From Prostheceraeus crozeri (lineage: Eukaryota > Platyhelminthes > Polycladida > Euryleptidae), in assembly GCA_907163375.1 (NCBI GenBank), contig CAJQUW010010488.1, forward strand, positions 17,740 to 81,739: DNA of 64,000 bases, in the 5' to 3' direction. The translations under genes and the position numbers were made by a program. A model generated the notes under the pieces. It searched no databases, had not been told where the DNA came from, and was given only the letters and a program-made list of their open reading frames with translations. The first letter of the stretch is position 1. Each line of letters opens with the position of its first letter. This document shows, one piece after another, positions 1 through 64,000 of this stretch.

Positions 1-1509
1 TGACACGATTTCCATGAAATTCGTGAATCGATGAATCTATGAATTATTGATGAGTTCATTGATAAAGAAATGTAGATATCCCAAAGGTATTCATTGATTA
101 AGTTTCATAAGACGCGAAAGGTAAAATAAAGACCTTTCACGTCACAAATTCATCAATAAACACATTTCACCGTCGTAATCGCTTATTGTTTTTGATGCGA
201 TTTCTATGAAATTCTTGTGCACCTAATATGAAGTAAATACAGAACCAGTTAACAATGCATTTAGATAGGGACAAACATCAGAAGCAATAGCGACTGATTA
301 ATATTCACTGACATTGACAAACTTTGCTGCAATTGTCTCATTCCGCACACATTTCTTGACATTGGAGGTCGGTTACTCATAACTGTCCAAGCATTGTTCA
401 AATCCTTTTTCTTACACCATTCCAGGTATGTGTAAAGTTACACATCCTAACTACTGTTCTTCGGTGCAATGTGCCCTGTCAGTTAGGTCGCTCTTCCTCC
501 TTAATGGGACTGCTAAATGCTCAGGGGATTTTGCGATGTGGCATGGTCTTTCGGAGTGTCTTGACCATGGTAGGAATTCTATCCTAACATGTGATGACAC
601 ACATGCTACGCTGTGTCGCGTTTTTCCGTTGACCTGTTTCTGTTTCCGTGTTGGTTTGGGGAGCGGATTCCTGATCGGCGAGGTGCATTTCGCTCAATTA
701 CGATAGCATAGTGTGAAATTGTTCTATGATTAATTAACCGCACCATCGATCAAATAATAAGGCTAAATAATCTACTGTGATGAAGTGTGATTGGTAAATA
801 AAACACATTATTAATTATTTGATGAAATTAATGTTTTTGTTCCTTTGCATTATCATGATTATTGCATGTTGTTATACTATGAAAATGAATGATTTGTCTC
901 CTCTCCTCATTTATCTATGACATGTCTTACCAATCATTATCACTTATCATGCTCACATAAATTGACGTTATGATTCATGCACTTGTATATATTATGCTCA
1001 TTATCATGATAATATCTCATTCTATGAAGTTAAATGTCCATACGGTTAAACATCAAGTTTAATGTTTACGAGTATATATTAATTTTTCCATTTGTAAATA
1101 TTCACATAAAATTCATTACAAAATGTACCACGTTAATATCATAACGAACTCATAGACTTCTTCAGACTGCATTCATCTTAAAACTCTCCGTTGCTTCTGT
1201 TGCCGCTTTTCTCATCTCTGTATCTCTATTCACCTCAAAATTTATGTGATTAGAAGGCGGTTTTTTATTGACCTAAAAAATTACGAATTCTGACTTTATT
1301 TTCAAGTAAATTTTCACCGAAAATTTTGACTTAAATGTAAAATTTCTATCCAATCTTTTTACCTAATTCAGTTTTGTTTAACCAAAGAAAACATCGTTTC
1401 AGACTCACAAGAAAACGTTACTTGTTTTAATTAAAGAAACATATTTTATTATTGAGCCCACAAATACAAAGTTCTTCACGAAAAGAAGGAATGCCTCTTA
1501 AACAACGAG
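1..1509. other. AT-rich non-coding flank, no gene recognised
   Basis: No coding pattern is seen. The one open frame of about 90 codons (428-706) has no recognisable motif, is not flanked by splice sites and reads like chance. The stretch is probably intergenic DNA or the decayed 3' end of the hAT-like element that follows. Confidence 0.5.
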
Positions 1510-2714
1510 TTAATTATTAATGGCATTGTAATTCATTATTGCATAGTATTTAATGTTTTGTGGAGAAAAGTTTCTTTTAAAACGAAGGAGATTTTTCAAC
1601 TGGGAAAAGCTTCGTTCGATCGCAGCTATGGTTGATTGTGCACACAACAGAAGATTGTATTCAGTTGGTGAAATATCGTCACGTGCCAAGTTAACAATCT
1701 CCATGATATCATTCTGTTATAGTCCCAACTCTAGTAATAGAACAATGGTTCTGTTACTTCACACGTCCGTGTTTATTCTGATCAAAACATCAGCTTATAT
1801 AGTACATGAATACATGATGAATTGTCATGTTCACAAATGTTCAGATTGATACAGATAAACAAAATAACAATAATGCCGGAACACAAGGAAAAAGTAAGTT
1901 AACAGAAATATTTACCAAAGGGAAGTTAAATGGGATTAAAGTCAAAACACTCATGGTTGGCGGGAAATTCAAACGTTGGGATCATTTTCCAAATGACCCA
2001 CGAGGTGAGCGGACGTACGGAGTTTCGGCTGTCACACATTCTGAGATAAACGCAAGTTTATATATGATTTGATTTCACAGGGATCAATTCCGAAATCCAG
2101 ACTGTTTACGTCCTGTATTACCTGACGAATTTTGTAGTTGGTTCCTTCGCATCGCTCCATTAGATGATGCAGAGGTCTATACGTTGCCACATACACGAGT
2201 TGGTCAACAATTACTGTGCCGGAAACTGCAGATTTTGCACGACTTGCAAGTAATCCATCATCCTCGAAACCCAACACAATTTGTTTGACGTCGGAAAAGT
2301 GGTCTGCATGCCAAAAAGCCGCGTTTAACCATGTTCCCTACCTGGTTACGACCGGCTTTGGTGGACTTCCAATGGATGCAAATAGAAGACGGCGATCACA
2401 ATTTTTAACAGTAGGAGCCTTGATTGAGGAAATCAAACTGTCGACAGCCTCATACTTCGACTTCACAAGCAATGCACAGTTGTGCAACAGGTGCGCCATA
2501 CACGTTACATGAAATAATGATGGATACATAGACTTCATAGTTTTGCCCGCAAAAGTCATATAACGAGCTGCATCAGATAGCAGTAAAAGGGAATTATTGC
2601 GATGAACATTTAAATCTTTAACAATAACATGGCACACTGTTTGATGATTGATATTTCCTTCTAGCCGCCTACAGTCATATAAATGAGTAACTTCAGGCTT
2701 TTCTAGAATTCCGA
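1510..2714 (-). pseudogene. hAT-like transposase, C-terminal part (split and decayed)
   Basis: Read on the minus strand, 2714-2338 carries the hAT core pattern LLLSDAARYM followed by HVTCMAHLLHN. An in-frame TAG follows at about 2338, where the family normally has tryptophan. The frame then continues past it (GTWLNAAFWHADHF) to about 2032. At 1704-1510 is a typical hAT dimerisation tail, AIERSFSQLKNLLRFKRNFS. The stretch 1705-2031 does not read through, so the gene is dead. The N-terminal part of the same gene lies 30 kb away at 32733-33270, because a 30-kb element inserted between codons of the transposase (see 2724-32723). Motif recognition is by eye. Confidence 0.75.
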
Positions 2715-2723
2715 CAAGAATGT
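2715..2723. repeat. 9-bp target-site duplication, left copy
   Basis: CAAGAATGT lies directly before the first base of the 30-kb element. The identical nine bases follow its last base at 32724-32732. Removing the element and one copy rejoins the hAT-like transposase reading frame. Confidence 0.9.
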
Positions 2724-4275
2724 ATGTCGTTGAAGTTAGCACCAACTTCAACACCAACTTTTTGAATAGAGTTTGTACAGAATAGGAAACCACATGTTTA
2801 GGTACTACTGATGACGCAGAGTTTGTACAGCCAAAAAGTTTTCCAAAATTCGAACTCCTTCACCTTCAAAATTCAAATCTAAATTCAAAAAATTGGTGCA
2901 AGTATTGGTGCTACCTGGTTAGCGAGTTTGTACAGCATTACGATGGAAAAATTTAGATACAAGAGCAAAAACCTGAGTTTGTACAGCAACTTTCAGCACT
3001 TTCCTCACACAAACAACCGGAAAAAACCGCCAAAAACCGATTTTTTCAAAATATGATAAGATTTTCCAGAAAAGTTCTTGGTGCTACATGGAAAATGAGT
3101 TTGCACAGCGCTCTAACCGGTGGAAGAGTGTTCTACTAATCCAGTCTGAGTTTGAACACGCACTTCTCCGACACTACAGCACTCCTACGACCGGTAAATA
3201 CCTGTTATTGTACAGTAACTACAAGAATACTGCCCATTTATGAGCAAATCAATTGGTGCTACATGGAAAATGAGTTTGTACAGTGCTCTAACCGGTGGAA
3301 GAGTGTTCTACTAATCCAGTCTGAGTTTGAACACACACTTCTCCGACACTCCAGCACTCCTACGACCGGTAAATACCGGATATTGTACAGTAACTACAAG
3401 AATACTGCCCATTTATGAACAAATCAATTGGTGCTACATGGAAAATGAGTTTGTACAGTGCTCTAACCGGTGGAAGAGTGTTCTACTAATCCAGTCTGAG
3501 TTTGAACACACACTTCTCCGACACTCCAGCACTCCTACGACCGGTGAATACCGGTTATTGTACAGTAACTACAAGAATACTGCCCATTTATGAACAAATC
3601 AATTGGTGCTACATGGAAAATGAGTTTGTACAGTGTTCTAACCGGTGGAAGAGTGTTCTACTAATCCAGTCTGAGTTTGAACACACACTTCTCCGACACT
3701 CCAACGACCGGTAAATACCGGTTATTGTACAGTAACTACAAGAATACTGCCCATTTATGAGCAAATCAATTGGTGCTACATGGAAAATGAGTTTGTACAG
3801 TGCTCTAACCGATGGGAGAGTGTTCTACTAATCCAGTCTGAGTTTGAACACACACTTCTCCGACACTCCAACGACCGGTAAATACCGGTTATTGTACAGT
3901 AACTACAAGAATACTGCCCATTTATGAACAAATCAATTGGTGCTACATGGAAAATCAGTTTGTACAGTGCTCTAACCGATGGAAGAGTGTGCTACTAATC
4001 GAGTCTGAGTTTGAACACACACATCTCCGACACTACAGCACTCCTACGACCGGAAAATACCGGTTATTGTGCAGTAACTACAAGAATACTGCCCATTTAT
4101 GAACAAATCAATTGGTGCTACATGGAAAATGAGTTTGTACAGTGCTCTAACCGATGGAAGAGTGTTCTACTAATCCAGTCTGAGTTTGAACACACACTTC
4201 TCCGACACTCCAGCACTCCTACGACCGGTAAATACCGGTTATTGTACAGTAACTACAAGAATACTGCCCATTTAT
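2724..4275 (+). repeat. Left inverted arm of the 30-kb element
   Basis: Bases 2724-3077 are the outer single-copy part, which recurs inverted at about 32370-32723. The first bases form a small hairpin (GTTGAAGTT..AACTTCAAC). The motif GAGTTTGTACAG recurs at 2769, 2819, 2924 and 2975, then once per tandem unit (3272, 3447, 3622, 3788 and 4129 exact; 3097 and 3955 with one change). It is a candidate transposase-binding site. Confidence 0.85.
3078..4275 (+). repeat. Tandem array, about 7 units of 166-175 bp
   Basis: Units begin TTGGTGCTACATGGAAAATG at about 3078, 3252, 3427, 3602, 3768, 3935 and 4110. Units are 175 bp except for the fourth and fifth, which lack about 8-9 bp (166-167 bp), and the units are very similar. 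Because 175 is not a multiple of three, the same DNA gives several overlapping 88-codon open frames that look alike. These are by-products of the repeat and not genes. Confidence 0.9.
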
Positions 4276-4614
4276 GATCATGGAATGATAAGTTTCTCTA
4301 AGTTGGATGTCAAAGTAAGTGACTTCAAAGTCTCTTTTACCTCATGATTGGGGTAAATACGATATGGCCTGGGTGTTTTTGCATCTGAGTACGTTTTCAT
4401 ATAGATTTGCGAATTAAACTCCGATGATGTGTTGGAAATGTAGTATGAAATGACAGTGATGTGTTTCGCTCCTATCTTGGTAATAGAGCAACTGATCTTT
4501 ACAAGAAAATCCTAAGTGCTAGTTTATCGCTACCTAGAATAGACATTTTCACATATAGAAGTGGATCTTGGTTTATTTGTGATTGCAGAATTGATGTAGA
4601 TCATTATTTCGATA

Positions 4615-5061
4615 CACTAGGTGACATGCCTCGCTCAATCACGCGTAATTACACATGACCCCAAACATTCGTGGCTATGCGGGATATTGCTGCAATATAA
4701 GTTATATAAGTAAGTATAGTTGGCAGTCCTGTTATATAGACTTTGCGTCTCATGTGTCTGCCTGTATCAGAGGCTAAACAATGTGATAGGACCTCAATTT
4801 CATGCTCAGGGAAGACAGAACATGCTTAGCGGTTCATCTTAGTGGTTCAAGTGGCAGCGCAGACAACCGTGGACAAACTATAAACGCTCGCCCGCGCGTA
4901 TTCTTAAACATCTCCCATGTTTGAACAGCATCAGATCAAGTGATTGCTGACTCTTAGTGCAGCGCATATATACGCGGGTAGAAGAATAGAATGTCCTTAA
5001 CCACGGATGTTTGGGGTGTTCCGTAATTGCGCCTGAATAACGCGTGGCATGTCACCTAGTG
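4615..5061. mobile_element. Small inverted-repeat element (MITE) with CACTAG ends
   Basis: The left end CACTAGGTGACATGCC recurs inverted at the right end (GGCATGTCACCTAGTG, 5046-5061). Similarity continues for about 60 bp, with CCCCAAACATTCGTGG near 4660 matching its inverse near 5005. The 447-bp body has no coding sequence. No clear target duplication is visible. CACTA ends suggest a CMC-type MITE, but without the 3-bp duplication that is only a guess. Confidence 0.6.
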
Positions 5062-5580
5062 TGGATTTATGTTTATGTGAGATAAAAATGGGCAGTGTTT
5101 ATAGTATGTAAGCGTATTTTGAAGCTGAATAGGCCTATTTTTAAATAGGATACATGCATGAAATGCTACAACTGATATACGTTCAAAAACAGAATTAGCC
5201 TATTTTAGAGATATACGAGCGCATTAGAGAAAAGAATATCAGAATTAGGCCTTAATATCGTAAAGGTTTCTCGTTCTTTCTGGACGTAGATCCTTTCGTT
5301 TGATTGACTTGAAATGGCACCTAGCTGTTATTAATCGATCGAAATCCATGAACTCGAAACAAGCTTGGATCTTGAGCATTGCACCCTGTTGTCGTTTGAG
5401 ACATCTATGATTTCAAAATATGTTGGTGACGATTTTATTGACACGTGCAGGAGTGTATCAAAAACTTAAGCGACAAAAATCAAAATTTTGCACGTTGTCG
5501 CACCTATCTCGATGGGCCTTGTCGCATTTACCCCGGACCTGGTTTTCACTACCAAAATCGATCGGGCTACGTAAATAATG
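5062..5580. other. Unique DNA between the MITE and the Polinton, no gene seen
   Basis: This is inner sequence of the 30-kb element. No open frame with recognisable features and no long repeat is seen. Confidence 0.4.
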
Positions 5581-5586
5581 AAGAGG
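5581..5586. repeat. 6-bp Polinton target-site duplication, left copy
   Basis: AAGAGG directly precedes the Polinton. The same six bases follow it at 29773-29778. A 6-bp duplication is characteristic of Polinton/Maverick integration. Confidence 0.92.
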
Positions 5587-5941
5587 AGTAGTTAATAATG
5601 TGAACGCAAAAAGTGAGGATTAAAACGAGGATGCAAACATGGCGTTCCAAACATGTAAATATGAACATTTGAATTCGAACCGCGTTCCAATCATGTGAAT
5701 AGGAACCGCGTTCCGATTGGGATTTGAATTTGAGTTCATGTTTCGAGGTTCGGTACAATCAATTGTGTACTGGGGTTGTAACAGCCTGTTCCGATTTTGA
5801 ATTAAAGTGAGTGAATTAGAACAGGGATGCGAACATTTATTTCGGAACTTGAATAGATAGTTGTTTGTTTTGAGACTGCTTGCTCAAATGCGACAATTGT
5901 GGCCATTGTGACTATGATGACAATTTTATTTATTTTCATAA
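5587..5941 (+). repeat. Polinton terminal inverted repeat, left
   Basis: All 355 bases were compared by eye with the reverse complement of 29418-29772. Only one mismatch was seen, near the inner end (TTTATTT against TTTGTTT). Such similarity suggests recent insertion or repeat conversion. Confidence 0.93.
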
Positions 5942-5975
5942 CTAGGTTAAGTTATAAATACGTGGAAGTTGCTTC

Positions 5976-6479
5976 ATGGTTAGCTTCCCAATTTCATGGA
6001 TTGTTGCAAGAGACCTTGGTTATTCGCTAAAGGCCATAGAAACTGTTACAAATCTAAATGAAAATATCAAAGCTGGCGATTTAGTTGAACGACTAATGGA
6101 TCTGGATGAGCATACCATGAATGCTAATTTGGATCGTAGTTGGATAGAAGATTTCTCAATGCTACATCATAAAGACAGTGAAATTAGGAGGATGAAATTA
6201 GAACTTTCTGAAACGGAGATAAAAAAAGTGAAACCTTCAATTGATTTATCGAAATGTTCTATCGATGAAAGTGACTTCAGAAAGAAATTAGAAACAGAGA
6301 CGTTTAAACTATTATGTGAACGGAACTGCATTAGGTGTTTTGAACGGGAAAAATCCCTTCTCTTGTTACCATGTTCTCATTTTGTCATGTGTTCTACATG
6401 CTATATACCCTTGGAAACTACATTTTGTCCCCTTTGTGATGAAGAAATAATTTCAACAGTCACTGTATATCGTTCATAA
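5976..6479 (+). CDS. UBA-RING protein, IAP-like C-terminal half
   Basis: The 167-residue product ends in a C3HC4 RING finger of the inhibitor-of-apoptosis type: C118-x2-C121, C133-x-H135, C139-x2-C142, C151-x2-C154. This would make it a ubiquitin ligase that recruits an E2 enzyme. Residues about 7-45 (WIVARDLGYSLKAIETV onward) resemble the UBA domain that precedes the RING in cellular IAPs. No BIR domain is present, so caspase binding through a BIR is not expected. It is the first gene inside the left repeat, transcribed inwards. The ATG is the first in the open frame. IAP-like genes are known accessory genes of large DNA viruses; the role here is inferred. Confidence 0.75.
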   Translation: MVSFPISWIVARDLGYSLKAIETVTNLNENIKAGDLVERLMDLDEHTMNANLDRSWIEDFSMLHHKDSEIRRMKLELSETEIKKVKPSIDLSKCSIDESDFRKKLETETFKLLCERNCIRCFEREKSLLLLPCSHFVMCSTCYIPLETTFCPLCDEEIISTVTVYRS

Positions 6480-6526
6480 TGAGTCATCATGCGTGTCTGT
6501 AATTGGTTGCTATTGTGCAGCTTTTG

Positions 6527-6535
6527 TATATAAGG
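6527..6535 (+). promoter_or_regulatory. TATA box (TATATAAGG)
   Basis: TATATAAGG lies 55 bp before the ATG at 6590 and is near-identical to boxes before other genes of this element. Confidence 0.6.
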
Positions 6536-6589
6536 TTATGACACTTCTATTACAACCATATGTGTTGAGGATTGTAGACATTAATAAAC

Positions 6590-7201
6590 ATGCCATTTAC
6601 CACGATCATTCCTGTTTCAATTATTCACAAAGACAATCTGTTTACTAGCAAGATTTTCTACTCTGCAAATGATGTTATTGGTTACAAAGCTGATCTCATG
6701 GATCTGGTGGAGGATATTGTCACATTCTATCATTGTGAAGATGATATTGAACTTCAGAAACTCTTAATGAGGACATTGACCAATGCCCTTACGCGAGTAC
6801 TACGATTTTGGCTCGATGAAGTGTTCAAGCCTCTGAGTTTGACGGAAGCTATTCCACAGAGTTCTCGTTGCTATTGTGAAATGAGAACACGGAAATTGAA
6901 GACTTGTTTGCATGATATAATCGTATTTAGCCACTATGACGAAAATGGTGGTAAATTCAAGGTGGACATGTTTACCGGACCCCCGTCGATGAGCGTCAAT
7001 GTGGCAGTGCAAGATGACCGGGACATAATCAAGTTTAGAGCATACTATGCTAATCTTTTAAAAGTCTTCGCTTCAAAACCATGCTGTTCATGCTGTCCTC
7101 TATCAAAGGATTTAATGTGTAATATAGAACAGCTTATAACTGCAACGACTCAGACTTTGAGTGATGTTGATGACTACGACCTACCATCTGTTACCGTTTG
7201 A
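6590..7201 (+). CDS. Unknown Polinton protein, 203 aa
   Basis: Not recognised. The product is soluble-looking, mildly acidic at both ends and has a cysteine cluster near residues 164-169 (CCSCC), which may bind metal. A TATA box lies 55 bp upstream. The stop is 7 bp before the next ATG. It lies in the left, plus-strand block of virion-type genes, so a structural or regulatory role is possible but not shown. Confidence 0.7.
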   Translation: MPFTTIIPVSIIHKDNLFTSKIFYSANDVIGYKADLMDLVEDIVTFYHCEDDIELQKLLMRTLTNALTRVLRFWLDEVFKPLSLTEAIPQSSRCYCEMRTRKLKTCLHDIIVFSHYDENGGKFKVDMFTGPPSMSVNVAVQDDRDIIKFRAYYANLLKVFASKPCCSCCPLSKDLMCNIEQLITATTQTLSDVDDYDLPSVTV

Positions 7202-7210
7202 CTTTGTTGC

Positions 7211-7660
7211 ATGGAACTAGGCAAAAATGTATATTTTCATAAATGCTTTGCTTTTAACACAATAAAAATGACTGCACAACGAAAGGCATCTTTTTCTCGG
7301 AAGAATGGTTCTTTTAGACCTTCAAGTCAGTTTAAGAAGGCGTTGCGAAAGTTAAACAGCATGCGAAACAATAAAGTTAAGTGCAAATTAATTCAAAACT
7401 CAAGTGATGATTTCATCCGTGATTTGGCTTTTGCAATACACAAATGCCTCCCAATATACAAGCCTTTATTGAGTACTGATTCTCTAAACAGCATTAGAAA
7501 ATTTTCAAATACAAGAAGCAGTGATATGAAAAGGCGGAACTTAGTTCAGCGTGGAGGTGGTGGGTTTTTGAATATGTTGAATGATATTGGAAACAGCATT
7601 TACAATGTACTCAACAGTCCACTAGGGAAAGTTGTAGCAGGTGCCGCAGTGTTGCTATAG
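7211..7660 (+). CDS. Small basic protein with Gly-rich hydrophobic tail
   Basis: The product is 149 residues from the first ATG. A second ATG at 7268 (MTAQRKASF) follows AATAAAA and begins the strongly basic part, so it may be the true start. The body is rich in Lys/Arg (RKNGSFRPSSQFKKALRKLN). A short RRNLVQRGGGGFL stretch precedes a hydrophobic C-terminus ending KVVAGAAVLL. Small basic proteins with a GG-F motif and a hydrophobic end are common in Polintons and have been compared with adenovirus core or minor proteins; that assignment is tentative. It sits 9 bp after the preceding stop. Confidence 0.65.
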   Translation: MELGKNVYFHKCFAFNTIKMTAQRKASFSRKNGSFRPSSQFKKALRKLNSMRNNKVKCKLIQNSSDDFIRDLAFAIHKCLPIYKPLLSTDSLNSIRKFSNTRSSDMKRRNLVQRGGGGFLNMLNDIGNSIYNVLNSPLGKVVAGAAVLL

Positions 7661-7714
7661 ACGACGAATCATGGATTGACACGTCATCATTGATTGATGA
7701 CTCATGTGAATATG

Positions 7715-7722
7715 TATATAAG
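7715..7722 (+). promoter_or_regulatory. TATA box (TATATAAG)
   Basis: TATATAAG lies 87 bp before the ATG at 7810 and starts a new transcription unit after the basic-protein gene. Confidence 0.6.
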
Positions 7723-7809
7723 AGAGACGCGCTTGTACTCTTTAATCACTTTCAAGCTATCATTCATCGCTGACGGTTGAAAAGCTCCGAATAAGTACAA
7801 CATTGAATT

Positions 7810-8556
7810 ATGTCTCAAAAAATGTTTATAGTTAGAGAGGAGAGCGACTCATTTGAACGTGATCTCTTTAAATTCCGACCGACAAGGAAGGTTCAAGGGA
7901 TTGGAAATACCTTTTACTTCCAAACGTTGAGCTATGGTGACGATGGTTTCTACCTTCAAGTTCCATTTTTCCACAGTAATGGTATGTCTTCATCTGGATA
8001 TAGCAACATGAGACAAATGCGAGTGACCTTTCCGAAATGGCAGCAGATGATACTCAAAACCATCGACTCTTTGGCGAAGGAATGCGTTGTGTTGCCCGAA
8101 AGTGCTCCTACACATTGGAGGAAGGCGTTAGAGGAAGGAAGTGGCTATAAGGATTTACCCGAGTTCGATACGCTATTCTTGAAATTGTCCGATCACTTTC
8201 AAGCATTCGATCTACTTGTTAATACAATGGAGTGTGATGATCTTAAGCGCGGACGATACATGGGTTTAATACACGTCAACGGACTATACATTGGTGCTCA
8301 CGGCTCAACCGGAAAAGTGGCATCGTTACAAATGAAAGTTCTACAGTTGGTTTATGAGCCAATGCCGATTGATAAGTGTCTAATCACCATCGATAAACCT
8401 ACTTCAAAAGATGGGAAGGATGTTGAAGAAAGAAAAAAGCGGGGACGGAAATCCAAGGAAGGGAGTGTTAAGTTGAAATTGAAACGCCAAGATGCTCAAA
8501 TTGACGCGAGAAGTTATTTTAATGCTGACATTGATGAGGAAACACAAATGCTGTGA
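7810..8556 (+). CDS. Unknown Polinton protein, 248 aa
   Basis: Not recognised with certainty. The first 200 residues look like a mixed alpha/beta globular domain. The last 45 are highly charged (KDGKDVEERKKRGRKSKEGS), resembling a nuclear-localisation or nucleic-acid-binding tail. It has its own TATA box upstream (7715) and AATAAA about 25 bp after the stop. Its place directly before the packaging ATPase suggests a virion-related role. Confidence 0.7.
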   Translation: MSQKMFIVREESDSFERDLFKFRPTRKVQGIGNTFYFQTLSYGDDGFYLQVPFFHSNGMSSSGYSNMRQMRVTFPKWQQMILKTIDSLAKECVVLPESAPTHWRKALEEGSGYKDLPEFDTLFLKLSDHFQAFDLLVNTMECDDLKRGRYMGLIHVNGLYIGAHGSTGKVASLQMKVLQLVYEPMPIDKCLITIDKPTSKDGKDVEERKKRGRKSKEGSVKLKLKRQDAQIDARSYFNADIDEETQML

Positions 8557-8664
8557 ATGTGAAATGAAAGTTTCTAAATGTAAATAAAGTTGTTATGGAA
8601 CATGACTTGTTTTATTCTAAGCAAACTGGTGGGTGTTGGTCTTTAAAGCTTTTGAAATTTCAGG

Positions 8665-9300
8665 ATGACAGATTTTCGCCTATTCACTGATCGCACAATG
8701 TGTGTGGCCGGACCAAGTCAGTCCGGTAAAACTACATTTGTAACTCAATTACTACAATTTAGAAATGAGATATTTAATAAAGAAATTAAAAGAGTTAAAT
8801 GGTGTTATGGCATATTTCAACCACAACTACATTCTGCACTTCGCCAGAAAGGTTATGATGTGAAGCAAGGGTTACCGACAACTGAAGACATCAAAGCAGG
8901 TGACTTAATTGTGCTAGATGATCTATTGCGTGAAAGCAAATCATCGAAAGATGTAACTGAAATGTTTATTCAGACAGCACATCATAGGGAAGCCTTCATA
9001 ATCTATATCACCCAAAAAATTTTTGATGGAGGGAAAGAGCAAAGAACTAGGAGTTTGAATACACATTATTTGGCAATATTTAAAAATCCAAGAGACAGCA
9101 GTCAGATACATCATCTCAGTAGACAGATATTACCTCAACAACCTAAAGTTCTTTCAAAAATATATGAAGATGTAACTAAGAAACCACATGGCTATCTATT
9201 TATTGATCTAACCCAGGAATGTCCGGAACGACTTCGATTTCGAACTAATATCATACCTAATTCCGTTGAAACAATGACAGTTTTCTCGGTTCACAGCTAG
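8665..9300 (+). CDS. Genome-packaging ATPase (A32/FtsK-HerA type)
   Basis: This is predicted to hydrolyse ATP to pump the DNA genome into a preformed capsid. The 211-residue product has a Walker A motif, GPSQSGKT (16-23), a Walker B motif, LIVLDD (81-86), and a polar strand, YITQK (114-118), that fits the sensor position of the family. The length matches the short Polinton ATPases. The frame is intact, and this is one of the best preserved genes of the element. The ATG chosen is the first in frame and comes 20 codons before the P-loop, as is usual. Confidence 0.9.
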   Translation: MTDFRLFTDRTMCVAGPSQSGKTTFVTQLLQFRNEIFNKEIKRVKWCYGIFQPQLHSALRQKGYDVKQGLPTTEDIKAGDLIVLDDLLRESKSSKDVTEMFIQTAHHREAFIIYITQKIFDGGKEQRTRSLNTHYLAIFKNPRDSSQIHHLSRQILPQQPKVLSKIYEDVTKKPHGYLFIDLTQECPERLRFRTNIIPNSVETMTVFSVHS

Positions 9301-9341
9301 TTTTAAGCAATGTACTTTGTTGCCTTATTATTATTACAAAC

Positions 9342-9992
9342 ATGTCGTATTCAAAGATGGTAGTCATTCCTCAAGAGGAGTATATACAATTGACTACATT
9401 ACAAAGTGCACAAGAAGTCAAAAATATAGATCCACCTATTACGAATCAACTTAAGGAACTAACACAAAAGGATATGGAAATTCAGAAGATTAAGGATCCC
9501 TATCGACGAATGCAGTTAGCAGCTGAAAACATTGATGAGAGGCGACAGATTCGTGATAAGTTGCGACGATTTATAACCTTGTCAACACCTCGACCATATC
9601 GTGTGCGCGCTGAGCGATTATTTGACTTCATTGATCCACATGTGAAGTTCAATGAGAGAGGGGAAATAATAGATGAAACAACTGGTGATGTTATTAGAAA
9701 TAGTCACATAGATGACCTTCTGCAATATGCTGTCAGAGATGTAAGGCGAAAACTAGGTGCACCACAAGGGTGGTCATATTTTCAGAAAATTTTATCTGAT
9801 CAAAATGTACCACATAATATTATTGGAGGACCGACTGTGAATGAGTTGGACAAGGGTCACTTACAAGATGAAACAAAAAGTAAAACACCCACGATGGCGG
9901 TCAAGCGAGAGCTTCATGATCCCGATGATCTTCAACCAAAAAGAGCTACTAGGCGCTCAATGCGTGTTGGAAAGGATTATAGTAAATATTAA
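9342..9992 (+). CDS. Unknown Polinton protein, 216 aa
   Basis: The product begins MSYSKMVVIPQEEYIQL. This is followed by a charged, probably coiled-coil stretch (residues about 30-75, many K/E/Q), a more globular middle (80-150) and a disordered basic C-terminus (KRATRRSMRVGKDYSKY). A protein of this layout commonly lies between ATPase and integrase in Polintons, but its role is not known to me. It starts 42 bp after the ATPase stop and ends 35 bp before the next ATG. Confidence 0.7.
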   Translation: MSYSKMVVIPQEEYIQLTTLQSAQEVKNIDPPITNQLKELTQKDMEIQKIKDPYRRMQLAAENIDERRQIRDKLRRFITLSTPRPYRVRAERLFDFIDPHVKFNERGEIIDETTGDVIRNSHIDDLLQYAVRDVRRKLGAPQGWSYFQKILSDQNVPHNIIGGPTVNELDKGHLQDETKSKTPTMAVKRELHDPDDLQPKRATRRSMRVGKDYSKY

Positions 9993-10026
9993 GCAAATAT
10001 AAATTAAGCTTTGCTTCTCTCATATC

Positions 10027-10353
10027 ATGTCGCTACAAAAGTTTTGCTGCTGTTTGAAATCTGCGCTCGAAGGTAAAGGAGAAGAGGGCATAGAGGTTGA
10101 TATCAATTGTGTTAGCAGTTGCTGTGGGAGTAATACGCGTGCAAATCAGAACAAAGACGATGAGTACAGCAGTGAAACTCAGAAAGATTTATTACGACTT
10201 AAATCACCCCGCAAGTTTCAGTCGTCCGGAGGTTCTAGCTCGTGCAGCAGGTGTGGGAATAGAGAAAGTCAAGAAGTGGTTAAGGAGTCAACCAACTTAC
10301 ACTCTTCACAAAAATGCGAGAAAGCGGTTTCCAACGAGAAAATATGTTGTTAA
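10027..10353 (+). CDS. Possible short Cys-rich protein overlapping integrase
   Basis: The frame opens with cysteine clusters (FCCCL at 6-10, SCC at 31-33). Its first 45 codons lie before the likely integrase start at 10160; the remaining 60 overlap integrase in another frame and are of low complexity. Only the upstream part would be free to evolve as a protein. It may be a small membrane-anchored or palmitoylated product or a chance frame. Comparison with related elements would decide. Confidence 0.35.
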   Translation: MSLQKFCCCLKSALEGKGEEGIEVDINCVSSCCGSNTRANQNKDDEYSSETQKDLLRLKSPRKFQSSGGSSSCSRCGNRESQEVVKESTNLHSSQKCEKAVSNEKICC

Positions 10354-11248
10354 CAATATAGATAGTCAATGGCAAGCGGACTTGGCTGACATGCAACAGA
10401 TATCACAGTACAATGATGGCTATAAATACATCTTAACCGTAATAGATATTTTATCTCGCTATGCTTGGGCACGTGCGCTGAAATCTAAACGAGGACCAGA
10501 AGTTGAAGCGGCTTTTCAGAGCATTTTCGATGAGGGGCGTGTTCCACAAAGAATACAGACCGATCAAGGGAAGGAATTCGAAAACTCTCATGTTCGAAGT
10601 CTCCTTAAAAGTCATAATGTGGAATTGTTTAGTGTCAAAAGTGCTTATAAGGCTGCCATGGTTGAGAGGTTCAATCGCACACTGAAGACAAAAATATGGC
10701 GCTATTTCACTGCAAAAAATACACATGTTTGGATAGGTGAGCTGCAGAAATTTGTTAAGAATTACAATGAAAGCTACCATCGAATCATTAAGATGAAACC
10801 TGTTGATGTCACCCCAGATAATGCGATGGATGTATGGCTTCGATTGTATGATAAGAAAGCGAAAAACATTTCCAATGAAAAGAAAATTAATGTTGGTGAT
10901 AGAGTTCGGATTTCAAAGGTTAAGTCTACATTTGAGAAGGGGTATCTACCTAATTGGACTGAAGAAGAGTTTTTTGTAGATGAAGTAAATACAAAATTTA
11001 GACCCACCATGTATAAATTAATAGATTACCATGGCAATCCAATTGAAGGAAAATTTTACTCTTATGAATTGCAAGTAGTAGACAGAAGTGAAGAGGTGTA
11101 TATGATTGACAAAATAATTAGGAGGAAAGGTCATGGCAATCAAAGGAAATATCTAGTTAAATGGAAAGGATATCCTGATTCATTCAATAGCTGGATAACG
11201 CACCAGGATCTACAAAATGTGGAGGTGGGAGACACTCGTAACTTTTAA
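10160..11248 (+). CDS. Retroviral-type (DDE) integrase with C-terminal chromodomain
   Basis: This protein inserts the element's ends into host DNA, giving the 6-bp duplication. Counting from the alternative upstream ATG at 10097 (383 residues), the catalytic triad is D95 (QADLADM), D156 (TDQGKEF) and E190 (VERFNRTLK). A chromodomain occupies about 333-378 (YLVKWKGYPDSFNSW) and may steer insertion to methylated histones. The ATG at 10160 (MSTAVKLRKIYYDL) is preferred because the extra 21 upstream residues look hydrophobic and unlike the family start. The N-terminal HHCC zinc site is absent, as is usual for Polinton integrases. The frame is intact. Confidence 0.9.
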   Translation: MSTAVKLRKIYYDLNHPASFSRPEVLARAAGVGIEKVKKWLRSQPTYTLHKNARKRFPTRKYVVNNIDSQWQADLADMQQISQYNDGYKYILTVIDILSRYAWARALKSKRGPEVEAAFQSIFDEGRVPQRIQTDQGKEFENSHVRSLLKSHNVELFSVKSAYKAAMVERFNRTLKTKIWRYFTAKNTHVWIGELQKFVKNYNESYHRIIKMKPVDVTPDNAMDVWLRLYDKKAKNISNEKKINVGDRVRISKVKSTFEKGYLPNWTEEEFFVDEVNTKFRPTMYKLIDYHGNPIEGKFYSYELQVVDRSEEVYMIDKIIRRKGHGNQRKYLVKWKGYPDSFNSWITHQDLQNVEVGDTRNF

Positions 11249-11261
11249 GCTAATATAGCAT

Positions 11262-12866
11262 GTGACTTCTTCCATGTATGAGTTTAACAGGTCTACTAAC
11301 TTCAACATCATTCTTCCAAGCAATAGCAACCCCAAGATATTCCCAAGTAACAAACCATCTCTATACTCTGTTGAATTCGCTAATCCAATTACTCTGCATG
11401 GACCCCATGAAGTTGCTCTAACTGAAATTACTTATTACAACGATATCAGTTTGCTAAAAAACAATTATTTTGAATTACATAAAGAAGTACGAGAGAAGGA
11501 TGATTGTTTTCGCATATTTCACAATAGTCTACATGGTACATGGGCTTTTCATCATCTAACTTTACATCCTTTTTCAACATCTTTACCATCTGTCCAAAAC
11601 ATGATTAAAATTCAAAAGGCATTTGCAACGTCAACTTTTGATTCTACGGTTCCCACAATGAGCTTGCAATATACAGAAAAGGAAATCGGTAGAATGTTTG
11701 AACGAATAAATGGTCTCTTCAAGCTGACTTTGAATAAATTCTACAAACCAGTCATAAAGGGGTCAACAAAATTGATGAAGGAAGGGAAGCATGTTCTTCT
11801 TGTATTAGGTAAAGATTTGAGTCATACTTTTGGATATTCCAGAACAACTTTCTCATCAAGGTATTGGTACAATGGACGTGGGTGGAATTCAGAGAGGAAA
11901 ATCACTGATTTTAAATGTAGAATTGTGCCATTGTATACATTACAAAAAAGGAGCATCCGAGTAAAAAATAAATTTGAGGTCATTAGAAGTGTTGAAGACT
12001 TTGCAAGAAAGTTTCAAGGATCAGTGCCAGAAACGTTAATGACTTGTGAATATAAGAAAGAGAAAGTAACTTTATTTACTGTTGAAACGGAGGCAGAATT
12101 TATTGTTTTTACTAAAAAGACACCATTGGAAAAGTCTGAGTCCGCTGTTATTGAATTCGGATCTGAAATGATTGGGATGTTTAAGGGCCTTGAAAGCGCA
12201 CCTTGGTTGACAGAGTTAAATGATACATTCAAGGTTCAATTGTCCTCTTCTAAACTCAAAGCATCAACAAATGCTTCATGGGATATCCACGTATACAGCG
12301 AAGACATATTGGGTGATGAATTATCTACTTCCAGTGAACTTGTAAAAAGAGTTAATTTGAACATCGAAAGCTTGAAAACGCCATCTGAATTGTGTACAAA
12401 GTTAAATGAGTTTGGTGTAGATTACCTTGATGCAGATGAATATCACTTTTCTTATGATCCACATAAGAAACGCATGATTCTAAAGGTAGGGAAGAACTCT
12501 CTTATCAAGCTGGATAGCGTGTTAACGTCCACATTGGGATTCTCAAAATCAACTATTTATGAAGGCACATCAATAGGCGATACAGCCCCATCACTAGAGC
12601 GTGATATAAGTAACTTATACGTCTATTGTAACATTATTGAATATACAAGGGTTGGCGACATTGAGGCCCCACTTCTGCGCACATTTCCTCTCTCATCCGT
12701 AAGGAAGCAACTAATCAATCGAGAATTTATTAACACGATGTATGTACCAATGAGCAGAAATGTCATCAATAGAATTGACATATCAATTCATGATGACACA
12801 GGTGAAGTAGTACCATTCTGTGGTGGTGTTACTGTTTTAACACTACACATCAGGACACGAGATTAA
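11262..12866 (+). CDS. Probable minor capsid/penton-type protein, 534 aa
   Basis: The N-terminus has the pattern FNIILPSNSNPKIFPSN followed by PITLHGPHEVALTEITYYND, a conserved start of a 500-600-residue Polinton virion protein. It is thought to be a jelly-roll minor capsid or penton-like component; which of the two is not settled here. The rest is beta-rich without membrane segments. It begins 13 bp after the integrase stop and is fully open, although the next two capsid-block genes are damaged. Confidence 0.7.
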   Translation: MTSSMYEFNRSTNFNIILPSNSNPKIFPSNKPSLYSVEFANPITLHGPHEVALTEITYYNDISLLKNNYFELHKEVREKDDCFRIFHNSLHGTWAFHHLTLHPFSTSLPSVQNMIKIQKAFATSTFDSTVPTMSLQYTEKEIGRMFERINGLFKLTLNKFYKPVIKGSTKLMKEGKHVLLVLGKDLSHTFGYSRTTFSSRYWYNGRGWNSERKITDFKCRIVPLYTLQKRSIRVKNKFEVIRSVEDFARKFQGSVPETLMTCEYKKEKVTLFTVETEAEFIVFTKKTPLEKSESAVIEFGSEMIGMFKGLESAPWLTELNDTFKVQLSSSKLKASTNASWDIHVYSEDILGDELSTSSELVKRVNLNIESLKTPSELCTKLNEFGVDYLDADEYHFSYDPHKKRMILKVGKNSLIKLDSVLTSTLGFSKSTIYEGTSIGDTAPSLERDISNLYVYCNIIEYTRVGDIEAPLLRTFPLSSVRKQLINREFINTMYVPMSRNVINRIDISIHDDTGEVVPFCGGVTVLTLHIRTRD

Positions 12867-12906
12867 GGCTTTACGCTATTGTGGGATCTATAATTATCTA
12901 CAGGAC

Positions 12907-13229
12907 ATGATGTCAGGCATTTACAGTGGTCCATCCTATCAGAGCGGCTATCCCGTGTTGCTGGAGGTAGACGACAAGTTGGAGGAGGCATATTCGGTGC
13001 ACTAAGACGTATGGTTCTCCCAACACTCAAAAAGTATGGCGTACCATTCATGAAGCGGGTTGGAAACAGAGCTTTAGACTTTGGTGCAAATGTTGCAGCT
13101 GATGCACTTCAAGGGGAGAATATCGGTGAATCCATGAAATAATCTGCTATAGACGCATTAGATGATTTAACAAAGACGAGGCGTACAGTTCGGAAGAAAC
13201 GTAGGAAGTCAAGACAAGTTGGATCAGGT
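12907..13229 (+). pseudogene. Small basic Polinton protein, frameshifted and stopped
   Basis: The open start at 12907 (MMSGIYSGPSYQSGY) belongs to one frame. The family-like continuation (VGGGIFGALRRMVLPTLKK, from about 12978) lies in another, so a 1- or 2-base indel lies between about 12945 and 12970. An in-frame TAA follows at 13140-13142. The tail is basic (KTRRTVRKKRRKSRQ). Proteins of this kind, glycine then an amphipathic helix then a basic tail, lie just before the capsid gene in Polintons and resemble adenovirus minor core proteins. Its end now runs in frame into capsid sequence. Confidence 0.65.
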
Positions 13230-14180
13230 CGAGTTACTACATACATAAATACAATGACGCAATTTCAGAAGCAAGCTAAACAGTCACACTTGCAAGTTGC
13301 CGGCTGGTATGATGATCAGCAAGGGAAATTTGATGAGGTTTCAAATGGAGGTTTAAAAAAACGAATTGAATTGACAGCAGATTCAAAGGAATTATATTTG
13401 AAAGGACCTGTCTATCTTGATTTCCTTCGTCAATCTAGATATCTACTATCACAGGTTAAAATGCAAATAAAATTTATTCGTGCAAATCCTGAGTTCGCGT
13501 TAATGGCTTTTGGAGCTACAAACTATCAAATCAACATAAGTAGTGCCATACTCAATGTAAGGAGAGTAACAATGAACCCGTCAGTCATCAACGAGCATGC
13601 GACAGGATTGAGGAAAAGCAATGCAATATATCCAGTTAATCACAGTGTGTTAACAAACTCCACAATTGGTGCGGGATCATCCTCTCATGCCTACCCAAAT
13701 CTTTTTCCCACTGCGATGCCGAAGGCGGTGTATATCACATTTGTGGAAAATGAGTCATTTATTGGTGCTTTTGAAAAGAATCCATTTAATTTCCAACACT
13801 TTAACGTTAGTAAACTAGCACTCTATCAGGATGGAAAATTTGTTGCTTGCAAAGCTTATCAGCCTAATTTTAAAGAGGGTAAATTTGCACGTGAATATGG
13901 TTCTACTTTCTTTGCACTGAGCATGTTTAACACAGATGATTCAAATGGAATTACAATGGATATGTATAAAAATGGTTACTTCTTCATTATATACAATCTC
14001 ACAGCAGATGTAGATCTAGGCGGTGAAAGCGTAGGAGTTACAAAGCCTGGTAATCTACGACTAGAGGTGTCATTTGAGTCACCTTTGAAGAAAACAATTA
14101 CTTGCCTCATTTATGCTATCTATGATAGCAAAGTTGAAATAACGAGAATGCGAGACGTAACTGTCAGCTATCAGAGATGA
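13230..14180 (+). pseudogene. Major capsid protein, N-terminal third missing
   Basis: This matches the second half of the Polinton double-jelly-roll capsid protein. Diagnostic stretches are LQVAGWYDDQ, ALMAFGATNYQI and NPFNFQHFNVSKLALYQDGK. Homology starts around 13230 (YINTM), and the first ATG in frame is 13254. About 100-150 residues of the first jelly roll, plus the true start, are absent. There is no gap for them: the basic-protein reading frame joins directly in frame at about 13200-13230. A deletion therefore removed the end of one gene and the start of the next. The stop overlaps the protease start (ATGA). This copy cannot make a normal capsid by itself. Confidence 0.8.
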
Positions 14181-14638
14181 GTAACCTAAGCAACACTGAA
14201 ATCTTGAGGAAAATGGGAAATGCTCATCCCTACTCCAAGTCAACATTTCTTGATGTCTTTTCTAGAGATAATTTACCTAATTCAATTCCTTTCTATCCTT
14301 GTTCGCTTATCATCAATACGGACAGCAACAATCTTCCTGGTAAACATTGGATTGCAGTGTACATCAATCGCTATAAAGTGGCTGAATATTTTGACTCTCT
14401 TAATCTACCTCGCTTACATGACATTGCACTATGGATGAATAGGTTCTCCTGGACGATTAAGAAAGTTACATCGTTTCCACTCCAAAGCAATGTATCTCTC
14501 ATGTGCGGCGGTTATGTGCTATATTTCATCAACGAGAGACCATTGAAAAATAACTGTAAAAGTGTTTTACAACTTTTTTCGAAAGACTGCTATAAAAATG
14601 ATGTAATTCTTACAAAGTATATTGAAACTGTTTTGTAA
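14177..14638 (+). CDS. Adenain-like cysteine protease (capsid maturation)
   Basis: The 153-residue product belongs to the Ulp1/adenovirus-protease clan and is expected to cut capsid precursors. Visible catalytic elements in order are the His of KHWIAVYI, the Asp of EYFDSL, a Gln before the active site (LQSNVSL) and the Cys of MCGGYVLYF. The length is short but covers the core. It overlaps the capsid stop by 4 bp, and its own stop overlaps a polyadenylation signal. Confidence 0.85.
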   Translation: MSNLSNTEILRKMGNAHPYSKSTFLDVFSRDNLPNSIPFYPCSLIINTDSNNLPGKHWIAVYINRYKVAEYFDSLNLPRLHDIALWMNRFSWTIKKVTSFPLQSNVSLMCGGYVLYFINERPLKNNCKSVLQLFSKDCYKNDVILTKYIETVL

Positions 14639-14650
14639 TAAAGTTTTATT
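14637..14650. terminator. Bidirectional polyadenylation signals
   Basis: AATAAA on the plus strand (14637-14642) overlaps the protease stop. Its reverse complement TTTATT (14645-14650) gives AATAAA on the minus strand. This is where the plus-strand late block meets the minus-strand TBP-like gene. Confidence 0.55.
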
Positions 14651-14769
14651 TTATATGTAAATATCCTTGTTTTATGTTCCAAATCGTTGGGTTTAGAGGG
14701 AAAGCAAAACATGTTTACATTTCAATATGTATTTACAAATATACAGTTCTTTTCTAAATATTTACATAG

Positions 14770-15339
14770 CTACAATGCAGACTTCACAAATATTTTTCTC
14801 AAATCACATAGGATGGGAGGAACATCATTTATGTCTTTAATGCCGGTTATCACAATCTTTCCATTATGGAATACATGAACATGATATGGGTGCCAGTTAG
14901 TCTTCTGTGCTGCTGGAAATAGTTCCACTTCATAAGTGAGATTGATTGATGATGTGACTTTACGAAAGTCATAATGATACTTCAATTCACATAACACAGT
15001 CATTGTCTTCACTTCCCATTCAGATAATGAGTCACTAAGTAAATTTTCCAACGTAGAATGTAGATATGGTAGATCACCATCAGTGAAGCCACCAACACAC
15101 TGGATTGTTCCATTTGGAAAGAATAGGATAGTCACATATTTATCCTTCCTCTGTATCCTCCATGTTAACATTGAGGGTCTTCCCAGATGTAGATTCGTTG
15201 TCGGCTTCATCTTGTGTTTTATTAATAACCATTGCTTTCGATTGGGAATGTTCCGCTCGATTTCTTGAAGATTGAGTTTTGAGTTTACTTTTGTAGTTAA
15301 CATGCGATTCACGACTTCCATCCGCTTGATGTCCTCCAT
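14770..15339 (-). CDS. TATA-binding-protein-like protein, 189 aa
   Basis: The product has the two-repeat plan of the TBP core, with about the same length (about 180 residues). Repeat 1 spans about residues 11-105: LTTKVNSKLNLQEIE, then TWRIQRKDKYVTILFFPNGTIQ, then CVGG. Repeat 2 spans about 112-187 and includes the family signature YE-x-ELFP (136-142) and VFHNGKIVITGIKD (156-169). The aromatic residues that intercalate into TATA DNA in cellular TBP have counterparts in ILFF and VF. It is expected to bind TATA boxes and recruit polymerase II or a related polymerase. Several genes of this element have strong TATATAAG boxes. The first 200 nt overlap the end of the PC4-like gene in a different frame. 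Confidence 0.8.
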   Translation of the reverse strand: MEDIKRMEVVNRMLTTKVNSKLNLQEIERNIPNRKQWLLIKHKMKPTTNLHLGRPSMLTWRIQRKDKYVTILFFPNGTIQCVGGFTDGDLPYLHSTLENLLSDSLSEWEVKTMTVLCELKYHYDFRKVTSSINLTYEVELFPAAQKTNWHPYHVHVFHNGKIVITGIKDINDVPPILCDLRKIFVKSAL

Positions 15340-15700
15340 CCTTAATAAATGAAATCATATGTGGTAGTATCTCTTTTGTAAAGTTTCTCCATATGACGTC
15401 ACTGAAACGGAAAAATCGATAGTCAATATCTTCTCTCTTTGGTGAACAGACGTACAGCTTGACGGTAGAGTCACACTTTATCCATACCTTTTGATCGAGG
15501 GGAATCTTCATCCGTGTCTTATGGTTGTCAATCAGATCAGCGAAGTCTTTCAGTGAAGATAATGCGTCAAGGCTAATGCAAACGCCACGATGTCTTCCAC
15601 CACTATTTGCTATTGAGTGACGAAAGACTACTTTCTTAGAATTTGTTATGTGAACGCTTTGTAAGTCGTTTAGTTTCCATGTTCTAGTGTAACGAGGCAT
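15140..15700 (-). CDS. Protein with PC4-like DNA-binding segment, 186 aa
   Basis: Residues about 21-59 (KVVFRHSIA, then RGVCISLDALSSLKDFADLID) have the strand-strand-helix order and spacing of the PC4/p15 transcription-coactivator fold, where G-x-SL is followed by an LK-containing helix. The match is weaker than that of its TBP-like neighbour. Residues 72-100 (VWIKCDSTVKLYVCSPKRED) add two possible strands. The C-terminal 65 residues are low-complexity and charged, and these are the part encoded by DNA shared with the TBP-like start. If correct, it may bind single-stranded DNA at promoters or replication forks. Confidence 0.55.
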   Translation of the reverse strand: MPRYTRTWKLNDLQSVHITNSKKVVFRHSIANSGGRHRGVCISLDALSSLKDFADLIDNHKTRMKIPLDQKVWIKCDSTVKLYVCSPKREDIDYRFFRFSDVIWRNFTKEILPHMISFIKDGGHQADGSRESHVNYKSKLKTQSSRNRAEHSQSKAMVINKTQDEADNESTSGKTLNVNMEDTEEG

Positions 15701-15802
15701 GTTTTCAAATATAAACCTAATTTATCTGTTTGCATAAAGTTTGCTATTTCACATCTCAACATATCGGAATGATTTTGAGTGCTATGTCTTAAATTCATAA
15801 CA

Positions 15803-15889
15803 AGACTACCTATATTTTAGTAATAATTTCTACACATCGGAAAAATGTAGAAATTTCATTTTGTGTTTAGACTACCTATATATTAGTAA
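15803..15889. repeat. Direct repeats enclosing an 8-bp hairpin
   Basis: AGACTACCTATAT-x-TTAGTAA occurs at 15803-15823 and 15869-15889. Between them TTTCTACA (15827-15834) and TGTAGAAA (15846-15853) form an inverted repeat. This lies between the 3' end of the polymerase gene and the 5' end of the PC4-like gene, so it may be a terminator, promoter element or protein-binding site. Confidence 0.45.
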
Positions 15890-15960
15890 GCATAACTAAG
15901 CAGGAAGATGTGACGATTGGTTAGTTTACTTGTAAATTACCTTGTTGAATCTATTTAGAC

Positions 15961-18900
15961 TTATTCTACATCACCTATAGCAGGAAGGATTCTCCTTCTT
16001 TTTGAAGGTGGGGGAAGTCCCAAGCTATAGTGTCCATATGGTAGTGACAAATTTTTATTTAACCAACAGCGCTTATCCTCCCAGAGTGAAAGTCCTCGCT
16101 TCCTGAATGATTTTGTAGTAACTAAGTGGTTTTTCGAGTTAATTACTGTCATTTCTTCACTTGTATCCATTTCACGGTACTACACGGTCCTATAATCATT
16201 ATGTTGTAGTTTTTTAACTGCAGCTCTCTGCACTCCTTTTGCACGTTTGATGCTGTGACAAGATGAATCTAGATATTTCATTGAATACATTTTCGGTTTT
16301 AATAAGATCATTTCCTCAAGCAACTTTCCCGCACACTCATCCTTAAAACAGCCCAACCTAGCTCTGTTTGCAGTTGAATACAGTCGGTGATGTACATCAT
16401 AGTTTGAAGAGTCAAATTTTTCACCAAAGTATAGAAGTATGTCCTCCAGACGGACAGAAGGTGAGGTGTATAGACATAGGAAAAAACTGTCAGTGTCACC
16501 GCCACAAAGTCGCGTTCTATTTATCAGTGGACATCTTTTTAAATCATTGTAAAATAGTTGATACATTTCCAACTTGCTATAATCAAGAACTGCTTGACCA
16601 ACATAAATTTATTTATTCAACATTATTGAAGGCTTGTACATTTCCATGCCAACTAGATCTTCATCGAAGATCTTATGCTGAACATAGAGTGGATGATTTG
16701 ATAATTTTTGACATTGCTCAACACTATTAACTAATTTGAATTGTCTCCTTCGTCTTACATTTTCCATTGTCTTGCCATATAAAGAGTTATTCTTCAACTT
16801 GTAAAACGACTTTTCAAAATCAGTTCTTGACTGAGCTCTCTTTTGGGAATTCATGTCGATGAACGTTCTTAACCAGGGCTTTTGAGTGAACTTTACATCG
16901 CTATGAACTTTTTTAACTTTCATACCCATAGATAAATAAAATTTTAATATTGAATAGTGTACAACATAATTTTCCCTATCAAATTGGTGTAGCAATAGTT
17001 TCTTAGTTGAAGAAAAGTTAGTATTTGGTCTTACTTTCATATAACTTGAAAACATTTTTTGTTCTATCATCTGCATTTCTGGTGCCAATGGAAAATCGGC
17101 AGTGTCATCATGTATGCTTGCAGGATATTCCAAATCTAAATCAAAAATATATCCGATTTCACTATCATCATCTATGGCTTGAATATTAACTTCGTTTGAA
17201 AAGTAGCCTATTTCATGTTCATTCAACCATTTGAAATTTGAATGTGGTAGACTCTTGCTGAGTGACGAGCCGTAAAGGTTGTTGACATCTATCTAGGATA
17301 AGTGACGGCTTTCATTTGTATTATTTTGTAATTCCGTAATTCGTGCACGCGCTCGGTGAATATTTGTAAATGTCATACCTCCCCTTATTCCCCTTTCAAA
17401 TAGATTGTACATGTTTTCATCTTGTATGTAGTGTGGAGGATCAGATGAAGCAAAACTCAAAGCTGAAGTAAAACTAAGGTGTGGAAGGCTGACAAAATGC
17501 ACAGGATCCACCTCATCTTCATTTTGACTCAATGATCTAAAGACTTCAAAAATATCTGCCAGCAATAACACATCTAATTTGAGATATGCAAGCATGTAAT
17601 CACCAAAATTGGAGCAACTGAAAGCGATCCACGTATTACAAGCGTGTTCATATTCTTTGTCTGAGCAATGCTCTCGTGTGAGATCATTATAGAATTCACA
17701 TTGTGGTGGTAGACTATTTTCCAACAATGTATTTAGACTTTTGAAATAAGAGTAGGGAAACACTCCCTTTTGATATAGGATGTCATCATTAATCAGTGGA
17801 AATTCGTTTCTTAATTTTTCTACATGCTTATACACTTGTAATCCTTTTGCTAATTCACTTAGTGATGCACTTTAAAATTGAAAAGAATCCAAGAACTTTA
17901 ATTTAAAATATATTGTTTTTCCGTTGTACTCGTTCACAGGTACACTAGCGGATAAAGTTATGTATTTTTCAGCTGTGGCTGCTACCACTTCTAATTTCCA
18001 TGGTTTCTTCTTTCCAATTGCTTTGTAGCAAACGATGTGACTGTCATAATTCTTGAAGTTGTGGAAAAATATGGGCAGTTCCCGCCTATTCAGTTTCAAT
18101 CGAAGGTTGCATTTGCTACATAATGTTTGTCTATATTTTCCTGTTATATGATCATGATCTCTCACTTTGATACAATCATCACTGAACTTAGATTTACATT
18201 TACTGCAACTCTGTGCGCTTTTGTGTTTTCTTCTTCATCATGGGATAGAGACATCGGTTGTCTACTTATTGCACGCTGATTGTCATACAAATTTTGTGCT
18301 ACATTTTCTAGGTGATTTAAGAAGTTCATAATACAATTTTCTCCTTTAAAGACATAATATTCGTTATCAAATTTTGATTGGAGAGCGTTGTGCCATACAT
18401 GATAAACTCCAACTGCTGCAGGTTTATGCACTTCATTATCGATGTAGCACTCTATATCTGCATAAATTACTAAAGGTGGACTTAGATGATATTCCATGCT
18501 ACTTGTACTTACCTCTAGTTGTTTAGGCATTTTTTCTATTTGCGCTTTCCTCGAACACAAAATTGATAATGTCGGTCTAGAGTTGTCTTATATGTAAACG
18601 ATTGGGTGCATCGATCACAGTAATGTTTAAATCTTTTATTAATTTTCCTATATAGTCTCGATATCTTTCTGATTCCACAATAATGTGCGCGTTCATTGTT
18701 AACAATTAACAGTATATTGACAGTTCGTTTACCAATAAAGTTGCTACTATAACGAACACCTTTGAGTCCTTTTTCATAAAAGTGAATGTTAATTTTGATG
18801 TCATTATTTTTCTCAAACCTAGAAATATCTTTTATTGATACTGGTGTGACAATGCCATCCATATTCAGATCAGATGTCCACTTGCTATATGATTTCATCT

Positions 18901-19831
18901 CATTTCTCGAGTGAAGTACTTCATCATAATGTAGTATTGATAAAACCGAATACTTGAAGCAGTCATTTGCATTTGAGTGTACATTGATTACAGCCTTAGA
19001 ATCTTTCAAGCTCTTTGGTAGAGTAAATGTTCGTCCACCAGATAGTAGTGGACTGGTAATAACATTGAATTCAATATTAAGTATTTCATCTATAACCCAG
19101 TTGCTACCCTTATTTGCAAATGCTTCAATATGGCTTGAAAGACTATTCAAATTATCTTGGAACCAGGTATCATAGTCATAAATATAGTTTGTAGATGATG
19201 ATGTAAAGTGTGCGAGAAACGTTTCATCTTCTTGAGGATTTGATCGCACATAACGAATTTGTGCAATTAGACGGCCACGTAGTTGAAATTGTTCTAGAAG
19301 GTTTGACACTAAGTCCCCTAATATAGGTCGCATACTCAATAAAAAAGAATTATTGTCGATTGTATGTGTTGATGGTGTGATGTCATATACACGAGCGTGA
19401 CCATTAAGTGCGCTTTCACTGAGATTTAGAGTTCCATGATTATTATGAATATTCATCTCACTTTTTGTATTATGTACATTCATATGCTGACGAAATTTGC
19501 TAACAGAATTATAATTTTTGCCACAATGGGAGCAACATTGCATAAAGGTATTATTTGAAGCGCTGGTTGACGTATGTCTAGACGTTGGTTCAACAATACT
19601 AGATCTGGATATGTGATTATTTTGTGATTCTACTTGATTAACAACTGACATATTTTGAGAATTTGAACTTAAATTGCAAACTAGATTGTGTCGCTTTAGA
19701 TTATCCTTCCTATTCGTTTGATATGGACACTTGCTACACTTATATGTTATCCCCAACTTACAAAATTTTTCATGACGTTGGAAATTGCAATAAAGAGTAA
19801 AAGATTTTCCACACTTGGAACAGACAACCAT
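15961..19831 (-). pseudogene. Protein-primed-type DNA polymerase B, broken
   Basis: About 1290 codons. The N-terminal 431 codons are open (19831-18536), with C2H2 zinc fingers (CSKCGKSFTLYCNFQRHEKFC) and the conserved C..H region typical of Maverick polymerases. Exonuclease motifs: Exo I, YADIECYID (about 18440); Exo II, HNFKNYDSHI (about 18050); Exo III, YLKLDVLLLAD (about 17565). Polymerase motifs: A, DVNNLYG (about 17280); B, KNNSLYGK (about 16775); C, GDTDSF (about 16490). The damage consists of frame changes near 18545 and 18165-18230, plus in-frame stops at 17872, 17293, 16609 and 16180. Each stop is one base change from a plausible sense codon, so this is decay and not introns. Confidence 0.9.
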
Positions 19832-19870
19832 TCTTAATAGTAAATGATAAGGATTATAATTTTTGATAGT

Positions 19871-19879
19871 CCTTATATA
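19871..19879 (-). promoter_or_regulatory. TATA box of the polymerase gene
   Basis: TATATAAGG on the minus strand lies 40 bp before the polymerase ATG at 19831. Confidence 0.6.
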
Positions 19880-20039
19880 TTTTCATCATTCTATGACGTC
19901 AGAGCTATTACCACCCAATAGAATTTGTTCCGATCTCTTCACTTTTGAGATACATGTAGTATTACCGATCGATGATATAAAGGAAAAAATTCAGGATTTA
20001 CAATAATTTTCATTTTCCAAAAGAAAAAAGTAAAGTACA

Positions 20040-22129
20040 TTACATTTTTATGCATTTTACAATGCCACTGTGGCACATCTTGATGTGCTGACACTGTGCA
20101 GAGCAAGCACCCCTGTCTTCCATGTGAGTCAGCCTCACCTTTTCAATGTTTGAATTTGCATACTCAATATGCATTAAAGTCTCTTTTTCAAAAGGCTTGT
20201 TGCCTCTTGAAAGGAGTGATGCCATATGCAAGTTTGACTGTGTTAGATTTCGCACAGATTGAATTAGATCACGATTTTCAGTCCTTAACTTCGCTTCCCT
20301 TTCCTCAGCGACTCGCAGTCGCTCCTCACAGCGCCTCAACTCACTATTGTCATTGGATTCATCTAGATCAACATTGTACTCCTTGGTTCGCAGCATGATG
20401 GAAGCAGGAGCGTGGATAGTAGTGTTGGAGATCGTAGGGGGAGCAGGATCATGGGAAGTCGTAGGTGATGGTGTAGTAGGAGGAGTAGGATTGTGGGAAG
20501 TCGTAGGAGCAGTCCCCGGGGTAGGTGGTTGTGTTGTGGGCGGTGGTGATGCACCCCTATACTCCAGTATAGGAGTGAAGGGGAAGCGGACGCTGCAGGT
20601 TGGAGACGATCGAATGTTGGAGAAGGATTCTTCCTCCTGTGATGCGTAGACCGCTGCATCCTGTAATGAGAATAGAAAATATTTGTATTATCCATGCATC
20701 ATTATATGGGAAAGAAGTTAATAATGTTTGTAGAATTAACAATATAATAATATTTAAATAATGTAAACATGTTTTCTAGTGTTTGAAAGCTATCTTACCT
20801 TAGGAGTCATGACGATCTCATGATCAGATCCATCTTCCACCGCAATGCTGTATGAACTATTCTAAAATCAAAATTTAACTGTTACAATCTTTTACATTTC
20901 AATTATCTGCTTTCATATTCATTCCTTATATTGTACTTACCTTAGCAATTCTACCATCATCACTGTCATCATCAGAAGAAGTTGGCGATGATGTCGCTGA
21001 CGAAGAGGACTCATCCGAAGAGGACTCATCTGATGAGGACTCGCGGATGGTGTAGGGTTTTTTCTCATTGTCCTCCATAGACGTTGAGGTAGGTGGCGTT
21101 GAGAGGACACTGCGATCTCGAGTCTTTTTCAGTGATAAAGATCGAATTGCCTGCAATAGGAATAAAGACAAAATGATTAGAGAGTGATTATTAAAAAAAT
21201 GATAGATTTCTGATTTCTGATGATAGACTGCAACAATCATACTTACAGGTCTCTGACATCCATTATTTTCCACCGTTCTCAACTTGGGAATAGGGGGCAG
21301 ACTTTGGAACAGCTGAAAAGTTAACAATGTTTTAAAATTTCTAGTTATATACGTATACACCTTGTAAATAATACTTACGGGATGTGGATTTACTTTTTTC
21401 TCCACCATAGTCAATTTCGGAACAGGTGGCAGACTGTTGAAATGCTGAAAGAAAGAGTTTGGTAGTAAAACATATTTAAAATCATAAACATTTTGACTGT
21501 AAAATACTTACATCTCTTGCTGTAGGCAATTTCTTTAAAAGTACCTTGGCACTCTTCGTTGGAAGTTCTGAACTCTGAAATGTTAAAAAATATGTTTACT
21601 ACATGCATACTTGCACTAGAATCGTAAGTGACATTCATCATTGTTTCATTTAAAAACCTAATTTAAAATAAGCATTTAACAGTACTCACTTCATAATCAG
21701 ATAGTGACGTGTCACTATCAATGAATTTTCTCGACTTTACTCTGATGGATCGCGTCTTTTTTGGAGGTTTAGAAGTCTTCGCGACCTCATCACATTGGCT
21801 CAAAACCCCTGTCGCCGGCCTGTCCTCCTTGGCAAACAATCTTTCCAATTTCCGCTTCTCTGCGGTCGAGGTCAAATTGATGCCTTTGCGTCCATTACCA
21901 AGTGCACAGGCAGTATGGGCTTGAATAAAAGCCTTATCTTCCTCACTGTTCGCCTTCTCAGTGCTCTTCAGATATGCCTTACATGTAAGGCAATACAGAT
22001 ATGTACCATCCTCCTTAAAAGAGCAACCCTTATGACTGCTTTTGCTAGCGTGGCGAACCAGCAAATTGCAAGTACTGCAATAATGAAAAATAAGTCTCTG
22101 TCGGGAAGTGCTTGACGTTCGAACCATTT
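20040..22129 (-). CDS. Spliced gene inside the Polinton, about 508 aa, unknown function
   Basis: Seven coding exons, all joined by phase-0 introns with GT..AG borders: 22127-21690, 21574-21512, 21444-21379, 21312-21247, 21150-20941, 20861-20799 and 20660-20040. Exon 1 (acceptor TTCCTTTGTAG just before the ATG) encodes a cysteine-rich zinc-binding-like region (CSTC, then YCLTC with later H and C) and a basic tail. Two 22-codon exons are near-copies (HFNSLPPVPKLTMVE and LFQSLPPIPKLRTVE), and a 21-codon exon before them is similar in length. Then come an acidic Ser/Asp block, a Pro/Thr-rich linker and a C-terminal coiled coil (LRRCEERLRVAEEREAKLRTE). Not recognised; it could be a host gene captured by the element. 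Confidence 0.75.
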
Positions 22130-22738
22130 CTACAAAGGAAATAATCGTTTGTTATATTCTTATCTCTCTGTAGATTAGAACTCATTTATGAATCTATTTT
22201 CCAAACTTAAAGAAGTAATATTAAAAAGTTTAATAATCTCAATTAGAAAAATATTAAGATGAAACAGAAACCGAGATTCGAACTCTTAAATCAATTTTTA
22301 AGAGGTGTTTTTGATATAGAAACATCAAGTTTGGAATCAGCTGAGTAAATGTTATTTAATTTCGAAAAAAAACATTGAAACGAAACTGACTTTTCGAAAA
22401 AACGAAAGTGTAGAGATTGATTAAAAGTATTTTAATTAGAAGAACAGCTGATTGAAAATGAAATTAATGTGTTAGTGTTTTATTATTTAGAAACGAAATC
22501 TTGTGATGTTTATTTAAATTCAAACACTACATCAATCAAGATCGCTTGATTCATGTGTATTTCATATGCTATAATAAAAAAAACGAAGTAAAGATTTGTG
22601 ATTAATAATATAACATTGTGTTGTTTCCTATCCTAAAAGCCAACCATATATTTTAAACTATTTGGTTATAAGAAGTTAGTAATGTACCTATTTCCCAAAC
22701 TTAGAAAGTAGTAAATACTAAATGATGAAACTCACTTC

Positions 22739-22851
22739 AGAAATATAATTGTAAATCGACGAAACGGAGAAGCGGAGAACGAGGTCTTGTATGCACACCA
22801 AATAATTCAAAACTGAGTGAAGAACGGAGCTCTACAAGTTCTTTATATATA
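22739..22851 (-). promoter_or_regulatory. TATA box, initiator and non-coding first exon of the spliced gene
   Basis: On the minus strand TATATATAAAG (22851-22841) is followed about 30 bp later by a TCAGTT initiator-like site (22816-22811). A donor, GAA|GTGAGT, lies at about 22738. The predicted leader exon (about 22814-22739) would splice to the acceptor at 22130, giving an intron of about 600 bp (22130-22738) in which no coding sequence is seen. Confidence 0.55.
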
Positions 22852-23024
22852 GATTCAACAAAGGAACCATGAACAAAGACTTGATGACATAATAATAATA
22901 ATAATAATAATAATTTGTATTTGGCAAATTTACATAAGATACACAACATTCTTTTTTGATCTGTTTATGGGTGACAAATACAATGAATGGCCCTTTAAGG
23001 GCAGGCATGGATGGAACGAAAAAG

Positions 23025-26012
23025 TTACCATATATCATTTCGGCGGAAATATGTATCAATACTTCGTTTAAAAGAAGTAATGCTTGGAACTTCAATCTCC
23101 TCATCTGTTAATTGATTCCATTGTGAAACAACGTCGTTGGAAAAGAAATGGAAATACATTTTTGTACGGCACAGCTTTGGGTGAATCTTATAATTGTTAC
23201 CTCGGGTACATCTGCTCGGCGAATAAGAAAAAAGTTGTTCGAAAGAGACATTAACCATGTTGTTCAATATTTTATATAAAAATATGAGCTTGTAGCGAAT
23301 ACGACGGGATCTAAGATAATACAATTGGAGTCGATGTAGGCGATCACGATAGGTAAGGTTTCTTAAGTCAACGAAGAAACGCGAAAACCGCCTTTGAACT
23401 TTTTCGATTTCCTCAGATAAGTATTTTTGATGAGGGTACCATAATATCGATGAAAATTCCAAGATAGACCTCACATAACTTTTATACAGTAAAATTGAAG
23501 TATCACGATCTTTCAGTAAGAATACACGTTTGATCATACCAAGTGTAGGATTAGCTTTGGTTATAATTTCACCAATGTGGTAATTCCAACTGAAAGGAGA
23601 ATGCAAGGTGAGTCCAAGATCACGAATCACGGAAGTATCAATAATAGGATTATCGTGTAAATAGTAGAGATGGGAAGCACTTTCACCAAAAGAAATAGAT
23701 TTACACTTGCTGCTGTTCAATGGAAGTCTATTCCGGAGCGACCATTCAAAAACACGATTAACGTCATCTTGTAAAGATGTCCAATGTTGTGTCAAAGTAT
23801 CACGATGACGATCGTAAGCCACACATAATTTGACATCGTCTGCATATTTAATCATTTCTGAGCTCAAGATAACTTCATCAAGATCATTGACAAACAAGAC
23901 AAACAAGATGGGACCCAACACAGATCCTTGTATAATACCACTACGAATATCTTTGTATGATGACAGGGAGCTACGAACCCGAACTTGCTGTTTGCGGTCT
24001 TTTAGGAAGTCTGAAATCCACCTGACAATACTATCATTCAGACAATAATGCTTGAGTTTTCGAAGTAACAATGTATGAGGAACTTTCTCAAACGCCTTCG
24101 AAAAGTCCAAGGAAATGACATCAACACCTTTTGAGAGGTCAAGATTCTTGAGAAGATAATTATAGAATAACACTCCAGCTGTCTCGACAGAAGCACCTGG
24201 TAGAAAACCATGTTGAGAAAAATTAATCATATTCTGCTTTGTAAGGAAGTTGACAATATCTGTTGAAATTATCCTCTCCATTATTCGACTTACACAAGAT
24301 GTAACGCCAATCGGTCTATAATTATCGAAATTTTCTTTTGAACCACTCTTATGGACAGGTGTAATGATGACTTTCTTCCAAGAGTCAGGAATGCGTCCCT
24401 GTAACATTGAAAGTCGAAAAAAATCACAAAGTTTGGAGGCAAGGAAGATTCCACCATTCTTTACATGCAAATATGATAATCCGTCAGAATCCAAAGTTGA
24501 TGAAGACGGTAGTTTGGCAATAACTGCAACAATTTCAGAAAGATCAAATTCAATATCATCCATGGATAAATTCCCTGCTGAATTCAGCGTACTATCACTA
24601 AAATACTGATCAAGCTGTTGAGGATCTGCCGAGAAGTTTGAGCAAAACCCACTGTTGAATATTTCTGCTATCTCATTGGAATCACTCGTAATATTTCCAT
24701 TATGCAACTTCATGCTAGACAACGGGCTCCTGACTTTCAATTTGCTGTTCACTACACTCCAGAAAATTTTGGGTTTATTCTTCATAGCAGAAATAATTTG
24801 TTTTTCGTGCGCAAGTTGTGCGTCAGCGATAGAGTTATGAAGGATATTGTGCGATCGCTGTAACAATAGAAGGTTACTAAAAGACGGGTTAGTCTTCCAA
24901 GCACTATGGAAGCGTCGACAATATCGAAGATCAGTTCTCACTTTACTTGAGTTGGTAGGTTGCCAAGATTTGCGGTGACCTTCTGGTATAGAGATAGCAC
25001 TTGCAGCATGAATATTCGATAAGTATTGAGACCAAACTGTATTAACGTCAACGTTTGAAGAATAGTTCCATGTAGCCTGGGTCAGATGTTTCCGATATTT
25101 TGACCAGTTTGCTTTTTGGAAGATCGGATATGTATTCTCATTAGATGCCTGTCTGGAAACGTAGGTTTCCGCTTTAAATGTTATAATTGTATGATCAGAT
25201 GTGTGAAAACATTCATGCACTACTACATCAACAATGGGGGTTGACACATGGGAGAAAATCAAATCAAGTATAGACGAAGATGCTGGTCGAGTTGGAGAGG
25301 AAACGTGTTGGACCATAAAATTGTTCATCGCCCAATCGAATAATGGATCAGAGGAAGATGTTATGTTTAAATGTAACCAATTAACTTTTGGACAATTGAA
25401 ATCGCCTCAAATTATAATGGAGCCATCATTGTTACTGATATCGTTAAGATAATCAAGTAAAGTAGAGCCTCTCAGCTCATGCTGAGGAGGTCGATAGACA
25501 CAGCAAATGATAACATCGCTTGAGCAGTTTTCGGATATAATCTTTATAGAGATGACCTCACACATTTCGTCACAGAACGCCGACAACTTACATGATGTCA
25601 ATGAGGATTTTGCATACACAATTACTCCACCACCGGAACTCAACTGGCGATCACATCGGAATAATTTGTAGTTATGTAGTGAGAGAAAGGAATCAGGAGT
25701 CTTCTCATTAGCCCAAGACTCGGTTATACATATGATGTCGGGTCGGTATTCCATGGCGTATGCTTTCAAAACACTCATTTTACCGATAAGCGAGCGTGCA
25801 TTTGTCATCCAAAAGCTCAAATTTGAGCTCGGGTTATCCAAATTATTCTTATCGGCACTCCGTTGATTTGTAGATGAATATAGCGACGAAGGGTAGGATT
25901 TAGAGTTGCATTTTTCAATGTTAGCGTAAGTAGGAGAAAGGAGACAAAAGGAGTTTGGGTAATTAGAAACAACGAAATGCAAGTAGGAGCTGAAAATATC
26001 AGAATAAACCAT
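23025..26012 (-). pseudogene. LINE ORF2: endonuclease-reverse transcriptase with one stop
   Basis: About 995 codons. The N-terminal apurinic-type endonuclease has DIICITESW and, after the stop, GDFNCP. The reverse transcriptase has LDFSKAFEKVPH, GSVLGPILF and the catalytic YADD (about 23840). The single defect is an in-frame TGA at about 25407, just before GDFN. The frame continues without shift on the other side, so this copy lost activity recently or would need only readthrough. ORF2 begins 21 bp after ORF1 ends. Confidence 0.88.
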
Positions 26013-26033
26013 TGTGTCATCAAAACCAATTTG

Positions 26034-26789
26034 TCAAAATAACTGATTCTTTATATTAGATTGATCGACGACCTTATTATCCATGTATAATTTTCCTGAT
26101 CGTATGTAGACATTTTCAGGAGATGGTGAGCTCCTTTTCAATTCAATCATTTTCTCTCTCAATCGTTTTCCCTCCAATCTGCCCAAGTATGTTTGATCCG
26201 GATTGATATAGATTTTACGAAACAGTTTTTTAACATTATCATTTTCCCAAATACGTTTCCGATTAAATAGAACTTGGTTTCGAGTATGTGCATTCGTAAA
26301 AGAAACCTTGATTGGTCGAGTTTTGGATCTATCGTGTCGTCCTAATCGAGAACATACATAAGTAGAATCTGGATTATTTTCGGGGTCAAAATTATCATCG
26401 GCAATACAGCATAAATAATTGATTTTTTCTTGATCCGTCTCCAAAAATTCTTCATCAGACTCACATGCTATATCATTTTCTGGTACACCAACGAAGATAA
26501 GATTCTTTGAGCGTTTTTCGAACTCATTTCTTTCAATTATCATTTGTTGTCGTGTTACAGTATCTTTTATACACTCAATTTCCTGTGATAATCGTATTTG
26601 TTCGACCTGCACATAACCAAGTCTCTGTTCAATAACAGAGAATTTCTCTGCTAACATATCGTTGAATTTGGAGAGCATGCGCTTTTCAGAATCAACTATC
26701 AGTTCTTGTATATTCTCCAATGTTAAACTGTTGGATGTATTCGATGTCGAGATGTTAGATTGCGAACCCGTACGTGACTTTGGTGGCAT
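26034..26789 (-). CDS. LINE ORF1: coiled-coil RNA-binding protein
   Basis: About 251 residues from MPPKSRTGSQ (an ATG nine bases further upstream is also possible). A coiled coil (residues about 30-95, LENIQELIVDSEKRML onward) is followed by an RRM-like domain beginning NLIFVGVPEND and a C-terminal basic region, as in L1-type ORF1 proteins that coat the RNA and act as nucleic-acid chaperones. The frame is intact and lies directly upstream of ORF2. Confidence 0.75.
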   Translation of the reverse strand: MPPKSRTGSQSNISTSNTSNSLTLENIQELIVDSEKRMLSKFNDMLAEKFSVIEQRLGYVQVEQIRLSQEIECIKDTVTRQQMIIERNEFEKRSKNLIFVGVPENDIACESDEEFLETDQEKINYLCCIADDNFDPENNPDSTYVCSRLGRHDRSKTRPIKVSFTNAHTRNQVLFNRKRIWENDNVKKLFRKIYINPDQTYLGRLEGKRLREKMIELKRSSPSPENVYIRSGKLYMDNKVVDQSNIKNQLF

Positions 26790-27456
26790 GATTATCAAAC
26801 AAGAGGTAAATTAATTGATGGATTTACGGCCAGCACAGTGTGCGTCAAACAGGCGATGACGCGGTAGTTAGTCAACGGAAGCAAGGGAAACGTGAATACC
26901 TTACACTGTTAGCACGACATCATGTCATCAATTTGGTACAGCAAAACAAACTTGACAATTTTAAACAAAATAATAATCAGCTGGCTCATTTTATCCATTA
27001 GAATGGAATGGCATATCAAATGCTATGAATATGACTCTTGTAAATAGTATAAAATCTACTATATGTATCTATTATAAACACAAGCAAGTTAATTCAAATG
27101 AATTCAGAGAGTTTGAACATTATTACATACAAATCAATTATTCAATTCGTAAATATATATATATATATATATATATGGTAACATGTTTGAAGTCAATCTT
27201 TTAAGATATTTGAATTGCATGTCAATTTCTAAAGTTTAATTTTCGCGCCAAAATATTGGCTTAAAACTCTTGGAGATAATATCAAAATCTGGAATATCTA
27301 AATTTCAAATTTCGCGCCAAATTTCAAAATTTTAAATTTCGCGCCAAATTTCGAAATTTTAAATTCGCGCCAAAATTCAAATAATAGGTTAGGGTTAGGA
27401 TTAGGGTAAGGTTTTAGTTATGCAAAAAAAGAATTGCTATGGCACCCGGAGCCCAT

Positions 27457-27507
27457 GGGTAAATAAATTTTCGAGTGCGCTTCGCGCACTCGAAAATTTA
27501 TTTACCC
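27457..27507. repeat. Perfect 24-bp hairpin with 3-base loop
   Basis: GGGTAAATAAATTTTCGAGT is the start of an arm repeated exactly in inverse after the loop TTC (27481-27483). A second, imperfect hairpin (about 27518-27560, GGGCGC..GCGCCC core) follows. Both are open to cruciform or RNA stem formation. Confidence 0.85.
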
Positions 27508-27583
27508 TATAATCCGAAAAATTTCGAGGGCGCGAACGCGAAGCGCCCGAGAAATTTTGAGGCCCCCCCCCCGCCGTGTATGA

Positions 27584-27632
27584 AGGTCAAAGGTCAAGGT
27601 CAAGGTCAAGGTCAAGTCAAAGGTCAAGGTCA
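27584..27632 (+). repeat. Seven AGGTCA units in tandem
   Basis: AGGTCA starts at 27584, 27591, 27597, 27603, 27609, 27621 and 27627. The first pair is spaced by one base and most others by none. AGGTCA is the nuclear-receptor half-site, so this may act as a receptor-binding array or may be a simple satellite. Confidence 0.6.
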
Positions 27633-27750
27633 AGTTCATGTGGAAGTTTATGCATTATGGTCATTTCGAGTGATCAAACTTTAACTTTGAAAATTTTCAA
27701 AAACTTGAAAACTTAGTTATTTTTGAGAAAAACTTAGAATTTTTCCAGTT

Positions 27751-28070
27751 GCATACACTTGCATACAACAAGGATTTTTTCATTGAATAGGTACATATGT
27801 TATATCATTCGAAAGCTCTTCTGATTCCAATGATGTATTGTATGCAATATGTATGACACCATCCGAAGCAACTATAGCCCTTTGAAAGATAGGTAGAATT
27901 TAGTTGAGAAACTTAAAAATTGAAATCATAATTTTTTCTTCCTGCATACACTTGCATACAACAGGGATTTCTTCATCGAATGGGTACATACCTTATATCA
28001 TTAGAAAGATCTTTTCATTCTCTAGCTAATGATGTATTGTATGCAATATGTATGATATCATCCTAAGGTG
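27751..28070. repeat. Direct repeat, period about 193 bp
   Basis: GCATACACTTGCATACAACA starts at 27751 and 27944. Each is followed by related sequence through GATGTATTGTATGCAATATG. Two copies are seen, the second incomplete. Confidence 0.7.
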
Positions 28071-28374
28071 AAAAAAAGCATTCGAAAACACTGTAAATCT
28101 ATTCAAACTTTCATCCAATTTGACTATCATTTGAATTACACATTAATATTCATTTCAAATTTGTTCTAGTATGTTCGGTGCTGTTTCAAAGTCTCAAACA
28201 AGTGATTTGAAATATATATCTTCGAAATATTAAACTTAGAAATACTTATAGGTAGCTATTTCAGAGATGAATATATCTATCCCCAGTTCCCATTCAAATC
28301 CTATCAGAAATTCGATTTGTGAAATTATAAAAACAAGATTGTTCATTTATGTAAGTGTTATTAAAGATAAAAAA

Positions 28375-28776
28375 TTACATATTGTCAATATTGGGGAAAG
28401 GAATCAGTCTCTTCAGGTCAACTCGAACACACACTCTTGTCTTTTTGGGGGCACCAGGGCAGCGGCGAGGCGTGGCTGGATCCATTATGCTGAACTCCAG
28501 CGCAGTTGTTAAGTTCTTTTCTTCAGGCTCTAATCGCACACATATCCGCTTCATGTTTGTTTTTCGTGGAGCATTTCGAACCTGACTTCCACTACGTGTC
28601 TTGACTGTTATAACAGCTTCCACCGGTGTTTCGATGACACTGCTCTGTAGTACCAAACTTTTATCTTCTGATGATATTGGATCAGGAGTTACAGGTCCTC
28701 TTACGAACACTCTGGGTTCGCATGGCGATTCCGTCCTTTCAACAGGAGAAGTGGGAGGTGCTGTGATACGTTCCAT
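28375..28776 (-). CDS. Unknown Polinton protein, about 133 aa, Pro/Ser-rich
   Basis: Not recognised. The start MERITAPPTSPVE (28776) is preferred over an ATG at 28851, because the TATA box at 28867-28860 places transcription start near 28835, downstream of the latter. The product is Pro/Thr/Ser-rich at first and then basic (KTRSGSQVRNAPRKTNMKR), suggesting a disordered regulatory or DNA-binding protein. It is divergent to the 29015 gene. Confidence 0.6.
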   Translation of the reverse strand: MERITAPPTSPVERTESPCEPRVFVRGPVTPDPISSEDKSLVLQSSVIETPVEAVITVKTRSGSQVRNAPRKTNMKRICVRLEPEEKNLTTALEFSIMDPATPRRCPGAPKKTRVCVRVDLKRLIPFPNIDNM

Positions 28777-28859
28777 TTTCAATGTGATTAGAATAAGATG
28801 GCTGATAGTATGGTACTTGAGGATTAGAACCTTTGATGAGAATTGGTACACAGCTAGGA

Positions 28860-28937
28860 CTTATATACTTTTTAAACAAAGGAATTCCCAACAGCCAATC
28901 AGAGAGGTTCCGATTTTCCCTAAAGGGATATATAAGG
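28860..28937. promoter_or_regulatory. Divergent promoter with two TATA boxes
   Basis: TATATAAG on the minus strand (28867-28860) serves the gene ending at 28375. TATATAAGG on the plus strand (28929-28937) serves the gene at 29015. Both are followed at about +1 by the same 12 bases GTTCTAATCCTC (minus 28830-28819, plus 28961-28972). Confidence 0.6.
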
Positions 28938-29014
28938 ATGACATTGTTCCAATTAAGCAAGTTCTAATCCTCGTGACTTGAGTAGACATTAAGAATCTAT
29001 TACGAATCTATTTC

Positions 29015-29308
29015 ATGATGAGTACCCAGAAACAACTGTTCTGTTACCACAATGAAACTCAAGTAATTATGGGTGGAGCGTTGGATACGAAGGTTAATTT
29101 GTGCTGCGGATGCAAGGTGGAACTCTGGAAGACTTTAACAGTGACAGCACTCCAAAGGAGAAAAGGACTGCCAGCGAAGTGTCCTATACACGAGTGTGAA
29201 CACGACTTCACAAACAATGCAACATTCCTCGAATGGGCCGAGGACTTCTTGAAGTTAGCGGAGTCCCCCGAGGGACGTGACTTACCTTCTTTCATTTTTT
29301 ATGGTTAA
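29015..29308 (+). CDS. Unknown small Cys-rich protein, 97 aa
   Basis: Not recognised. Cysteines and histidines in NLCCGC and CPIHECEHDF suggest a zinc-binding module of about 40 residues. The C-terminal part (EWAEDFLKLAES) is probably helical. A TATA box lies about 80 bp upstream. It is the last gene before the right terminal repeat and points outwards, the position of accessory genes in these elements. A second ATG directly follows the first. Confidence 0.6.
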   Translation: MMSTQKQLFCYHNETQVIMGGALDTKVNLCCGCKVELWKTLTVTALQRRKGLPAKCPIHECEHDFTNNATFLEWAEDFLKLAESPEGRDLPSFIFYG

Positions 29309-29417
29309 TTACACTTACATTGTAAACCTCTTGTTTTAATTTCGCAAATTCTGTAAATGGGATTCTGATTAGCAAATAATTGAACATTCATAACATAATT
29401 TCTGATCTGTAAACGCA

Positions 29418-29772
29418 TTATGAAAACAAATAAAATTGTCATCATAGTCACAATGGCCACAATTGTCGCATTTGAGCAAGCAGTCTCAAAACAAACAACT
29501 ATCTATTCAAGTTCCGAAATAAATGTTCGCATCCCTGTTCTAATTCACTCACTTTAATTCAAAATCGGAACAGGCTGTTACAACCCCAGTACACAATTGA
29601 TTGTACCGAACCTCGAAACATGAACTCAAATTCAAATCCCAATCGGAACGCGGTTCCTATTCACATGATTGGAACGCGGTTCGAATTCAAATGTTCATAT
29701 TTACATGTTTGGAACGCCATGTTTGCATCCTCGTTTTAATCCTCACTTTTTGCGTTCACATTATTAACTACT
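29418..29772 (-). repeat. Polinton terminal inverted repeat, right
   Basis: Reverse complement of 5587-5941 with a single mismatch seen. It ends TTATTAACTACT, directly before the AAGAGG duplication (29773-29778). Confidence 0.93.
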
Positions 29773-29778
29773 AAGAGG
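29773..29778. repeat. 6-bp Polinton target-site duplication, right copy
   Basis: AAGAGG, identical to 5581-5586. Confidence 0.92.
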
Positions 29779-32048
29779 TATTCGATCGAATCCGCTATTT
29801 CGTGTGGATGAACTTGACATCTTACTGTGATATAAAGGGTCGCCCATATTTGATTCCAGCTTGCTTCTCTTGACAGCAAACAAAATTTGTTGCAGAGTCA
29901 AGCAAATAAGGCCCAATTTTCAAAAACTGCCAAATCTTTCACCAAGTGCCAGGGTGGTATGCAATACTTTTGCGAAATAAAATGCCTTAGAGATTGGCTA
30001 TATGCAGGCACATATGGATGCAAACTGAACGGTTTCTTGGCTATGAGCTATTGGTTTGGGCTACAACCTAATCGCATTTACCTAATGTTGCATTTCCCCA
30101 AGCCAGCCTATCGTAATTATAATCCTGTAATATTTTTATACACTGCATGTTCAATATTTTCATCTACAATCAACGATCAATGTCACTTAACTATCACATG
30201 TTGATTTAAAAATTTGGCGGATGACTGAAGGTCGAAATTCCATCTTTTGCAGCGAATTGCGTGTATTTGTATTTCTTAATCTATTCGCGGCTGTTTATGT
30301 TTAAATGGCACATAGAATTGCAAACTTTCACATAGGAAAATGAAGTAATATGTAAGTTTGCTAGGTTTACGCTCATTTATACAGCATCATTTAATTAGTA
30401 TTAGCACATGAAAAGATCTAATTGTTCAAATATTTGACGATGAACAAATCAACAAAAATGAGATTAGCAATGAATATATCCCGTAAGTTTTATATGTCAA
30501 CATTTTATGGCTACTGAACTGAGAGCCTAACTAGCCTGCCTGACTGTGATACAATTTTTGATACATCCGGTGATTAACATCATCAGTTAAGGTTCAGAAA
30601 ATCAAGTTCCTATATCAGTTGGGTTGAACCTACATACAAGGTTTATAACCTACATTGCGGTTATTGCAATGTAACGCATATTTCATTTGAAGGAGCTATA
30701 CTTCGGGTTGAACGACATAACTTGAAAATCAGTAGGTTGCCTTCTACACCGCTCGTTAAGACATCTGGTGATCACATTCTTTCATTTGAAATTATTCAAA
30801 TTATCAACTTAGTGAGCATGTAGTGTATCTGAACATGCGTGACTGATTACAGAGAGCGTCTGTTCAACAACTACGATTATGACTCCCCTGCTCTCATGTT
30901 TGAGCGATAAGTCTTCAACATTTTTTGAGTGTGAACACGAAATTGAAATATTTTGACCACTACTTTATTCCGCTTGTCATGAGCATTCATGAAATTTGTT
31001 GTAATTGATCTTATTTCGACCATTTCCTTTTGTATTTTAAAAACTTTATCGCTTGGTCACATTTTTGGTCATTTAAGGTTCATCGTATAGGCTATACGCA
31101 AGCCTGTACAATTCTTACTTTTATACCAGTGACGTGAGATTTCCATGACACTTTAGATTCACTGTGTCTCAGCTATGCACATGATCGCGGACTGCTGTTC
31201 AGACCTTTGTGTGGTGAGTGATGGTCTCGATTTTAACGTAATGCTGTGTTAATGAAATATACGACATTATGTCTGCAATCGGTCTTCTTAACAATACCTT
31301 TGATTGTTTTCCGGATTTTACTTATACCTAACCGCGGTACCTTAAATTCGCATATGCAGACAAACCTTTTCCCTTTGTATTCTACGGTTTCCATTGTTTC
31401 GTCCTATCAGCTAGACTATGGACAAGTATATCCAGTTGTTACATTTATTATACCTTCGATTGTTTTCCAGATATTAGTGATGAATTACAAGCAACACTAA
31501 TTATCAAGATTGCTGTTTTTTGCGGTGATTTTTAAGTGCATTTGTAATTGTTTTGACTACAGTTGGTTGACACAACTTAGTCAAGGCATTTTCAGCGATG
31601 TTCCTCTTTTCTATACCTTGTAGTTGTTTTTCTATATGCGCTTCGGACTGTCCGATCATTATCGTATCTAAGATATTCGGTCTTCATTGCATAAATGTCG
31701 CAAGTCATTTTTATCCTATCTGACCTTTCTATGCTGTGCTTCCTACTGTAATAGAGTATGTAAAAATTGAGAACTCGACATTCATCTGTCGTCCTTCTCC
31801 CATGTCAACATTTGAATTTGGTGCAGCTATTGATTTTTGGAGTACCGCCTACATCAAGCTTTCCACCCGTGACCTTTATGACGTACTCGGGCTTTTTCCA
31901 GAGTTTTGTGCACCATTCTCAGCAGAGTTCATATTTTGATTGACAATAACATTTCTTGAAACAAAATATTGTTTCAACTCGTTGCACTGGTGGAAGATAG
32001 CGATTCAACCGACAATTGAATTTTGAAACAAAACCATCGCATCGATGA
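29779..32048. other. Unique interior of the 30-kb element, no gene recognised
   Basis: Open frames here are short (105 codons or fewer) and lack motifs. No Mutator-type transposase pattern was seen on either strand. The stretch probably belonged to the element before the Polinton arrived. Confidence 0.45.
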
Positions 32049-32723
32049 TGTAGTTACTGTACAATAACCGGTATTTACCGGTCGTAGGAGTGCTGGAGTG
32101 TCGGAGAAGTGTGTGTTCAAACTCAGACTGGATTAGTAGAACACTCTTCCACCGGTTAGAGCACTGTACAAACTCATTTTCCATGTAGCACCAATTGATT
32201 TGTTCATAAATGGGCAGTATTCTTGTAGTTACTGTACAATAACCGGTATTTACCGGTCGTAGGAGTGCTGGAGTGTCGGAGAAGTGCGTGTTCAAACTCA
32301 GACTGGATTAGTAGAACACTCTTCCACCGGTTAGAGCACTGTACAAACTCATTTTCCATGTAGCACCAAGAACTTTTCTGGAAAATCTTATCATATTTTG
32401 AAAAAATCGGTTTTTGGCGGTTTTTTCCGGTTGTTCGTGTAAGGAAAGTGCTGGAAGTTGCTGTACAAACTCAGTTTCTTGTTCTTGTATCTAAATTTTT
32501 TAGTCGGAATGCTGTACAAACTCGCTAACCAGGTAGCACCAATACTTGCACCAATTTTTCGAATTTAGATTTGAATTTTGAAGGTGAAGGAGTTCGAATT
32601 TTGGAAAACTTTTTGGCTGTACAAACTCTGCGTCATCAGTAGTACCTAAACATGTGGTTTCCTATTCTGTACAAACTCTATTCAAAAAGTTGTTGTTGAA
32701 GTTGGTGCTAACTTCAACGACAT
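32049..32723 (-). repeat. Right inverted arm of the 30-kb element
   Basis: Inverse of the left arm: about two tandem units (32049-32370) and the outer single-copy part, ending CTTCAACGACAT. It is shorter than the left arm because it has fewer tandem copies. Confidence 0.85.
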
Positions 32724-32732
32724 CAAGAATGT
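32724..32732. repeat. 9-bp target-site duplication, right copy
   Basis: CAAGAATGT, identical to 2715-2723. Confidence 0.9.
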
Positions 32733-33270
32733 TCATAAACTTCCGACCAGAAATTTCCGTTTCGTCCACCATAATAAATATTTTTTCTCCATTCACATAT
32801 CGAAACAATTTCTGTTGTTCTAACTGAAAGAGTTTTGGCATATGTTGCCGACATGATGACTCAGATGGGCAATGATGACCCATAAAATCAAATAAATCTC
32901 GTATCGCTTGATGCTCCAATTTATGTAAAGGAATGTCAGCGGCTAAAAACGCTGTTGTTACATGCTTAGCCATATCAGGTTTGAAGTTCAAGAAGGTCTG
33001 ACTTTCATGCTTTGATGAGGTGGGTACTGATGATGAAGAGGTAATTCTTTGTAACTTCGTCGTATGTTTGGCACTTTTACGATGACTGTCAATCATAAAC
33101 TGTTTCGCGTATTTCACCGGGCATTCACAAAGCACACAGAAAAGTTCATTCCTTGGTGTTACTTTAAATTCTTGAGGATATTGGCAAGTAGTTCTTTTGC
33201 ACTTGGATGCATCACTTTCAGCTGTCTTGGGCATTTCGAACAATCGAAGATAGTCAGTGTCAGTTAACAA
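32733..33270 (-). pseudogene. hAT-like transposase, N-terminal part
   Basis: On the minus strand the frame starts at 33270 (MLTDTDYLRLFEMPK). It carries a BED/CGGBP1-like zinc finger (CVLCECPVKYAKQFMIDSHR, C-x2-C then H-x5-H) and a first acidic catalytic motif, FIMVDETEISGRKFMN. It stops making sense exactly at the 9-bp duplication. Its continuation (GILEKPEVTHLYD) is at 2714 and downwards. The two parts plus the decayed tail would make about 580 residues, a normal hAT transposase size. Confidence 0.75.
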
Positions 33271-33349
33271 AAGATGTAGTTATGTGCGTTGAAATCCTTG
33301 CTAGAATATTTGGTGTCCCAATAGATTCGTTTTGATTGAAAAGAGTTCG

Positions 33350-33545
33350 GGAAACCCAGATCTAAAAATAGCGCTTAGGAAGGCCAGGTGTCTAAAAATA
33401 GCGCCTGGGAAGATCTGATTCCTGAAAAATTTACTGTCTTATTTAAACTTTTTGACCTTATTTGACTACATTTGACCTTATTTTTACTCTATTGACTTCA
33501 TTTATTTTGACCGTCTTTTTACTTTATTGACTTTTTGACTTTATT
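33350..33545. repeat. Short direct repeats and TTGAC-rich low-complexity DNA
   Basis: CTAAAAATAGCGC occurs twice (about 33362 and 33393). A run of TTGACCTTATTT-like units follows. No coding sequence is seen. Confidence 0.5.
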
Positions 33546-33657
33546 GACCGCCCTAGTGATTAGTAACTTCATCTCCATCATCGATGCTATGTAATATCAT
33601 ACATGTCATCATCATTTCATGCATAGAGTAAGTATATATAGTATACTCAATATATAG

Positions 33658-33859
33658 CAGGGATGCAGTCGACATTTGATAAACTTTCATCAAAAATGAT
33701 TGATGATTGATAGCGATGATCACTAAGAATAGGTTTGAAATGCTTATAATGATCAATTATAGGTCATCAGTTAATTTTTCAAAAAACTAGACTTTGCATA
33801 CTTGCCACCCGGAGTCCTATCAACCCCTGGAGTCAAAATGATAGGACTCCACATCCCTG
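33658..33859. mobile_element. hAT-type MITE, about 200 bp
   Basis: The ends CAGGGATG..CATCCCTG fit the CAGGG ends of hAT elements. The flanks are TA-rich (ATATATAG and ACATATAT), so a target duplication is not clear. Confidence 0.45.
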
Positions 33860-34082
33860 ACATATATGTATACCGTACTCTATGATTTCATGTTTGTAAC
33901 AAATTCGTCAATAAACTATCTTCAGTTCTTGTGTTAGTTCTGTGCCTCGGACATTGTGACACCCCATGAAAATCAAATCATTTAGAGGAGGCAGCGGGTC
34001 AAGAGAAGGGACTTAGATATGAAGCCAAATGTTCTTTGCAGAGGTGTAAAGCAAGTGATAAATGACTAGAATGAATGTATTG

Positions 34083-34435
34083 TACATTTATATATTTTCA
34101 TGGCACTTCTATTCTTCCCCCCTCACATTGCTGTTGTTGACACCCGGAAATGACACCTCAAAATAAGATAACTGCTCGTCATTCGTCTGTAGACAACAAT
34201 CACACGAAGTTCATGATCACAGATGTACCTTGTATTCTAACTGAGTATCCAAGGGACCAATCCTTCATCCCAGGGTTCAAGTCAGACTTCTCAGTCATGC
34301 TGTAGTTGTCACTCAGTGACAGATCAAGTCCACTCTAAATCCAATGTGCCTAACTTTGGCGAAATTTGATGATTTTGGAAAAGTTGAAAAATGTGGGGGA
34401 GAAGAATAGAAGTACCATTTTCATTTATAAATGTA
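34083..34435. mobile_element. Inverted-repeat element, about 353 bp
   Basis: Arms of about 45 bp: TACATTTATATATTTTCATG and CACTTCTATTCTTC on the left match the inverse on the right (GAAGAATAGAAGTACC, CATTTATAAATGTA). It is non-coding; the family was not identified. Confidence 0.55.
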
Positions 34436-34574
34436 ATACTGAATATAATGAATATTTAATAAGATGTAAACAAATATATTAAATGTGATGCAAACATAAC
34501 AATATATTTGATATGATAGAAACTACAATTGCGTATAAAATTACATTACATGAATATTCTTATGATGATGTATA

Positions 34575-34918
34575 CAGAGTTGCCAACTCTCACGCATTGG
34601 GCGTGAATCTCACGCATTCAGGCCTCTTCTCACGCTGGAGGCAAAATTTCTCACGCATTCAAGAAATTTCTCACGCCTGTTGTATTTATCTCACGCATTC
34701 GCATTTTTGATGTAATTCTTAACGACATTTCCTGATACAGCTGCACTTTCGCGTAAAATCTCTGCAGTTAAGCGAAACAACATGCTAACAGACCTAGATA
34801 TCTACTTCTTTGAGATGCAGAAAAAATACGAATACTCGTGTTAGACGTCTCAAGATGCAGTATATTTATCTAATACAATAATCTCACGCATTCCACTCAG
34901 CAAATGTTGGCAACCCTG
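34575..34918. mobile_element. hAT-type MITE with CTCACGC subterminal repeats
   Basis: The ends CAGAGTTGCCAAC and GTTGGCAACCCTG are inverse of each other apart from small changes. TGTATA flanks both sides directly. At least seven CTCACGC-type motifs lie inside, a subterminal pattern seen in hAT elements. Length 344 bp. Confidence 0.6.
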
Positions 34919-35778
34919 TGTATATACATAGTAATGATACAAGATTTATATACAAATATCATATTTTTTGTATATTGCGTCAAAAGAATTGCTGCATTAT
35001 ACAAAAATGTTTGAGTGAGCTCAACGTTCTAATGGAGGTAATGTCTGTGTTGATAAAGACACGTGTCTCTTGTAAACATTTATAGATATATTTCCCTACC
35101 CTACAGACCTACTATTCCGGTCCGTTGTGGTAATTTTAGTCTGAATGCCATTCCTGTAGACTTCCAATGACACTTTCGGAGCTCGACCTCTGGACCAAAA
35201 GATCGCTAAGCCACACACTTAATCACTGTCACGGAGACCACTAAACATGTTTGCAGATTCAAAAAATGTAATATTAAGAAAAAATCAACCAGCAATGTAT
35301 ACCGCGTACCATTGTATAAGCAATCCTATGTATCTATTACTAAGGCCCTATCATTAATTAGTAATAGAACGAGATGAGTGGGTCGCGCCTATGCCTAAAT
35401 ATAGATCTCCATTATAACGGCTTGGACCCAGCCTGAGAATGAAGGTTCATTAGCAAATTCGACGATTTACAAATCGTATTTTAAGCATGATTTACATTAT
35501 GACAAATCAAATTGAAAATGACTTACGTTATTGCCAGACATTTCTCGATCCTCGACTGTCACACCGCCACGGATAAGACAAACTCCTATAAAATGAAACT
35601 TTCGTCGACTCGCGCTTTTGTAGTTCCGTTACAAAGATTTCCAAGAACTGAATCAGCTCGGTTGGCTAAAAATAGTCAGACGACGCCATCAATGCGTCAT
35701 CTGTTCAATGATGGAGGAATCCCTATTCCCTGTCCAAAAATGTCCTATTTCCAGGAAATTGCTTTTCATTAATATTAT

Positions 35779-36161
35779 TTACCCGCAGCTCATGTGACGC
35801 TGATTTCCAAGAACTTGCAGCATCGTCTCGGAGTCATGTATGTGACAGACTTCATCAATTTTGTTCATCGATGAAGGAAATCTCAGATTCCCTAAATTAA
35901 TACTCCTTCCATCATCTGCTGCTTCATCTTGTCTGTCGTATCCAGGTCGTAGCTCCTTATCCTGATGTATCTTTTGTACTGCGTTTAATGCACAATCGAG
36001 TTTTAGTTTGTGCGGTCATGGGATAGGCGAGAGATTTTAGTGAACTGCTTATCAACGTCTTCGGATGTTTTAGACACCTTCCTCACTGGAGTGTCAATTG
36101 ATCCATCACATTCCCGATCTTTGATTGAAAGCAGTTGCTCAATACTTACTTCCCTCTTTAA
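35779..36161 (-). pseudogene. Unrecognised coding remnant, one frame change
   Basis: On the minus strand 36161 to about 36014 reads LKREVSIEQLLSIKDRECDG and onwards without stop. A second frame, about 36000-35779, reads LDCALNAVQKIHQDKELRPG through HIHDSETMLQVLGNQ to a TAA. Codon use and composition look protein-like in both. A frameshift or a lost intron near 36005 would join them. There is no ATG at the start, so it may be an exon or a processed copy. The family was not recognised. Confidence 0.35.
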
Positions 36162-36600
36162 CTAGCGAGCGGAACGAAAAATAAAGTGCGTGACTGCATC
36201 TAAGTCAGCTTCATCCAATTACCAGTCACTCTCCCTCCCCCTTCTCTCCTTTCTCCATCTCTCATATACTATACCAAAATAGGCTGATATCTTTGGGCTG
36301 AATACCTAAACAATATTCATGTCATCACACGAAGTATTGTTTTGGTGGAGGAAATTAATTTTTCTCTTAGTGAAGTAAAGCAATGTTTTACGTATTCGAG
36401 CTATTATTCATGTTAAGTTTGTAAGGCTATACTTTACGTACCGGTACAACACTCATATTAACTAATTAGAATAGCATTGATTCAGAATTAATTGATTAAC
36501 TCAATAGAATAAATAAACCGATTATTTGGAATGACAATTCACCTCAACCTCTATATACATCATGGACAGTTTTAACTTTTCTCGGCATTGGATAACTGTA

Positions 36601-36623
36601 GGGGCTAATTAAGGATTAGCCCC
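36601..36623. repeat. Hairpin GGGGCTAAT..ATTAGCCCC
   Basis: A 9-bp perfect stem with a 5-base loop, followed by G-rich and C-rich stretches; probably the end of a degraded DNA element. Confidence 0.45.
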
Positions 36624-36973
36624 ATCATTTTAAAAGTGGGGGGGGGCTTAAGCCCCAAATTCGGCCCCATCCGCCACCGCTGTCTTAAACTATTCGCTAA
36701 ATTGTTTGGAATTCAACTGGCCCCACTTAGAGTGATCAAAATTTGAACCGATAACCAAATTATTCCCTTGATGCCCATATTCTATAATGACAGTATTCCG
36801 ATTGTCCACAAGATTTTTCATCATGCTTTTGTTGCAAACAAGAACTTTTGTAAAAATTCAGGGATGGTCCCCTCCGATGATCAATTTCTCACGTCGCAAA
36901 ATAGCGAATTTCTCACAACCCCGATAACAATGATCAAGTAATCAAAACTATGTTTGAATTACTGATGAGTAGG

Positions 36974-39261
36974 CAGTGCTGCCACTCTGATATTTAGAAA
37001 ATCCCACGCAGGTGAATTTTTTTCACGCAGGCGTATTAAACAGTTACATGTAGCGCTACATCTACTTTACAAGACAAGGTTTATAAGTTCAACTTTTCCT
37101 TTCATTTTGTTTTGACTCATCACAACTACATGTGACCGTATGTGTAGGCTGTGTGGTGGTTATGTTCTGATAAATTTGATCTTAAATTACTATCTGTGAA
37201 ACTGCTTCAATTCGACCGGACAAGGACGAAACGTTGTCACCGACATTTTTGCGAAAATGAGACTTTTATATATTCGGAATGCGTATTGTCGAGCTGTCAC
37301 GTACCCTAATTTCTGTGTTCAAACCCTTTGAAGCATGAACTTGAGGAGCGTAAAGGAACAAGAAGCCATAAAGACCATAAAGAACAATAAAATTTTTAAA
37401 TCTATTTCGACTCTCCTGAAAAATCGTCACATGGTGCTTACAACGTTTCGTCTTGATACGGTCAAATTATGCTTCAACATGCGTTGAGAATGTATTATGG
37501 AAGTACATGTACGGTAAGTCTAAAGAGTGCACAATCTATTTTTTCTGTACTTATTCTCTTGCTTCCTTCAGACGATTAGCTCCGCATTTTAAATCTACAT
37601 CAATCATACATTAAATATTGCAGCTGCGCAATCCAACCAAAAACAAATGCTTTCAATTCATCAATACATGTATTTTGAAAACAACAAATATCGGTAGAGA
37701 GTATCTATCAAAAGACCTAACAAACGCAAGACTCGTAAAAACAAAATATAACAACAGAATATATCTATCAAAAGACCATAATAGTAAAAAAACAAACTCA
37801 AAGAGCTAGGCAGCTCTAGTGTACAGTCTACTAAAAAAGTCATAAATGAAATTATTCGATTAAAAATAAGCTCCAACGAATTATGCTCAGCTCTACTAGT
37901 TTCTATAAAAATGTCCAAACTTTCGAATACAAAATACAACAAGAGTACCTACTGATTATACGTACTGACAATGCATGTACATGCTACTACTACACACTGT
38001 ACAAAATATACTGTATAATTCAACTAAAAAAACTTTGAAGATAGCAATATTTGAGAAAATGTAAAAAACCGGGTACTGCTACTTTTTGGCAAACTGTTCA
38101 ATTGTTTTCTTTATGATTCTTTCTTTTGATTTTGTCTGTTCCGCTGTCAATTTCTTTTCGTCTTTTTCAATCTTCTTGCGTTTCATCTGAATAAGCGACA
38201 GTTTCTTTTGATACTCAGCTATCATCAATAAAGCAGATGATTCTTCTTCTTGGAGTTCGCTTTTATTTGATGCTATTTGCTGTTGCTTGTTCAACAATGC
38301 CATCTGCTCTTTCGATCTTTCCATTTCTTCCTCAATTTCTTCCTCCAATTTCCTCTTCCGCGCTGCTTGTTCCGATTTTTTCTTGTCGGCCTCTTTCTCC
38401 TCTTTCAGCCTCTTCTGGTATGATGCATGAGCATTGAAACCCATTTGGACTAGGTCTTCAGTCAAAGGAAAATTGTAACAACAGTAGTTCGAAGCCCGCA
38501 GATAGCCACTGATAACCAAGCATGAGTTCACTGAGATTTCATTCAAACAGTTTCGCTTTTTAGTAAACTGGATCTGACAGACAACTAAAAGCTCGTTCTA
38601 CCGCAGCATTTCCGTGAGGTATTGACAAAACGGAGGTGGACAATCGTGTGAGAATCGGATAGGCTTGTTGCGAAGTGTTGCAGTCACCGATGGCAGTCGA
38701 TTTCAGACTCCCGACATGAAGCCAGTGCTGAACTATATCGTTCTGTTCTTCAACTGCGCGTGAAATCCCATATTGACGCCACTCCGTTATCAGGGATGTG
38801 ACATCTTCACTGCTGTACATGTACTTCTTTGGCAATGGAAACAACTGCTGTTTCATCTTCGGTTTTCCGAAGAGCAGGATCCAGAAAACGAAGTTGCCTC
38901 ACTCGCTTGTCGGCCAGCCGTAAATAGCCTTGAAGTTTACTGGACAAAGTACAATAAAACTTTCGGACACGGTTGAAAAATTCAGTGCGCACTAATTCAC
39001 TAACAGAATCCAATTTCTTTCCGGTGTCTTCACCGATAAATATGGCAGAATCTGGAAGTTGTGAATCTCGATCAAATGAAATTTTCTTCAATCTTTTTGT
39101 TTTCATCAACATACGATACAAAATTATATAATATTCCTTAACAGATCATATGTAAGTATTATCCATATTTCCCTTCACGCACCTCTTCAAAATCCCACGC
39201 ATTTCACGCAGAAATATTTTTTTCACGCACTGCGTAAATTTACGCAGGAGTGGCAGCACTG
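36974..39261. mobile_element. hAT transposon with 8-bp target duplication
   Basis: The ends CAGTGCTGCCACTC and GAGTGGCAGCACTG are perfect inverse copies, flanked by identical TGAGTAGG (36966-36973 and 39262-39269). CACGCAG motifs cluster at both ends. Eight-base duplications are the hAT rule. At 2288 bp and without the N-terminal zinc finger, the copy is probably internally deleted. Confidence 0.9.
38079..39121 (-). pseudogene. hAT transposase, C-terminal part
   Basis: Open pieces on the minus strand are 39121-38807, 38856-38560 and 38546-38079. The middle piece has the hAT dimerisation motif SIPHGNAAVERAFSCLS. The last continues to a long Lys/Glu coiled coil (YQKRLKEEKEADKKKSEQAA) that ends the protein. 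Frame changes and stops between the pieces make it inactive. It lies fully within the 36974-39261 element. Confidence 0.7.
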
Positions 39262-39704
39262 TGAGTAGGGCAATTTTTCTTATGACAGTGTCTGATCATA
39301 TTTAGTCATATTTTGGTCATTTGTCTGTAGTTTTAGACAGCTAGTTGACTATGTAAAACTCGAAATTATAATTATTTCATTTATTGGCAATTTCTGCTTC
39401 AATGCAACGTCTTAGATAATTTGAAGAGCTTGAATGGAAAGCAAAGCGACGATTTTAAGTATCAAATTTTTATTCTCGAGAATTGTTAGAAAATGGTTAA
39501 AATAGAAAGGCAGCAGGCGCATTATATGTACAAAAATGATCATCTCATAATACATTTTTCAATTATGCAAATGATAAAAATTGTAAAAATTATTCCATTT
39601 GACTCAAAGTTAACAAAATATCACAAAAAGATTGGAACCTTAAGAAGATCATTCAGTTGATCAGCTATTTGTGACACGAATCAATACTTTCACTAGAAAA
39701 TGCT

Positions 39705-39899
39705 TCAACCCATCCGGGATGAAAATTGCAGTTCTCTGATCCTCTCTTCTCCGGCACCATCCCATGGCACTTCCGATTCCCATCGAGCTAAGTCCTTTCT
39801 CGTAACCATACCGACCACGTTGTTCTCTTCATTGACAATTACCAGATGCCGAAGTCCCAGCCCGCGGAATAAATGGAATATTCTCATCATTGACATGGT
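39705..39899 (-). CDS. CLCN7: CLCN7-like exchanger, last coding exon (second CBS domain)
   Basis: Acceptor CTTCCATAG|ACCATG at 39900. The exon encodes [20 protein letters not shown], then [13 protein letters not shown], the end of the second CBS domain of CLC-7-type chloride/proton exchangers of lysosomes, and stops with TGA at 39705. In animals this protein acidifies lysosomes together with OSTM1; that is family knowledge. It is the 3'-most of five exons seen on the minus strand, and the intron to the next is 6.3 kb. Confidence 0.88.
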
Positions 39900-42800
39900 C
39901 TATGGAAGAAATGAAATGAAATAAATAGACTGTATCTCATGATCAATTCGTTCTGTATTATTACGACAAACACATCATGAATGATGAATTTTGGAAATAT
40001 AGTCACAGAATTAAATATTTTGTTTTTCTGCTTCGGTTTGCTAGAAGTGTGATTAATACGAAATCAACGGCACATCGGGGAACCTATTAAGTGGGCAAAA
40101 AGGAATTCCTTATACCTTGCAGAGATAGGAAAAAAGTCAAGCGTCGCTTTCGGATTAATGTGAGTTCCAGCAAAGTGCTTCGATTGCCAAGACTCCTTCA
40201 GATTCGAAGAATTCAGATCATTGCGCACAAGGTTTCTCCATAATGTCGGCCCTTCCGATCATTATTGAAAAAAGTGGCAGGCGTACTTTTGTGAGCCTGC
40301 CAAAAAGTGGCATTAGTTCATTTGATGATTTCACCATCGTCTTCTCAGCCAGTCCTCACTAAATAGTGCATGACACTGAATCGAATGTTACCAGACGATG
40401 TGTGTTTTGGTGTGTGCGAAGTGATATCACAGCACGCACGCATCTCTCACTAGCTCTGGTGTCCTCTGCTGACAGCTTATTGTTTGTCATTTCCAATAGC
40501 AAGCGATACACGAATTATCCATTCGAGAAGGAGCAATCTGTCTAATTCTGAGATGTGCCATTTCGATATTAAGGTTACACATAACCCTTCTTTTATAATT
40601 GTACAAAACTACTAGCAGGGAAATATTGTTTGCCTTTCCTCCTTAATCACAAGCAATAGTATAGCCAGAAGAAAATCACGGACAATTTTTAATTTATTTT
40701 ATTCCAAACAGTGCATTAAGGCACAATTTGTTTAATTGCGTCAAATATAAACAATTGATTTGGAAGCCATTTGCTTTTAATATGTGTAATTTTCCTAAAC
40801 AGGGACTCCGTAGCATGAAATATTAACTGAATGTAAGACCTAACATATACAGTACGTATATGCATTTGTAATTTCATAAACATGTAAGTGCTACATTTGC
40901 GCGTTCATTTCAACAGTTCACAAGTAACTGTTGCAATAATATGACAATGAATTACATCTGCTACAGTACATGAAATGAATGTGTAGGCCTAAAATCAGAA
41001 TATATTTACAGTAATGTGTATACTACATACAGTGCCTCAATATATGCAATTAACACATGCTACAAATTGTCTCGCCTCGGATGCAACGAACCATTTCTCT
41101 AGGTCCATTGAAGTACGCCATAAGCAGGTTTTACTGTAATTACACATCGTTAAAACCATGCTTGTACACAATATTTTGAAAAATGAACAAAACAAGAACA
41201 CATACCTTGTTTAAAACTGTTATATTGTCCCTTTGAAATACAGCTATTCATAAACTCTATCTAATATAGAGAACTATAACATGCGTTTATTGTGTTTTCT
41301 GTTAATGTGTACTATGTGAGGTAATGAACAATTTCATGAAATTACAATCATCTGAACACAAGACACATGTGAAGATAGTAATTTGTCTTCGAAGTCAATA
41401 TTAATATGTTTTGCACATAAGTAATACTTAAATTACACGTCATTATTTGAAATAACAATCAAAAACAAATTAAAACAAAAGGAACATTAAAACAGACCTT
41501 GTTTTTCAACCCTAATTACGCATATCTGTTTCTGATCACAGAGGAGATCGCTGACAAGTTCCAAAATTTGATTCAAGATGCATCATGTTTTGCAAGCAAG
41601 CCTGGATTTTCGCTAAATCAAATACAAGTACTTCTTTGAGTGTCAAAGATCATGGTTGCCCGATGATGCATATATAGAAACAGAGATTCTCCAAACTATA
41701 CTGCTTTCACAATGCTATCGTAAATATTAAATGATGAAAATGTGCTTCATGTTCAGTTGTTGATGCTGAATAAATGCGAAGCTGAGATATTACTATGATT
41801 TATCATTCATTGCACTATGCATGACTTGGTGACCATAAGTAAAGCACTCTGTTTATAACGTACCACTTTGTAGCATACATGCTTCCAAGGCATACCTGAC
41901 TCAATGTTCGCAAGACTATAAGTGGCATTTACAACGCACTTTTCCACGTAAATCCTGAAATTCATGTCTACTCGCCTTCAGCGAATCACCTCACTACCTA
42001 TCATCTGCATGTAACTAAATCGAATCAAAACATTTTAGTCTGCATACACTTGCTTTTGCACATCAAGCTCCAATTGCATCTTCTGACTTTTTCACTTGTA
42101 ATTGTCGAAATTCACTTCCTCTAGGTCGAAATTCAATTACTCGAAATATAACGGTCACTGGAAACACGAACTATTCGTTTATCGCCCGTCAAGTGGCTCA
42201 GCAGTATCAATCCGATGTATCACCTAGATGCGAGGATCAGTACAGCATCATCTGCACATCTCCTGGATAGCATTACTAATATTCAGATACCACTTCATTT
42301 TTCAACATAATCATCGTGACTATTCGCAGGTCTCTTTTCACCTTCAGAGAAGAAAGTAGTAAAGACGACATTCTATGATCGTTCAGCATTTAATTTAGCC
42401 GTTTGGAAAAAGAAACTTCAAATGTCATCTTTCCATAGACCGCATGGATGAAAATGGGAGGGCATGAGGACATGAACGTAGCAAAACAACATCTTTCATT
42501 CAGCGCTTTCCTTGATGCTCAGCATTTGTACGACCATAGTTGTTTTACTTCACAATCCATCACACATTGCATGATGGGCTTGAATTCGATTATTACGTTA
42601 AAAATTCTACATAAAGACTGTTTGCATTTTCTGAACATGCAAAGTTGGGCTATTTCAAAAATGTAGATCTCAAAAAAATCATTGAACTGTTTTCGAGAAA
42701 ATTCAAATTTTTAATTTTGCAAGTAGTACGGATTTTTTTTAATTTCAAATAGAAGGCTTTCCATGCAAACTGTTCGCATTTCCAGGTATTCTAGCGCTTA

Positions 42801-45800
42801 TTAAGTTGTAAAATGACAAAATTTGTCACAATTTATCAAGTTTTCTTAAAAGAATTTGAATTTTGATGTCAATTAGAAATTTTGAAATAGATTTTGGAAT
42901 TCTTAAATGAAAACCTCTGCCAAATGAAATTCATTCTTTGGTGTTGTGGTGCATGCTCACTCTTCAAGAGTCGATAGTGCATGAATTTTTTTTCATTTAT
43001 CTGGTTGCTTCAGAGGTTAATTTATTACCTTTATCTTAATGAACTAAGTGAAAAACAATACATAGAAGTCAGTCTCAAAATTTCTATGATTAACTATTAA
43101 CTTCACGTGAGCGATCAAACAGCAATAAAATCTATCAATTATTTAACTCACACAAATTATATAATTTGCCAATCCCATGCGAAAAGCTGCATCATTGAAA
43201 AATATTTGGATACAGAAAGTATTGCGGAATCAAGTTTGACATCGAGAATGAATAAATTGATTTCTGAATATTTCGAAATGAAACAAATGGATTTCGAGAC
43301 TAAAATTAATTGCACTGTAAATAAGCAGATGAGACCCCTAGTGATTTGTAGTTATATTGGCATTTGGCGAAAGATTTGTGGAGCACTCTCTTGAAATGTC
43401 TTCATCTTGTAAAATTCTAAATAAATAAAGGTTGGGGAGAACCTTCTATTTGAAATCCAAGAAAAATGATTTCCATTCTAGTTGTAAAATTCAAAATAAA
43501 ATATCTCAATCACTTTTTGATATTTACATTTTTGAGCTACCCTCTGGCAAATATGCTCAAAAATGCAAACAGTCTTTCTGGAGAATTTTTAGTGTGATTA
43601 TCGAATTCAGACCCAGTACTGCTTGAAATGGTGTTGTGGTTCTCCGCACTGTGAGAGCAACTCTCTATACATATCAGCACCAAGAATTCTCTTCCTCTTC
43701 TGATCAGAGAAACGAATCCCTGTTTCTTGTCCATACAGACGATTAGAGGCTCGACATCACGAACCTGCACATTTCCTACAACTACTGAGAAAATGCATGA
43801 GCGCGTACGTAGGTGATGAGGAGGTGTACCAATACATCGTCATCCATATTCTGTCATTAGAGTTGACAGAAGTTGTGACATGCTTCAAACAATGCAAAAT
43901 TGCATTGCATACATCTAAAATTCACTAGATTGAGACGAAAGATCACTGAACATTTAAACGACAGGACTGACCCTTGCATTTTCTTTTGAACTATTGGCGA
44001 CATTCTAATTTAGAACTGAAATCATAAATGTTGATAGTCGCTAAATGCATCATCACTCATCAGGCTGGTGTTTTAGAGGGTAATAATTGCCGGTAATTAT
44101 ATTACGGTTATGGTTACCGGCAATTATTGCCCAAGCACCATAGGCAATTATTATCGGTAATTTTTGAAGTTTCAATTTGATTTCAACACAAAATTTTCTA
44201 TCTATACCATCGATTTTCCCTAAGCTCATTTGCATTCAGGATAGCAGCTTCGTTATTGTTATTTTCTCTGGAGCTTGATATTACTTGTTAGTTTGATATC
44301 GTCTTTTAAAATCCTGTTAACGTTGAAAATGACTGGCATCAATTGAAAAATTGTTGTATCGCCAACTCATTATCATTTATCTTTATTGAATCAATTTATG
44401 TTCATTCCGTCTGTGAATGATTGAAACATATACATCAATCTTACTATAACAATGCTCAAAATGGAGTGATGTGACAGAGGGCGAGTCTACTCATGGAGTC
44501 TTCTATCCTAGGAAATTCTATCTAGAAAAGCAGTATCTGACAGTGGTCATTATTTACACTTCCAAAGTTGCTACAATAACGGCTTTTCGCTATTCAACCG
44601 ACAATAGATGATGATTCTCAATATGAAAGTCTTCAATTAACGGAATATTCCATTGAAACGATTTTTTCTGCAGGATAGCCCGAAATTCCCATAGTCAATT
44701 TGCAGCAATTTTAAATACCACAGTTTCGCTAATAGTGATCATCTTAGTTAAATATGCAAGTTTTAGAAAGTCAAACAACTACTATCATGCTAGAGCCAGC
44801 ACTCACTATCTTGATTCTAATACCAATATAGGAATGTAAAATTGATTCCTTGGTACAAATCACAACATTTGTTGGTGATGGACTTCCTGCCCCTACTGCT
44901 GAATTTGACACTCAGCGAAAGATGACTGCAGTAGCACTAGCAGCAATTCAGGAGACTTCATTCTGCAGCTGATTTTTGCGGCAATTTGCTTCTTCAACCT
45001 TTATAACCGATAGAGAAGATAATAATCAAAAGCGTCTGATTATGCTAGAATGATTAATGATTATGCGAAGAGAAATGTCAAATGATGTTGGACCTTTGTT
45101 TCCTATGTTGCAATATGATTCATTAAGTTCTATTGATTGAAATGGATTCAGACTAACATAGACATACATGTAGCGTTGATATTAAGTACATGCATTTTTA
45201 CCATCAAAATTACTATACTTTTGTTAATGAAACGTTTTGAAGGATTCTGTGGAAAGTTAGCATATTCTAACAAGAGAGAGAGAGAGAGAAAATAACCTAT
45301 GTCAGATCAAATCGTGTTGTGTCTGCAAAACATTGACATTGAGGATAAACGAGACTGTCTGACCTAATCTCACCTCTGGCTTAGTCATTTCCGCATGTCA
45401 TGAAGGTGCACTAACAAGCACAAACGAGCAAATACATGTAATTATTTTTTAACAATGTAGTACATGTAGATGAAAAAAAATACATAAAAATGCATTAAGT
45501 GTGGGATAAGTCGGTGAAAAGATTGAAAATACCGACACTAATGCAGATACATGTAATTGTTCACAGATTCCGCCAATTGGTGACCGGCTTAACGATTTTG
45601 AAATTCCTACACGAGCAGTCTCCTAAAAAGTCAGATGAATATGATCTATGCTGCGTGTCTTCGTTTCCAGAAGTTTGAATACAGGCCAACATTTTCTACA
45701 TTTCGTGCAAATAAAGAAAGGAAATTAAAAATCAGAACAGGCTTTGGTTAAAAAATAATGGACACTACTTATATGCCAAGCAATATGCCTTACTTCCTCT

Positions 45801-46230
45801 AACACCTGAACAATACTTTTATACAATAAAACATCATTTTGATGATTCTTAGATCCTAATTCCAATTCAATTTCGTGGATTTTATCGATAATTCTTTGAA
45901 GTATTGCAACCCTATCAGTTTTCGAATTGGTATTTCAGATTTACCTGTATAAATGCTTGTGAAAGATAATTTGTCAATTTCATTTGTAGTGCCGTAGTAA
46001 TTTTGAATGCTGATAGTACGGATCATTGAGATCTCGGACAAAATGAGCAGGCCTATAAGACTCCTATGAAATAGCGGAAACTGTTCCATTTGTAACACTT
46101 TTGTTTTAAATCACAAAAATTAGAATAATCATTGACTCTGATAAATTACGGCAAATTTACGAGACTGCATCAGGTAGGTAGATTTCAGGTAGAAATTCAA
46201 CTGACAGCAGCATCAGCTTCATGAACTCAC
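39900..46230. other. 6.3-kb intron of the CLCN7-like gene
   Basis: No other gene was recognised. It contains an inverted repeat at 44079-44131 (AATTGCCGGTAA core) and a (GA)n run at 45273-45290. Confidence 0.6.
44079..44131. repeat. 18-bp inverted repeat
   Basis: GGTAATAATTGCCGGTAA (44079-44096) is inverse to 44114-44131 with one mismatch. A third related unit lies at about 44143-44160. Confidence 0.65.
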
Positions 46231-46320
46231 ATTGTAGGCTGAATACGGAGCTGGATTCATATACGGCTGCAGATTGACGTACATCTCCAACTCATCTTCT
46301 GATAAGTCATTAGCTATTTC
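46231..46320 (-). CDS. CLCN7: CLCN7-like exchanger, 30-codon exon
   Basis: Borders CTCCTAG|GAA and AAT|GTGAGT, both phase 0. The exon encodes EMYVNLQPYMNPAPYSAYN, matching the linker before the second CBS domain (the MNPxPY motif of CLC-7 proteins). Confidence 0.85.
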
Positions 46321-46378
46321 CTAGGAGAGAAAAAAATTGATAGATGTCAGCAGTACGGTCAGAATCCAATTCCCTTAC

Positions 46379-46477
46379 TTCTATGGACGGATATCTTGGA
46401 TAAACTCTTCGGAAATCATCCATTGTCAGCATCGTTTTGGAATAATGGGCAGGAGATCCAGGACTCGGCTTGAATAC
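46379..46477 (-). CDS. CLCN7: CLCN7-like exchanger, 33-codon exon
   Basis: Borders CCTTTCAG|GTA and GAA|GTAAGG, phase 0. The exon encodes DDFRRVYPRYPSIE, the conserved FR-x2-YPR-x-P stretch between the CBS domains of CLC-7. Confidence 0.85.
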
Positions 46478-46535
46478 CTGAAAGGCAGAGAAATGTGGCT
46501 AGCTCTCAGTTTTTTATTGTTCAAAGTTGACTTAC

Positions 46536-46685
46536 TTTATGAGACAAAATAACGATGAGCTGTTGGCGCGTGATAAGTCCTCTCAATGTACCGAAACTGC
46601 CGCCTGTCCGATTGTTTCTGGATCCTGTGATAACTGGGAAACCATCATGAGTCTGATTCTTTAATACTGTTACGATTTGGCCGAC
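46536..46685 (-). CDS. CLCN7: CLCN7-like exchanger, 50-codon exon (first CBS domain)
   Basis: Borders AATTCACAG|GTC and AAA|GTAAGT, phase 0. The exon encodes VGQIVTVLKNQTHDGFPVI and LRGLITRQQLIVILSHK, the first CBS domain. A Gly/Asn-rich insert (GSRNNRTGGSFG) lies between. Confidence 0.87.
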
Positions 46686-47135
46686 CTGTGAATTGAAAAA
46701 CAATTAAATCAATTACAAAGTGATTTGTTCCTTTTACATCTATTTATTTATGTGGCACACTCCGGTTACCCGACCGGTCAACAGATATCGATATTTGCTA
46801 TCTCGATTCCAACATTGATTTTTATAAACTAATACTCATAATATTTATTAGTAGACTGCACACAATGTATTATTACCCATAGAAAATCAAATTCAATTAT
46901 TAATTATCAGCTGCTCTGGTGTAGGTCGTGACGATAAGATGTTGAGTGACGTCAGTGGGTAAATCCAATTTATTCCACAACATTTCTGTCTTTTCAACTT
47001 TGGGTCTCAGATTTCCGTGAAAATTTGCATATATACTCATTTTTTTACACTGAACACGAAAATCTTAGCGGCGACCACACCAAATAAAAACTTTCCATAG
47101 AAATCTAGCACTTTTAAAAAGTCATTTTTTCTACA

Positions 47136-47933
47136 TCTCGGTCAGAGGACAAATTGATGTCGGTCAGATAGATGTCGAATAGGAAACTCTTCGGCTTCTG
47201 CATTTGGGTTGCTGATGAAACTGGGAACTTAGGATGAATGCTTGCATGCGGAAAGCGAAGTGACCAAAATGAAACGTGTAACATATAATGTCCGTTGACC
47301 GTGACCTACCTTGTCCTCTGACCGAGATTTTTAAGGTCTCGGTCAGAGGACAAATTGATGTCGAACAGGAAACTCTTCGGTTTCAGCATTTGGGTTCATG
47401 AGATTGCGGAACTTAGGACGAATACTTGAACGCGTAAAACGAAGTGATCTAAATGCAATTGCATACATTATCATGTCTTTAGACCGAGACCCTTGTACTC
47501 TGACCGAGATCTTCAATTTCAACGTTGTCCTCTGACCGAGATTTTTTAGGGTCTCGGTCAGAGGACATTTTCGCGGTTTTTGGAGATTTTGAGAGGGTTA
47601 ATTGATATAAATAAAAAAATTCTTTTGCATAGATGTTAAGAGCATGGATCCCTCCTATGTTGTGAAATTTCATCGATTCCTGACAAAATTTCTGGTTTCA
47701 GCATCCATATGAAATTTTTGGGAATATTCGAATTCTTGGTCGAAAAAACGGATAAAAATATTTTTAAATCAATATTGCTCACTTGTAACGGCATCAAACT
47801 GAATTTTCTTTACGGATTTATAAACTAGCACACTAGAGGATTCGTTTGGTGCAAAACGTTTAATGGAAGAATCAATATTCTTCGAGAAAAGGTACCTCGG
47901 TCAGAGGACAGAAAACGTCTCGGTCAGAGGACA
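47136..47933. repeat. Eight copies of TCTCGGTCAGAGGACA in both orientations
   Basis: Plus-strand copies: 47136, 47337, 47552, 47895 (one change) and 47918. Inverse copies: 47312, 47494 (one change) and 47526. Copies at 47136/47312 and 47337/47494 bound two related units of 192 and 173 bp, head to tail, so this looks like a tandem MITE or satellite with 16-bp inverted ends. It lies in a CLCN7 intron. Confidence 0.8.
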
Positions 47934-49883
47934 TTTTTTCATTGGACAATGGAAACCCAGTAAAAATTCAATGATTAATATTGATTATAACATTTAAAAT
48001 TAGACTGTCTTAAAGAGCTGATCTTCTTTCAGATGATATAAATATTAGTGGGTGTATTTGAATGTAGCTGATCGAAAATCCGTGTTGAAGTGAGAGTACT
48101 GCAACTTTGGACATGCCTTTTTGGTCTTTTTTCGGCAAAAAACGGCAACTAGTGAAGAAGGTCTTGGCTTTGTGACTTTTTAAAAACCATGCCATAATAG
48201 ATGAGATCTTTACGGTTCGATTAAAAAAAACTATTGAAATCGGTTCATAAATATGGATTTTACAAATCAAAGACACATTTTCGTCAAATGTTGTGGAATA
48301 AATTGGATTTACCCCAGTATCTCACGATGCAAATTCATGATATTATTTCTACACATGTTAACATAACACATTATCAGGTGTAAACACAAGCTGCTGTAAA
48401 CACTTTAAGCGTACAGGAACAAATGTAACCCGAAAGTAAACTTACAGCTGCGAGCGAAGAAATTAAATTGAAGACTACAATCAACGCGAATGGAGAACAC
48501 TTTGTGCTCCTTGCGACGAGAAGCCAATCAAGCATTAAACTAAAAGAAAGTTTAACCATGAGAGATGCAACTCCTGGCGCAGTCCGCTTCTGAATTGGAA
48601 GCACAATCATCTTGGTTGATAGATTATTCTAAGATGTGCCTTTACACTTAAATTAGTGGCATGTGTTATTTCTAAAAACAGCATGTGATCATACCATGTC
48701 CATTGTGAGGAATTCAGAAATTTCTTTTGCCTGTGCCTATTAGATGCTGCACGCAGATGCTGCATCTGCTTTGCTGTATAACTTGGACAGCTTCTTTTTG
48801 TTAATCAAGACATAGTTTCACATTATTTTTGTTAATCAAAATATAAATATGTTATCGACATGAGCAACAAGCATTGCTTGTTATTTGACAACTTAGATTT
48901 CAGTCACTGATTCACTTTCCCACTAATTTCTGAATTCTATTCTCATCAATTCTACAGACAAATGACATGTTCACATCTACATGTATATGAATTGAAGATC
49001 ATTGTAGATAACAACAAAAAAGTCCTATAATATAAACGGATATCGTGGTCCATGTCTTAACTGTGTATTTTGGAGTTTAACTGCATTTTTCAAAACCATT
49101 TCGGTCGTTTCACTCAATTTAGAATCCCACGATTCGCTCAATTTCAAAAACCGATTTCTTAAAATGTCCTCTATCAGACATTCATCTATTTTGTACAATG
49201 CTGTCATTCATAGAGAGCAATGCAATGTACAAAAGTCGACTGAGAATTGGTCTATCAACATTAAAGCACAGTAGCTAATTGTATAGTTCTGTCTATTACT
49301 TGAATCATCAACTGATCGGCATCGTGAGCAAATAACCAGTGACATTTTCATAAATTACACAGTCACAGCGACAATGAAGAGGTCATCAGTGTCTATCATA
49401 TCATTGTCTTTCACAAGGCTGCTCTCAAAGTCGTTGTCTGACGGTGAACATGTTCATGAAGAGTAATGGCAAAACTCAGACAGACATTCATGCGAAGTTC
49501 AGCTTTCAGTCACTTTCGAAACACTTAACTGACTAAAGAATGCATAAGGAAGATTCGGTATTACCAACGATGTATCATTATTACAATGAAATAGGGTTTT
49601 TTTGGTCGGGGAAAAATATTCGAACAAATAAGCTTAAGATTCTCATTATTATTTTATTCGACGAATATTTCTTTCCGAAAATGAACGAAAAATGCGCTTG
49701 AAAGTCATGCATCATTTTAAAGCACAGTATAAGAAGAACATGATCCAATCATAAAAAATATACATAGGAGCTTAAGGAATTTCTTCGCCAAAAGCAATGT
49801 GTGTAGTAAGTTCACTCTCCTCATCAGTCGATGTACTCAATCATATAAAAGAGAATTTGCTAGTTTTAAATTGACTGGTAACC

Positions 49884-50066
49884 GCCTTGTCACTTTGGAA
49901 AACTCTTCAGATCTTTGAAGGTTATACCGCCACAAGCATTGAGGCGGAAAGAGTGCTTTCGGCTGCAGGTCTTTTTGTCATGAAGCTCTGCAGCTGTCTC
50001 AACGATTACGCGATCGACGATCTTTGCTTTCTTCGCCGATACTTCCTCAGAAACAAGAACAATTGA
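49884..50066 (+). pseudogene. hAT transposase dimerisation-domain fragment
   Basis: Sixty codons in frame to a TGA encode SIEAERVLSAAGLFVMKLCS, then NDYAIDDLCFLRRYF, the typical hAT C-terminus. No ends or other parts were found near it. Confidence 0.7.
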
Positions 50067-50864
50067 CATTGAATGACAGTTGCTACTTATTAATATGTAC
50101 ATGCCCAAACCATCGCATGACAACCATTACTGTTAGTATGCGATCATTGCCCATCTTTCTAATTTCCCTGCTGATGAATAAACCCTATTGTTTGTTATTT
50201 GCTGTTTTTGACGGCTCACATAAGAGTGACATAACTAGATAGAAAAGTCGAATAATATTCGATCATAGATATTTCATTCGTTAATTCGAAAAGAAAAAGA
50301 TCATTATTTTCATGTCCACATAACTGCATTCAATAATGCAATATTCAGTACGTGCCTTTGATATAATGTCTTAAGCAGCAATTCATTATTTTGATGATAA
50401 TATATCCTAACAAATATATAATAAACAGACAAGAACCCACGCCCACTTGATTTATTTATACATGTATATTCTTAGAGGGCAGTAGCTTAGAACCTGAAAT
50501 CTGTGAAATTGTAGCCCTCCGCGTACAAAGGCCACTTTTTTGCGTGACTGGTGATTCCACACAACTTTGTCAATAGGGAATCATATCACAATTATTGTTC
50601 TAAACTAGCAAATTCTTTATCCTGTCCAATCACGTACCGGTAATTGACTATCATTTCATAAGACAATGAATTCTGATGCACAAAAGTTAACACCTGACTA
50701 CTGGAGTTATATGTAGAACATCAGACAGCGGGGATGAAATGGTTGAATCTGCAGACAGCCACGTTAATCGTGCTGATTTTGAGTTGAATTTGCTTTTCAC
50801 CTGTGGAACCTGATTAAATTTCCTAGACCTAGTAGCTGAATTAGCTTTCATCACCAGAAATATC

Positions 50865-51679
50865 TTGCATGCGAAACAACTTCATTACCATTTTCACTGG
50901 ACCCCATTGTCGGATGACGAATTCTTCAGCTTTGACGGTCTCTCCGTGAAGGAAGTACATGAGTTTCGCTATTTGAGTGATGTGCTTAGATTCGATGCAG
51001 AGGCAGCGAAGGCGGTAGTGTTCAGATTTTCGGCATGGTTGAAATGGAGAGATCTTAGCAGCCTGCTATGCAATCAAGATATCCTAATAAAATGTAGAGT
51101 TCAAGTGTACGCGAATGCGATCAGTACTGCTATACGGAGCGGAAACATGGCCATTGACTTAGTAACAAAGAAGCCGGTTTGAAGTGTGTGATCAGAAGAT
51201 GCTGCGCTACATGTTGAGGACAAAATGGCGAGACCAGGTCGCCAATGAAGAGGTGATGAGAATGTGCGGACTGACACACCTGAAGAACTGAATTCGACAG
51301 AGGCTTCGATAGCTTGGTTATGACAGTAGAGCGGAAGAAATGTTCACCGGGAGAGTGGAATCCATGAAGTTGGAGGGAAAGTGTCCAATTGGAAGACCAG
51401 GGATCGCAATTCACCCAAGAAAAAAACGGAAGAATCGGGGTTTGTATGCATAAATTTGAAATATTTACATTAGAATATTTCGTTAAAAAAACGAAAAAGA
51501 TGAAAAAACGGAAAATTGCGATCCCTGGACAGTACGTAGCAGCGTTCAAGAAGACCTGGATGCCTTTAACATCAGCGAACATCTTGCCCAAGATCGGGAC
51601 CAATGAAAACAAGCCATCAAACTTCGTCCAACAAGCGATGGGACCAGAAGGACGTGAAGCGAGAAGTGAAGCTAAGTGA
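50865..51679 (+). pseudogene. LINE reverse-transcriptase C-terminal remnant
   Basis: The frame reads VHEFRYLSDVLRFDAEAAKA, then WRDLSSLLCNQDILIKCRVQVYAN, the region after the reverse-transcriptase palm of a common animal LINE. A shifted continuation follows (MLRYMLRTKWRDQVANEEVM, about 51200-51270). It is old: several stops and frame changes, and a 132-bp palindromic element inserted at 51397. Confidence 0.65.
51397..51528. mobile_element. 132-bp palindromic insert
   Basis: CCAGGGATCGCAATT (51397-51411) is the exact inverse of AATTGCGATCCCTGG (51514-51528). The inner sequence is A-rich. It lies within the LINE remnant; a target duplication is not clear. Confidence 0.65.
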
Positions 51680-51966
51680 CTGACTAGAGCCCATTATTTT
51701 CACAAATCAGGAGTCGTTTTACTGGGTAGAAGTACCATTTACAGTCATTAGAACATAAAAATATTTGCAATACTCCTATCTGTTATTGAATCGTATGTCT
51801 CAGGATAAATATCTTGTATTTGAAAGATTCTGTGTTATTTCCTAACATAGTCGGACATAGTGGTTTGGTTTATCTTCAATGTACTTCAATTAGATCGCAA
51901 TGACTCATTAAAGGCATAATACTTCTCTAAATTAACCACAAATCGTATTATTTGAAATGAACCTAC

Positions 51967-52358
51967 CTGTTCGATGACGCGGAATGTGGTGACGGGATGT
52001 GACATAACTTCTCGCGCAGTAATTGTGGCCGCAAGACTCGGAGGCTCCCATGGAAGCAAAGGTACATTGGACATATGGATATGCATATCGTAGATACCTT
52101 CATTGAAGATATCACCGATGAATTTGGCAAGCATGAGGACGATCATGACAGGTAAACCGACTGAGATATTACCCGTGGCTTCCATTATGATGACCGTAAG
52201 TGAAATCGTCATCCTCACGACACCACCCAGCTGGCATGCTGCTCCAATCAACGCGTATTGGCCAACACTGGACGCAGGGATCCAATCCAAGGTATGAAGA
52301 CAAAGCCCGAAAGCCCGACCCCAAGCAGCGCCAATCAGCAGGAGAGGAATAAACAAAC
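51967..52358 (-). CDS. CLCN7: CLCN7-like exchanger, membrane-domain exon, 130 codons
   Basis: Borders AATTTTCCAG|GT (phase 1) and CAG|GTAGGT (phase 0). The exon encodes LFIPLLLIGAAWGRAFG, VGQYALIGAACQLGGVVRMT and LTVIIMEATGN, the last helices of the CLC membrane domain with the GxFxP chloride-binding motif (part G-x-FIP). It then runs into the cytosolic linker (GIYDMHIHMSNVPLLPWEPP). Upstream exons (for example those with GSGIP and GKEGP) were not found up to 64000. Confidence 0.9.
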
Positions 52359-52479
52359 CTGGAAAATTGCAGGAGACATAGAGGAAAATTCCAATGTAGA
52401 ATTTAATCATTCCTTTTTCTTTTACTCATTCCAATCCCACCCAAGGCATGAAGCCACGCTAGAAGTTAGGGGTGGGTAG

Positions 52480-52650
52480 CCTTCACACACTCGCACCTCT
52501 CACCAGGTTAGGGTTAGTACGATCCAGTGAGGGCGGTGGTACCTTCCGAGGCGGACAGACTCGAACCCTGGACTCTTTGCACTTCCCTACCAAAGCGTAG
52601 CCATTACCAGCTATCCTACCACCTATTCCTACATGTTCCCAACATATTCC
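52480..52650 (-). mobile_element. tRNA-derived SINE, minus strand
   Basis: Minus strand: a box-A-like TAGCTGGTAATGG and a box B, GGGTTCGAGTC, spaced as in tRNA genes, followed by a non-tRNA body. It does not fold as a full tRNA. Ends approximate. Confidence 0.5.
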
Positions 52651-52689
52651 ATCTGCTTCATGCATGGCTCTTATGGATTTCTTGAATTG

Positions 52690-52990
52690 CATTTGTCTCC
52701 GTGGCACAGCGATTAAGTCCTTGGCCTAGTGATTTTTCAGTCCAGTGGTCGAGACCCGTTACGTGATATTGGAAGTCGGCTAAAACATCACAACACTGGC
52801 GATAAAAGTCTGACTGTCAGCACCGTGACCGTCCAAACCCCCAGTATGGAGGAATAGTGACATTAAACCGACATTTTTCTTGAATGACTGACAGACCTAT
52901 GTGAAGACTCCATTTGCCGATGTAAACAGATAAGGTTAATACTATTCACATTGATCGCTTGTGTACGTGATTAAAGAACGTTGAAGCTAC
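52690..52990 (+). mobile_element. tRNA-derived SINE, plus strand
   Basis: Box-A-like TGGCACAGCGATTAAG and box-B-like TGGTCGAGACCC stand in the tRNA-like head, followed by a conserved-looking body (CCCCCAGTATGGAGGAATAG) and the tail GATTAAAGAACG. Ends approximate. Confidence 0.6.
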
Positions 52991-55900
52991 ATCATAATGA
53001 TGGAATATTCAGAAGCAGTAGAATGCAGCTGAGTGTTGATCTGTACTTGCCGATCACACAAAGGCCAATGGGATGAAAGTGCAAATATGAAAAGGAATAA
53101 TGACAACCCATTGTTGTTCCTGCTTTCTGTTCAACAACTAGCCTTAGTAAATCGACGAGATCAGCTTGAGAAATTCTTGTTACAACTAGGTCATTTTTGA
53201 TTTGTAGATAATTGATTGGAATTTTGTACTGCTTGTAAGTGTAGATCGATATACTGCGTTGAATGATACGCTTGGTCAAGATGCACTACCAATTATGCTT
53301 GGTTAGGATAAATCAATCTGTGGTTTTTGCGTAGTAATAATAATATGTTATATTTCGAAACGACAGACGCATAACGATTACAAATATTCAAGGGAGAAGA
53401 CAAGAAGTCAACAAGAAGTAGCATCACTATGAATCATTCGATGGATGAAGTTTTTTCCGTTGATCGCATTGATGGTCGTTCCCCGCAGTCTAGGTCTGAG
53501 GTTCCTGCAATGTGTTGTTTCCGGTGGTAGAAGTCGATGTAGCACGTGTCCCTGGTGCTGCACTATCTTTTAAACAAAACGTCCTTGATCTTTTAAGACA
53601 TTACTGATAATGTGCATGCGCATGCATTACTCATTGATTAATATACAGTGTTGCCGCAACGACCAGGGAGAAAATTCCTCAGCTTTCTCTAGGGCTACAT
53701 ATCGCATTAGGGGAGATGTTCCTAGAGGCCTTATCATAGCACACAACCTTGCACTCTTTCTCTAATGCTGTGTCATGCTGGACGTCAACTGAATTGATAT
53801 GAATCCATATACATATAGGGGAGAGCAGGGTTTATGGGCCATCTGAGTTAAAGGGGTTATAGAGACCACTAATTTCGCTCTAGGATCAAATTTTTCGGCC
53901 TAATCACTAGCTATGGACACAGACGCAACGTTCCGTGTGGGCCAACCACCAATATTTGCAAAAATTCGAAATTAATTTAATAATATTCCATAACAGTTAA
54001 ATTTAAGGTGCTCCCTACACAGAAGAGCGATCAACTTTTTTTAATTGACCGGTCAGCCGGAGATAGGTGGATAAACGGCATAACTTAAATTTTGACGAAT
54101 AATTGAGCCTTCTTGCTATGTGAAGGCATGATAATCAAAGCTGTGATTGCGAATAATCAGCATGACAGATGTAAATGTACACTGACAGATTGATTAATTC
54201 CAAGCGCTGACAAGAAAACACTAACATGAGACAACTTATTGATTGACAATATTGCAGATTGAGATAGCAATCCAAGTATGCGCTGAGACAGCAATTCACG
54301 TAATTACGTGAGATAACATGGCGTAGGCGTAGCCCACTGCAAATGCGAAATAGGCCTATTACTCTTTTTCATCCGACTTGTTAGGCCTCTTGTTGCTTAC
54401 ATCGCTTTCACTTTCGGTGACCTTTCACAACAACGTGCTGCGACGTATTTTCCTGTTGGCCATGTTTGCGCTTGAGAATGAAGAAATATAATTTTTCTGG
54501 CAACTTTTATGGTATTGCGGTGAATTGTGGGGGAGGGGGCCGTAACACCCCACGTTCAGTGACCATAACCCGCCCGATAAGGAAACAATGATTATTCTTC
54601 TCTTGCATCTCTTGTTCGCATCACATGAATACTACATACCTATTAGATTTTCACTTTATTTGTTCCCTGTAAAAAGTCTTGTACCTAATTTTCCTGATAT
54701 CGCAGCTAATTGCAGGTTCTTAAATTGTACGTGATAACAAACGAAAATAGGAAAATAAGTTGATGAAACTAAGGGATTGACAGGATTCACTGCGCATATT
54801 AGAGGAAAAAAGTTACTAATTTACAATTGATGGAGGCTTAGAGAACATACGCCTAATACAACTGGAGAACATATATTCATCAGCTTTGATAATGTGTAAA
54901 ACTACCATTTTTCCATGGCCAACACCTACATATACGGCACATGTTATACGGATATTTAGATGAAAAAAACTTTGAAATGAAACTTTACATCTTTAATGAC
55001 ACCATCAAAAATATTGCAAACGAAACAGAAATTGTAGCAAAAAGAAGAAAAAGCTTGAAATAAGCGGATATAATTACAATAAATACGAGGACTTTGAAAA
55101 TCGTTGCATTGCGACTCGACGCTATATGTTGAGCATTTGAAAACCAAGCGTTTCATCGGAATCCAAAGTACATCGACGGAATACAGAAGCGTTAAATCAG
55201 CTTAGTTTCATCGATGTCTTTTAATTCATTTAAGGATGTGCTTTAAAATGGCAAATAAATGCAAATCGGCGAAACTTTCAGTTTGTTAAAATCTTTCAGC
55301 TAAGAATTCCGCTGATGTGGCGATGTTTCTAATCAATCTAATGCAAACAATAGACAGAGTCACTTTGATATAGAAATTCATCATCAATAAATGTGACATC
55401 GACAGAACAGGATTAAGAACCTATTTGAAAACTCATCGGATCCACAGTCTTGCTTGTCATTCATGTATTTAAATGCTTTTTGTCTAATCCATGTGAAAGG
55501 TACAGACGACAAAACCGTTGGGTGTCTTGGATTTCATTTGTCTAGACGCACGGGATGTTAAAACTCAAAAACGACAATTGGCATAACCTCCAGAGTGCCC
55601 TCTTCGAATTTATCTTCATTGATTATTCATCTGGGCTATTTTTGTGACCGCAGGTTCACGAACTTTGTTATAATCATGTCCTGGTTGATTTGAATTCATA
55701 GCCATTGTTCCTGTGGACGTTGACTATCTAATGCTCGCACTTAAAGCATAAAAGATTCAAAAGATTCATGGTCGTTTTCAATGGTCAAATTATTAATGGT
55801 CTGCCAATATTTTGTCCTTTTAAACCTCACAATTACTTCGAATCAGTAAAAATAAATATTGATAAGTTACTCCTGTTGCGTCATGTAAATTGTTTACTTT

Positions 55901-56566
55901 CTTATCTGGAACATCGTTCTGTACAATATGCAGTTCAGAACTAATTATATATGGCGCAGATACCACGGCTCCGGATCCGACCCAAGACCCTTTGACGTAA
56001 TTCTATAGTCGAGCCACCAACAAGAGACCGAAAATGAGACTTTCCCAGAATGATGCACACCCTATGGCTACTACGAAACTGCACATCTGACGAAGTCTAC
56101 CACCAGTACCTCTTCTTGTCGGACAAGAACAAAGAAAGCACATGTAAATCCTGTGGGAAGCCGACTAAGGCTTTCGGTCAGATCATGCTTGTCTGTATTT
56201 CTGCGACTAAACAAGAAGTAGACCTACCTCGGCAAGTTCATCATAAGGTACAGTTCATGTACCTTTGCTTTAGAAGTTAAACACATTTACATTCATCAAA
56301 TCGTTTTTTGCCGTTAAACGCAGCATCTTGATTAAATTTTAGCTGAAACTTACTGTCTTCAAAATCAGAAATCGCAGGCATAAGCACACGCATGATAGAA
56401 AAGGACCACAAGACACTCCATACATGCTAAAAATTATGACTGATGACTTATCTGGTGCTTCCAACTTAAGATCCATTTTTATGAGGTATGGATGAGTCGC
56501 AGAGAGGGGCCCATGAATTTCTCCTGTTTTTAGGGGACTAATTAAAGTCTCTGATTCAGTCCCAAC
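52991..56566. other. Non-coding, probable intron or flank
   Basis: No exon with both splice sites and a recognisable product was found. The stretch 55970-56280 may be an old retroelement remnant (plus strand ESTCKSCGKPTKAFGQIML), but the match is vague. Confidence 0.4.
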
Positions 56567-59363
56567 CAGGGTTGCCAACTCACATCGACAAAAATAGTGA
56601 CCATACTTCGTGGTTTATGTAGAATTTGAAAAAAACATGATTTTAATCTGTTTTACTCAAGTTGATCAATATTTAATCTATAAGTCGTTTTTTGTTTATT
56701 TCCATGTCATATTATCACAAAATGCAGTGTATCATACACTGCATACACTGTGTATGCGTGTTTTACGAATTTACTATAAGTTGATTCAAATAATAAAATT
56801 TATCTTATTTCGCATACATTATCAAAATGTTAAGTAATTTCTATGAGTTTGTTGTTTACAATGTACGAGTATACATGCACAAAAGATTCTTGAACATTAA
56901 GAACATGTACATACAATGATAATCAAAATAAAACGGATATATAACTGATTAACTGACTCTCTCTGTACATTTCTTTATACTTATCAAAGGATTCTTTGCG
57001 GGATATTAGAAAGGTTAAAAAAAAATTCACAATATACATGAAAACATAATAGCAGAAGAAGTAAATAAAACTTCCAAGAGTACTACCGAGAATAATTTCG
57101 AATCCATACAATAACCAAGAAATACACGTAAGTCAAACCCCCCCCAAATTAAGTCACATTTTCACAAATCGTCATCATAAGTTAACTTACAACTTCGAAA
57201 TGTGAGAATTTTTATTTTACCAATATTTAAACGATGCACACAATTTTTACATTTAACAATAAGCGCAATTTGCTCTACTTAAACATTTTGCTTCAAAGCT
57301 ACCTAAAAACATAGACTGTCATATCGGCAAGAGAAGACCGAAAAAAGGTTTTTAGTCAATTTCGATAACATTGAATCTGATTATAGTTTCATGAAATTCT
57401 GTTGTCAACGGTTAGACACACTATATTGCTCCAATGCAGGCTACGTTTCTTTTCTCCAAAATAGCCCACTCGCTGTCTCGTCTCATTCAACTTCATTTGT
57501 CCACCGCTTGAATGTTTCATTTCAGTTCATTTTGTGTGTGTCTTTTGAAGACGCCAACAATTCCTGAAGGGAGCGCGTTTGAGAAAATCACGTACAATTT
57601 CTGCACAAAGACAATTGTTTGGATACGTTCATGTACAGTGTTCCAGCCTTTTGTAACAACGTTCCAACAAACTGTCGGAGAACAAAGCATTCAAAATATG
57701 AGCGGTTCTGAGCGGTCTCATCACGAAACGAACAGAATCATAAAGCAAGGATCGCATCCTAACTTTGATTCAAACATCATCGGATTTCATACCCAGAAAA
57801 GCCACGCACCATTCGACTGCATGTTTTGATAAACGCGACCAGCATAAACGATTCAACAAAGATCCATCAGCTTTGGAAAATTAGTTTGAGTAGCATCGAC
57901 AACATTAACAAGTATCAATCAGGATGTTTGGACTGCATGTCGCGAGTTCATGCGATTGACAGCCAACGCCAGGTACATGGATATGCTTTGGAGAGCTCAT
58001 CAACTTTTTTTTCTTGTCATGGTTTTGTGATGTTCTTCATCTTCGCGTAGAAAATGTAAGATCCAAGAGTCTATACTTCAGTTTGAAGAAAAGTTTTGAA
58101 CCAAAGGTACAACACCTCGTCTTGTACGAGTCCCAAATATATCTTGGACCTTCTTTCAAATTCTTTGATCATCTTATTTCAAGCAATTTGCTTCTACATG
58201 GCGATGCTTTTCAAGAAGAATAAAAGCGAATCGTAAATCGACTCTAACACTGATCGGTTCACGTTCCAATCTAACAATTCGTCCACAGTAAATCGTTCGA
58301 TTGCAAAAAGATGGAATTATCCCCGATCCGAAATCGCAACTATGACGGGAAACCCAAAATATGGGAGTTCCCAAAGATTTGACATGTTACAACTCCAAAC
58401 CCTTGGCCTGTGTTGAAAGATGTGAAAAGGATCATAAGGCGGTTTTTATGGTGCATGAACAAATTGGTAGATGTGAATCAGCAGAGAGAGTGATTGACTG
58501 ACAATACATTTCTAAGATCACTGGCTGCTTCATATTTTTTTACCAGTTTTTTGCAGACGACAGGAAAATGACAAGAATTTTTTCCAAAAATAAAATCGAA
58601 AAAACATCCAAGAAACCTCGTGGGCTTGCAATAGTAGAGCTTTTTCAAACCAAGATACCTTTTGTGCTGGTGCTTGAAAATGAGGCCTTGCATTGGAGTG
58701 GAACGACAAAAATCAGAGAATTACTCAGCAAATTTGACAAAGAGTCTTGAGAATTCCCTGTGAAATTCATTTCTTATTTCGACCTTACTCAGCAAATGGC
58801 ATGATGTGACAACTGCAACCAGTGTTAGAAATCAATCAGATTTTCCCGCGACCTCTTTCAATCGGAGCAGAGACACCTTTTGGAGCCTGCAACGAATGAA
58901 TCAAAATACCTCGCTAAATACGCGTACGCTTTAAGGTTCATCTAAGTTGTCCAGATGTGGCTATATTTATTAAAAGAAAAAGAAATAGTATATACCTCCT
59001 GCTACACTTAATAAAAGGAGCAAGCGAGCAAAAAAGTGCATAATAAGAAACAACCATAATTAATTTGTTTAAAATTTTTTGTACAAGTGCAGTTTGGTGG
59101 TATTTTTGAATCTGTAATTGTTTCTCTCCATTCTGACATACGCCCATCAGTGTCTAACATTAATACGAGCGCATACAATGCGAGCTTAATTTATAGATAC
59201 AATTTATGTTATATATCCATACTGAAATAATGTTTTTTTTATTGTATCAATTCTTTTTAGTATTTTGAAATAAGGGGTCACTATTTTTTAGTGACTTGTG
59301 AAATAAATAGTTGACCAAATAGTGACCGGTAACTAAATAGTGACTCGAGTTGCGCAAACCCTG
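56567..59363. mobile_element. hAT-like element, about 2.8 kb, degenerate
   Basis: The ends CAGGGTTGCCAACTC and GAGTTGCGCAAACCCTG are near inverse copies. The flanking octamers GTCCCAAC and GACCCAAA agree at six of eight positions. AATAGTGAC motifs repeat near both ends. No transposase was recognised inside, so the element is non-autonomous or old. Confidence 0.6.
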
Positions 59364-61160
59364 GACCCAAACAACCAAGACCAGCTCATGATCGTTTAAT
59401 TTTGGCCACCAACATTTCATTCTTCCATAGTGAGGCATTATTCATACAAAAAATAAGTATTACATTTTGGTCAGACAAATCGATCATGGCGAAGGAGTTT
59501 TCAAAAAACTTCAATCTCGCATCTCACTTGGAAAAACAGACATTGCATTGATTGAGACAGAAAAGAGCATTGAACCGGGTAGATCTCGGCAGACGCGCAG
59601 ATTTGTAGCTGCCATGTGAAAAGACTAGCACTGCATTATCATCTACTATCCTCTGAAATCCAATTTTCAGCCTCACTCAAGCTAAGTTGAATCAATCACA
59701 GCACTTAGTCGGACAAGATGATTCAACTTCTTATCTTGTCAGGGAGTCTCTCATATTCACAAATACAAGGGTGAAAACAATCGGATACTTCCAAATGGAA
59801 ACGAAATCCCTTCTTAATATTCAAGCCACTTCTTCTTTCAAAGTATATTATTGCTTCTTGCTACCAGTATTTCGATTGGAAATGAGTCACATACATAATA
59901 AACCATAGCATTTTTAAGCAACCAACATTGTGCTCGGCGGGTACATCCAAAATTGAGGTGAGTAATCCATCTGCTTTGTTCGCCATAGAGCCTCTCGCTC
60001 AGACAAGTTGCGTTTTCGGTTGCAAACACAATCTGAACTCTCGCGCCACGGTGGAATTTTTCGATCACACCACCTGTGAGCTAATTTTTTGAGTATCTTT
60101 TAAAAACAAGAAAGCTATGGCCACCATATTTCTAGTAGATTTCTTACCTAGTTAATTATGCAAAATATTGACCGATGGCAACATGAAATTTTTGATCCAA
60201 CTAAGAATTTGTGCGTGGGATATATTATAAAAATTTGAATGTTTTGGGACTAATTTGGCTGATTTCGGTTATTTTTCCCTCTAAGGAAAAGGTGCGGTAA
60301 CAATTACTTATGAAATAAGTTGACATAACAAGAAGGATCTTACCTAACCAACATAAAAATTGCTAACAAATGTCATGTTTTCGAATTTGAAATAAATCTG
60401 TTTATTATGTATGCATGTTAGAAAATTTGAAAATTCAAAGTTCAAAATCTGAATTTTTATTATTTTTTGGCACTTTTTATATTCTGCATCTAATCAACAA
60501 TTAATGAAAATTTCAGAATCCATGCTTCTTTTAGCACTCAATTGTCTCGATTAAACAGGTTCTACGTCAATTATTGGGGTTGTTTCTTCACACTGCAGAA
60601 ACTAAATACAATACATGTCTATTTAGTTGAACGTAGAGAGTTTGAATAATTTGACCTTCTGGACCTCATCTACTAACAAAAGATGAAAGCTCAATAACGA
60701 TTAACTGATCATTATTTATCAACCACTTTGACCGGATCTTTCGATAAGTGTGTGGTTTATTGGTTTTTGTTGACATATTACATTTCAACTAGTGATACAA
60801 AATGTATTCATTTGTTAAAAATTGGCATTTTTGCCAGTCATCTTCACCTCAACCTAGTAGAAGACTTTGAAAATAAAATTCGAAGCAGCTTTTTCTGAAT
60901 CCCCTATTCGATTGAACTGTGTCGTTTGGCAAAATTGGTGTCCATAGTTTGGGATATTACATCAGGGCCCCTGGTGGGAGCTCCGTTCGGTTTAAAAATA
61001 CTCGCAAGGGGCGAGGGGTTAAGAAATCCGCGATCTTTTTGAAAATGCCAGGTAAAAAAGGAAACACAGTATAGTTAAGTATACAAGAAGATACGAAGGT
61101 TCAGTAGTAATTGCCGGACGGTCTACAGCGATATCCAACAACGGAATTACGACACTTGCA
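59364..61160. other. Non-coding, no gene recognised
   Basis: AT-rich, without convincing open frames, RNA genes or long repeats. Confidence 0.4.
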
Positions 61161-61174
61161 TTCACTTTATTCCT

Positions 61175-61345
61175 TCACAGTGACGGAATACAAATACATA
61201 TAAATTCTATCAAGAGCCTGTGCATGGCGGTATACTTTTGTCGACACACCGGCTCCGACCTAGCTCTCTTCCCCACGGCTTCCGGAACGGCCGTCCAGTT
61301 CCCATCTATCGGCTCCGAGCCTTGGTTACGGATAACAAGAATGCC
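61175..61345 (-). CDS. Possible terminal coding exon of an unknown gene
   Basis: Acceptor CATTTTCAG|GGC at 61346. An open frame of 56 codons (GILVIRNQGSEPIDGNWTAV, then KRARSEPVCRQKY) runs to a TGA. AATAAA lies at 61171-61166, just downstream. The stretch is richer in GC than its surroundings. The upstream exons would lie beyond 61.4 kb and were not identified. Confidence 0.35.
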   Translation of the reverse strand, partial: GILVIRNQGSEPIDGNWTAVPEAVGKRARSEPVCRQKYTAMHRLLIEFICICIPSL

Positions 61346-62302
61346 CTGAAAATGAAACTTCAACAGCATTCAGACAATATTGTATTTTGATAAGATTATT
61401 GAATTCAGGCTCCCATTATAGTAATGCATGAATCTTAGATAGTCCACTCATCACTCTTCCTAAAATCTGAACCAACATCCAATTTATAACAGTTTAGACT
61501 AAATGAAATTAAAAAAACAATCATATTTCGCTCATACCGCACTTCTTTTGCATATGCTTGTAAGAATGGCATCCGCCCTTCACAAATACGTTTGATAACG
61601 GATTAAAAACACACAACAATTTACAATTTTCATCGTGCAGGCGATGATGCAATTGTGATACCAAACAAAGATGTTTCGCAACTCCATTCTTTAATTACTT
61701 GACACCAATTGCTATGATACGAGCTTCGCCGATTGAAAAGAATCAAATTTAAATAAACAAATGCTCTGCGAAGATCTTCCCAAAAGATTAGGAAATTGAT
61801 AAAAAGGAAAACAAGCGCTGATTTAAAATCAAACAATAAATACAAGAAAAATTTACATAAGCGAAATCAATCAGTCTTGATAGATCTTTTGATTCTACTA
61901 AAATGAAGAAAAAAAAAAAAAATTGAAAGAGTCGAATTATATAGCAGAAAAATGGTAGTTAAACAGAAACTCGCATACTGAATGAAGGACAATTTATATG
62001 ACTCTATAACACCACAAGCCATATGACGCAATATAAATGTGAAAATAAAGTCTTTACACACTAAAGTATATGAATAGCACTTTCATTTCGACTCATATAA
62101 AATTCATCCAAATGAACACTTCACAAAGAATTTTCCGTCCTTCATCTTCAGTGGCTGATATCGTAATAACCGGAAAACACAGACAAAAAAAGCCGTTTAG
62201 TTCTGTTTTTAAAACTCACAACTTTAAAAAACTATGGAAAGAGCTCGTGTTAATTGTTTTAAATAAAATATCTGTGTCATAAGCGTTTATTGAGAACTAA
62301 AA

Positions 62303-62695
62303 TCATTCTGAGCGAGTTTTAAACTCGTACGGGCGATGATGGGAGAATGATTGTTCAAAGTTCACATCGATTGTGTAACGTTTATTTTCATAGTGGTAAA
62401 TGCTCTCCAATGCGCGGTTGTATCTGTCTAGTATTAAATTTCGCCGATGCGAACACTTTCCACATGTGCAAGACAAAAAGACACTATTCTTGCGAAGAAT
62501 AAAATGAGCGGTTTTCATGGTCTTGAAAACGGCAATTATTCCACCGTTGATCAGATTTTTATTGAAACAATGAATACGCCTTCCGATTCTTGAATGTAGG
62601 ACAATTTCCATCAAATAATCTTTTCTTTCATTATCTTCATCACTACTTCTGTATTCCAATTTAAAGGAATTATCTATTGCAACTGAATCATCCAA
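62303..62695 (-). CDS. Unrecognised open frame, about 131 codons
   Basis: Protein-like composition, with a CTCGKC cysteine pair pattern and basic/aromatic residues after it. It lacks an upstream ATG in its first part, so it would be an exon or a remnant. No family recognised. Confidence 0.25.
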   Translation of the reverse strand: MDDSVAIDNSFKLEYRSSDEDNERKDYLMEIVLHSRIGRRIHCFNKNLINGGIIAVFKTMKTAHFILRKNSVFLSCTCGKCSHRRNLILDRYNRALESIYHYENKRYTIDVNFEQSFSHHRPYEFKTRSE

Positions 62696-62699
62696 CAAA

Positions 62700-64000
62700 G
62701 TCGAATAGATTCACCTGCATTTTACCAGTCACCTACGTTGACAATTCGAATTGGAGATCTGTATTGAGGAATTTAGCCTATCGATTCCGTGCACAAAGAT
62801 AGTCGCTCACTCTCCACTCGAACATTAGCATAAACATGAAGATTTGTAATCAGACACTATTCGCCCATGTCTGAGAAAAAATTTAACTCAAATGATTTTC
62901 GCCTTTGATAGGAATTGTGAAAAAACGCATAGATGTAGTCATTGCTCATCAATGGAGGGGTGTCGCTCTCGCATTAGTTGTCGTATGTTGTTTACAAGTA
63001 GATTACATGTAATCCGGAACAGATTACATGACTCACTACAGAACATATTTTCAAAAGTAAGGACTTTTATCTTCGAACATCAGGAGCTGGATCTGATGTC
63101 TCAGAAGCAGTTCAGCGGCAGCTTTGTATTGCTGAGTAAATCCTGTGGCCATTTTGGAAAAATGATCAATCAACTATCAACTGGTCAGCTGCATTTCTTC
63201 TGCTGCAGACATTGTCAAACATTTTACTTTGTTTGTTGATCGTGTGATAGCGCGGAACCATTACGAGTCCTATATGGCTCCAATGAGTTTGATTATCTAG
63301 TGAACAATATGAATTTCTTACGTTCACAAAAGTAACGCACAAAAGATGGCACATATTGCATGAAATAAAACTTGAAACATACATACAAAACTAAGAAGGT
63401 ATGGAAGTCCTTTGTACCTGAAGAAAAGTGCTAGATAACCATCGAAAAGGTTTGAAAGTTAAACAAAAAATGGCCAAAATATATTAGAAAACTCCTGACT
63501 CCTTCCAAATTTCTAATATCCGCCAGGATACTAGTACTTAAGGATACTTGAGTATTTTAGATTCTGTGTGAATTTTTAAAATTCTGTAGCCAGTGTATAA
63601 TCATTAAGTTGTTCAAAGCATTTCTAATATTCACTTTGTATGTATCTTGATAATGCTCAATAGATGATGAGCGAAACGTTGAATAATTCATTTTCCCTTT
63701 TATTTCAAAAATAATTATATAACAGCATAGCAAAGATATAACTCAACTGCATAACTAAGTAGCCTAATCACAGACACACTGAAATAATGTGGCAGAAAAG
63801 TAAATAGACACATATGGGGATGTAAACTATACAATTACTATGTAAGAACATAAAAAATTGTAGAACTCGTAGAGGTAAAAAGGAAATAGTGAAAAAAGCC
63901 AAATATCAAAAACCAAGATAACATCACAGAAATACATAGACAATAACTTTCAAATCATCAAATCTCCATAGAACTTGGTGAGAAAGACGCAATGAATTAA
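62700..64000. other. Non-coding, no gene recognised
   Basis: Only short open frames without motifs. AGATTACATG recurs at about 63000 and 63024. Nothing else noted. Confidence 0.4.

Follow-up and report, generated by a model that had tools for sequence, protein, structure and literature searches.

The open reading frame (ORF) of 189 codons described here almost certainly encodes a homologue of the TATA-binding protein (TBP) carried by a Polinton, and comparison with its relatives shows that the gene is old and has been conserved in several of this animal's Polinton families. It lies in a window of 64,000 nucleotides, by which we mean the whole stretch of DNA that was analysed.

The TBP homologue and the element that carries it

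An earlier note on this DNA had described an open frame of 189 residues with two TBP repeats over the core length, located in a Polinton. The 189 codons are indeed open, on the minus strand, and profile searches bear out both repeats. The Pfam model PF00352 matches the ORF in two stretches (E=1.1e-12, 48 bits against a curated cut-off of 22.9), and hhalign aligns a profile of 59 relatives with human TBP (1nvp) at 99.3% and E=3e-20, over 163 columns spanning the two repeats. The NCBIfam archaeal TBP model NF001593 covers residues 5-177 of the 189 with 34.5 of 181 bits, far under its curated cut-off. PF00352 is matched by all members (17/17) of the first homologue set. A PDB search with the profile of 17 relatives gave 35 distinct sequences at E<=1: 34 are named as TBP or as fusions holding TBP, and the remaining one, the ECU04_1440 protein, is by its sequence a TBP too. 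The motifs YE-x-ELFP and F-x-NGKIVITG quoted in the note are present as YEVELFP at residues 136-142 and FHNGKIVITG at residues 157-166. Overall identity with human TBP is about 20%.

The location in a Polinton is confirmed by terminal inverted repeats (TIR), a 6-bp target-site duplication, a presumably protein-primed PolB and an rve integrase, all features of Polinton/Maverick elements, and a P-loop ATPase and a weak protease match accompany them (Table 1); in contrast to other Polintons, the element in the window adds the TBP and a conserved upstream ORF overlapping it. The termini are AG...CT. The name of major capsid gene is presumptive, the ORF being a candidate for the double jelly-roll capsid protein of Polintons by position and size only; the ORF of the window copy is without about 120 N-terminal residues found in its relatives, and a PDB search with the relative from locus L031 gave no match. 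The PolB piece of the window copy matches DNA_pol_B_2 with E=8e-5, slightly under the cut-off. Four stretches of C2H2 zinc fingers open the PolB frame (18536-19831); two further copies were read across PolB, of which L009 has this C2H2-PolB fusion in a single open frame of 1318 codons and L010 has PolB in two frames. The window copy is worn, since its PolB is spread over several frames and its capsid ORF is short at the N-terminus. The first ORF past the left TIR (5976-6479) encodes a RING-finger protein (zf-C3HC4_3, E=3e-10), a candidate ubiquitin ligase. The Polinton is interrupted at 23025-26789 by a LINE whose ORFs encode reverse transcriptase and endonuclease.

Table 1. Coordinates of the Polinton, its genes and its candidate promoter signals in the window
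Feature	Position	Strand	Evidence or remark
Polinton, family A, 24.2 kb including LINE insertion	5587..29772	.	inverted repeats, 6-bp target duplication
Target-site duplication AAGAGG, left	5581..5586	+	
Left TIR, 355 bp	5587..5941	+	99.7% to right TIR
Right TIR, 355 bp	29418..29772	-	
Target-site duplication AAGAGG, right	29773..29778	+	
Packaging-type ATPase	8665..9300	+	P-loop clear; AAA_14 E=7e-5, Pox_A32 weak E=0.064
Integrase with chromodomain	10160..11248	+	rve PF00665 2e-13, PF00385 1e-9
u530, virion-region gene, no assigned fold	11274..12866	+	relatives in L031, L033, L034
Putative major capsid gene	13254..14180	+	blastp 41-43% to 371-432-aa ORFs in L031, L033, L034
Ulp1-type protease (PRO)	14177..14638	+	weak Pfam match E=0.06; relatives adjoin TBP in B, D, E
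TBP homologue, 189 aa	14770..15339	-	PF00352 E=1.1e-12; hhalign to human TBP 99.3%
Upstream ORF, 186 aa, conserved, overlaps TBP start in another frame	15140..15700	-	similar ORFs in B, C, E
PolB with N-terminal C2H2 fingers, split over several frames here	16180..19831	-	relatives in L009, L031-L034
TATATAAG before u203	6527..6534	+	
TATATAAG before u248	7715..7722	+	
TATATAAG before PolB	19872..19879	-	
TATATAAG before u133	28860..28867	-	
TATATAAG before u97	28929..28936	+	
TGACGTCA (CRE-like), upstream of TBP, within upstream ORF	15394..15401	-	
TGACGTCA (CRE-like), upstream of PolB	19894..19901	-	
CTAAGC, candidate late element of ATPase	8617..8622	+	
TTAAGC, candidate late element of u216	9303..9308	+	
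Two TTAAGC, candidate late elements before u108/integrase	9989..10009	+	
TTAAGC, candidate late element of u530	11245..11250	+	

Similar overlapping ORFs stand at the TBP start in families A, B, C and E (see below); none was seen at the family D locus. The upstream ORF has 12 database relatives, and searches with one, 4 or 13 sequences gave no significant Pfam or PDB match, the best PDB match (E=0.23) being to a nucleosome assembly protein, in the acidic tail. A reading by eye as a PC4-like coactivator was dropped for want of a significant match in either database.

Against copies L002, L005 and L007 the window copy diverges by about 1.1-1.5% over 13.3-15.6 kb and by about 12% in PolB beyond; against copy L004, divergence begins beyond about 15.4 kb. 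As divergence thus rises near 15.6 kb from roughly 1% to roughly 12%, the window copy looks mosaic, and the jump, within 13272-16840, is a sign of recombination between Polinton lineages. Outside the Polinton a second, larger inverted-repeat pair was observed (2724-4280 and 32049-32723; 675 nt, 97%); each of its arms has 175-bp tandem units, and the Polinton therefore seems nested in another repeat element. Minus-strand ORFs past the Polinton (38079-39112) gave no Pfam match at 0.01; the end of one of them looks, by eye, like the C-terminus of a hAT transposase. An exon of a host gene, a chloride channel of ClC-7 type, is located at 51886-52410.

Families, relatives and age of the gene

The distribution of the gene was analysed in the host genome (2.05 Gb, 14,165 contigs). 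The TBP of family A, to which the window copy belongs, is present in at least 150 genome copies at 97-100% identity, and 149 of the 150 matches listed are without internal stop, in a list whose ranking by score favours intact copies. A genome search with PF00352 returned at least 150 rows, distributed as follows among the matches listed: 2 correspond to exons of the host TBP, 2 to a second host TBP-like gene, which we take to be TBPL1, and 146 to other loci. Sixteen of these 146 were read, and comparison of their sequences shows that, besides A, the genome holds no fewer than four TBP families: B with 3 loci, C with 6, D with a single locus that has one internal stop, and E with 6. The earlier note had proposed to look for the gene in other Polintons, and it is found there: in the stretches of families B, D and E the TBP is surrounded by PolB, integrase and protease, together with relatives of u530 and of the putative capsid gene. 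In family C the TBP and the upstream ORF are multi-copy, and the only Polinton genes near them are PolB pieces at one copy (L032); at loci L037 and L041 no Polinton gene was recognised beyond the upstream ORF. The family C loci may represent a reduced form of the element that is no longer autonomous, or else the remains of a rearrangement.

Database searches identified 16 relatives of the TBP protein by sequence and 115 by profile; they are known here from their protein sequence alone, the Polinton location being seen only for families A, B, D and E of this genome. Scans of IMG/VR with the TBP gave no relative, by a method that reaches only close relatives of single proteins, so this result does not mean that the viruses there are without TBP. 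No match to the TBP was found in phage records or in PHROGs.

A tree of 51 rows was built from 59 aligned relatives, the families and cellular TBPs, rows shorter than 150 aa being dropped except for the families and cellular TBPs. A branch with support 99/97 separates 43 rows, namely the five families of this genome and 38 metagenomic relatives, from the human, host and M. jannaschii TBPs, the second host gene and four metagenomic sequences (P0105, P0107, P0108 and P0110). The tree with the host TBP, which had also been suggested, thus sets the element TBPs apart from cellular ones, the host TBP grouping with human TBP across the branch. Family A groups with P0003 and P0018-P0021, families B, C and D come together and family E branches apart; the places of the long branches (FamD, P0026, P0107, P0110, M. 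jannaschii and the second host gene) and of P0024 and its kin, which meet P0026, are unsure. With five families in one group apart from cellular TBPs, the gene seems older than these families. Recent capture of the host TBP gene by one Polinton can practically be discounted: a host TBP does exist in this genome and Mavericks are known to carry host genes, but the tree rejects this origin by the 99/97 branch between host and human TBP and the element TBPs, and five divergent families in one genome and database relatives at 49-97% identity also argue against it.

Summed pN/pS among copies is 0.13 for A (8 copies), 0.49 for B (3), 0.41 for C (6) and 0.40 for E (6); choosing copies by protein similarity lowers this ratio and the frame partly overlaps another ORF, so that the values lend weak support to selection.

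Conserved residues and promoter signals

Residues were counted in human numbering among 63 sequences, relatives and families taken together, a row being counted where it has a letter at that position. Three of four putative DNA-intercalating phenylalanines are kept in the family: F214 (62/63), F288 (62/63) and F305 (62/62); that the four form the intercalating set is our assumption. The fourth, F197, is replaced by Pro in 42 of the 46 rows and by Leu in 1 and remains Phe in 3, a pattern that suggests altered binding. Where human TBP has Lys at position 236, its relatives mostly have Glu (33) or Asp (7), and in family A about 10-15 residues are inserted ahead of the first stirrup. Like cellular TBP, the Polinton TBP has two repeats over the 163 columns, with Phe 214, 288 and 305 and the YExELFP loop kept; it differs by the Pro for F197, a changed N-terminal basic patch and a position outside the cellular clade.

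The YExELFP loop is conserved at E284 (62/63), E286 (57/63, plus 6 Asp), L287 (58/63) and P289 (61/63), and E284 and E286 are presumably the TFIIB-contact positions C.L3.2 and C.L3.4. The conserved glutamates C.L3.2 and C.L3.4 contact TFIIB; virus TBPs vary at them and are nearly always accompanied by a TFIIB of the virus (poxviruses excepted), and the N-terminal lobes of virus TBPs have lost the host-regulator signature (PMC7221094). No TFIIB was found among the element ORFs scanned with Pfam, so host TFIIB would be needed; with their TFIIB glutamates kept, the Polinton TBPs would be expected to use it.

Upstream regions of the element were examined for promoter signals. The five occurrences of TATATAAG in the window element all sit 48-95 nt upstream of same-strand ORFs that do not belong to the virion set. 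Among 2268 8-mers with 4-30 occurrences it has the best placement, and it is the sole one with at least 4 copies in such positions. The element has just two TGACGTCA sites, one upstream of PolB and one upstream of TBP, and copies L009 and L010 have them as well; the sequence was not found in the fetched stretches of families B, C, D and E. In families B, C and E the TBP is preceded by TATAAA, as is the RING gene of family A, and TATAAA also precedes two late-type genes (A u108/INT and B u137), TATATA preceding B PRO.

Of 15 packaging, virion (capsid-region) and integrase genes of families A, B and D, 10 carry a second kind of signal, YTAAGC, at 23-49 nt ahead of their start; "late" is assigned by gene type, not timing, and many of the tested genes are those on which the motif had first been spotted by eye. 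The count takes the start of D u130 at a non-ATG codon and leaves out the A and D capsid starts and the D integrase, because these have no clear start. The five late-type genes lacking the motif are PRO (A, B and D), B MCP and B INT. In dinucleotide shuffles YTAAGC reached a mean of 1.27 of 15 and never more than 6 in 2000, and in other upstream regions it is present once in 16 (u97 alone). When no motif was chosen beforehand, the best 6-mer was AAGCAA (9/15; shuffle maximum 7 in 500 sets) and the best 5-mer TAAGC (10/15, equalled as maximum in 7 of 500 shuffle sets). Across the whole window element YTAAGC has 10 occurrences, 6 of them 20-110 nt before a start. Family E, which has the TBP, shows it in 1 of 7 late-type genes, and no motif stands out in its late-type upstream regions. 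With no more than 23-49 nt between YTAAGC and the ATG, the motif might equally be an initiator or the site of another factor. The element TATTTAA, of KSHV type, is near no ORF start in the window element; TATTAAG precedes u108 by 40 nt and both PolB and TBP by 8 nt.

Possible roles of the Polinton TBP

An own TBP and two kinds of promoter signal suggest that part of the element's transcription is under its own control. The claim of the earlier note that the element controls promoter choice for its own genes stands in part: two promoter classes and the retention of presumed DNA- and TFIIB-contact residues speak for it indirectly, and the 1/7 of family E speaks against it. The Polinton TBP would act as a promoter-selectivity factor. 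Early genes (PolB and others) with the host-type signals TATATAAG and TGACGTCA would be started by host TBP, as would the TBP ORF itself behind TATAAA in B, C and E. The Polinton TBP, whose N-terminal repeat is altered (F197 to Pro) while its C-terminal repeat and TFIIB-contact loop are intact, would then bind a non-TATA element, (Y)TAAGC(A), before packaging, virion and integrase genes, favouring TTTTAAGCAA over TATATAAG. Once bound, it would bend the DNA and recruit host TFIIB and Pol II without TFIID, and this recruitment would switch on the late genes. We hold the whole mechanism, in which host TBP starts early genes and Polinton TBP directs late genes via host TFIIB/Pol II, tentatively, as slightly less likely than not. 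Its more specific form is possible but doubtful: a two-stage programme in which a minimal virus TBP re-aims host TFIIB/Pol II from TATA to a Polinton-specific, TTAAGCAA-like late element, its specificity changed via the N-terminal repeat (F197 to Pro), motif and TBP having co-diverged between families and E using another element.

Virus-encoded TBPs offer partial parallels. KSHV ORF24 is described as a TBP mimic acting at TATTWAA late promoters, early genes having TATA (PMC6541308). The herpesvirus vTBP (beta/gamma, KSHV ORF24) would resemble the Polinton TBP as a virus-encoded TBP function with a non-TATA late element, a functional parallel only; it differs in that the Polinton candidate element is YTAAGC, not TATTWAA, and in its five further vPIC partners, none of which was seen in the Polinton. 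The note mentioned that some giant viruses have a TBP, and two-lobe TBPs are indeed described in giant viruses, phycodnaviruses and mirusviruses, all dsDNA viruses (PMC7221094, PMC10132985, PMC12085832, PMC11464507); in this respect the Polinton resembles them. Large viruses often have their own TFIIB and many are without the TFIIB glutamates (PMC7221094), whereas in the Polinton no TFIIB was seen and the glutamates are kept. The note knew of no TBP homologue described in Polintons, and we likewise found none in the open-licence literature, judged by titles, the starts of abstracts and selected passages. Wherever a passage of the texts consulted (PMC11071296, PMC10675990, PMC10132985, PMC7221094, PMC6541308, PMC11071308, PMC11464507, PMC12085832, PMC7786948) names both TBP and Polinton, the TBP is that of a giant virus, of a mirusvirus-like element or of the host.

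Three other roles were considered. The protein could serve as an additional TBP at those genes of the element that have TATATAAG, such as PolB, and so make them independent of host TFIID and its regulators, with YTAAGC belonging to another factor. TATATAAG is a canonical TBP site placed 5/5 at element ORFs, three of the four Phe are kept and the N-terminal regulator patch is changed (236 mostly Glu/Asp), but Pro for F197 in 42/46 rows suggests altered binding, and host TBP is already able to use TATATAAG, so that a second TBP would bring small gain; we consider this role unlikely. It is improbable that the protein is a decoy or antagonist that reduces host transcription, or silencing of the element by the host, by taking up TFIIB or the TATA boxes of the host: kept TFIIB-contact residues and differing N-terminal contacts would suit it, while the conservation of the DNA-contact Phe in nearly all rows and the linked two-class promoters of the element count against it. 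A DNA-bending protein for replication or packaging, not transcription, would agree with the position of the TBP next to PolB, protease and virion genes in four families, but is also improbable, as such a role does not need the conserved TFIIB-contact loop.

Polintons are widely placed near the root of many eukaryotic DNA viruses, and we know of no account of how they time their genes. A standing TBP gene of several Polinton families, together with two promoter classes, provides a concrete hypothesis on this timing. The gene also represents a divergent branch of TBP in which one putative DNA-intercalating residue is replaced and the predicted TFIIB contact residues are kept, which bears on the evolution of TBP promoter specificity.
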